Positions 1 to 30,390 of a stretch of DNA of 30,390 nt are shown piece after piece (positions within the stretch are counted from its first letter, which is position 1; the number at the start of each line of letters is the position of its first letter). A program made the translations under genes and the position numbers. The DNA is from a virus, in IMG/VR virus record IMGVR_UViG_3300042923_000938, positions 1-30,390 of that record; one strand, given 5' to 3'. Below the pieces are notes generated by a model. The model was not told the DNA's origin. It searched no databases and saw only the letters and a list, made by a program, of their open reading frames with translations.

Positions 1-178
1 CAATAGTCCCAAACTGATATGATTCTTGTTCATTGACTTTCTTACGAGCCAATTTCTTCAATAGTTTATAAGGAAGTTCAGTTGGAATATGATTGAATTT
101 CTTACCTTGCACAAAGTATTCTTTCTTCAAATTCGTGCTAATTTCAGTCATTGCTGCGTTTACTTTTGATTTTTCCAT
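1..178 (-). CDS. Hypothetical protein, N-terminal part (runs off window)
   Basis: Open frame from ATG at 178 to the window edge, 59 codons seen, stop not reached. The ATG is preceded by AAAAGGGTGGAATACATA, a good ribosome binding site. The visible part is basic and begins MEKSKVNAAMTEISTNLK. It has no domain I recognise. It follows the 216-557 gene and is separated from it by a 25-bp copy of the intergenic repeat. Function unknown. Confidence 0.6.
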   Translation of the reverse strand, partial: MEKSKVNAAMTEISTNLKKEYFVQGKKFNHIPTELPYKLLKKLARKKVNEQESYQFGTI

Positions 179-195
179 TATGTATTCCACCCTTT

Positions 196-220
196 TATGT
201 ATTATTTAATATTATTTATT
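196..220 (-). repeat. 25-bp intergenic repeat, copy 1
   Basis: Identical over 25 bases to 20476-20500, and one mismatch from 21030-21054. It contains the 11-bp core AATATTAAATA (minus strand, 203-213). All three copies lie between a stop codon and the next ribosome binding site, and the stop codon of the upstream gene is inside or touching the repeat. No TTGACA box is in register, so this copy is an operator-like or RNA-level element rather than a full promoter. Confidence 0.75.
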
Positions 221-557
221 CAACTTTCCCATTCCAGTTATTAAATTCATTGACGGCGTTTTTAATGGCTTCTTCTTTGGCAAAATCATTTTCTTCCCAA
301 TTCTCATATTCTTTTACAGCATCTTTTACTAATCGAATATAATCTGATTCATATTTTTCATAAAATTCCTTAGTGTTGTCCCAAGTTGAACGTAAACTGT
401 AAACCTTTGTATATTTAAAAAGATGAATTTTCTTCCAATTTTTCATATAAACTCTTGCGACTAATCCAACCCAATCTTCATAATCAACAGTAACTAAGTA
501 TTCTCTTCTATCAGTCGTTACTGGAAATTTTTCTAGTGTAGTTTTTAAATATGCCAA
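216..557 (-). CDS. Small acidic phage protein, paralogue of 24260-24607
   Basis: 113 residues, TTG start at 557 preceded by AAAGGTGGTGGAATTAG. The N-terminus carries a KFPVTT..EYLV pattern, then an HLFKY stretch, and the C-terminus ends in AVNEFNNWNGK. The same three blocks (KYPVIT, HPFKF, SINDFKQWDGK) occur in the protein at 24260-24607, so the two are diverged paralogues of one family. No catalytic motif or membrane segment is visible. The consensus promoter at 629-657 lies directly upstream and should drive it. Confidence 0.8.
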   Translation of the reverse strand: MAYLKTTLEKFPVTTDRREYLVTVDYEDWVGLVARVYMKNWKKIHLFKYTKVYSLRSTWDNTKEFYEKYESDYIRLVKDAVKEYENWEENDFAKEEAIKNAVNEFNNWNGKVE

Positions 558-628
558 CTAATTCCACCACCTTTTAAATGAAAATATAATTTTAAATTTA
601 TTAATCTCCTTATCTATTTGATATACTT

Positions 629-657
629 ATTATATTTAATATTATATCTTTTGTCAA
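629..657 (-). promoter_or_regulatory. Consensus promoter with repeat element in the spacer and a second copy upstream
   Basis: Minus strand TTGACA (657-652), 17-bp spacer, TATAAT (634-629). The spacer and -10 carry the core AATATTAAATA (643-633), and a second identical core lies at 672-662, exactly 29 bp upstream and just behind the -35 box. This is a textbook sigma-A promoter framed by two operator-like sites. It drives the 216-557 gene. Confidence 0.85.
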
Positions 658-673
658 TGATTATTTAATATTA

Positions 674-1141
674 TTATACAAACAACAATTCATAAACAAT
701 AAATCCAAAATAGGTCACGTGCAGCAATGTTGATAATGAACTAAATAATGTCCGTCCTTTATATAGTTTATTACGATACTTACTAATTTCAGTTTCATCA
801 GATAGATCAGGTTCTTTAAATTTTTTGCTCTTTGCTACTGACCATACTATTACCAAAATTGTATACACTAAAAATCCAACAGATGAAAATTTAATTAGAT
901 TATTTATACTTGCCATTCCCATGATTACCACGGGAAGTTCTAATCCTAACATAATTAGAGAAAAAAGTAACATGATAAATCCAAAAGAAATTACTTCAGC
1001 TCGGAAACTTTCTTCAGATATCTCTCCTTTTGCATATTTAATTTTACTTTCTCCACCTTTAACCAATATATTCTTAAACATCCCACCATTAACAAAACTA
1101 ATTGTATACCAAGCAAATAGAATAATTGATAAAAATAACAT
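674..1141 (-). CDS. Small integral membrane protein
   Basis: 155 residues, ATG at 1141 behind AAAAAGGAGAATATATA. Four hydrophobic segments are visible, near residues 2-20, 50-74, 83-104 and 133-153. A charged loop rich in Lys/Glu around 106-128 separates the last two. There is no signal-peptide cleavage motif and no enzyme motif. Function unknown; a membrane-located early phage protein is the most that can be said. Confidence 0.75.
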   Translation of the reverse strand: MLFLSIILFAWYTISFVNGGMFKNILVKGGESKIKYAKGEISEESFRAEVISFGFIMLLFSLIMLGLELPVVIMGMASINNLIKFSSVGFLVYTILVIVWSVAKSKKFKEPDLSDETEISKYRNKLYKGRTLFSSLSTLLHVTYFGFIVYELLFV

Positions 1142-1157
1142 TATATATTCTCCTTTT

Positions 1158-1168
1158 TATTTAATATT
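1158..1168 (-). promoter_or_regulatory. Intergenic repeat core
   Basis: One exact copy of AATATTAAATA between the stop of 1188-1496 and the ribosome binding site of 674-1141. No TTGACA box lies at the expected distance. Confidence 0.6.
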
Positions 1169-1187
1169 GTATAAAACATGGATTTTA

Positions 1188-1496
1188 TTACTTATTTTCA
1201 TTTAATATTTTTCTAGCAAGATACAATCCTTCGTATATTCCCGTTTCAAATGCATTATCATTTTTAGTTTTCTCATGTTTCTTCATTTCATTTTCGATTT
1301 TATCCAGAGGAGTCATTGGATTTATAACTTCTTCATCGCTGTCAATAGCTGTTATCCAATCTTTTAAGTTGTCCCATTCAATTTCATATGGATAAGTATT
1401 AAAAACCATATGAAATCTTTGTTCTTTTGTGCGATCATGATCAGAAAATGCTTGTAGTGTGTCCTCGTCAACTTTCCGTTTCAATTCATAAACCAT
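1188..1496 (-). CDS. Hypothetical acidic protein
   Basis: 102 residues, ATG at 1496 behind CAGGAGGGGAAATAG, a strong site. Acidic and soluble, with a central Trp-rich patch (EWDNLKDWITAIDSDEE) and a C-terminal helix ending GLYLARKILNENK. I do not recognise the family. It lies directly downstream of the interrupted gene 1526-1807. Confidence 0.75.
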   Translation of the reverse strand: MVYELKRKVDEDTLQAFSDHDRTKEQRFHMVFNTYPYEIEWDNLKDWITAIDSDEEVINPMTPLDKIENEMKKHEKTKNDNAFETGIYEGLYLARKILNENK

Positions 1497-1525
1497 CTAT
1501 TTCCCCTCCTGATAAAAGAATAGTT

Positions 1526-1807
1526 TTAACCGTTAATCTTTTCAAACTTATTGAAAAAGTCTTTTTCATAACAAACATATAGTGGTTTTCCTGATTCATT
1601 AATTATATAGTTACCTACGTATGCTCACGTAGGATCATCGTAATTGCCAACAACTAATGATATTGAACTTCCATTATCCCAACATCCAACTAAATTGTTT
1701 TCACTCTCTTGTTTTAACCAATCTGGCCAAGTTTCTTGATGTTTCGTGTCTGAACCATCATATTGCCATACATCAACTTTAATTGGTTTCCTACGGTATT
1801 TTGTCAT
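1526..1807 (-). pseudogene. Small phage protein of the PVxxxAxQW...GDYII family, interrupted by in-frame TGA
   Basis: ATG at 1807 behind GGGAGGAAATTAATTA, overlapping the upstream stop as TAATG. The frame runs MTKYRRKPIKVDVWQYDG to residue 60, meets TGA at 1627-1625, then continues open for 32 more codons to TAA at 1526. The continuation, VGNYIINESGKPLYVCYEKD followed by FFNKFEKI, is the normal C-terminal block of this family. The intact relative at 28636-28932 has the same ends (TAVQF and NDYIIRDDYG...FEMKYRKV). The gene is therefore split by one stop codon within its domain. The TGA lies in the loop of a 7-bp hairpin (CCTACGT/ACGTAGG). Nonsense mutation and read-through are both possible. 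Confidence 0.75.
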
Positions 1808-2142
1808 TAATTAATTTCCTCCCACTTTGCAACAGTTACCTTATGCTCGGGAATAATTTCTTCATGACTTACCTTTTTCACTTCAATTGGTTGATTATCA
1901 AAACAATTATCTTGACATTCAGTAAGACCTTGGCTCCAATCAATTTTAAAATATCTACCATAATTACCATCCCATAATGCAACATAAGATGTTATTGGCC
2001 TATACCAACGCCCATCATTCCCTTCTTCACGGTCAACTTCATATAACGTAGCTAAATTCCGGAGTTCTCTTTCTGTCAATTCTTCATTGTTATCAATTTT
2101 GTTGGTTATATATTTCTCCCAGTCATTTTCATTTATATCCAT
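1807..2142 (-). CDS. Hypothetical acidic protein
   Basis: 111 residues, ATG at 2142 behind AAAGGATGGTGATTTATT. Strongly acidic. It starts with a helix (NDWEKYITNKIDNNEELTER), followed by a Trp/Tyr-rich segment (GRWYRPITSYVALWDGNYGR) and a Cys pair (ECQDNC). Its stop overlaps the start of 1526-1807, so the two are translationally coupled. Function unknown. Confidence 0.75.
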   Translation of the reverse strand: MDINENDWEKYITNKIDNNEELTERELRNLATLYEVDREEGNDGRWYRPITSYVALWDGNYGRYFKIDWSQGLTECQDNCFDNQPIEVKKVSHEEIIPEHKVTVAKWEEIN

Positions 2143-2172
2143 AATAAATCACCATCCTTTAAAATACGCATT

Positions 2173-2325
2173 TTATTTCAAATAAATAATTGATAAAATG
2201 ATCCATGCCATCCAATCTAGTAAAAATGCTCCACATATGCAATAACCTAAAAATATGTTTAACCAAGTACCCTGTCTTTCAATTCTTTCTTTTGGTTCTT
2301 CTGGTTCTTTAATATTGTTTATAAT
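2173..2325 (-). CDS. Putative small membrane protein with no canonical start (ATT at 2325)
   Basis: A 50-codon frame reading IINNIKEPEEPKERIERQG and then a long hydrophobic stretch (WLNIFLGYCICGAFLLDWMA...), ending at TAA 2173. It fills an otherwise empty gap between two genes. A perfect AGGAGG lies at 2342-2337. The GTG three bases after it runs into a stop after four codons, and the frame shown has only ATT (2325) or ATA (2322) before the coding-like part. Either the gene starts at an isoleucine codon with a long spacer, or one base is missing between the GTG and the rest. Confidence 0.45.
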   Translation of the reverse strand: MINNIKEPEEPKERIERQGTWLNIFLGYCICGAFLLDWMAWIILSIIYLK

Positions 2326-2360
2326 ATAAACACTTTCCTCCTATTAAAACAGATAATTTA

Positions 2361-2642
2361 TTATTTATATTCAAAGTCAATTTTTATTTCAGCAACATCG
2401 ATAGGTCTGTTATTGCTATCAAAATATACATGCAGTAACCCTGAATCGTTAATCATATTTTTAAGACATCTCATAGCCTCATTTTCCGTCCTATGTAAAT
2501 CTCCATCAATAGCAATATCTACACTTTCAACTTTAACTGCTTCAATATTTTGACGATCATCTTTTTCTTCTAGTGCGAAAAAATCAGATTTAGCAAAACT
2601 ACCATTTTTTAATTTAATTGCATATCGTGTAATACGTTGCAT
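2361..2642 (-). CDS. Hypothetical protein of the small 'xIK-NGxFA' type
   Basis: 93 residues from ATG at 2642, nine bases behind AAGGAG. The ATG at 2651 overlaps the binding site and is less likely. It begins RITRYAIKLKNGSFAKSD, an opening shared in outline with the small proteins at 4235-4432 and 28445-28636 (aliphatic stretch, K-D/N-G/N, F-A). The remainder alternates strands and acidic helices. No enzymatic motif. Confidence 0.7.
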   Translation of the reverse strand: MQRITRYAIKLKNGSFAKSDFFALEEKDDRQNIEAVKVESVDIAIDGDLHRTENEAMRCLKNMINDSGLLHVYFDSNNRPIDVAEIKIDFEYK

Positions 2643-2671
2643 TATTTGCATCTCCTTATAAATCGCTCATT

Positions 2672-2911
2672 TTAAACAAAATGAATCTCTGGCTTATCCA
2701 GTAATCCCCAATTTACAGCAAATATTTCAGCATATTTAGCAGGACTAACATCAGAATACAAAACGGATTCATCAACGAAATTAATAAGGCTGCATTTGCC
2801 ATCATTAAATAATTGATTAATTTTTTCTTGATTAGCTGCTGTATTTTCCATTATCCAAATCTTCATTTGATTGATATATTCTATTCGTTCTTTCAATTTG
2901 CTCTCCGTCAT
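2672..2911 (-). CDS. Hypothetical protein
   Basis: 79 residues, ATG at 2911 behind GGAGGAAAGCA. N-terminal amphipathic helix (ESKLKERIEYINQMKIWIME), mixed C-terminal half. Soluble, mildly acidic. Not recognised. Confidence 0.7.
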   Translation of the reverse strand: MTESKLKERIEYINQMKIWIMENTAANQEKINQLFNDGKCSLINFVDESVLYSDVSPAKYAEIFAVNWGLLDKPEIHFV

Positions 2912-2938
2912 TGCTTTCCTCCGGTTGAATCGTTAATT

Positions 2939-3259
2939 TTATTCATTTTCTTTAGTTATCCATGCTTGATAACCAGCATAAATTAATTCTTTCTTCCTCT
3001 TTTCTGCTTCCTTTTCAGTTAATCTTGTATCTTCTGATAAAATTAAATCGCCATCTTGATAGTAGCTAACCTTATACGTTGTATCGTTCCACTTGTCACA
3101 TTTATTTGTTAAACTCCACAATCCATCCTCAATAAACCATTCATCACCGAATTGCTCAAATGCCGCCTTTAACTTCCAATCATCTTCCATGATGACTGCT
3201 TCGTCTTTATAATTTTGTTCAATATATGCCAACAAATGTTCTTTAGAAATAGCTTTGAT
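2939..3259 (-). CDS. Hypothetical acidic protein, apparent AUC (or AUA) start
   Basis: The first standard start is TTG at 3235, but it has no ribosome binding site. Upstream codons in frame read IKAISKEHLLAYIEQNYKD, a continuous amphipathic helix. AAGGATGTGAT (3275-3265), 9 of 11 bases of the ideal binding site, lies just ahead of ATA (3262) and ATC (3259), with an in-frame TGA before them. The likely start is therefore an isoleucine codon. The protein is acidic with a Trp-rich middle (DEWFIEDGLWSLTNKCDKW) and a basic C-terminal helix. Function unknown. Confidence 0.65.
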   Translation of the reverse strand: MKAISKEHLLAYIEQNYKDEAVIMEDDWKLKAAFEQFGDEWFIEDGLWSLTNKCDKWNDTTYKVSYYQDGDLILSEDTRLTEKEAEKRKKELIYAGYQAWITKENE

Positions 3260-3300
3260 TATTAATCACATCCTTATAACTTTTTTGTCAAATTTATATA

Positions 3301-3483
3301 TCATCCATAAAAATATTGATGCGTTCTAATCGATAGAGGATCGTTACTTACTGAAGCCCATCCTTCGCACCCTTCTTGTCTACAGTTACATGGTAGTGTG
3401 ATTAAATTACAATCATTATGATATTCTTCAATTGTAATTCCTGATCGTTCGCAATATCCTTCTTCAAATTCATTTTTAGTCAT
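3301..3483 (-). CDS. Small Cys-rich phage protein, possible zinc binder
   Basis: 60 residues, ATG at 3483 overlapping the end of 3476-3775 by eight bases. The sequence has CNCRQEGCEGWASVSNDP preceded by YCERSGITIEEY. Small phage proteins of this pattern are, as I recall, widespread in Firmicutes phages, and their clustered Cys residues suggest metal binding. No biochemical role is known to me. Confidence 0.75.
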   Translation of the reverse strand: MTKNEFEEGYCERSGITIEEYHNDCNLITLPCNCRQEGCEGWASVSNDPLSIRTHQYFYG

Positions 3484-3775
3484 CTATTTTCACTTCTTTT
3501 GTTTTAAAATTATATCTCATTCTTTCATCCATTTTTCCGTAACCGTTATGTTTTTTCTTTTGGATAAACCATCTAATAGGAGTCACAATTCCAATAAAAA
3601 TAAAAAACAGCCAAAAGATAATCATTAGATATGTGGATATATTTAATTTAATTCCACCTAAAAATCCAATTAATAACATAGCTATTGCCATAAGTCCAAA
3701 GATTTGATTAGTACCAGCAGTTAATAACACTGGATCATCCCAACACATTTCTTTAATATATCTATATAGCCACAA
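3476..3775 (-). CDS. Small membrane protein
   Basis: 99 residues, TTG start at 3775 behind GCGAGGTGAAACAAA. Two to three hydrophobic segments: LMAIAMLLIGFLGGI near 27-43, then YLMIIFWLFFIFIGIV near 49-65, which may be one or two spans. The tail is basic (IQKKKHNGYGK). Transcription probably starts in the repeated module just upstream (3792-3865). Function unknown. Confidence 0.7.
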   Translation of the reverse strand: MWLYRYIKEMCWDDPVLLTAGTNQIFGLMAIAMLLIGFLGGIKLNISTYLMIIFWLFFIFIGIVTPIRWFIQKKKHNGYGKMDERMRYNFKTKEVKIDD

Positions 3776-3791
3776 TTTGTTTCACCTCGCA

Positions 3792-3865
3792 TACTATATG
3801 TAGTTTTTATTTAGTTTATTTATCTATATATTGTATCTAAAAAGCAATAAAATGTTGGTTTATTC
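3792..3865 (-). repeat. Repeated intergenic module (terminator-like hairpin plus putative promoter), copy A
   Basis: The region aligns with 17302-17377. Both share TACTATATGTAGT, a TATTTA-rich block, TATCTAT..TTGT.TCTAAAAA and a hairpin. On the minus strand the order is: stop codon of 3880-4215 nearby, hairpin AATAAA/TTTATT (3864-3846) followed by CTTTTTA, an A/T-rich block, the short ACTA/TAGT inverted repeat, then the next ribosome binding site. This copy has a degenerate AATATTAAATA core. Confidence 0.6.
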
Positions 3866-3879
3866 TAAGAAATTGAAAT

Positions 3880-4215
3880 TTATTCTCTGTAACCATCATA
3901 AATTTCAATTTCTGTTATTTCTTCATTTTGAAATGAACTTTGAATTACGATATCACCAACCTCATTTTTTAATTTGATTAAATCTTCCAATGTTTCAAGA
4001 TCAATAAACCATCCAGTAGATTCAAAATCTCTTTTAATATATCTATTTTCTACTCTGTGATTTTTCCCTTCTGAGTACCAATCTACCTTTAATTTTAATT
4101 TCTTTGGATCATCTACTTTTCGTGTATCAACTTGAATATATTTATCTCTATATGCTTTTTCATATGGTTGCTTTGCTTCATCCCATACACTGGTTCTAGA
4201 TATTAAAAATTTCAT
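3880..4215 (-). CDS. Hypothetical protein
   Basis: 111 residues, ATG at 4215 behind AAGGAGTGAATTTTT. Mixed charged sequence with mainly beta character: KFLISRTSVWDE at the start, STGWFIDLETLEDLIKLKNE in the middle, and ITEIEIYDGYRE at the end. Last gene before the module at 3792-3865. No known motif. Confidence 0.7.
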   Translation of the reverse strand: MKFLISRTSVWDEAKQPYEKAYRDKYIQVDTRKVDDPKKLKLKVDWYSEGKNHRVENRYIKRDFESTGWFIDLETLEDLIKLKNEVGDIVIQSSFQNEEITEIEIYDGYRE

Positions 4216-4234
4216 AAAAATTCACTCCTTAGTT

Positions 4235-4432
4235 TTATTCTTTAATTTTCGGTATATATTCGACAATATGATCTGCATCTTGATAATGTTTCATGTTTGT
4301 TTCAGCTCGATTTAAAGAACGAAAGGCTGGTATCTTATTAGGTTTACTCCATGATAATGCAAAATTATTATCCTTATTGAAAAGTATGAACACACTAGAT
4401 AAGTCAATTCCCTTTACTTTCAATCTTCTCAC
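4235..4432 (-). CDS. Small protein related in outline to 28445-28636
   Basis: 65 residues, ATG at 4432 behind GAGGTGAGA. Pattern SSVFILFNKDNNFALSW, then KIPAFRSLNRAETNMKHYQDADHIVEYIP. The protein at 28445-28636 shows the same order: CLFAIVDKDGNFAK, then KTPAFQTEGMANYCKRYF..ELHIVMYEP. The shared blocks are hydrophobic-KD-N-FA, PAF-x-(S/T), a helix, and I-V-x-Y-x-P. They are likely paralogues. Function unknown. Confidence 0.7.
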   Translation of the reverse strand: MRRLKVKGIDLSSVFILFNKDNNFALSWSKPNKIPAFRSLNRAETNMKHYQDADHIVEYIPKIKE

Positions 4433-4450
4433 CTCGATGAAAACATGATT

Positions 4451-4747
4451 TCAACCGTTGTTTTCCATACTTTCTTCCAATTCTTTTATTCGTTTATCAA
4501 TCCATGCTCTTTCTCCAGCTACATACATATTTCCTCTACTATAATAAGAATCCAGGAGTTCATCTTTCAAATTGTAAATTTCAGTAGATAATTTTTCAAT
4601 CGCATTATCCCTTGATGATAAGGCTTCGATATAATCTACACCTCCCAATGCATATCCGTTATTAATGCCATCAATTATATTCGCTGCTCTTTCCTCATCA
4701 ACAGGCAAATATGTTGCAATTATATTAATTAACTCTTTTTGTGTCAT
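4451..4747 (-). CDS. Hypothetical helical protein
   Basis: 98 residues, ATG at 4747 behind GAGGTGATAAA. Begins TQKELINIIATYLPVDEERA and is predicted helical throughout, with a coiled-coil-like stretch from about residue 45 to the end. A mini-hairpin (4760-4777) sits just before its ribosome binding site. Not recognised. Confidence 0.7.
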   Translation of the reverse strand: MTQKELINIIATYLPVDEERAANIIDGINNGYALGGVDYIEALSSRDNAIEKLSTEIYNLKDELLDSYYSRGNMYVAGERAWIDKRIKELEESMENNG

Positions 4748-4780
4748 TTTATCACCTCGATAAAAGCCCGATTTTATTGC

Positions 4781-4894
4781 TTAAGTATCTTCTTTGATCT
4801 TTTCTTTTGCTAATTTAGCACCACCAATAGCTGCACAGTAAACCATACTTCCGAGTCCAACAAATGCGACAATTCCAAAGATCAATAATGCCAT
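4781..4894 (-). CDS. 37-residue single-span membrane protein
   Basis: ATG at 4894, stop TAA at 4781. Hydrophobic residues 2-20 (ALLIFGIVAFVGLGSMVY) followed by a Lys-rich tail (GGAKLAKEKIKEDT). The binding site is weak (GAAGATGATTGGTA). The composition is that of a real one-span miniprotein, N-out or N-in unknown. It is followed by a mini-hairpin and the next strong ribosome binding site. Confidence 0.5.
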   Translation of the reverse strand: MALLIFGIVAFVGLGSMVYCAAIGGAKLAKEKIKEDT

Positions 4895-4906
4895 TACCAA
4901 TCATCT

Positions 4907-5077
4907 TCACTTCTTTCTATTATTTAATTTTATATTAAATAAAACAACTTCGAACCAATCACAAATCTTATGTATTACTAAGATGATCACAGACATTGCA
5001 ACCAACAATAAAATTACAAATAATGACACTATCATAGCTGATATGTAATACTCATACCATAATTACAGTAATGGCAT
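4907..5077 (-). pseudogene. Small membrane protein frame with TAA at codon 5
   Basis: ATG at 5077 stands 6 bases behind AGGAG, but the frame reads MPLL then TAA (5065-5063). It continues open for 51 codons with an obvious membrane span (MIVSLFVILLLVAMSVIILVI) and a basic tail ending NNRKK, with its stop at 4907. The first internal ATG (5035) has no ribosome binding site. Either the gene is broken by a nonsense codon, or the first ORF is a four-codon leader with re-initiation at 5035. It is the first coding unit behind the promoter 5147-5175. Confidence 0.5.
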
Positions 5078-5091
5078 ATTTTCTCCTATAT

Positions 5092-5146
5092 TTGATTAGA
5101 ATTAAGAGTTACAGATTAATTTAATTCCTAATCAACCTGTAACTCT
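5092..5146 (-). other. Structured 5' leader with alternative hairpins
   Basis: Two overlapping inverted repeats lie right at the predicted transcript start. One is a perfect 10-bp pair, AGAGTTACAG (5105-5114) with CTGTAACTCT (5137-5146). The other is a longer pair, TTGATTAGGAATTAA with TTAATTCTAATCAA (minus-strand sense, about 5134-5120 with 5105-5092), with one bulged G. The first pair reaches to the -10 box, so it may act in DNA. The second lies wholly in the RNA, ahead of AGGAG and the ATG at 5077. They cannot form together. Confidence 0.55.
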
Positions 5147-5175
5147 ATTATATTTAATATTATTTATGTTGTCAA
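5147..5175 (-). promoter_or_regulatory. Consensus promoter with repeat core in spacer
   Basis: TTGACA (5175-5170), 17-bp spacer, TATAAT (5152-5147). Core AATATTAAATA at 5161-5151, and a near copy (AAAATTAAATA) at 5191-5181, 30 bp upstream. It drives the small membrane genes downstream. Confidence 0.85.
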
Positions 5176-5179
5176 CTAT

Positions 5180-5680
5180 TTATTTAATTTTATTCAGTAT
5201 ATCTTCAACAATTTCATTGCTTGTTTGATTTGCTGTATTAATTTTATTAATTTGATATTCTGTACTATCCCATACGCTATTATATTGGTTTAAAATTTGT
5301 TCAATTTGATCAGATTTTACATACTCATCTCCACGAACTTTAATACGTTTCTTAATTGTATCGGCATCGGCATATAAATAGAATACTTTTACCTGTTCGA
5401 TTGTCATGAGGCTTTCAATAAGTTTCTTTTGGCTTTCATTAATCATTGCAAAGTCTTTATATAACGGTGCATAACAAATATTTGAATAGATGTATCTATC
5501 AATAATAAGATCTGTTTTTCCAATTACCATTTTAAGAAATTTAGAAAATAATTCTCCTCGTGAACATCTCGCTTGTGCGAATGACGATCCTTGGATAACT
5601 TCAAAATTTAATTTTTCTTTTAGTTTGTTTGCTACTGTAGATTTATAGCAGCAATCTACCCCTTCTAAAACAATAATCAT
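5180..5680 (-). CDS. Thymidylate-kinase-like deoxynucleotide kinase
   Basis: 166 residues, ATG at 5680 behind AAGGAGAATACAT. P-loop kinase of the dTMP/dNMP kinase type. The N-terminus is MIIVLEGVDCCYKST, the family's substrate motif is DLIIDRYIYSNICY (about residues 58-71), and an Arg-rich lid region reads KKRIKVRGDEY. Such enzymes phosphorylate dNMPs for phage DNA synthesis in the cytoplasm. Oddity: the Walker A glycine before the lysine is Tyr (Y12-K13), so the P-loop is GxxxxYKST. It is the last gene of the replication block and is shorter than cellular Tmk (about 210). Confidence 0.75.
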   Translation of the reverse strand: MIIVLEGVDCCYKSTVANKLKEKLNFEVIQGSSFAQARCSRGELFSKFLKMVIGKTDLIIDRYIYSNICYAPLYKDFAMINESQKKLIESLMTIEQVKVFYLYADADTIKKRIKVRGDEYVKSDQIEQILNQYNSVWDSTEYQINKINTANQTSNEIVEDILNKIK

Positions 5681-5691
5681 ATGTATTCTCC

Positions 5692-6306
5692 TTAATTTTT
5701 ATATATCTTTATTTGTTTAAATTGACGACCGAAATTAATACATTCTTGCTCTGTTTCAAAAAATACATCAAATGTATTTCCTACAATTTTTGATCCTCTG
5801 TCACTTACTATCCTGCGACCTAATCCTGGTATATCTACCACTGAACCTAAAGGGATATTTTTCGGTGCCGCTATCGAAATTCCGGCTTGTGGACGTTTTC
5901 CATTTGCCATAGTTAGCCCATCTCCCACTCCACCACTATATGTATAAGCCGTGAGAATTGCATTTACTATGTAGTATGGTTTCTCTTGTTTCTTTTTCTT
6001 TTGTATTTCTCTCTCCTTATTTAATTTTATTATGTGTTCTTCTTTAATTCGTTCACGTTTCTCTTCTGCTTTTCTAGCTTCCAGTTTGCGTTTTTTAAGC
6101 CATTGTTGACGAGTGAATAGTTTAAGTCTCATAGTATCTTTATTCATCTGTAATGTATCAATAGCCTTTATTTTGGCTATTCTGTGCTTATGTTGTTTAA
6201 CATGTTTCCGATGAAAATCTAGTTTTATCTTAGGAATTAGTGCAGAAGAAGTTAGCACTAAAATTAATAACAGTATAACTAATGTTTTCTTTATCTTTTT
6301 GTTCAT
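5692..6306 (-). CDS. Membrane-anchored or secreted 3D-domain protein (YorM-like)
   Basis: 204 residues. An N-terminal hydrophobic segment (residues 8-24) follows NKKIKK, as in a signal anchor. Then comes a long Lys/Arg-rich helix (about 30-110) and a C-terminal 3D domain: TAYTYSGG near 121, GLTMANG, then VSDRGSKIVGNTFDVFF with its conserved Asp residues. 3D domains occur in resuscitation-factor and MltA-type wall-active proteins, so an extracytoplasmic cell-wall role is likely. Its place just after the polymerase matches yorM in SPbeta, as I remember it. It contributes nothing obvious to replication itself. Confidence 0.8.
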   Translation of the reverse strand: MNKKIKKTLVILLLILVLTSSALIPKIKLDFHRKHVKQHKHRIAKIKAIDTLQMNKDTMRLKLFTRQQWLKKRKLEARKAEEKRERIKEEHIIKLNKEREIQKKKKQEKPYYIVNAILTAYTYSGGVGDGLTMANGKRPQAGISIAAPKNIPLGSVVDIPGLGRRIVSDRGSKIVGNTFDVFFETEQECINFGRQFKQIKIYKN

Positions 6307-6323
6307 CTAATCATCCTAACTAT

Positions 6324-9300
6324 TTATTCAATCACACTCCAAGATGTTAAAAATGGTTCCATTTCCTCACTTTTTGTCCATTTTCCATCAACAAGTTTAT
6401 TTTTAAATTTCTCAATAATTCCTTTCACTTGTATCATACTAAACTCCCCAAATGGATTTAATTTAATATCCTTCTTTTTACATTTCAAACTCTTTATCTT
6501 TCCTGTTTTTAAATTATATAATCTTAATCTTGGAGTGTATTTTGTATCTAATTCTGTTATCATATAAACATTTTCAGGTGAACCATTAGCAATACTTACT
6601 TCATAACCGTAATATTCCATTTCAAATTTAATTTGTTCTTTAATATTTAATTTTATTTCATCTAATGAATCTTCAAATTCTTTTACTTCAATAAGTCGTT
6701 TCTGCTTAGTCTCATCTTTAAGATTTTTATTTTTCAATCTTGATTCAAATTTATCAATAATTTTAAGTAATTTCCCATTATCTCCAAATTTATCAAAGTA
6801 ATTTAAAGTAGTGAGAATTTTAATTTGTCTTGAATTTGCATATGATTCATTCTTAATTTTAAATAACAAATCTGAAAAAGTATCAAATTTTAATTCTTTG
6901 CTCAAATTATATAGATTTGTTCCCACATCATTATTCAAAAATTTAATTGACCCAATTCCTTTGTAAATAGCATTTTTATCCTTATCAAAGAAATATTCAC
7001 CTTTTGAATACCCATATTTAGGTGGGAAAAGTTTAATATGAAAATATTTTAGCTCATTCATCAATTTAGATGTCATCGTTGTATCGCTATCATAAAGCTG
7101 CAAAACAACTGTATAATATTCAATTGGATATTTAGCTTTTAAATAAGCTCCGTATAGACTATCCAACGCTACAGAATAAGCATGTGATGCATTAAACCCA
7201 TATCCAACAGCATCCTGTATAATCTCCCATACTCTATCTGCATTTTCTTGACTTCCTGTTTTATCCATAAACCCTTTAATAAAACGATCATGAATCGGTT
7301 CAATTATTCCTGGTGTCTTTTTAGCGATGGCCTTAAGTAAGCTGTACGTTTCATCTTCATCAAATCCTGCATATACAAGAACTTCCATAATATTCTCTTG
7401 ATACAAAATAAAATTATCACTTTGCTGCAATAATTTATCAAACTCATGAATTCCATAGCTGAATGGTTCTCTATTCAAAAAATAACTTTTCATTGATGCA
7501 AATGATGGTCTAATTGCAGCTACCCAACCAGATAACTCACGAATACTCTTAGGTTGATATTGAATAACCTGTGGTGTTCCACTATTTGATCCTGCTTGAT
7601 TTAATGTTGCTGTGATTCCATTCTTATATAAATTCCATACATCATTATCTTGTGTTACTAACTTAGTTAATTCTCGTACATCTGGAATTGGTTTATTAAT
7701 TAATTTAAATGCTTCTGAAATTATTTTCCATACTTTTACAGTTAAAAAATCGTTTTTCAGATATTTAAATGAATCAGAAGTATGCGAATCAATTAAAGCG
7801 CAATAAGCATCTCCAACTTTAATTACTCCAAGTTCTTTAGATATCGGTTTTGATAATAATAAATTGGAACATGGATGTGGACTTACTGAATCAATTACAC
7901 CTACAAATTTTTCTGATTCTTCAATTGTATCTTTCCATTTAGGATTATTACGATAAGAATCTAAGTCTTTACCAACTGTATTATATTCAACCATAGGTAA
8001 ATTTTTAGCTCTACAATAATTTCTAAATGCTTCTGATTCTTTCATTGTTCCATATGCTACCATCCAATAGACATTATCATTTCCAAGTATTTCTCTTGTT
8101 GCTTCTCTGAATGGTTCAGGATCAACACAGTTCATATCAATATCAGGTAAGCTCTTTGTTTCGAGTATTCTTGTTTTACTCATGAATCGAGTTGGATAAA
8201 GAGTAATTGGCGCAGCTAGTCGATCAACCTCCGTAAATCCTAATAATTTATTCAAGTAGAATGATGGTGCAGAACCTCTTCCTGTTCTTGTTAAAACTCC
8301 ACCTAGTTCTTTTGCTCTTTTAATAATTTTTGAATTAAGTAAGAAATAGTCTTCCATCTTGGTATCTTTAATAATTTTTAATTCGAATTTAATTGCATCT
8401 TGATATTTTTTATAATTTTTTTGATCAATATGCTTTTTGTCCTTTAACCACTCTTCTCCGACAATATTAACAAGTTTTTTAAACTTCTTTTCATGACTCC
8501 ATCCTGGATAAATTGAAGGCATTTTAATTTCTTTATCCACATTAATATCTTCGAAGTCATCCATAACAAGGGTATTTTTCAATGCTTCAGTGATTTGATC
8601 TTTTGTAAATACTCCTTGTTTTTCATATCTCTGATAAATTGTATCTGAATCAGGGTAATCTAAAACAAATCCTTCTTCATCATCATAATGAATATTCTTT
8701 CCTGCAAGTAGTTCATCTCTATCTTTTGATTGTTTTGGATAAATATAATGTGAATCATTTGCATGGATAAATGGTATATGATATTTATTTTGTAGTATTT
8801 GTAATTTTTGATTATGCTCAATCTGTTTTGGATGAATATGGTATTGAATTTCAAGATAGAAGTTTTTTCCAAAATGATTTAACAATGGTTCAACATAGTT
8901 TTCCTCATAATCATCATACTTTGCTATATAATCACCAATACATGCCGTTGTTACTAAGACATCATTGGGATCTAGAGATATTAATAATTCTTTATCAATT
9001 CTTGCTTTATAATAATATCCTGTTTTGTTGGCTTCAGATAGAATACTATTCATTTGTTTCATGCCATCGGGATTTTTTGCCATGACAAGTAAATGGGTGT
9101 TTGTTCTATCCTTTTCATAACGATCAGTAACATAATAATATTCCATACCAAAAATCATTTTTAGATTATATTGTTGGGAAACTGTATAGTATTCAAAAAT
9201 ATTCCCTGCATATCCATGCTCCAAAGCAGATATTGTTGTATGTCCAAGTTCTTTTGCTCTTTTGGCATAATCTTCAACATGAACAATACAATCAGGTGTC

Positions 9301-9347
9301 ATAATATTTGAGTAATCTGTATGCTTATGATAATTAATATATCTCAA
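6324..9347 (-). CDS. DNA polymerase III alpha subunit (phage replicase, YorL-like)
   Basis: 1007 residues, TTG start at 9347 behind AGGAGGTGAAACT. The order is: PHP domain with HKHTDYSN (residues 7-14), ALEHG and HANDSHY (195-201); then the C-family polymerase core with GRGSAPSFYL (357-366), the catalytic PDIDMN (401-406) and KNDFL (531-535), YQENIMEVL, and GYGFNASHAYSVALDSLYGAYLKAKYP-type finger motif. All three catalytic aspartates are present. The Asn ending PDIDMN is also found in PolC (PDIDLN), so it is no defect. There is no inserted DEDD exonuclease domain, and the protein is shorter than DnaE (about 1100-1160). Proofreading, if any, would rest on the PHP domain. It replicates the phage genome together with the helicase and primase just upstream. 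Confidence 0.95.
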   Translation of the reverse strand: MRYINYHKHTDYSNIMTPDCIVHVEDYAKRAKELGHTTISALEHGYAGNIFEYYTVSQQYNLKMIFGMEYYYVTDRYEKDRTNTHLLVMAKNPDGMKQMNSILSEANKTGYYYKARIDKELLISLDPNDVLVTTACIGDYIAKYDDYEENYVEPLLNHFGKNFYLEIQYHIHPKQIEHNQKLQILQNKYHIPFIHANDSHYIYPKQSKDRDELLAGKNIHYDDEEGFVLDYPDSDTIYQRYEKQGVFTKDQITEALKNTLVMDDFEDINVDKEIKMPSIYPGWSHEKKFKKLVNIVGEEWLKDKKHIDQKNYKKYQDAIKFELKIIKDTKMEDYFLLNSKIIKRAKELGGVLTRTGRGSAPSFYLNKLLGFTEVDRLAAPITLYPTRFMSKTRILETKSLPDIDMNCVDPEPFREATREILGNDNVYWMVAYGTMKESEAFRNYCRAKNLPMVEYNTVGKDLDSYRNNPKWKDTIEESEKFVGVIDSVSPHPCSNLLLSKPISKELGVIKVGDAYCALIDSHTSDSFKYLKNDFLTVKVWKIISEAFKLINKPIPDVRELTKLVTQDNDVWNLYKNGITATLNQAGSNSGTPQVIQYQPKSIRELSGWVAAIRPSFASMKSYFLNREPFSYGIHEFDKLLQQSDNFILYQENIMEVLVYAGFDEDETYSLLKAIAKKTPGIIEPIHDRFIKGFMDKTGSQENADRVWEIIQDAVGYGFNASHAYSVALDSLYGAYLKAKYPIEYYTVVLQLYDSDTTMTSKLMNELKYFHIKLFPPKYGYSKGEYFFDKDKNAIYKGIGSIKFLNNDVGTNLYNLSKELKFDTFSDLLFKIKNESYANSRQIKILTTLNYFDKFGDNGKLLKIIDKFESRLKNKNLKDETKQKRLIEVKEFEDSLDEIKLNIKEQIKFEMEYYGYEVSIANGSPENVYMITELDTKYTPRLRLYNLKTGKIKSLKCKKKDIKLNPFGEFSMIQVKGIIEKFKNKLVDGKWTKSEEMEPFLTSWSVIE

Positions 9348-9358
9348 AGTTTCACCTC

Positions 9359-10477
9359 CTAGAATGGTAAGTTATCAAGTCCGTCTAATTCTTTAATTAA
9401 GCTATATTCCTCTTTCTTTTTTAATCCATTCTTTATTAAATAGTCTTGATAATATTTACACTCATCATGTACTCCGCATAATACACTACAATAATAGGAA
9501 TCTTGTGGTTCAATCTCTCCTCGTTCCCAGTGATCTTCATCTTTACCTCGATGTTGAATATCTTTAATATCCTTAGTCATTTCTTCCTTAAGTTCATTTA
9601 GTGTTTCGTCTGTTATTTCAGGGTAGACATAACATTCTTCAAAAGAGTATTTATTTTGTATTTCTTGTGGTAAATCAGTAATTGAATTTTTCTTAACACA
9701 TATTTCAACTTTCAATTCAATATCAATATCATTCATATCTGTTAATTCTTTTAGATCTCGTTTTAATGGTGTTTTAATCTTCTTAACCCACTGATGGCGA
9801 TCCCCAATGGTTGTTTTAATTTTCCCGTTTTTTTGCTCAAATGATATATTTACATATTTCATGAACAGCCATCTACATTTAATTTTATTAATTGGTATGC
9901 CACCTTGAATTAATCCTAGAGCATATAATAATAACTGTTTTCCATGTTCTGCTACTTGTTTACCTTTATACATAGTGCTTGTTTTATAATCAGTAATAAT
10001 AAAATTACCATCTTTATCCTTATGTATAGCATCAACATAACCCATAAATAAATTACCATTAATATCAATCCATAGAATTTTTTCAGTTGCTACTTTATCA
10101 CTCATTGTCTTATGATGTTTAAAGAAATCAATAACACAATTCTTATATTTATTTCTCATTTTTTCATTTTTATATTCATCACTACTAAACTTGTAATCAG
10201 ACATTTCTACATCTAAAAAATCAGTTTCAAATTGTGCTGCTAATTCATTTTTTCTTAACTTATGATTATAATATTTCTCCATAATATCATGAGCATATGT
10301 ACCACACAGAGTATAGATATTATCTTTTCCTCTAATATGTTTAATTCTTGATAAATAATATTCATATGTACAATTATGTAATGTGTTAATACGGCTATAA
10401 CTCCATAGCATTACATGATCACCGTATTTATCCGTAAATCTTTTTGGTATTTTAATTTTAGATCGTTCTGCCAACAA
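9359..10477 (-). CDS. PD-(D/E)XK nuclease with Fe-S cluster cysteines (Cas4/AddB type)
   Basis: 372 residues, TTG start at 10477 behind AAAGGATATGAT, overlapping the primase stop. Motifs: GTYAHDIMEKYY (His 63), FMGYVDAI (Asp 149), FIITDYKTS (Asp 163, Lys 165) and GKQLLLYALG (Gln/Tyr motif). These give a complete RecB-family active site. Cys 36 and the C-terminal group Cys 330, 334 and 340 have the placement of the 4Fe-4S cluster that staples the fold in Cas4 and AddB. It is expected to cut single-stranded or flap DNA during replication or recombination. As I recall, SPbeta has a RecJ-like exonuclease (yorK) at this place, so this may be a replacement. Confidence 0.85.
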   Translation of the reverse strand: MLAERSKIKIPKRFTDKYGDHVMLWSYSRINTLHNCTYEYYLSRIKHIRGKDNIYTLCGTYAHDIMEKYYNHKLRKNELAAQFETDFLDVEMSDYKFSSDEYKNEKMRNKYKNCVIDFFKHHKTMSDKVATEKILWIDINGNLFMGYVDAIHKDKDGNFIITDYKTSTMYKGKQVAEHGKQLLLYALGLIQGGIPINKIKCRWLFMKYVNISFEQKNGKIKTTIGDRHQWVKKIKTPLKRDLKELTDMNDIDIELKVEICVKKNSITDLPQEIQNKYSFEECYVYPEITDETLNELKEEMTKDIKDIQHRGKDEDHWERGEIEPQDSYYCSVLCGVHDECKYYQDYLIKNGLKKKEEYSLIKELDGLDNLPF

Positions 10478-10478
10478 A

Positions 10479-11486
10479 TCATATCCTTTCTCTATGCTTC
10501 AATAAATATATGAATTTTCGTCTTCCACAGTCTACTGGGCTATCTTTTTCACCAAGCAATTTCCATCTATCATTTATATATGAACATGTACGAAACATAC
10601 TAATTTTCTTGCAAAGAGACTGTAAATATTCACTTTCAACGTCATTATCAAAGGCAATTACAATCTCAACGTTTAATTTGATTAATAATTTTAGCTGAAA
10701 ATCAGAAATATCATGACAACCCACAGATACAGCATTAGGAAAACCCATCATGTCTGATTTATAAACACTTTTTTCTGCTTCATAAACTAATACAAATCCT
10801 TGTTTCTTAATATCTTCTTTATTTAGACTCAATCCATATAAATTTTTACTTTTTTCATATTTATAACCATCAACTGGAAAGTATTTAGGTATATTTAATT
10901 CTTCATAAGCATGATTAACTGTCCTTCCCACGAGTCCTACTACCTTTGTTTCGTCATTCCATGCAAAATGAGGAAATACAATTCGATTACTCTCTATATC
11001 AAATTTAATATTATATTTATCTATTACGTTTTGAAATAACCCATCTCTCTTTATTAAATCAATATGAGGGACGCTTGAATATTTATCTAAAATAGACATA
11101 TCATACATCGGTAATTCATCTTTATCTTTTTGTTTTCGCTTTATCTTATTAAAAATGTTAAGATAACTGTTTTTATTTTGATGATTGTATGATATATCTA
11201 CACCACACAATGCTGCACATTTATGTAAAGCTGTAGGAAAATCACAATGGTCAATATACATAATTAAATTATATATATTACCTTTAATTGTTTCTCCTTT
11301 ATTAAATATACGGACATTTAAAAATTCATTTATAAATATTGATACTTTTGATCCATCATTATCATCAGGCAAGGCACACCTGATCTCTTTACCATATGAA
11401 TGAAATTTATGGCAGCCTATTTTTTCAGCTATATCTTCAATAATATCTTTTTCATATATGTATTTTCTTAGTTCCTTAGCATCCAA
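10479..11486 (-). CDS. DNA primase with TOPRIM domain (YorJ-like)
   Basis: 335 residues, TTG start at 11486. N-terminal 90 residues look like a reduced CHC2-type module: IGCHKFHSYGKEIRCALP, then VSIFINEFLNVRIFNKGETIKG. It lacks a full set of zinc ligands. The TOPRIM core follows: GFVLVYEAEKSVYK (Glu 236/238) and VEIVIAFDNDVES (Asp 280, Asp 282). It makes RNA primers or assists the DnaB-like helicase encoded just upstream, and is shorter than host DnaG (about 600), lacking the helicase-binding domain length. Stop and next start overlap, so the operon is translationally coupled. Confidence 0.85.
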   Translation of the reverse strand: MDAKELRKYIYEKDIIEDIAEKIGCHKFHSYGKEIRCALPDDNDGSKVSIFINEFLNVRIFNKGETIKGNIYNLIMYIDHCDFPTALHKCAALCGVDISYNHQNKNSYLNIFNKIKRKQKDKDELPMYDMSILDKYSSVPHIDLIKRDGLFQNVIDKYNIKFDIESNRIVFPHFAWNDETKVVGLVGRTVNHAYEELNIPKYFPVDGYKYEKSKNLYGLSLNKEDIKKQGFVLVYEAEKSVYKSDMMGFPNAVSVGCHDISDFQLKLLIKLNVEIVIAFDNDVESEYLQSLCKKISMFRTCSYINDRWKLLGEKDSPVDCGRRKFIYLLKHRERI

Positions 11487-11510
11487 ATTAACTCAAACCC
11501 TTTGTCAATC

Positions 11511-13001
11511 TTATAGGTCATATGGTATATTACAAATTCCTAATTCTAAATACTTTAATGTTCCAAGTTCTTGTTCTGCAAGTATTTGAAATTCTTGGCT
11601 TCTTCCATTACGATTCTTTTCAATAAAGATAACAATATATTTTTTATTTTGATCTAACAGAATCTCTTTACCTGATAATATTGATCCACCTAATGGTTCC
11701 CATGCTTTAATTTCATTTTTTTCACCAGGATATTCATCATTTCGCAATCGACGCTGTAATAATGCAACACTTGCTACATCTAAAACGTTTTTTGCCATGC
11801 CAATATTATTCGAACTCAAAAATCTTTGTAGTGCTGCCCCTTTTTGAAGTTGTAATGTAACAATAAGAGATACATTTAATCCTGAAGGTTTACACAAATC
11901 ATCAAATTTTCTCATATCTTCCTGCATTGATAACCAAAATGATTCATTATTGTCTCGATCAGATGATATTTTAAAAGTATCTAATATAAACTTATTAACT
12001 CCTAATGAAGCATATTTCCTTACTATTCTAATGAATTGTTTACTAGAATAAGATTTGAAATGACATAATATAATTTCATTATTTGACATTTTTTCTTTCA
12101 AATATTGGCTTGCTTTATGTAATAAATCTCTCTCATTATCACTAAAATGTCCTTGTCTCCATCTTTTCTTATTAAATTGTTGCGACTCATCATGATCTTT
12201 TAAATATTTATTATTTATTATCCAAGTTAATAATTCTTGTTTCCATTTAATATGATCTTGTTCATTTAAAGCAATTACACAAGGTTCTCCTTCTTCAAAA
12301 ACAGCAGAAAGTATTTGTTCAATAAGCCATGTTGTTTTACCGGCCCCTGATAATCCGCCGATAAGATAAATTTGACCTTTAATAATTCCACCAATTTCTT
12401 CATTTAAAATTGGGCTAGGAATTGGCATACCAACGTTTAGTCCTTTATCAGCTTCACTAATAATTTCATCTAAATCATCTTCAAGTTTGTGTGATTCAAT
12501 ACCATTGTCTGCTTTCACAAATACATTATTTAATTTAGCTGTGAAGAAATCATAAAGTTCATTTACATTAAATTCTTTCACATCATCAACTAAACCTGAA
12601 TAAAATGACAATTCATCGATCATATCATACATAGCAGACCATTTAATGAAATCTTTTATATAAGAGTCTATGTTTTTTATATTTGATACACTGGAAACTA
12701 AACTTACGGTATTATATCCATTAAAAATTTTATAAGTTGATTCAGCTTGAGGATAATCTTTTATATATAGATCAACAGCCATTTCATCAATTTCCACTAT
12801 ATTTTTTGCTGCAATTTTTTCTCCAATTGTATAAAAAAACTTCCATACATCATTTTTAAACATTTTTTTATCAAGTTCGTTAAAGTCAAAATATAAATTT
12901 GGATCTTTCCATAAGCAACCAATAATGTTTGCTTCAATTGGATTCATAATGTCTTTAATTTTTTTCTTAATAACGTCCTTCTCTGTCAGTACTTTAACCA
13001 C
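11511..13001 (-). CDS. Replicative DNA helicase, DnaB/SF4 family (YorI-like)
   Basis: 496 residues. The N-terminal helical domain (EANIIGCLWKDPNLYF) corresponds to the DnaB N-domain. The RecA core has Walker A GGLSGAGKTT (215-224), an ALNEQ acid motif near 245, Walker B-like VNKFILDTFKIS, and the sensor region LIVTLQLQKGAA. Start taken as GTG at 13001, with GGTGAT six bases ahead; the nearby ATG is out of frame. It unwinds the fork as a hexamer for the polymerase and primase of the same operon. Confidence 0.9.
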   Translation of the reverse strand: MVKVLTEKDVIKKKIKDIMNPIEANIIGCLWKDPNLYFDFNELDKKMFKNDVWKFFYTIGEKIAAKNIVEIDEMAVDLYIKDYPQAESTYKIFNGYNTVSLVSSVSNIKNIDSYIKDFIKWSAMYDMIDELSFYSGLVDDVKEFNVNELYDFFTAKLNNVFVKADNGIESHKLEDDLDEIISEADKGLNVGMPIPSPILNEEIGGIIKGQIYLIGGLSGAGKTTWLIEQILSAVFEEGEPCVIALNEQDHIKWKQELLTWIINNKYLKDHDESQQFNKKRWRQGHFSDNERDLLHKASQYLKEKMSNNEIILCHFKSYSSKQFIRIVRKYASLGVNKFILDTFKISSDRDNNESFWLSMQEDMRKFDDLCKPSGLNVSLIVTLQLQKGAALQRFLSSNNIGMAKNVLDVASVALLQRRLRNDEYPGEKNEIKAWEPLGGSILSGKEILLDQNKKYIVIFIEKNRNGRSQEFQILAEQELGTLKYLELGICNIPYDL

Positions 13002-13017
13002 ATAATCACCAGACTTT

Positions 13018-13638
13018 TTAGAATATATTTTTTAATTTATTTGCAACTTTATTTTTATCTATTTCATTTTTACTAATAAATTTAGCTTCTTCGTTATGGG
13101 TAATTTTAATTTTTTCCACTTTTTTATCACTTTTAACTTTCGCTATCATTCTAAAATAAACGTCATTAATATTGTTAGTAATAATCACGAGCATATAATC
13201 AATCAAATGTTGAATGTTTTTAAATTTATTACTATCTGCAATTCCATTGATAATCATTGGTTTACATAATTTAAAAGTTATTAAAATGACATCATATGAA
13301 TAACCAGATTCATTGCCAAAAACTTTATTTCCTTTTGCTCTATAATTATTTTGCTGACCACTTTTTAAACCTTGTAACCGATTAATTAAATGTGGTGGAC
13401 ATGTTTTCCCTTCATCCCATTTAAAAATCTCAATTCGAATATAATTCCATAGTTTATTCATTTGATCACGTTCTTCTTTATTATGAATAAATATTTGATA
13501 ACAGTCTTGATGAAAATAATAATTAGATTTCGTTTTACCACTAGAAGAAATATATCTATAAACAATTGCGTTATCTTTATTTAAAGACTTATGACATTGA
13601 TGACATTTTACTTGTTTTTTATGCATCATCTCAGTCAA
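13018..13638 (-). CDS. Zinc-finger protein of the replication operon
   Basis: 206 residues from TTG at 13638, four bases behind AGAAGGTGAT. The GTG at 13647 lies inside that binding site. The N-terminus has CHQCHKSL (C-x2-C) and YYFHQDCYQ, a plausible four-ligand zinc site. The rest is basic with a long C-terminal Lys-rich tail (KVEKIKITHNEEAKFISKNE). Its place just ahead of the helicase suggests a replication accessory such as a loader or DNA-binding factor, but this is inference only. It overlaps the upstream endonuclease-like gene by eight bases. Confidence 0.7.
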   Translation of the reverse strand: MTEMMHKKQVKCHQCHKSLNKDNAIVYRYISSSGKTKSNYYFHQDCYQIFIHNKEERDQMNKLWNYIRIEIFKWDEGKTCPPHLINRLQGLKSGQQNNYRAKGNKVFGNESGYSYDVILITFKLCKPMIINGIADSNKFKNIQHLIDYMLVIITNNINDVYFRMIAKVKSDKKVEKIKITHNEEAKFISKNEIDKNKVANKLKNIF

Positions 13639-14985
13639 TATAATCACCTTCTTTTATCATATATTTTTCTATCATTTTATCCGTAAATTCTGGGTGTTTA
13701 TTCTGGTAATCATCTAAATATAACCATTTATATCCATATATAATATCGTGTTTTCCTCGACATGCAGCACTAATATTTACTTGTCGATATTTATTGCCCA
13801 TCTCCTTACCAGCACATGTCGCTGAAGGATATATCGCTATTAGCTCTAATGACTTTGAAAATTGTATAACTGGCTTCTTATCGGAAAATCTTTTTATATC
13901 ATGTCGTTTTAAAATATTTAAAACGGTACTACGTTCTATATTGAATTTTGTTGCAACTGAATAAGACGATTTAACTTTTTTATATTCATTTATAATTATT
14001 TGTTCATCGTATAATTTGCTCAAATGAATCGTTTTGTTACTTGGTCGTTTTATATGTCTAAACAAAACTTTATTGCTTACATACTCTACTATTTTATCAA
14101 TAGTATTATAAATATATGGTATCTCTGACCACTGAATATTATTATTTATACAGTATTTATATTTCTTTAAATCTTGTGAATGTTGATATTGTAAATCTTT
14201 TCTAGATGTTTTCTCGTAATGTTGAATCCCATTGTATTCAATACACATATTATAATCTGGTAAATAAAAATCCATAAATTGATGATATCCATCACTATGG
14301 TGAATAGTGTTTTGATATTTAAATTCAATATTATTTAATTTAAATATTTCTATTAAACATCTTTCACCGAATGATGCTTTAATATCTTGAGGGCAATGTT
14401 CATCACTCAAAATATGGAAAATAGTAGTCGTCCAAAAATTTCCTAAACCATTATTAGTGATAACAGTTATTTTATCTTGTGTATTAATGGGATATTTTAC
14501 TATCTTATAGTTAAATTCATCACATATATTATCCACATATCTTTCCCATTCATTTGGCAACAAGGACATTACATTCCAATTCTGACTATTATCTCTGATA
14601 ATATTATTAGGCTGTATTTTTCCTTTATAACCATAATATCTGCTTTCTTTATCAATTACTTGAAATAGAATGGGATTAATCATTTTTGTATATTCCGCTA
14701 AAGGTTCTAACCCTTTATTATTAAACCTTTTTTAATAAATTTATTTATATCATTTTTGTTAAATGATCTTATATCCCAAGAAGATCCACGCTGAATACAA
14801 TCCCAACTTATAGATCCATTCATTCCATAATATTGATTATTTAAATCAACAATAATAAATGGTATTTTAATTCGTGCATTTTTATAATGATAATCGTCAT
14901 TAACTTCAGCACCTTTATTAATAAATGTATCTCTCATTAATTGATCTTTTTCTTTCTGTACTTTACAATCCTTCATAGATTTCAT
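13631..14985 (-). pseudogene. VSR-like/PD-(D/E)XK homing-type endonuclease gene, split by a -1 frameshift
   Basis: Two adjacent frames make one protein. The first runs from ATG 14985 (GGAG seven bases ahead) to TAG 14707. The second is open up to about 14740, with its first ATG at 14683 lacking any binding site. Total length 1355 is one base short of a multiple of three. The first part has FINKGAEV..IPFIIVDLNNQYYG. The second, once entered at the A6 run, gives FNNKGLEP..NPILFQVIDKESRYYG, which is the next copy of the same domain. The nuclease core follows: FMDFYLPDYNMCIEYNGIQHY, then a HTH (SYSVATKFNIERSTVLNIL) and a NUMOD-like end (CAGKEMG...ISAACRGK). It is placed between the ATPase and the replication operon. 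Confidence 0.75.
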
Positions 14986-15024
14986 ATATGTAAACTCCAA
15001 TCATTTAATCATCTTACATATATT

Positions 15025-15053
15025 ATTATATTTAATATTGTTTATTTTGTCAA
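15025..15053 (-). promoter_or_regulatory. Consensus promoter for the replication operon
   Basis: TTGACA (15053-15048), 17-bp spacer, TATAAT (15030-15025), core AATATTAAATA at 15039-15029. Directly behind a terminator (15067-15093) and ahead of the split endonuclease gene. With no terminator seen further down, it should also drive the helicase-primase-polymerase genes. Confidence 0.85.
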
Positions 15054-15066
15054 TATAAGAATATAA

Positions 15067-15093
15067 GGGAGCTAGGTAAACCCTATTGCTCCC
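15067..15093 (-). terminator. Intrinsic terminator after the ATPase gene
   Basis: Stem GGGAGC/GCTCCC with an inner TAGG/CCTA stem, followed on the minus strand by TTATATTCTTATATT. It lies 23 bases after the stop of 15116-16081 and separates that operon from the promoter at 15025-15053. Confidence 0.75.
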
Positions 15094-15115
15094 CATTTAA
15101 ATAAATATTTCATAA

Positions 15116-16081
15116 TTATAGTTTCTTCAATTCTTCAATTACTTTTTTAAGCTGAGGAGTAACTGCTGGATCATTATATTTTTCTGCATTATGCTTTTTA
15201 ATAATGGCAACAATTTTAGCTTTATTTCCTTCAACCTTTGATAGTTCTTTATACAAATCTTTAAATTCTTTGACAATAGTGTCATGATCTTCTTGCTCTT
15301 TCTTCATGGAATCAATATTTGAATCAATATTAGTATCATAACTTGATTCAATTGTCTTTTCTTTACTGTTTTCATCAATATATCCTTTAAAACTATCAAA
15401 AGTTACATTTGAAAGTTTTGTTCCAACTTTATATGTATTTGTCGTATCCTTTTCAACGATTGCAGCATAACCAATCTCACCAGTTGCAATATCCTTTTCT
15501 TTAAAGAATCGAAGTACGACATCAAAAGTATGTTCTGAATTTTTACGTAGTACAGGTTTTTCACCAACCTTGTGGCGATTATTTCCATCACCTTCGAATA
15601 CATCGTCTTTATGAGCCACGGCTACCACTGTAACCCCCTTAGCTGATGCCTGGGCTACGTAGTCCTCGAATCTCAAAACATTAAGCTTAACCTTACCATA
15701 TGAACGCATAGATAGTGTAGCATCATCAACTTCACCTTTTTTCTTTCTAGCACGTTCTTCTTCAACTTCCATACATGCTACCTGAATATCATCATAAATT
15801 CGTGTATATGAATCAATTGACAGTGTACTATACAAATCTGGATGTTTAATAACTTCTTTCATCAAATCAATAACATCATAATAATTACTTGTATCTGCAA
15901 TAGCTACGATATTATCTTTAAATTTAGGATTATTTTCATTTACACCAATTTTAGATTCCGAGTCGATAATTGCATTCTTAGGAAAAGTGAGGTCAAACCA
16001 TGATTTTCCTGAACCATTTTCTCCATAGATCAAAAATTTAAGACCTTGTTTTCTTGCAGTTGGTTTTCTGAATTTAGCCAT
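15116..16081 (-). CDS. Sak4/RecA-like P-loop ATPase (AAA_24 type)
   Basis: 321 residues, ATG at 16081 behind AAAGGGGTAATAATATAT. Walker A is LIYGENGSGKS (17-27) and a Walker B-like strand is YSTLSIDSYTRIYDD. A sensor-like VTVVAVAHKDD follows. The C-terminal third is charged and probably flexible. Phage proteins of this architecture (Sak4-like, PF13479 type) act in single-strand annealing or recombination, often beside an SSB. The neighbour just upstream is an SSB-like protein, which supports this. A host-takeover or helicase-loading role cannot be excluded. Confidence 0.8.
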   Translation of the reverse strand: MAKFRKPTARKQGLKFLIYGENGSGKSWFDLTFPKNAIIDSESKIGVNENNPKFKDNIVAIADTSNYYDVIDLMKEVIKHPDLYSTLSIDSYTRIYDDIQVACMEVEEERARKKKGEVDDATLSMRSYGKVKLNVLRFEDYVAQASAKGVTVVAVAHKDDVFEGDGNNRHKVGEKPVLRKNSEHTFDVVLRFFKEKDIATGEIGYAAIVEKDTTNTYKVGTKLSNVTFDSFKGYIDENSKEKTIESSYDTNIDSNIDSMKKEQEDHDTIVKEFKDLYKELSKVEGNKAKIVAIIKKHNAEKYNDPAVTPQLKKVIEELKKL

Positions 16082-16105
16082 ATATATTATTACCCCTTTA
16101 TTTTA

Positions 16106-16116
16106 TATTTAATATT
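16106..16116 (-). promoter_or_regulatory. Repeat core, possibly in a weak promoter
   Basis: Exact AATATTAAATA core followed by TATAAA on the minus strand. The -35 at the matching place is poor (TTAACT with a 16-bp spacer). It lies between the SSB-like and ATPase genes. Confidence 0.5.
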
Positions 16117-16145
16117 ATTTTATAGTTAACCAAGAATCTCGTTGT

Positions 16146-17285
16146 TTATTCCAAATCGTCAAGAAATGAAAGATCATTTTCCTCATCGGGACTTTTTGTA
16201 TCTTCTTCTTTTTCATCCTTTGCATTACCATCTTCATCCCAAGGAACATCTGTATCGAGTGCTTCAATATCAGTCAATAAAATTTCGTCATCTGCCATGT
16301 CCACAGATGGTCTAGCATCATTTCTACCTTTATAAATAACTGGTCTAGTAATAATCATTTCATCAACATTTTCACGGTTAGCATACATTTTCAGAACTTC
16401 ATCTTGACTGTAAAGACCATCTTCAATCAGTTCTTTAGCTTCATCAGGTAAATCTTCTTCTGTTACTTGACTTGCTACAAAACCACGATGATATTTCCCT
16501 TCAATATTAATTCTGCGAACTTTATCTTCATCTACAGTCAAAAATTTATCAATAACTCGTTTATATGTATCTTTCTTGTCTGGATCAGCTCGTACAGATA
16601 ATTCCAGTGGAAGCATTTCAAACTTTTGATGAGACTTAATGAGGATATGAGCATTAACCTTAGCAACATTATTTTCTTCCCATTCAGACAAATCTACATC
16701 ATCATGTTTCAAAATAACATTCTGCCTAAAAATAAATCCGCTTTTGTATGTATCAGTTTCATCAAGGAGATAAATATTATTGATTGAAAAATTCTTTTGT
16801 GTATCACCATTATATGTATTATATCGTGTTTGTCCTGTAACACGTAGTTTCATACCAGTTTCAAGCCTTGGCTGCAAGTATGCAATTGCGTCATATAGAG
16901 CTAGGAAGTTTTCATATTTCCAACGACGAAATCCCGATTCATCTGGTTCTTCCTTTGTTAAAGCCACACTTACAAATGAACGGTTATCAATTTGTTCAAT
17001 AATTGTTTGATTCTTACGATCAGCAAAACTAATTTTAATATTATTTCCATCTTTATCACGAGCATATAGTGTCTTGCCTTTTTGTGAATCAAACCCATCC
17101 ATAGCATTCAAAAAGAAAGTATCCCCATCTTCATTCTTCATTTGAATATCAATTTGAGAATATGTATAATTTGGATTCGCTTTCCCATGTTTATCCAAGC
17201 CAAATGATTTATCATTCAAAGTAATTGTTCCGGTCACGTCAAATTGACCATATGTAACTTTCAAACTATTTTCTGCTTCTACCAA
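16146..17285 (-). CDS. Probable single-stranded DNA-binding protein with acidic C-terminal tail
   Basis: 379 residues, TTG start at 17285 behind GGAGGAATTTAC. The body is rich in beta strands, with two OB-like stretches (FDVTGTITLNDKSFG... and MKLRVTGQTRYNTYNGDTQKN). The last 50 residues are almost wholly acidic, ending DEENDLSFLDDLE, as in SSB tails that recruit partners. It lies just before the Sak4-like ATPase, a classic partner. No sequence signature proves ssDNA binding; the call rests on composition, tail and neighbour. Regulated from the module at 17302-17377. Confidence 0.6.
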   Translation of the reverse strand: MVEAENSLKVTYGQFDVTGTITLNDKSFGLDKHGKANPNYTYSQIDIQMKNEDGDTFFLNAMDGFDSQKGKTLYARDKDGNNIKISFADRKNQTIIEQIDNRSFVSVALTKEEPDESGFRRWKYENFLALYDAIAYLQPRLETGMKLRVTGQTRYNTYNGDTQKNFSINNIYLLDETDTYKSGFIFRQNVILKHDDVDLSEWEENNVAKVNAHILIKSHQKFEMLPLELSVRADPDKKDTYKRVIDKFLTVDEDKVRRINIEGKYHRGFVASQVTEEDLPDEAKELIEDGLYSQDEVLKMYANRENVDEMIITRPVIYKGRNDARPSVDMADDEILLTDIEALDTDVPWDEDGNAKDEKEEDTKSPDEENDLSFLDDLE

Positions 17286-17301
17286 GTAAATTCCTCCAGT
17301 G

Positions 17302-17377
17302 TACTATATGTAGTGTGTTTATTTAATATTATATCTATTTGTTGTGTCTAAAAACAGATAAAACTTTCGTTTTATTC
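17302..17377 (-). repeat. Repeated intergenic module, copy B, with terminator-like hairpin
   Basis: Aligns with 3792-3865. On the minus strand: hairpin ATAAAAC-GAAA-GTTTTAT (17375-17358), closed by a GNRA-type tetraloop, then CTG and T5 (17354-17350), which is terminator-like though A/T-rich. Then TTTAGACACAAC, TATAAT overlapping the core AATATTAAATA (17330-17320), the short ACTA/TAGT inverted repeat, and the ribosome binding site of 16146-17285. It probably ends one unit and starts another. Confidence 0.65.
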
Positions 17378-17593
17378 AGTTAGAAGTTTATTAACTTTAT
17401 CAGAAACAATTTCAACCACATCAATAAATTCATGCTTATCATTATTTACATTAACGATTTCAATACCTCGATTAACATCAATAGCCACTGGATCATTAAA
17501 CATAACTGTTTGTACACCATGCGATTCCCAAACAATTCCCAATTTATTATCTCCGCTTCTTATTACTGCAATTGGAGTAGATTCTTCTGCCAA
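17372..17593 (-). CDS. Hypothetical small beta protein
   Basis: 73 residues, TTG start at 17593 with GATGGGAT upstream. Sequence of short beta strands (TPIAVIRSGDNKLGIVWES, GVQTVMFNDPVAIDV) and an acidic helix at the end. Its stop codon is in the stem of the hairpin at 17358-17375. Not recognised. Confidence 0.65.
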   Translation of the reverse strand: MAEESTPIAVIRSGDNKLGIVWESHGVQTVMFNDPVAIDVNRGIEIVNVNNDKHEFIDVVEIVSDKVNKLLTE

Positions 17594-17620
17594 ACTTATC
17601 CCATCTTAGTTTTTATTTAA

Positions 17621-18034
17621 TTATTTATAACTCTTACGTGCATCTTCAAATTCTTTAATATATTTGTCAGAAATCCCAAAATAACTTTTAATCAAATCAA
17701 ATGTTAATTCATTCTCAGGGACAGCATCTTCCAGATCTTCAAAGCACATAGCATTATGAAAATCATGTTGATATTCGATATACGGTTCAACCCAATCAGT
17801 TGGAGTGTAAGGTTTACTTAAAGTTCCACCACTTGCTAATTGCACCAGATTACTATGTACTATTTCCGCATGATATAAATCTCGAAGTAACAATTTTACA
17901 TGTTCAAGATTTACTGAACTATCTTCATTCAAAACGTAATCTTTATACAGTTTATTAAACACATCATTTGCTTGCTGATTAACTTCTTCATCTGAATAGT
18001 GTCTTGCATTATCTGGATTATATAACTCAACCAT
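17621..18034 (-). CDS. Hypothetical acidic helical protein
   Basis: 137 residues from ATG at 18034 behind AAAGGAGCGATAAAT. The upstream TTG at 18052 is ahead of the binding site and rejected. Helical and acidic, with YNPDNARHYSDEEVNQQAND at the start and KLLLRDLYHAEIVHSNLVQL in the middle. First coding gene after the tRNA. Function unknown. Confidence 0.7.
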   Translation of the reverse strand: MVELYNPDNARHYSDEEVNQQANDVFNKLYKDYVLNEDSSVNLEHVKLLLRDLYHAEIVHSNLVQLASGGTLSKPYTPTDWVEPYIEYQHDFHNAMCFEDLEDAVPENELTFDLIKSYFGISDKYIKEFEDARKSYK

Positions 18035-18129
18035 ATTTATCGCTCCTTTCAATCATTATTTAATTTTATATTACCTTCACCCAAGCAAAGGCAACCACCA
18101 CCTTAAATGTATTTAATTTCATATTACAA

Positions 18130-18215
18130 TGCTCAAGACGGGATTCGAACCCGTATGATTGATACCAATCGCAGGATTTTAAGTCCTGTGCGTATACCTG
18201 TTTCGCCACTTGAGC
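18130..18215 (-). tRNA. tRNA-Leu (anticodon UAA)
   Basis: Full cloverleaf with acceptor GCTCAAG/CTTGAGC, D-arm GCG/CGC, anticodon arm CAGGA-CTTAAAA-TCCTG (anticodon TAA at 18181-18179), long variable arm (GATTGGTATCAATC), T-arm ACGGG-TTCGAAT-CCCGT, and discriminator A at 18130. CCA is not encoded. It reads UUA, the commonest leucine codon in this AT-rich window, so it may boost phage translation. It is not a stop suppressor. It has its own promoter at 18304-18332. Confidence 0.95.
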
Positions 18216-18303
18216 CTATTGAAAGAGAGAACCTCCACTCGCCCTCATGCTATACCCACTATTTCTCTTTGCATAGCTTCCAACTTTCTTAATTAGTATC
18301 TTT
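18216..18303 (-). other. Leader between promoter and tRNA-Leu with hairpin and two mini-frames
   Basis: The transcript leader holds a 7-bp stem GCTATGC/GTATAGC around a 15-nt loop. It also holds two very short frames that overlap as ATGA: 18274-18245 (MQREIVGIA) and 18248-18216 (MRASGGSLFQ). The second stop touches the first base of the tRNA. AAAGTTGGAAGC precedes the first. They may be chance; the stem is in any case cut away from the mature tRNA. Confidence 0.35.
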
Positions 18304-18332
18304 ATTATATTTAATATTGTTTATCCTGTCAA
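18304..18332 (-). promoter_or_regulatory. Consensus promoter for the tRNA
   Basis: TTGACA (18332-18327), 17-bp spacer, TATAAT (18309-18304), core AATATTAAATA at 18318-18308. A degenerate second copy (AAAATGAAATA) lies 29 bp upstream at 18347-18337. Confidence 0.85.
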
Positions 18333-18336
18333 GTGT

Positions 18337-18548
18337 TTATTTCATTTTAATTAATTCCTCTGTTTGCTGCTCAATGAGTTTCTTTTTCTCTTCTAATAAT
18401 TCCATTTCTTCTTTAATTGCACGCTGATAGCTTTCATAATTTGTTTTACTGTTTAACTTTTCTAGTTGTAGCTTGGTTAGTTTTTGTTCTAATGGTAAGA
18501 ATTTAACTAACCACTTTGCTTTGAATAGTTATATTCATCTTTTGTCAT
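18337..18548 (-). pseudogene. Small coiled-coil protein gene with a one-base deletion
   Basis: ATG at 18548 behind AAGGGATTATAACTA gives MTKDEYNYSKQSG and stops at TAG 18507. One frame over, the sequence is open from before this point. It reads SKAKWLVKFLPLEQKLTKLQ, then a long Glu/Lys-rich coiled coil (ESYQRAIKEEMELLEEKKKL) to TAA at 18337. Adding one A to the AAA run near 18528 joins them into a 70-residue protein. The total length of 212 is one short of a multiple of three. No start exists for the second frame alone. Confidence 0.65.
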
Positions 18549-18711
18549 TAGTTATAATCCCTTCTTTTTTCATATCCTCAAAAAAGTTATGCCACTGTTC
18601 TTTGGTTGTATTCTTATAAACAAAACTAATCGGATCATCGTAAATATTTTTCTTAGTCATATAAACATATTTGTTACCCATGTCCCATATTTGTTTATAA
18701 CGAGCATTCAT
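18535..18711 (-). CDS. Hypothetical 58-residue protein
   Basis: ATG at 18711 behind AAGGGAGAAATATAA. Basic and aromatic: MNARYKQIWDMGNKYVYMTK at the start, NTTKEQWHNFFEDMKKEG near the end. Overlaps the start of the frameshifted 18337-18548 gene. Not recognised. Confidence 0.65.
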   Translation of the reverse strand: MNARYKQIWDMGNKYVYMTKKNIYDDPISFVYKNTTKEQWHNFFEDMKKEGIITNDKR

Positions 18712-18724
18712 TTATATTTCTCCC

Positions 18725-18991
18725 TTAAAAATATTTTTGCTTTAATTTAACTAACAGTCGTGAATATTTATTCATAACATTCTCATCTACATAATTCCCT
18801 TGTTCTTTTGCTTTGTCTAAACTTTTTATAGTAAGATCAATACTCGCTACAATTAATGATAATTCATCATCAGAAAATTGTTGTTTATATCCACCAGCAA
18901 TTTCATGAAATTTGATATTAATATTATTTAATTCATCAAGTTTTTGTTTATATCTTTCAATTTCTTGATCTGATCTTTCTTTAAAATTCAC
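18725..18991 (-). CDS. Hypothetical coiled-coil protein
   Basis: 88 residues from GTG at 18991, ten bases behind AGGAG. The GTG at 19000 lies one base after that site and is unlikely. Almost wholly helical with a heptad pattern (RSDQEIERYKQKLDELNNIN) and a Lys-rich end. A mini-hairpin (19007-19024) separates it from the endonuclease gene upstream. Function unknown. Confidence 0.65.
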   Translation of the reverse strand: MNFKERSDQEIERYKQKLDELNNINIKFHEIAGGYKQQFSDDELSLIVASIDLTIKSLDKAKEQGNYVDENVMNKYSRLLVKLKQKYF

Positions 18992-19020
18992 TTTAATCAC
19001 TCTCCTATAAAAACAGGCTT

Positions 19021-20076
19021 TTATCTAAATATTAAATACTTATTTATATATTGTTTTTCAATTGTGGATATTTTTTTATTTATATGTATAATATTTAAAT
19101 ATGTTAGAGATAATTTGATAATTTTTTCTATGTCATTAAATTCCCAATAAGGTATTCGTAATAATGGAATATACTTTTTTATACAATAATAATTTTTAAT
19201 TTTATCTTTTTTACGATAATCCACAAATCTTTTTAAAGCATATTCATTTCCCGCACCCTTCCAATCGATGGGTCTATAGTGTCCTTCACCATCATATTCA
19301 ATTAGTAATACGACATGTCCTTTCTTTTTTATACATATATCAAAAGGTAATGGACGAATATCTCTACAGTCATTAAATTTATATTCATTTTTATATCTTA
19401 CTGATATACTTTCTAAATAATTTTCCATCCTTAGTTGCCCTTTTGATTTTTTACAATTACATTTTTGGCAACCTGTAACTGTCATTTGAGCAACAGTGCA
19501 ATAAAATGATTTATGACACTTAGAACATTTCCACCAATATTTTTTTCTTGAATAAGGAGGTAAATATTTAGGATTTATGTCTATATTTTTTTCTATATCA
19601 AAACTTTTAATTATTTCTGGATTAAACTTTTGAACATTGTTTCCTTTTATATGGTATATTTGTCGGCAATGAGGACATTTTTCTTTTTTATTTGTCCTGT
19701 CTCTAACTTTTGCCATCCACTCATGCCCGCATCTTTGACATTTCCACCATACTTTTTTTGCACTTCCATAAGTAATTTCTTTGGGAGAAATCTTATTTTT
19801 TTTAAAATCCCATTCTTTCTCTAATATAGGATAACGAGAAAACAAACAATTTTTTTTAGTTACAATTGATGTATGCTTTTTTGAACAATAAGGACACTTA
19901 TTCCCAACATTAACAAAATTATTGGGGGTAATCATATATGAATTTTTACATAAACTGTGATATATCTTAATTTTTTTTGTGGCACTAATATATTTACCCA
20001 CTACCAAATATTCATTATTATATTTATTTTTTACTTCTTGCTCAAATTCACCTTGTGTTTTTCTTCTTCCACCCAA
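19021..20076 (-). CDS. Zinc-ribbon and VSR-like nuclease, homing-type
   Basis: 351 residues from TTG at 20076. The longer frame from TTG 20112 runs through the AGGAGG at 20094-20089 as codons, so it is not the start, though a 12-base spacer remains long. Four zinc ribbons occur in a row: CPYC, CQRCGHEW...CPHC, CSKCHKSFYC...CQKCNC. A VSR/PD-(D/E)XK-type core follows: PFDICIKKKGHVVLLIEYDGEGHY, then LKRFVDYRKKDKIKNYYC and PLLRIPYWEF. The repeated zinc units with a terminal nuclease are typical of free-standing phage homing endonucleases (I-Bth0305I-like, from memory). It stands alone among small unrelated genes. Confidence 0.8.
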   Translation of the reverse strand: MGGRRKTQGEFEQEVKNKYNNEYLVVGKYISATKKIKIYHSLCKNSYMITPNNFVNVGNKCPYCSKKHTSIVTKKNCLFSRYPILEKEWDFKKNKISPKEITYGSAKKVWWKCQRCGHEWMAKVRDRTNKKEKCPHCRQIYHIKGNNVQKFNPEIIKSFDIEKNIDINPKYLPPYSRKKYWWKCSKCHKSFYCTVAQMTVTGCQKCNCKKSKGQLRMENYLESISVRYKNEYKFNDCRDIRPLPFDICIKKKGHVVLLIEYDGEGHYRPIDWKGAGNEYALKRFVDYRKKDKIKNYYCIKKYIPLLRIPYWEFNDIEKIIKLSLTYLNIIHINKKISTIEKQYINKYLIFR

Positions 20077-20101
20077 ATCTATATGTATCCTCCTCGTCAG
20101 G

Positions 20102-20135
20102 AAGCGTTGCAACGCTTATGTATAACTGATCAGTT
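20102..20135. promoter_or_regulatory. Two perfect palindromes ahead of the endonuclease gene
   Basis: AAGCGTTGCAACGCTT (16 bp, 20102-20117) and AACTGATCAGTT (12 bp, 20124-20135), six bases apart. No loops, so dimer-binding DNA sites fit better than RNA hairpins. They are more GC-rich than the surroundings and lie 8 bases upstream of the AGGAGG. Confidence 0.5.
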
Positions 20136-20162
20136 CCCCTTATTTAATTTTATTTATATATT

Positions 20163-20396
20163 TTATTTTTTGTTCAACTGTCTTGTAAAATCGATAGGTA
20201 TTGTAATCGTTTTTGAAATTTTATAACCATATTTAATCGCCGATTCTTTTACTTTGTCATAGTTGCCTAATGATGGCACATATCTAATATCTAAAAAACT
20301 TATATGAGGCTTATTAATACTATGCTCTTTTGCATATTTAAAAAAGTCATCAGGATTATTTACAATTTTAAGAAAGTCTTCTTTATCAACAATCAT
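20163..20396 (-). CDS. Hypothetical small protein
   Basis: 77 residues, ATG at 20396 behind AGGAGGAAATATTAG. Sequence VDKEDFLKIVNNPDDFFKYA at the start and basic strands at the end (YGYKISKTITIPIDFTRQLNKK). Soluble. Not recognised. Confidence 0.7.
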   Translation of the reverse strand: MIVDKEDFLKIVNNPDDFFKYAKEHSINKPHISFLDIRYVPSLGNYDKVKESAIKYGYKISKTITIPIDFTRQLNKK

Positions 20397-20475
20397 CTAA
20401 TATTTCCTCCTATAAATTTACTTTTAGTAATTTAATATAAAGAAGATAAAACATTCAATTTAACCAATCCCTTTC

Positions 20476-20500
20476 TATGTATTATTTAATATTATTTATT
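20476..20500 (-). repeat. 25-bp intergenic repeat, copy 2
   Basis: Identical to 196-220. It overlaps the last codons and stop of 20492-21013 and ends just before AAAGGGATTGG, the next upstream-reading site. Core AATATTAAATA at 20493-20483. Confidence 0.75.
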
Positions 20501-21013
20501 TCGATACGCACTTATTAAAACTTTTAATGATTGGTTAATTTCATCAAGGTACTTGTTCGTTTGCAATCTTGAATTATTATATTTATAAGTTTCATCATAT
20601 TTACGAACATTAGCATTTATTCTGTCTTCTTCCCTATGAATATTATTATCAAACTTTTCTTCTTCATTATCCAATAGATCCATCCGTTTCTTATATGCTT
20701 CTAAATCATCATTAATTGCATTGGCTGCATTTTTACCAAGCTTGCTAATATAATTTAATAGCTTTTTCTGTTGTTCAGGATTAACTGCCCATTCGTCTTT
20801 ATGTAAAGTAGCGATAAGCCCATTATTTTTATTCCCTCTAATTTCAACACTCGTTTCTTGCTCACTCAATAATTTTTCCTTTTCTTTAAACAGTTCAATT
20901 TCATATTGCAGAGATTTTCTATAGCCCTCCGATTCCGGCAAAAGAAATTTGCCCCGAAATTCATTAAGATATAATATTTCTGTATTAATAGCTTTTACCT
21001 CTTTGTTGGTCAA
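20492..21013 (-). CDS. Hypothetical coiled-coil protein
   Basis: 173 residues, start at 21013 behind AAAGGAGAAGATGAGTT (TTG start). Strongly helical: KEVKAINTEILYLNEF, a central LHKDEWAVNPEQQKKLLNYI segment, then a charged coiled coil (DNEEEKFDNNIHREEDRINA). No enzyme motif. It shares its upstream 25-bp repeat with the 21053-21268 gene. Function unknown. Confidence 0.7.
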   Translation of the reverse strand: MTNKEVKAINTEILYLNEFRGKFLLPESEGYRKSLQYEIELFKEKEKLLSEQETSVEIRGNKNNGLIATLHKDEWAVNPEQQKKLLNYISKLGKNAANAINDDLEAYKKRMDLLDNEEEKFDNNIHREEDRINANVRKYDETYKYNNSRLQTNKYLDEINQSLKVLISAYRNK

Positions 21014-21029
21014 AACTCATCTTCTCCTT

Positions 21030-21054
21030 TATGTATTATTTAATATTATCTATT
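21030..21054 (-). repeat. 25-bp intergenic repeat, copy 3 (one mismatch)
   Basis: 24 of 25 bases match copies 1 and 2. Lies between the stop of 21053-21268 and the ribosome binding site of 20492-21013. Confidence 0.7.
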
Positions 21055-21268
21055 ACATTTCAACTCTAACTTTATTAATTCCATTAATCATTCCTGACAC
21101 TTTATCAAAGAAATCTTTTGCCCAACTTCCATCGAATCCTTTTGTAATGATAAACTCTTTACCGTCAATTGAAGTTTTAATTCCCACTTTATAATTAAAA
21201 ACATCATTAACTTTTTCGACTGTAATTGAAGATATTTTCGCGTTAACTTGAATCTGCAAATTATTCAT
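21053..21268 (-). CDS. Hypothetical small beta-rich protein
   Basis: 71 residues, ATG at 21268 behind GGGAGGTGATATATA. Alternating strand pattern (NLQIQVNAKISSITVEKVND, FNYKVGIKTSIDGKEFIITK) and a short helix. Not recognised; small phage DNA- or protein-binding folds look like this, but there is no proof. Confidence 0.7.
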   Translation of the reverse strand: MNNLQIQVNAKISSITVEKVNDVFNYKVGIKTSIDGKEFIITKGFDGSWAKDFFDKVSGMINGINKVRVEM

Positions 21269-21302
21269 TATATATCACCTCCCTTCAAATGAATGCACAT
21301 TT

Positions 21303-21782
21303 TTATTTCTTATATTCTTCTAACATTGAATCGAGTTCTTTATTTAATTCATTTTTTACTCGGCTAATAATTTTTGATTCGTTTTCCTTTAGTAATGTGC
21401 TGATTACATTCGCAATTATACTTCCCTCTAAGGAGGCTTTGCCTATAAGAACATTTTTATCATCAATATTACTATCATTTAATTCATAACGTTGATATAT
21501 CTTAGAGTGAATTACATCAAAATCAAAAGAAAAACATTCTATATCTCCAAAGTGATTAACTAAAGACTCATTTATATCATAATAAGAAGATATAATTTCT
21601 TTTGGCATATCTACAATATTAGCAATTTTTTTGATATTCTCAAATGAAGGATTTGTTTTCCCAGTTTCGATATTTGATATAGTTCCCTGACTTACTCCAA
21701 CCAATTCAGCTAATTGCTTAGATGTTAAATTATGATCTTTACGATACTTCTTAATAATTATATCTAATTCCATAATATCCAC
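21303..21782 (-). CDS. XRE/Cro-CI type HTH regulator
   Basis: 159 residues, ATG at 21782 behind GAGGTGGATATT. A classic HTH lies at residues 7-60: LTSKQLAELVGVSQGTISNIE with GKTNPSFENIKKIANIV. The remaining 100 residues are acidic and helical, with no peptidase (LexA/CI cleavage) motif visible. It has its own consensus promoter with a repeat core (21808-21836). It could regulate the early genes or a lysogeny decision. In SPbeta the master repressor MrpR is of a different, recombinase-like fold, so this is not that protein. Confidence 0.85.
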   Translation of the reverse strand: MDIMELDIIIKKYRKDHNLTSKQLAELVGVSQGTISNIETGKTNPSFENIKKIANIVDMPKEIISSYYDINESLVNHFGDIECFSFDFDVIHSKIYQRYELNDSNIDDKNVLIGKASLEGSIIANVISTLLKENESKIISRVKNELNKELDSMLEEYKK

Positions 21783-21807
21783 CTCATTGATTAATGATTA
21801 TATGAAT

Positions 21808-21836
21808 ATAATATTTAATATTATTTATATTGTCAA
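21808..21836 (-). promoter_or_regulatory. Promoter of the XRE regulator with repeat core
   Basis: TTGACA (21836-21831), 17-bp spacer, TATTAT (21813-21808), core AATATTAAATA at 21822-21812. Confidence 0.8.
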
Positions 21837-21910
21837 TAGGAAAGTATCAAATTTTAAATCCTTTATTCATAAGGGATAAGGAACGCCCATTTTGCGATAA
21901 AATCACACAT

Positions 21911-22003
21911 TTATCCGACAATAAGTTTTGAGATGATTTCCTTTGTATATTCTGATAAGTGATTCCAATCCATTGCTAACTTATTCAATGTTTCATACGC
22001 CAT
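21911..22003 (-). CDS. 30-residue protein behind a strong promoter
   Basis: Taken from ATG 22003, which has AGAGATGAT, close to the ideal binding site, seven bases ahead. It reads MAYETLNKLAMDWNHLSEYT and ends at TAA 21911. An in-frame ATG at 22030 would add MKKKRDDIK, but it sits only about ten bases after the -10 box and would be nearly leaderless. Helical. It is the only gene between the promoter 22041-22069 and the next promoter at 21836. Confidence 0.55.
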   Translation of the reverse strand: MAYETLNKLAMDWNHLSEYTKEIISKLIVG

Positions 22004-22040
22004 TTTTATATCATCTCTTTTCTTTTTCATCTGTATCTAT

Positions 22041-22069
22041 ATTATATTTAATATTATATTGATTGTCAA
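22041..22069 (-). promoter_or_regulatory. Perfect consensus promoter with tandem repeat cores
   Basis: TTGACA (22069-22064), 17-bp spacer, TATAAT (22046-22041). Core AATATTAAATA in the spacer (22055-22045) and a second exact copy at 22084-22074, 29 bp upstream, as at 629-672. Confidence 0.9.
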
Positions 22070-22086
22070 CATTTATTTAATATTTT

Positions 22087-23385
22087 TTAATACCAACTTT
22101 CTTCTGTTTTATCTGGTCTTAACCGTTTAAACCGTGCAAATCTGATTGAATCTTTGCCATTTTTATCTTTACTAGGCTCAGTATATTCTATTTCAATGAT
22201 TGTATTAAGATACTTATCTTGATTATTCCAAATATCTTCTCTTAGTATATCTGTCCATCCGCTGCCAACCTCAGTATTATACCCTTGATATTTAAAAATA
22301 GCAGATCCTAGCTTATTTTTATTCTTCCCTTGTCCTTCTAAAAACCCAATCATACGAACATCTGCATTATTTACATCTTTACATTTTAAGATATTTCCAC
22401 TTCTTTTGCATTGGTATGGCAAATCAAGATTAAGCATAATTCCCTCATGATTGAGTGACAATTGGTCGTTTAATAATTGTTTAACCATATTCCAATTGTT
22501 GCCACCATACAAGACTGGTACTTTTTTAATAAATTTCAAATCAGAGTATTCCGCAAAAATATTTTCTATCTTATTTCTACGCTTGCTATAATTATCTTTA
22601 GATTCTCCATCTTGGAAATCCTTTAATGAAAGTAAATCGAAACAGTTAAAAATCAATCCTTCCTTAATATTATTTGACCTAGACACTTTCATTGTCTCTC
22701 GATATAGATCACCACTAGATAAATTTGAATCATTTTGTAAGATTAATTCACCATCATAAACTAAATCATTATTTGGTAGTTCTTTAAATTCCTTTTCAAT
22801 ATCATTCAAACCTGTTACTATTTGACCTTGGCGAGTAAAAAATTGTATCCCATTTTGAGTATTGATAGCTATTATACGCTGACCATCTAATTTTTGTGTA
22901 ATCCAAAAATCACCATGATATTTTTTAAGTAATTTATCTTTTTCATCAGCATACTTTTTAGCAAGTTGCAACTCAAAGCTTGAAATAAATCCTTTTCCGA
23001 AAACTGAATTTACTACTTTTGTACTTGCTCCAAGTCTTACCTTTTTGCATACAGAATCTAATGTAAACTGTTTTAGTTCTTCATCATCAAATGTATTTAA
23101 GAACCCTGCGACCTTCTGACAGTCGATGTCACGACCTGTATTATGAGCTTTAAGATACGTAATCATAGTTTTAAAATCATCAAATGGTGAGTCTATATGT
23201 ACATCTGATTGCTTTTGTATTTTCTTACTCTGAACACCGAATATCCAGAATGGATCGAGATTTACTTTTAACCAGAATCTGAAAGAATCATCATTCTTAT
23301 GAGCAGATAGAATAGCCATTTTATCTAGTCGCCCTGGCGTGTTTTGAAGCTTCAATACTATTTTATGTATTTTTTCAAGATCCAA
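22087..23385 (-). CDS. ATP-dependent DNA ligase
   Basis: 432 residues, TTG start at 23385 behind GAGGTGATTTATTT. Nucleotidyltransferase core: KLDGQR with the AMP-accepting Lys 165 (KxDG motif I), FFTRQG (motif III region), DLVYDGELIL, NHEGIMLN (motif IV) and NILKCKD (motif V). The C-terminal part carries an OB-type domain (IEIEYTEPSKDKNGKDSIRFAR). It seals nicks in phage DNA; low-GC bacteria themselves use NAD ligase for replication. SPbeta also encodes an ATP ligase (LigB/YoqV), shorter than this one. Confidence 0.95.
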   Translation of the reverse strand: MDLEKIHKIVLKLQNTPGRLDKMAILSAHKNDDSFRFWLKVNLDPFWIFGVQSKKIQKQSDVHIDSPFDDFKTMITYLKAHNTGRDIDCQKVAGFLNTFDDEELKQFTLDSVCKKVRLGASTKVVNSVFGKGFISSFELQLAKKYADEKDKLLKKYHGDFWITQKLDGQRIIAINTQNGIQFFTRQGQIVTGLNDIEKEFKELPNNDLVYDGELILQNDSNLSSGDLYRETMKVSRSNNIKEGLIFNCFDLLSLKDFQDGESKDNYSKRRNKIENIFAEYSDLKFIKKVPVLYGGNNWNMVKQLLNDQLSLNHEGIMLNLDLPYQCKRSGNILKCKDVNNADVRMIGFLEGQGKNKNKLGSAIFKYQGYNTEVGSGWTDILREDIWNNQDKYLNTIIEIEYTEPSKDKNGKDSIRFARFKRLRPDKTEESWY

Positions 23386-23391
23386 AATAAA

Positions 23392-23625
23392 TCACCTCAT
23401 TAATGTTTGTTGAATGTCATAAAGTGTATTCCACCAGTCATCAATATACTCAATTAATTCGTCATATTCAATTTGATCATCTTCAGTATTATTTAATAAA
23501 TATCCTTTCTTCTTATTTAGAACATCTCTCATTGAATGAACAATATCGGTAACATCTGCATTTACATCATCAACTTTATCTTCCACTTTTGTAATAAGTT
23601 GTTCAATTGTATCTGATCGTGACAT
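23392..23625 (-). CDS. Hypothetical acidic helical protein
   Basis: 77 residues, ATG at 23625 directly abutting the stop of 23626-23787 (TAAATG), with AAGGGTGGTAAATAA as binding site. Begins SRSDTIEQLITKVEDKVDDV with heptads. It precedes the ligase by six bases, so the two are coupled. Function unknown. Confidence 0.7.
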   Translation of the reverse strand: MSRSDTIEQLITKVEDKVDDVNADVTDIVHSMRDVLNKKKGYLLNNTEDDQIEYDELIEYIDDWWNTLYDIQQTLMR

Positions 23626-23787
23626 TTATTTACCACCCTTAAATAATTTATTTAATTTCATCTTACGTAAACGCTTTTTGGCTTCTTTCCTTCGCAATTT
23701 ATACCAAAGTTCATCACCGAAGACTCCTGATTTAATCGTCCAGTCTTCATATAAATATTTCGTTTTTGGTTGTTCTGGCTTCTTCAT
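23626..23787 (-). CDS. 53-residue basic protein
   Basis: ATG at 23787 behind GGAGGAAATA. Starts MKKPEQPKTKYLYEDWTIKS, and the second half is an Arg/Lys-rich helix (KLRRKEAKKRLRKMKLNKLF), which could bind nucleic acid. Its stop touches the next ATG. Not recognised. Confidence 0.65.
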   Translation of the reverse strand: MKKPEQPKTKYLYEDWTIKSGVFGDELWYKLRRKEAKKRLRKMKLNKLFKGGK

Positions 23788-23817
23788 TATTTCCTCCTAT
23801 TTAAAAGAGTCAATTTA

Positions 23818-24228
23818 TTATTCTTCAAATTTTTTATCTGGATTATCAAAAATGTTATCTGCAACTACTACTTTGCTACCATCATTTAATGCTTGACTTA
23901 ATCCATTGCATTCATCACTTTCAATCGAATCAGGAATGTCAAATGCAGGATAATCACTATCAAGACCATATTTTACTTCTACATATTCAATTACATCATC
24001 GCCCCATTCAGGATTAGTAATTTTAAGAATAGTACCCTCAAAAATTTTACGCCCTAGACTATCTGTTAAACCAGTAAATTGTCCGATGGATTCTGGAATA
24101 ACCTTATGATATTCTGATGCTTTTTTATCTTCCAATATGTAGTATGTACCATCAGAACTTTTTACAAATCCACCGTAGTACCACAAACCGTCATATACAT
24201 CTACACCTCTAAACTCAATTTCACGCAT
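23818..24228 (-). CDS. YopX-family protein
   Basis: 136 residues from ATG at 24228 behind AAAAGGAGATACATA. A longer frame reaching 24294 runs through this site and is not the start. Family signatures: MREIEFRGVDVYDGLWYYGG at the start and IGQFTGLTDSLGRKIFEGTI near the middle, which is the Q-x-TGL-D-x-x-G-x-x-I-x-EG-D/T motif of YopX (PF09643). YopX is named from SPbeta and is widespread in Firmicutes phages; its biochemical role is unknown to me. Confidence 0.85.
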   Translation of the reverse strand: MREIEFRGVDVYDGLWYYGGFVKSSDGTYYILEDKKASEYHKVIPESIGQFTGLTDSLGRKIFEGTILKITNPEWGDDVIEYVEVKYGLDSDYPAFDIPDSIESDECNGLSQALNDGSKVVVADNIFDNPDKKFEE

Positions 24229-24259
24229 TATGTATCTCCTTTTTAGTTCTATTTTATAT

Positions 24260-24607
24260 TTAATTAGTCTTACCATCCCATTGTTTAAAATCATTGATTG
24301 AATTTTGCAAGCGTGCCTGATTTATTTTGTCTTTTTCATTTTCTTTAATAAAATCATCTAAAACTTCTTCATAATGTTTTACGATTCCTTTTGCTAAACC
24401 AATTAAATCAAACTTATAGTCCTCATAATGCTTCCAATCATTATAGATAGTTCTAAATTTAAAAGGATGTAAAATAGATTTTTCTTCATTTAAAATCTGA
24501 ATAGTAATATTGAAAAGATGCCCATCCCAATTTGTTTCTTTAATACTAACCATATAATTATTTTGCTCTGTTATTACTGGATATTTATTTAACTTTATTT
24601 TACTCAA
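24260..24607 (-). CDS. Small acidic phage protein, paralogue of 216-557
   Basis: 115 residues, TTG start at 24607 behind AAGGATGTGGTCTA. Blocks KYPVITEQNNYMVSI, HPFKFRTIYND, KFDLIGLAKGIVKHYEE and SINDFKQWDGKTN align with the protein at 216-557. No known function. Confidence 0.75.
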   Translation of the reverse strand: MSKIKLNKYPVITEQNNYMVSIKETNWDGHLFNITIQILNEEKSILHPFKFRTIYNDWKHYEDYKFDLIGLAKGIVKHYEEVLDDFIKENEKDKINQARLQNSINDFKQWDGKTN

Positions 24608-24642
24608 TAGACCACATCCTTCCCATTAAAATGTCGATTTCA

Positions 24643-24948
24643 TTAACCAATAATATCTGTCTCATTTTTAATTAAGTTGTAATGCTTTAAAGTATTTATA
24701 AATCTTTTTCTAAGTCTACAATATTCCACATAATTACCATTAAAATATGTATCATTGATAAATAGAATTTCATCATATCCACTAATAGCATAATTTTGAA
24801 AACTATCAGCTCCTCTTTCTAGGGATGCAATATCAACAATTTCATAACTTGTTAATTCATATCTATCTTTTTCAAATACAACATAATTTCTAGCTTCTTT
24901 GTCTGTATTAAAAACTAACAAAACAGTAAATTTACCAGTATCACTCAT
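24643..24948 (-). CDS. Hypothetical protein
   Basis: 101 residues, ATG at 24948 behind AAAAGGAGATTTAAAA. Begins with beta strands (GKFTVLLVFNTDKEARNYVV), then an acidic helix and a basic end (RLRKRFINTLKHYN). Soluble. Not recognised. Confidence 0.7.
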   Translation of the reverse strand: MSDTGKFTVLLVFNTDKEARNYVVFEKDRYELTSYEIVDIASLERGADSFQNYAISGYDEILFINDTYFNGNYVEYCRLRKRFINTLKHYNLIKNETDIIG

Positions 24949-24998
24949 TTTTAAATCTCCTTTTAAATAAATTTCAACATTTATTTAATTTTATATTT

Positions 24999-25619
24999 TT
25001 AATAATCTTCCCAACTTAATTTTTTAGCTTCTCTTTTTTCTAATTCTCGCATCTCATCAGCAAAAGTTAATTTATCTCGTTTCTTTTCTTCATCAATTTC
25101 TTTAATAATGCTCTTCACATCAACCCAATTCTTAGCTCTATGTGTATCTTTTTTACAATCTTGATTCCACGGTTGGTCAAATAAGATTGTCTCATGTGGA
25201 AACTTTTCAATGTTAGTGTTGTTATCATCGATTAGAACATCTACATTTACTAAGCTCTTAGCCTTACAAACAATTAAATTATCCAAATTAATATGTGGAA
25301 AATATGTATATAGAAATTCAACTTTCTTTTGTAAAAACTGTGACTGGGTTGCGGTGATCACAAAAATTTGATGACCTGCATTAACCAATTCTCTTGTTGT
25401 CGATTGAGAGAATTGAATCGGCTGCATATGGCTAATCATTTCATTAGAAATTAGATCATATATTTTCAATCCACATTCAGGTTTTACATATTTGTGAAAG
25501 TCCCAAGTCTTCCAGTCTGATAGCTTTAAGTTGTTATCACCATATCTTTCTCTATACAAATTTAACCAGCACTCTGAAAAGTTGCCAAGTACATTATCTA
25601 AATCGATACCAATCTTAAT
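24999..25619 (-). CDS. HAD-family 5'(3')-deoxyribonucleotidase, AUU start
   Basis: 206 residues if begun at ATT 25619, nine bases behind AAAGGAG. The first standard start (TTG 25559) would remove the catalytic motif. Upstream codons read IKIGIDLDNVLGNFSECW, which is HAD motif I with its two aspartates (DxD). Motif II is VITATQS and motif IV is VDVLIDDNNTN. Enzymes of this NT5C-like family remove phosphate from dNMPs and tune the nucleotide pool; here the gene would work with the dTMP-kinase-like protein and polymerase. The true start must lie before motif I, and no ATG, GTG or TTG exists there in frame. Behind promoter 25652-25680. Confidence 0.8.
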   Translation of the reverse strand: MKIGIDLDNVLGNFSECWLNLYRERYGDNNLKLSDWKTWDFHKYVKPECGLKIYDLISNEMISHMQPIQFSQSTTRELVNAGHQIFVITATQSQFLQKKVEFLYTYFPHINLDNLIVCKAKSLVNVDVLIDDNNTNIEKFPHETILFDQPWNQDCKKDTHRAKNWVDVKSIIKEIDEEKKRDKLTFADEMRELEKREAKKLSWEDY

Positions 25620-25651
25620 ACCAAATCTCTCCTTTCTGATTATGTATCTAT

Positions 25652-25680
25652 ATTTTATTTAATATTTTTTATTGTGTCAA
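25652..25680 (-). promoter_or_regulatory. Promoter with repeat core for the nucleotidase
   Basis: TTGACA (25680-25675), 17-bp spacer, TAAAAT (25657-25652), core AATATTAAATA variant fully matching at 25666-25656. Confidence 0.8.
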
Positions 25681-25695
25681 GTTAAAACTCAGAAT

Positions 25696-25935
25696 TTATT
25701 GCACGTTTCCTAATTCATCCGAAAAAACAAAATCTTTACCAATTGAATCTCGTGGAAATTCGGTTACTTCATTTGTTCCTTTCCTTTGTTGAACATAAGA
25801 TTTATTATTAGACTTTGATTCTGCTAAAATAGGATATAATTGTCCTTCTATAAAATCTTCTCCATATGGATTCTTAATTGTTCTAATAAACTTTGCAAAG
25901 TCTTCATAATCATCATATTTATATTTAATCATCAT
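25696..25935 (-). CDS. Hypothetical protein
   Basis: 79 residues, ATG at 25935 overlapping the upstream stop by four bases (ATGA type), behind AGGAGAAATAA. Aromatic and acidic N-terminus (KYKYDDYEDFAKFIRTI), beta-like C-terminus (EFPRDSIGKDFVFSDELGNV). Last gene before the promoter at 25652-25680. Not recognised. Confidence 0.7.
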   Translation of the reverse strand: MMIKYKYDDYEDFAKFIRTIKNPYGEDFIEGQLYPILAESKSNNKSYVQQRKGTNEVTEFPRDSIGKDFVFSDELGNVQ

Positions 25936-26201
25936 TTATTTCTCCTTTTGTATTTAATTTTAAAGTATGTATTTTCTATCCACCACTTGAAATCATGAAT
26001 CTTATCATTTACCCAGTCTGCTCCATCACCCAACCAAACTAGTGCAAATGCTAAACCGTAAAGAAAACAGTAGGGAATAAACCAAATCGCATTCAAAATG
26101 CTATGTAGAACCTTATATTCCTTCGTCTGTCTAATTTTCTCTGTAGCATAGACAATGTGCAACTTTTGTAATTTGATCGTTTTACGCGATTTAATATCCA
26201 T
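25932..26201 (-). CDS. Small membrane protein
   Basis: 89 residues, ATG at 26201 behind AAGGAGAAATTAA. Basic N-terminus, a hydrophobic hairpin-like region near residues 35-58 (AIWFIPYCFLYGLAFALVWL), and an aromatic basic tail (WWIENTYFKIKYKRRNK). Function unknown. Confidence 0.7.
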   Translation of the reverse strand: MDIKSRKTIKLQKLHIVYATEKIRQTKEYKVLHSILNAIWFIPYCFLYGLAFALVWLGDGADWVNDKIHDFKWWIENTYFKIKYKRRNK

Positions 26202-26212
26202 TTAATTTCTCC

Positions 26213-26989
26213 TTACCAAATTACTTCTGTATTTTTCTCATAATCAAATTCTTTAAATATCCTCTCAGCAATTTTTACACCATCTTCAATTTCATTATTT
26301 CTCTTTAGTGATTCAGTAAAACCATCATTCAATTTATCAATTGATTCTTTTGTATATTTAATTTGATTTTCAATTTTTTCGATGATCTTTGTATATCCTT
26401 TATATAGTGTTTTACGCTTAAAAATAGCGCTGTATAGATCAGACAAGCTCTTAATTTCCTTGTAAATATGCTTCCACTGTGTATTTTTCTCAGCAATTTT
26501 ATTTTCTAATCGACGAATTTCTTCTTTCAGTTTCATAATATCTTCTATTTTCTTAACTTCTAACTCATCTTCAGTTAAATATTTTCTCAATGAATATTTT
26601 TTATTTGAAATGTTGAATCTTCCAATTAAGTTGTTATCTGTTTTAATGATGAAATACCTTCTGCCATAATCCCAAACTACTTTTAAATTATACTCATTGG
26701 TAATATTGTTTTCTTTCAACCATGATTGAAAATAGTTATTCATTTTATAACCAATGTATTCTCTCAAACTATTACTTGGATAACCTTCACCACTTTCTGC
26801 TTCATAATCAATTGCTTCAAAGATAAAATGGAAAGTATTTATTTTAGATGTCAGTTGTGTATTTGAATCAGTGAAAAACAATTTAGGATTATCACTTGCC
26901 CACTTCAGAAAATAAAATGCACGATTTAACTTGTCTTGGGTGGATTGGATCTTGTCAACAAAGTATTCTAGATCATGGGTTTTAACCAT
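26213..26989 (-). CDS. Hypothetical protein with coiled coil
   Basis: 258 residues, ATG at 26989 behind AAAGGAGAAGATAAATA and overlapping the upstream stop by one base. The N-terminal half is globular (KLFFTDSNTQLTSKINTFHF, WDYGRRYFIIKTDNNLIG). From about residue 145 a coiled coil follows (MKLKEEIRRLENKIAEKN, then KIIEKIENQIKYTKESIDKL). No catalytic motif. Not recognised. Confidence 0.75.
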   Translation of the reverse strand: MVKTHDLEYFVDKIQSTQDKLNRAFYFLKWASDNPKLFFTDSNTQLTSKINTFHFIFEAIDYEAESGEGYPSNSLREYIGYKMNNYFQSWLKENNITNEYNLKVVWDYGRRYFIIKTDNNLIGRFNISNKKYSLRKYLTEDELEVKKIEDIMKLKEEIRRLENKIAEKNTQWKHIYKEIKSLSDLYSAIFKRKTLYKGYTKIIEKIENQIKYTKESIDKLNDGFTESLKRNNEIEDGVKIAERIFKEFDYEKNTEVIW

Positions 26990-27276
26990 TATTTATCTTC
27001 TCCTTTTTCATATTTATTAATAATTTGATCAATTGCTTCAGCTAAAAAATTAGCTCCTTCTTCGTATTCATCTTCAGGATCAAATAGTGATAATCCAATT
27101 TCATGTTTAATCTCTTTAATCATTTCAGGATAATTAGGAATAAATTGAATATCAGTTTCTGTAGTAATTAGTGCTCCACACTCTCCTAATATCTTCTTTT
27201 GTGGTTCAGATAACGGCTTTGGAACGGATATTAAATCTTCTTTTTCATAAGACTTATATTTATCAAATCCTAACAT
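26989..27276 (-). CDS. Hypothetical acidic protein
   Basis: 95 residues, ATG at 27276 behind AGGAGACTCTGCA. Acidic, helical C-terminus (EEGANFLAEAIDQIINKYEKG). Coupled to the next gene by TAATG. Not recognised. Confidence 0.7.
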   Translation of the reverse strand: MLGFDKYKSYEKEDLISVPKPLSEPQKKILGECGALITTETDIQFIPNYPEMIKEIKHEIGLSLFDPEDEYEEGANFLAEAIDQIINKYEKGEDK

Positions 27277-27326
27277 TGCAGAGTCTCCTATATACTATAT
27301 TTAGCAGTAACAATAAAAGCCAAATT

Positions 27327-27488
27327 TTAACTACGTTTAATTTGATATTCATAACTCTTTTTTAAACTATTAAGTTCAATTTCCATACGATCAATCAGTT
27401 CTTTAAAATCAACTTGATCGAGTCCGCCCATTTCTAAACTATCTTTCAATAGACTAACAACTCTCCATCCATTGCCATCAGTATTCAT
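27327..27488 (-). CDS. 53-residue helical protein
   Basis: ATG at 27488 behind AAGGAGGAATAATTT, a strong site. Reads MNTDGNGWRVVSLLKDSLEM, then LDQVDFKELIDRMEIELNSL, a probable helical dimer. Stop TAA at 27327. Not recognised. Confidence 0.65.
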   Translation of the reverse strand: MNTDGNGWRVVSLLKDSLEMGGLDQVDFKELIDRMEIELNSLKKSYEYQIKRS

Positions 27489-27530
27489 AAATTATTCCTC
27501 CTTACAATTAAAGTCGATAAATTTTTCCTT

Positions 27531-27749
27531 TTAACCTTTTCTATTTTCATCAATAAAAACACGAACATCATTTCTCCAATCCCAAATCCTATTTACTGAA
27601 ATATCTACAAATTCATTAAAACTATTAATTTCTTGTATTGATAAACTATCTACTGGGTTTTGTACAATAGCTGACAAATCTCGAATTTCTCTTGAAATAT
27701 CATTAATTCTTTCAAATAACCACTTTTGATACTCTTGATCTTTAATCAT
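27531..27749 (-). CDS. Hypothetical helical protein
   Basis: 72 residues, ATG at 27749 behind GAGGAGAATGTATAA. Helical with heptads (WLFERINDISREIRDLSAIV) and an aromatic end (NRIWDWRNDVRVFIDENRK). Not recognised. Confidence 0.7.
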   Translation of the reverse strand: MIKDQEYQKWLFERINDISREIRDLSAIVQNPVDSLSIQEINSFNEFVDISVNRIWDWRNDVRVFIDENRKG

Positions 27750-27762
27750 TTATACATTCTCC

Positions 27763-27924
27763 TCATTCGTTTAATATAGTTTTTAGTTCATTCCAACAAT
27801 CTTCACACAGTATTACAAAGAAAGTTGATTCACCTTCGTCAAAGTCTAATTCTCGAATAATCTTCTTGCTGCCACAGCATGAGCACTTATTCATGAATGG
27901 TTCTTTAGCAATGTGAATGAATAT
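27763..27924 (-). CDS. Small zinc-finger protein, apparent AUA start
   Basis: The frame reads IFIHIAKEPFMNKCSCCGSK, then LDFDEG and LCEDCWNEL, so C-x2-CC plus C-x2-C forms a likely zinc site. The first ATG (27894) has no ribosome binding site and would cut the IHIAKEPF lead. AAGGGAG is five bases ahead of ATA 27924, and the GTG at 27930 is part of that site. The end of the gene upstream overlaps the binding site. 53 residues with this start, 43 from the ATG. Function unknown. Confidence 0.6.
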   Translation of the reverse strand: MFIHIAKEPFMNKCSCCGSKKIIRELDFDEGESTFFVILCEDCWNELKTILNE

Positions 27925-27926
27925 AA

Positions 27927-28076
27927 TCACTCCCTTCTTGATTTTTTCTGATACTCATCTTCAAGATTACGTTCCTCAAACAATTTAATATTTTGTTTGT
28001 GCCTGTCCGAATGTTTCTTAATCACTTCACAGCCATTCTTATGTACAAGATATTTAACTAAATCTGTTAGTTTGAT
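27927..28076 (-). CDS. 49-residue basic protein, apparent AUC start
   Basis: The frame IKLTDLVKYLVHKNGCEVIK ends at TGA 27927 with a highly charged tail (NLEDEYQKKSRRE). There is no ATG in it, and the first GTG or TTG codons lie well inside. AAGGTGGTGAT, 10 of 11 bases of the ideal binding site, stands one base ahead of ATC 28076. It fills a 340-base stretch that would otherwise be empty. Helical; not recognised. Confidence 0.6.
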   Translation of the reverse strand: MKLTDLVKYLVHKNGCEVIKKHSDRHKQNIKLFEERNLEDEYQKKSRRE

Positions 28077-28102
28077 AATCACCACCTTTTAAAACCTGTA
28101 TT

Positions 28103-28414
28103 TTATAACTCCATCATGTTATATTTATTTATTTTCCTAATCAGAGTATCCTTTTTACTTTCTCCAAACCATGCAAAAGGGTATGTACTTTCGCTATTTT
28201 TTTTACCATGCTCATCAAGAAATTTGTTAAACTCTTTTTCATTTATTCTCTTCCAAAAGAAAATTTTTGCTGATTCTGGTAATTGGAAGAATGGGGTATC
28301 ATATGACAAATCCTTCTCTCCGAGAATACGTTCATCATAAGTCCCATCATATATTTCAAAATCCTCATAAGGATGCTCTTTGCTTACCCATTTTTGTCCT
28401 ATATCAAGCAACAT
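28103..28414 (-). CDS. Hypothetical protein
   Basis: 103 residues, ATG at 28414 behind GGGAGGAGAAAATTA. Acidic N-terminus with YEDFEIYDGTYDERILGEKD, an aromatic middle (AKIFFWKRINEKEFNKFLDE) and a basic end. Not recognised. Confidence 0.7.
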   Translation of the reverse strand: MLLDIGQKWVSKEHPYEDFEIYDGTYDERILGEKDLSYDTPFFQLPESAKIFFWKRINEKEFNKFLDEHGKKNSESTYPFAWFGESKKDTLIRKINKYNMMEL

Positions 28415-28444
28415 TAATTTTCTCCTCCCAATAAAACTTGTCTT

Positions 28445-28636
28445 TTATACATGTCCTTCATATTTTAGTTTATCTTCCCATACAGGTTCGTACATAACAA
28501 TATGCAACTCTTCTCCATAAAAATATCGTTTGCAATAATTTGCCATTCCTTCAGTTTGGAAAGCTGGTGTTTTGTGCTTCCCTGTTGTCTTTGCAAAATT
28601 CCCATCTTTATCAACGATAGCAAATAGACATTTCAT
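28445..28636 (-). CDS. Small protein related in outline to 4235-4432
   Basis: 63 residues, ATG at 28636 behind GAGGAGAAAAAATA, overlapping the previous stop as TAATG. Reads MKCLFAIVDKDGNFAKTTGK, then KTPAFQTEGMANYCKRYFYG and ELHIVMYEP. See 4235-4432 for the shared blocks. Confidence 0.7.
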   Translation of the reverse strand: MKCLFAIVDKDGNFAKTTGKHKTPAFQTEGMANYCKRYFYGEELHIVMYEPVWEDKLKYEGHV

Positions 28637-28932
28637 TATTTTTTCTCCTCAACTTTTCTATATTTCATTTCAAACACATGAGCAGGAATTATGTAAGTCA
28701 CACCATAATCATCCCTTATGATATAATCATTTTCTTGAACTGTAAGAAAATCTCCAAATGGTGGCGCTTGGCGAGAAATATAATATCTTCCGTCTGCTGC
28801 TGATTTGTTAAACCACATTTCCGACATCATTGCTTTATCGAATACATCGGGATAATTCAATTGATCTTCAGCATAATCTTTTTCATGAAATTGAACTGCT
28901 GTAACCGGACAAATACGTTTATATAATGGCAT
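28636..28932 (-). CDS. Intact member of the PVxAxQF...NDYII small phage protein family
   Basis: 98 residues, ATG at 28932 behind AAAGGAGAATAATAA. Begins YKRICPVTAVQFHEKD and ends VQENDYIIRDDYGVTYIIPA then HVFEMKYRKVEEKK. This is the usual layout of a small phage family that opens with a K-P-V-x-(I/A)-x-(A/V)-x-Q/W motif and closes with GDYII...PxxFxxxY. It serves as the intact comparison for the interrupted gene at 1526-1807. Biochemical role unknown. Confidence 0.75.
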   Translation of the reverse strand: MPLYKRICPVTAVQFHEKDYAEDQLNYPDVFDKAMMSEMWFNKSAADGRYYISRQAPPFGDFLTVQENDYIIRDDYGVTYIIPAHVFEMKYRKVEEKK

Positions 28933-28935
28933 TTA

Positions 28936-29160
28936 TTATTCTCCTTTCTTACAACCACAAAATTCTTCATAACTCATATATCCAGGACATCTATTTGTGT
29001 TTGGCTGCATTTTAATTTCATCAAGAGACTCTGAAATACATACTTTTGAAGTTTCAGCAGAATAATCAATACCTTTAAATTGAGTAGGAAACCACATATT
29101 CCAGTAACAATCTGTACGAGTACATTTATAACCATTCCAATTTTCATCTTGTTCAATCAT
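28936..29160 (-). CDS. Cys-rich small protein
   Basis: 74 residues from ATG at 29160 behind TGAGGAGGATTTTC. The TTG at 29175 precedes this site and is rejected. Cysteines at CTRTDC, KVC, RCPGY and FCGCKK could bind zinc. The N-terminus MIEQDENWNGYKC is aromatic. Overlaps 29153-29425 by eight bases. Function unknown. Confidence 0.7.
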   Translation of the reverse strand: MIEQDENWNGYKCTRTDCYWNMWFPTQFKGIDYSAETSKVCISESLDEIKMQPNTNRCPGYMSYEEFCGCKKGE

Positions 29161-29425
29161 GAAAATCCTCCTCAATTATTTCTTCTACTCTATGACCAAA
29201 TTGATCATATGTTGAATACTCTTCATCATTTTCAATGGCAGAAATTATTTTATCATATTTAATTTTTGTTTCTTTAATTATTTCTAAAAGCCAATTTATA
29301 TCCTGTCTTCCAATTATACGAATTTCTTGACAATTATAATCGTAAATTGAACTATCGTGATTCCAAAAGTATTCAATATCTTCTAATCGTGTTTTGTGAT
29401 TTTCTTCAGAAACATCTTTATTCAT
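29153..29425 (-). CDS. Hypothetical acidic protein
   Basis: 90 residues from ATG at 29425 behind GGAGGATGGGCAA. A longer frame to 29491 only crosses the upstream gene. Acidic: EENHKTRLEDIEYFWNHDSS, then a helix (INWLLEIIKETKIKYDKIIS) and an acidic end. Not recognised. Confidence 0.7.
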   Translation of the reverse strand: MNKDVSEENHKTRLEDIEYFWNHDSSIYDYNCQEIRIIGRQDINWLLEIIKETKIKYDKIISAIENDEEYSTYDQFGHRVEEIIEEDFHD

Positions 29426-29438
29426 TTGCCCATCCTCC

Positions 29439-29458
29439 AATAAAAGTTGTTTTTTATT
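29439..29458 (-). repeat. Intergenic mini-hairpin, representative of a family
   Basis: AATAAAA-AACAAC-TTTTATT on the minus strand, directly before GGAGG. Similar A/T stems with 5-6 base loops stand between a stop codon and the next ribosome binding site at 2161-2174, 4760-4777, 19007-19024, 28090-28105, 28431-28448 and (imperfect) near 29672-29686, with a tetraloop form at 17358-17375. Loop sequences differ while stems and position are kept. Confidence 0.6.
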
Positions 29459-29654
29459 ACCATGTGTCAATTTCATCAATACCATGTTCACTGATGAAAT
29501 CTTTTAATTGTTTATACTGATCCATATTTAATTTTATTTCTACATTGCTTTTTCCACTATACATAGTAATGACTCCTGTGGTAAAGCTATCTTGGATGAA
29601 ATCCATATGAAGATCATGTTCTTCACAAAAATCAAATTCCGCTGATGTACGCAA
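29457..29654 (-). CDS. Hypothetical acidic protein
   Basis: 65 residues, TTG start at 29654, ten bases behind GGAGGAG; the nearer ATG is out of frame and soon stops. Acidic, with FDFCEEHDLHMDFIQDSF and a C-terminal LNMDQYKQLKDFISEHG helix. Not recognised. Confidence 0.65.
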   Translation of the reverse strand: MRTSAEFDFCEEHDLHMDFIQDSFTTGVITMYSGKSNVEIKLNMDQYKQLKDFISEHGIDEIDTW

Positions 29655-29686
29655 GTTTCTTCATCTCCTCCAATGAAAGTCGCATT

Positions 29687-29932
29687 TTATAATCCGTTAT
29701 TTACTACTTTCTCACATTTAATCCATGTTAAGTCTGAAGAAGTATGCCCCAACAATTTAACCGCCCTTTGTAGGGAATCAGCAAATGCTTCAGCTTCGTC
29801 TTTATTGGTGAAAAATTGTGCAACTTCTTCATAATCACCATTAAAACTTCCATACCTCTTATTCCATCTAACAACCCATGTTTCCATATCTGTTGTTAGA
29901 GTTTCATGCCCTTTTTTAAAAATTTTTAGCAT
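29687..29932 (-). CDS. Hypothetical protein
   Basis: 81 residues, ATG at 29932 behind AAGGGGCGATTATTT. METWVVRWNKRYGSFNGDYE, then FFTNKDEAEAFADSLQRAVK: an exposed sheet followed by a helix, as in many small phage early proteins. Not recognised. Confidence 0.7.
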   Translation of the reverse strand: MLKIFKKGHETLTTDMETWVVRWNKRYGSFNGDYEEVAQFFTNKDEAEAFADSLQRAVKLLGHTSSDLTWIKCEKVVNNGL

Positions 29933-29968
29933 AAATAATCGCCCCTTATATAATATGAAATTCGTGAT

Positions 29969-30390
29969 TTATTGTATTCCTGCTAAGATTTCCATTACTT
30001 CTTTTTCGTAATCATTTTCAAATATAACGTCCATACCGTTGTATTTTTGTTTTAATGAAGAAACTGCATATGGTTTCTTACCCTTTTCAACTCGTTCGTC
30101 ATTAATTCTCTTTCTTCCATTCTTAACTCTTTGCGAAATACTAAATCCGTACTTATCTTCAATCTTGTTGTAAATTAATGTCCTAACTTCTGACTGCTGC
30201 ATATTATTTCTTCTTGCGTATGTATTAATTTCTCGTTGAATTTTCTTACGATCAGGCGATTCTGTTAAGTATGTTTGGATATGAGTGACTTTTTGTTCCG
30301 ATTCTTTTTGCTTGTTTTCTAATTCATTCATTCTCTTTTCCTGTTGCAAAAATTGATTAGCATAAGCAACCATTAATTCAGCAGGAGATA
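29969..30390 (-). CDS. C-terminal part of an antirepressor-like protein (partial)
   Basis: The frame is open to the window edge; the ATG at 30373 is internal, since upstream codons read SPAELMVAYANQFLQQEKRM. That helix with NELENKQKESEQKV is the usual linker of phage antirepressors (BRO, KilA-N, AntA types). The following INTYARRNNMQQSEVRTLIY with YGFSISQR resembles the C-terminal ORF6C-type domain. The N-terminal DNA-binding part lies outside the window. It would act by blocking or replacing a repressor; target unknown. Confidence 0.65.
   Translation of the reverse strand, partial: SPAELMVAYANQFLQQEKRMNELENKQKESEQKVTHIQTYLTESPDRKKIQREINTYARRNNMQQSEVRTLIYNKIEDKYGFSISQRVKNGRKRINDERVEKGKKPYAVSSLKQKYNGMDVIFENDYEKEVMEILAGIQ

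Follow-up and report, generated by a model that had tools for sequence, protein, structure and literature searches.

What function does an 11-bp sequence serve that recurs between the genes of a viral genome in one orientation and sits, in several strong promoters, at one and the same register? The window (the whole stretch of DNA analysed here, a virus record of 30,390 bp) carries almost every gene on the minus strand, and its 57 ORFs make up 27,186 bp of coding and 3,204 bp of intergenic sequence. It derives from a large virus of Bacillus-like bacteria. Gene order and content show synteny with SPbeta-like phages (yorF to yorR of the SPbeta annotation) and, judged on this basis, the window is a fragment of such a phage. 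The corresponding block is:

5180–17285, minus strand: block resembling SPbeta yorF–yorR, assigned from PHROGs and from gene order against the SPbeta annotation.

This block includes a thymidylate kinase, a 3D-domain protein, a DnaE-type DNA polymerase, an exonuclease, a primase, a DnaB-like helicase and a Sak4-like protein; an ATP-dependent ligase and an XRE regulator were also named in the window (PHROGs, Pfam). The DNA polymerase shares 61% identity with its counterpart in Geobacillus virus E3 and 59% with the one in Psychrobacillus phage Perkons. Besides, two ORFs resembling homing or HNH endonucleases (13631–14683 and 19021–20112) lie in or near the replication block.

The sequence in question, AATATTAAATA, has 16 exact copies in the window, compared with a mean of 0.65 and a maximum of 2 in whole-window dinucleotide shuffles. 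The initial annotation had assigned it to 15 intergenic places, always in gene orientation. With the 57 ORFs masked, 14 of the 15 copies on the gene (minus) strand are wholly intergenic, while the fifteenth (20483–20493) overlaps a stop codon by two bases; gene orientation holds for these 15 but not for the sixteenth copy (19028–19038, plus strand), which lies inside ORF 19021–20112. This sole opposite-strand copy is situated at the end of the endonuclease-like ORF. Base composition was ruled out as the cause of the repeat by shuffling intergenic DNA alone, which gave a mean of 0.10 and a maximum of 2 copies (500 shuffles), and no gene-strand copy is wholly coding (mean of 0.3 in 200 shuffles of coding sequence), so the preference for intergenic over genic DNA persists after AT correction. 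By place, the 15 gene-strand copies divide into seven in promoter spacers, two upstream of those and six within operons.

The promoter copies share a strict geometry. TTGACA begins exactly 14 bases before the core, with 8 bp in between, in 7 of the 15 gene-strand copies (P ~ 9e-10, corrected for 120 offsets, with the background measured at up to one mismatch), and the core thereby occupies the last 9 bp of the 17-bp spacer in seven sigma-A promoters. All seven promoters that had initially been placed at this register (629, 5147, 15025, 18304, 21808, 22041 and 25652) were confirmed, each with an exact TTGACA; the −10 box reads TATAAT in five of them, TATTAT at 21808 and TAAAAT at 25652. Second copies had also been described beyond the −35 box. 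Those at 629 and 22041 are indeed exact and 29 bp upstream, and the near copy at 5181 lies 30 bp upstream with one mismatch. The near copy at the 18304 promoter exists as well (AAAATGAAATA, two mismatches to the core), yet its real place is 18338–18348, at 30 bp, and not 18337, at 29 bp. The remaining three promoters (15025, 21808, 25652) have no second copy within two mismatches. In detail, the promoters are:

629–672, minus strand: promoter with candidate operator pair (upstream core 662–672, −35 box TTGACA 652–657, spacer core 633–643, −10 box TATAAT 629–634).
5147–5191, minus strand: promoter with candidate operator pair (near core AAAATTAAATA 5181–5191, −35 box 5170–5175, spacer core 5151–5161, −10 box 5147–5152).
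15025–15053, minus strand: promoter with a single spacer core (15029–15039).
18304–18348, minus strand: promoter with spacer core 18308–18318 and the weak upstream copy at 18338–18348.
21808–21836, minus strand: promoter with spacer core 21812–21822, upstream of the XRE gene.
22041–22084, minus strand: promoter with exact candidate operator pair (upstream core 22074–22084, −35 box 22064–22069, spacer core 22045–22055, −10 box 22041–22046).
25652–25680, minus strand: promoter with spacer core 25656–25666 and −10 box TAAAAT.

The six other gene-strand sites lack a −35 box at the promoter register and are found upstream of ribosome-binding sites:

203–213, minus strand: in-operon core directly before a ribosome-binding site.
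1158–1168, minus strand: in-operon core directly before a ribosome-binding site.
16106–16116, minus strand: in-operon core ahead of the Sak4-like (YorG-like) gene, preceding a ribosome-binding site.
17320–17330, minus strand: in-operon core, with an SD-like sequence 22 bp further on.
20483–20493, minus strand: in-operon core sharing two bases with the preceding stop codon.
21037–21047, minus strand: in-operon core directly before a ribosome-binding site.

As a separate observation, positions 1–20000 of the window contain no intrinsic-terminator-like site, against 4.4 expected in shuffles, a scarcity that weakly fits operons in need of silencing help along their length.

Related fragments share this arrangement. 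The pattern TTGACA-N8-AATATTAAATATAAT was detected in 15 stretches of the viral collection, and in 21 with a relaxed −10 box; many of them stem from three metagenomes and contain blocks 75–100% identical to the window or to each other, while several single-match stretches, some of higher G+C, are probably background. Over full records, the forward/reverse core counts were 2/15 in G001 (arranged around a change of coding strand), 11/0 in G002, 8/0 in G010, 0/6 in G008, 0/4 in both G007 and G009, and 4/0 in G011. Searching the genome collection for an isolate or prophage with the same operator returned only 14 stretches with one match each in scattered genomes, which we read as background. In the window plus seven related fragments we counted 30 spacer-type promoters (TTGACA and core with at most one mismatch each, 8 bp apart) of 29 distinct sequences, some of which are orthologous between fragments and hence do not represent 30 independent events. 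A second core with at most two mismatches accompanies 16 of the 30, at 29 bp in nine and at 30 bp in seven; no promoter has one at any other offset from 24 to 35, the background being ~0.3% per position. The promoter at 5147–5191 has similar pairs at its aligned counterparts in G002, G009 and G010, and those aligned to 15025–15053 in G002, G008, G009 and G010 likewise show a single spacer core, with one mismatch. Among the in-operon sites, 203–213 has copies at the aligned position in G002 and G010; in this alignment of orthologous sites many rows are paralogous promoter matches, and the sites at 16116 and 17330 are covered in part.

When the 70 exact cores of the eight fragments (window included) were classified, 26 fell into promoter spacers, 8 upstream of the −35 box, 20 before an SD-like sequence and 16 into none of these settings, at least two of the latter lying inside ORFs. 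The proposal that the set silences many promoters at once thus agrees with the promoter slots and leaves aside the 6 of 15 window sites, and the 36 of 70 family cores, that are in neither promoter slot.

This distribution also bears on whether the element might belong to the promoter itself. AATATTAAATA is not merely an extended −10 box, for all 11 bases also recur at places that lack such a box. A phage-specific promoter, recognized by a YonO-type RNA polymerase or of an activator-dependent class, would explain why the core abuts the −10 box in seven promoters and why copies are numerous in the late region of G001, where ATACATAT comes after three of them. However, those seven promoters, with their exact TTGACA and 17-bp spacer, should need no help, copies upstream of the −35 box or within operons are not tied to any fixed promoter partner, and in SPbeta the same slots are bound by a repressor; we therefore regard this explanation as improbable.

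G001 adds information on lifestyle. It encodes a YonO homolog (51.6% identity over 845 aa) and a tyrosine integrase (L109 270–1271; Pfam 1.2e-35) whose own promoter, TTGACG-N8-AATATTAAATATAAA, places the gene in the putative operator set of G001. A YonO homolog and an operator-bearing integrase together make lysogeny likely. Beside the yonO homolog, the stretch L019 5979–12168 (G001 ~29,000–35,200) further encodes a tubulin-like protein (PhuZ family, PHROGs 8.5e-12), which follows a small ORF, and an FtsK/SpoIIIE-like ATPase, perhaps a plasmid-style partition system.

Which protein, then, would bind these sites? The window itself offers one DNA-binding regulator:

21303–21782, minus strand: XRE-family HTH protein of 159 aa (Pfam HTH_3, 1.2e-17), encoded behind an operator promoter.

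Its gene directly follows the promoter at 21808, as might be expected of an autoregulated, CI-like repressor that acts on the whole set. XRE repressors usually bind palindromes as dimers, whereas the present site is asymmetric. In addition, no homolog (E≤1e-3) was found in the other operator-bearing fragments, themselves incomplete, and the loci searched yielded only a weak 43-residue match, in L094. This candidate is hence disfavoured: the XRE protein is unlikely to be the cognate repressor, and we give very little credence to its autoregulation through these sites.

MrpR (YopR), the master repressor of SPbeta, has homologs in the two phages with the related polymerases: E3 gp146 and Perkons ORF66 (8e-47 and 2e-38) adjoin YopP and YopQ homologs, and E3 gp146 matches both Pfam MrpR domains. 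An MrpR match was found in 45 records of the phage collection. No MrpR, YopP or YopQ homolog was detected in the window or the available family fragments (MrpR sought in 11 operator-pattern records, profiles run on ORFs of at least 60 aa from the window and eight records), where the MrpR and YopP profiles matched only two ordinary tyrosine-integrase genes of G001. Nor was the repressor of the virus itself among the matches listed for YopQ and MrpR in the viral collection, and the MrpR loci of 80 of 127 relatives contained no AATATTAAATA array, with at most one copy each, a result that counts against an MrpR-type repressor. The missing MrpR homolog is not informative, since the family-fragment genes with an E3 match correspond to ~77–91 kb and ~6–25 kb of E3, outside the mrpR region at 106–107 kb, which is ~15 kb upstream of the ligase and beyond the reach of the window and G002.

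Taken together, we consider it probable that the copies of the repeat, dispersed in one orientation through a temperate SPbeta-like phage, serve as the operators of an MrpR (YopR)-type master repressor that has a specificity of its own. What the sequence shows is the enrichment of the copies, their orientation, register and pairing, their conservation in related fragments and their placement in slots identical to those of SPBRE. The MrpR type of the protein, whose gene was found neither in the window nor in the family fragments, is an inference, as are repression itself and the role of in-operon binding. One repressor molecule would bind the asymmetric AATATTAAATA; in the strong sigma-A promoters it would sit over the spacer and the beginning of the −10 box, blocking RNA polymerase, and often a second molecule 29–30 bp upstream would complete a pair that brackets the −35 box and excludes the polymerase. 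On the intergenic copies upstream of ribosome-binding sites, the repressor would bind facing the same way and probably impede readthrough transcription, as a roadblock or in a stoperator-like manner. In the lysogen, the set as a whole would keep the genes for replication, the integrase and the late RNA polymerase (yonO) silent.

The initial annotation had likened the repeat to the SPBRE operators of SPbeta and MrpR. MrpR is reported to give ten ChAP-seq peaks at promoters with SPBRE and a 15-bp motif, and to be monomeric in solution (PMC10516654). The SPBRE letters used here are shared words that we took from the SPbeta record, in the DNA preceding the ten ChAP-peak genes, and not the published consensus. 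So defined, the core AATATGTAT lies in a 17-bp spacer at yonP, yorZ and yorE (TAGACA-N17-TATAAT), and at yosX with a variant −10 box; it is upstream of the −35 box at aimR and at the first of two yonX copies, and directly before a ribosome-binding site at yopV, yopM and the second yonX copy. The yorM copy, in a setting like that of a spacer, falls within the annotated start of the gene, and all extracted copies follow gene orientation. The window element is similarly AT-rich, asymmetric and gene-oriented, and its family occupies the same three kinds of slot relative to the −35 box, the −10 box and the SD sequence. Both are found in SPbeta-like genomes with sites at yonO, aimR and early genes, the homologous targets here being the yor-like block and the yonO promoter slot of G001. 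The analogy hence stands for slots, orientation and synteny. It does not extend to the core sequence, which is AATATTAAATA and not AATATGTATA, at an exact offset that differs by a base or so: as extracted here, AATATGTATA has no copy on the gene strand of the window and two on the other, and the sequence comparison with SPBRE suggested initially thus gave no match. Moreover, unlike SPBRE, the window family often forms pairs at 29–30 bp, 15 gene-strand copies crowd into 30 kb of window and many into the late region of G001, compared with a handful of promoter-linked SPBRE in SPbeta, and the cognate repressor was not found in the family's fragments.

The same slots filled with different sequences were also observed in several MrpR-encoding phages. 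In the yonO operon promoter, all six lineages examined (SPbeta, phi3T, Staphylococcus SPbeta-like, Perkons, E3 with a variant repeat, and G001 of the window family) carry their own repeat in the 17-bp spacer. At aimR, the lineage repeat is directly upstream of the −35 box in nine of nine loci with an aimR match (17 searched), and five different types of repeat sequence are found among these nine. Counting twelve lineage motifs in twenty stretches produced a nearly diagonal table. The window motif scored 15/1 in the window, 15/1 in G001, 11/0 in G002 and 8/0 in G010, and 0–2 on the gene strand elsewhere, controls included; own-genome counts were 10/3 for SPBRE in SPbeta, 9/1 for the phi3T motif in phi3T, 23/0 for the Perkons motif, 13/0 for that of phi116 and 9/0 for that of Alicyclobacillus KKP_3916. 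As motifs were chosen from the same genomes, the diagonal is expected, and what informs is the scarcity off it, together with the slots. Exceptions are the Staphylococcus, phi116 and E3 motifs, which resemble one another, a motif shared by L043 and L035, three exact phi3T-type sites in SPbeta and five reverse-strand SPBRE cores in Perkons. The aimR and yonO slots constitute the independent evidence for lineage-specific sites, and related viruses seem to have evolved different site sequences in the same places.

An automatic motif scan lends weak support to lineage-specific repeats. Across 33 MrpR lineages, the best 12-mer exceeded the best of six 17-kb controls (12.6) in 13, on stretches of unequal length (10 to 41 kb), with A-homopolymer-like words filtered out and words dropped if reverse-strand copies surpassed 34% of forward ones. 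The 20 lineages that did not exceed the best control count against the reading, though SPbeta, for which binding is proven, is among them, and the positives include Brevibacillus phage Sundance, whose two-part-looking repeat may be a promoter. In a ranking of motifs on 17–39-kb stretches, polyA was strongest in the control SPO1 (set aside by eye) and an AT dinucleotide run came out on top in Perkons. The Sundance locus (L054, 265–12671) contains sixteen copies (at most three mismatches) of TTTACATTAATATATG, most with a GTGTG-T-rich element ~20 bp upstream, an arrangement more suggestive of a phage-specific promoter in two parts than of a simple operator. Alicyclobacillus phage KKP_3916 (L051) has 11 versus 2 copies, within one mismatch, of TCGCTTGACAAG, which contains a −35-like TTGACA. 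The Sundance and KKP_3916 repeats are thus built differently from the operators described above, a result that counts against the common reading.

SPbeta additionally carries eight gene-oriented copies, within one mismatch, of the phi3T-type GAATAAAAATAAAAT, most just before ribosome-binding sites and one directly upstream of the yosX −35 box:

90638, 95085, 113684, 119410, 120660, 128336, 129181 and 132767 of NC_001884: gene-oriented phi3T-type sites.

They may be relics of another immunity type, recombined genes or a separate element, and can be read for or against MrpR-type operators. In-operon elements might have another function, because SPbeta has these sites while its MrpR motif is SPBRE. 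Survival beside a different type of repressor, the single orientation and the many copies just before ribosome-binding sites could all be accommodated if the in-operon copies were an RNA-level signal with no relation to the promoter copies, acting in translation or RNA processing. We hold this to be improbable, given that the SD-like sequence follows at anything from 1 to 22 bp, that the identical 11-bp core serves in the spacer and upstream of the −35 box, and that SPBRE copies just before ribosome-binding sites (yopV, yopM) lie under MrpR peaks.

The reading as MrpR-type operators can be taken further. In the literature searched, in which subscription papers are largely absent, we found no description of operators of MrpR homologs outside SPbeta, and SPbeta MrpR with SPBRE was the only experimentally described pair of this kind. 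If the lineage repeats are cognate operators, they provide a ready set of repressor–operator pairs with different specificity, the immunity groups of large SPbeta-like prophages become predictable from sequence alone, and one can test how dozens of phage sites come to change along with the repressor. Tentatively, and with somewhat more doubt than conviction, we propose that phages of Bacillota have a second stoperator system, evolved independently and run by MrpR-type repressors with their inactivated tyrosine-recombinase fold. In it, genome-wide sites of one orientation would block initiation and elongation, sequences would be lineage-specific and slots conserved, with the repressor and its dozens of sites changing jointly and delimiting immunity groups. 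On this view, the phi3T-type sites of SPbeta would be remnants of such a joint change, or of recombination among immunity groups.

The system to which this proposal refers is that of cluster A mycobacteriophages (L5 gp71, TipsytheTRex repressor), whose more than 20 asymmetric, transcription-oriented sites are situated in promoters and short intergenic gaps and are each read by the L5-type repressor as a monomer (PMC9283540). The window family resembles it in its many asymmetric sites of one orientation in promoters and intergenic gaps, and MrpR, too, is reported as a monomer in solution (PMC10516654). The folds are unrelated, with an HTH plus a Stoperator domain in the L5-type repressor and a tyrosine-recombinase fold in MrpR. 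L5-type repressors arrest elongation; by analogy, MrpR sites, including the in-operon copies described here, may act in a stoperator-like manner, and the lineage repeats, if they are cognate operators, allow a direct test of whether a repressor with a recombinase fold can arrest elongation as L5-type repressors do.

Follow-up and report, generated by a model that had tools for sequence, protein, structure and literature searches.

In Escherichia coli, infC and pcnB begin with AUU, a start codon that limits their expression, and infC is autoregulated by IF3. In Staphylococcus aureus, infC, ccpN and citZ start with AUA and cvfC1 with AUU; extended Shine-Dalgarno (SD) sequences precede infC, ccpN and cvfC1, and in poor medium the tested sites yield about 10% of what AUG gives, and in rich medium ccpN reaches up to 30% (PMC13009471). 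Streptomyces sigR has a GTC start that is reported to be repressed by IF3 (PMC5472188).

Here we describe a phage fragment on which translation of two genes (starts at 25619 and 3259) would be initiated at AUU or AUC/AUA through strong or extended SD sequences; a further start of this kind is probable at 2325, and those at 27924 and 28076 are possible. To this reading we assign a probability of roughly 0.75. These genes resemble infC, ccpN, cvfC1 and citZ of S. aureus in the isoleucine start codon, the strong or extended SD, the suitable spacing and the Bacillota host; the S. aureus sites, however, belong to bacterial genes and were characterized by ribosome profiling and reporters, whereas here several phage genes on a single fragment are identified from sequence alone. 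The AUU start is shared with infC and pcnB of E. coli, which, in contrast, are single bacterial genes. Likewise, sigR uses a non-canonical start as a translational brake, but it differs in the codon and is a single bacterial gene. We found no report of AUU, AUC or AUA starts in phages in the open-access papers searched.

The fragment and its sibling contigs

The window, that is, the whole stretch of DNA analyzed, is a linear IMG/VR virus record (IMGVR_UViG_3300042923_000938) of 30,390 bases, with ~29% GC (~71% AT) and almost every gene encoded by the minus strand. Its DNA polymerase shares ~60% identity with the enzymes of Geobacillus virus E3 and Psychrobacillus phage Perkons and, judging by the resemblance of its replication genes to those of these two phages, the window is a metagenomic piece of a large Bacillota phage. 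No GenBank phage matched it at the DNA level; three sibling contigs come from sister samples, namely G001 (17.4 kb), G002 (17.6 kb) and G003 (32 kb).

Short intergenic stretches are alike within and between the sibling contigs (window positions 3785-3864, 17291-17376, 18296-18352, 21807-21914, 22039-22165 and 25641-25700) and are perhaps repeated promoters comparable to the sequence at 25652-25680. Sibling homology ends at or beside start codons at window positions 3259 and ~27922, and at L013:6001 and L014:5724, the upstream DNA being unrelated, as if cassettes of genes had been swapped and joined at the start. A mobile element or intron behind the homology ending at 3259 and near 27924 was considered and dropped, no shared or intron-like element being visible. 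Upstream of the ORF at 4907-5090, a well-placed ATG meets a stop four codons later (SD-ATG CCA TTA CTG TAA), possibly a tiny leader ORF or a broken gene. In G001 (L017, reverse complement, ~2539), TAG replaces the TGG of the window ~16 codons into the gene that starts at ATG 24228. Furthermore, the RecJ-like gene of G002 (L018, ~10756-10995, minus strand) and G003 (~18149-18400, plus strand) is split at ...GAT CCC TGA CGG..., where a +1 shift at CCC_TGA would give the DHH motif ADSDPDGLSSS, an arrangement suggestive of programmed +1 frameshifting as in prfB.

Predicted isoleucine start codons in the window

The preliminary description of this DNA had proposed that five isoleucine codons behind strong SDs serve as starts. 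Each of the five codons is present, with its SD, at the place given there, but the support is unequal: two starts are firm (25619 and 3259), one is probable (2325) and two are possible only (27924 and 28076). The features concerned are as follows.

2173-2325, minus strand: 50-aa protein with a hydrophobic stretch, probable start ATT 2325; the sibling also has ATT only
2337-2342, minus strand: SD AGGAGG of the 2325 gene, a good SD at a poor aligned spacing of 11
2939-3259, minus strand: small conserved phage protein (phrog_7491), start ATC 3259 (or ATA 3262), from alignment with homologue ATG
3265-3275, minus strand: extended SD AAGGATGTGAT of the 3259 gene, duplex -12.7 kcal/mol
24999-25619, minus strand: NT5C-type (HAD) 5'(3')-deoxyribonucleotidase, 206 aa, start ATT 25619, from Pfam and homologue alignment
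25629-25637, minus strand: SD AGAAAGGAG of the 25619 gene, aligned spacing 8
25652-25680, minus strand: promoter-like TTGACA-17-TAAAAT before the 25619 gene, consensus match 11/12
27763-27924, minus strand: small CxxC protein, possible start ATA 27924, with ATG 27894 also possible; SD AGAAGGGAG / GTGATT
27926-27936, minus strand: extended SD AAGGGAGTGAT of the 27924 gene, duplex -15.5
27927-28076, minus strand: 49-aa ORF, possible start ATC 28076, from SD pairing
28078-28088, minus strand: extended SD AAGGTGGTGAT of the 28076 ORF, duplex -14.4

The deoxyribonucleotidase had been singled out as the strongest case, with motif I lying ahead of the first standard start. Its product matches Pfam PF06941 at 121.7 bits (cut-off 24.8) over residues 3-172, with motif I (DxDxV) in the form DLDNV; the frame lacks ATG, GTG and TTG between the preceding in-frame stop and the ATT, and its first standard codon, TTG 25559, is downstream of the catalytic DLDNV. 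Moreover, Ile1-Lys2 lines up with Met1-Lys2 in yorS and in two further phage homologues, and the SD spacing falls within the range of ATG genes, which peaks at 6-8. These comparisons confirm ATT 25619 as the predicted start codon. The ATT recurs only in the near-identical G001 (99.3% identical there, although the two differ at other positions, among them an indel in the leader).

For the phrog_7491 gene, ATC 3259 aligns with the ATG of the 90%-identical G002 gene and with the annotated ATG in phages CM1 and BM15, and residues 2-9 are conserved in homologues whose ATG starts at the same place. The alignments confirm ATC 3259 as the predicted start, and ATA 3262, one codon upstream, may also be the codon used; the weak codon is not conserved in the closest relative, G002, which has the ATG. 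In the 2325 gene no standard start precedes the hydrophobic stretch, and the G002 counterpart (76% DNA identity) likewise has none and carries ATT at a spacing of 7, so that the weak codon is shared here; a search for relatives returned none beyond this known sibling. On this evidence ATT 2325 is probably the start.

At 27924, an in-frame GTG (27930) overlaps the SD and has weak pairing of its own (AGAAA), ATG 27894 lies ten codons inside the gene, and the G003 homologue carries CTA at the ATA position. At 28076, GTG 28082 and GTG 28085, both in frame, overlap the SD, and a homologue search for this ORF found none. Both codons are possible starts. The earlier assertion that ATG, GTG and TTG are all missing from the place required of the start thus stands at 25619, 3259 and 2325 but is inexact at these two sites with their in-frame GTGs. 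The N-terminal alignment suggested at the same time placed Ile opposite a homologue Met at 25619 and 3259, whereas the other three sites had no informative homologue.

The aligned SD spacing is 8 at 25619, 6-9 at 3262/3259, 5-8 at 28076, 4-5 at 27924 and 11 at 2325. The SD duplexes of the five sites range from -10.2 to -15.5 (median -14.0), as compared with window medians of -9.3 for ATG genes and -11.8 for TTG genes.

Recurrence in related phages

Relatives of the polymerase were fetched (68 loci) and genes were called by codon usage, yielding 1,475 non-redundant genes, 96 of which have no standard start backed by a fair SD; 47 of the 96 have a strong SD. Among in-frame slots at an aligned spacing of 7-9 from a strong SD, 18 of 37 hold ATT, ATC or ATA (jointly ATH), against ~3.2 expected; at spacing 8 the count is 8 of 10, and outside 7-9 the excess is weak. 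When the window and its siblings are removed, ATH still fills 15 of 31 slots (p 1.5e-8). It had been argued that the conservation of AT with variation in the third base speaks for start codons, and the survey bears this out in that ATH codons, not others, are enriched at the SD-appropriate spacing. By the automatic criteria the window is not an outlier among the surveyed phages. The same procedure applied to 713 Heyndrickxia and Peptostreptococcus genes returned a single properly spaced isoleucine-codon gene, infC (ATT), which serves as a positive control of the method and provides no host rate because the stretch had been fetched for containing infC.

Half of the strong-SD ATH calls (22 of 44) could be compared with a homologue reaching its own start. 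Ten of these 22 lie at an offset of -2 to 0, one of the ten having an adjacent ATG; in the ATG controls exact agreement was found in 48 of 69. The ATA of the L025 and L023 nucleases corresponds to ATG in L027 and Perkons, the ATA of the L025 thymidylate kinase to ATG in E3, and the ATT of recJ in G002 and G003 sits one codon from the E3 ATG. The two calls at offsets +1 and +2, like those at +9 and +10, match a downstream ATG and count as false; also judged false were the survey hit in the polymerase of L055 and those in which an ATG adjoins the isoleucine codon or a conserved ATG follows it closely. With all surveyed phages pooled, the SD energy of ATH calls, false ones included, is -10.4, hardly stronger than the -9.9 of ATG genes. 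Taken together, these sequence comparisons indicate that isoleucine-codon starts do extend to sibling and related phages, and do so more often than expected by chance.

In Geobacillus virus E3 (L006), a strong SD and ATT 35218 lie 18 codons upstream of the annotated start (35272) of a hypothetical gene, suggesting that the annotation is truncated in this published phage.

Weak starts are repeated in a PD-(D/E)XK nuclease family, whose member in the window (9359-10477) starts with TTG. The predicted start is ATC in L075/76/79 and in L052/53/54, two groups ~66% identical, ATA in L025 and L023, and ATC in L055; standard starts are TTG in L058/64/77/81 and ATG in L048/51. In both ATC groups an in-frame stop immediately precedes the ATC, and the differences among the codons from the ATC to the next Met are mostly synonymous, which suggests that these codons are translated. 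Weak starts occur in 5 of 30 nuclease lineages, whereas the count across three other replication families is 2 of 91 (p 0.01, a post hoc comparison in which the L052 group was counted by hand).

Alternative explanations

The alternative that fares best accepts that the isoleucine starts are used and denies a purpose to the low output: the third base would have been lost through AT-biased mutation or the joining of upstream DNA, the loss being tolerable with a strong SD. The ~71% AT composition is compatible with such neutral decay, as is the 3259 gene, which has ATC where its 90%-identical sibling has ATG and whose homology to that sibling ends exactly at the start codon. However, ATC is kept between nucleases only 66% identical, and the concentration of weak starts in that family, post hoc as the comparison is, also speaks against decay, which we regard as possible, if the lesser expectation. 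The repeated weak starts of the nucleases would point to selection for low output, the ATG in the sibling of the 3259 gene to low output that is tolerated.

If instead translation truly began at standard codons that lie downstream or overlap the SD (TTG 25559, TTG 3235, ATG 27894 or GTG 28082), the upstream frames would be open by chance. The in-frame GTGs at 27930, 28082 and 28085 and the ATG ten codons into the 27924 gene could be taken this way, but a start at TTG 25559 would remove catalytic motif I, residues 2-9 of the 3259 protein are conserved in homologues that begin with ATG there, and the downstream codons have weak or no SDs. As a general account this is distinctly unlikely, though at 27924 and 28076 it may hold.

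A phage-encoded change of initiation, by a factor or an initiator tRNA of its own, might be sought in the single tRNA genes of the contigs.

Window, 18130-18215: tRNA-Leu(UAA)
G001 (L017), 11730-11804: tRNA with CAU anticodon
G003 (L019), 12078-12153: tRNA-Ile(UAU)

The latter two could be thought to fit; yet in our reading the G001 tRNA has no initiator-type GGG/CCC anticodon-stem pairs, and tRNA-Leu is the only tRNA of the window. No phage initiator tRNA was found, nor was IF3 in 16 phage records, mostly fragments, and we consider such a change very improbable. Sequencing or assembly error, or broken genes, might be suspected in a metagenomic assembly with an internal stop in another gene of G001, but is scarcely credible because siblings (ATT at 25619 and in the 2325 gene) and diverged orthologues (ATC in nucleases 66% identical) repeat the ATH starts in frames that are otherwise intact.

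Proposed mechanism and implications

Initiation at AUU, AUC or AUA through a strong SD is accordingly the reading we prefer. We propose that the ordinary initiator tRNA of the host would read these codons, that the strong or extended SD (AAGGnGGTGAT-like) would extend the pairing with the 16S 3' end beyond that of the core motif, and that the ribosome so held would stay in register and accept the mismatched third base. By analogy with the known bacterial cases, formyl-Met would still be the first residue and output would be a fraction of AUG output, restrained by IF3. We infer the same mechanism as in S. aureus, which the window sites fit in that their SD duplexes exceed those of the window's ATG genes; output would be low because a strong or extended SD drives initiation at a weak codon, as at the S. 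aureus sites with ~10% of AUG output. Given the promoter-like sequence before the 25619 gene, that gene may fairly be read as one transcribed well but started weakly, and the likely effect would be that some enzymes of DNA and nucleotide metabolism stay low despite abundant mRNA.

That the phage holds these proteins low is plausible in view of SDs stronger than those of ATG genes and the repeated weak starts of the nuclease family. The further notion that large Bacillota phages have been selected to use AUU, AUC and AUA as a third level of start strength for enzymes of DNA and nucleotide metabolism, their genes being co-tuned by host IF3 in the manner of infC, is speculative and rather doubtful.

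Judged by these comparisons, the feature is largely real: a start type already known from a few bacterial genes, here predicted several times on a single phage fragment and again among its relatives. Gene callers limited to ATG, GTG and TTG would miss or truncate such phage genes, with the loss, in the present case, of a catalytic motif. Furthermore, several phage genes sharing a rare start type would provide a natural set for relating start strength and IF3 to the dosage of phage proteins.
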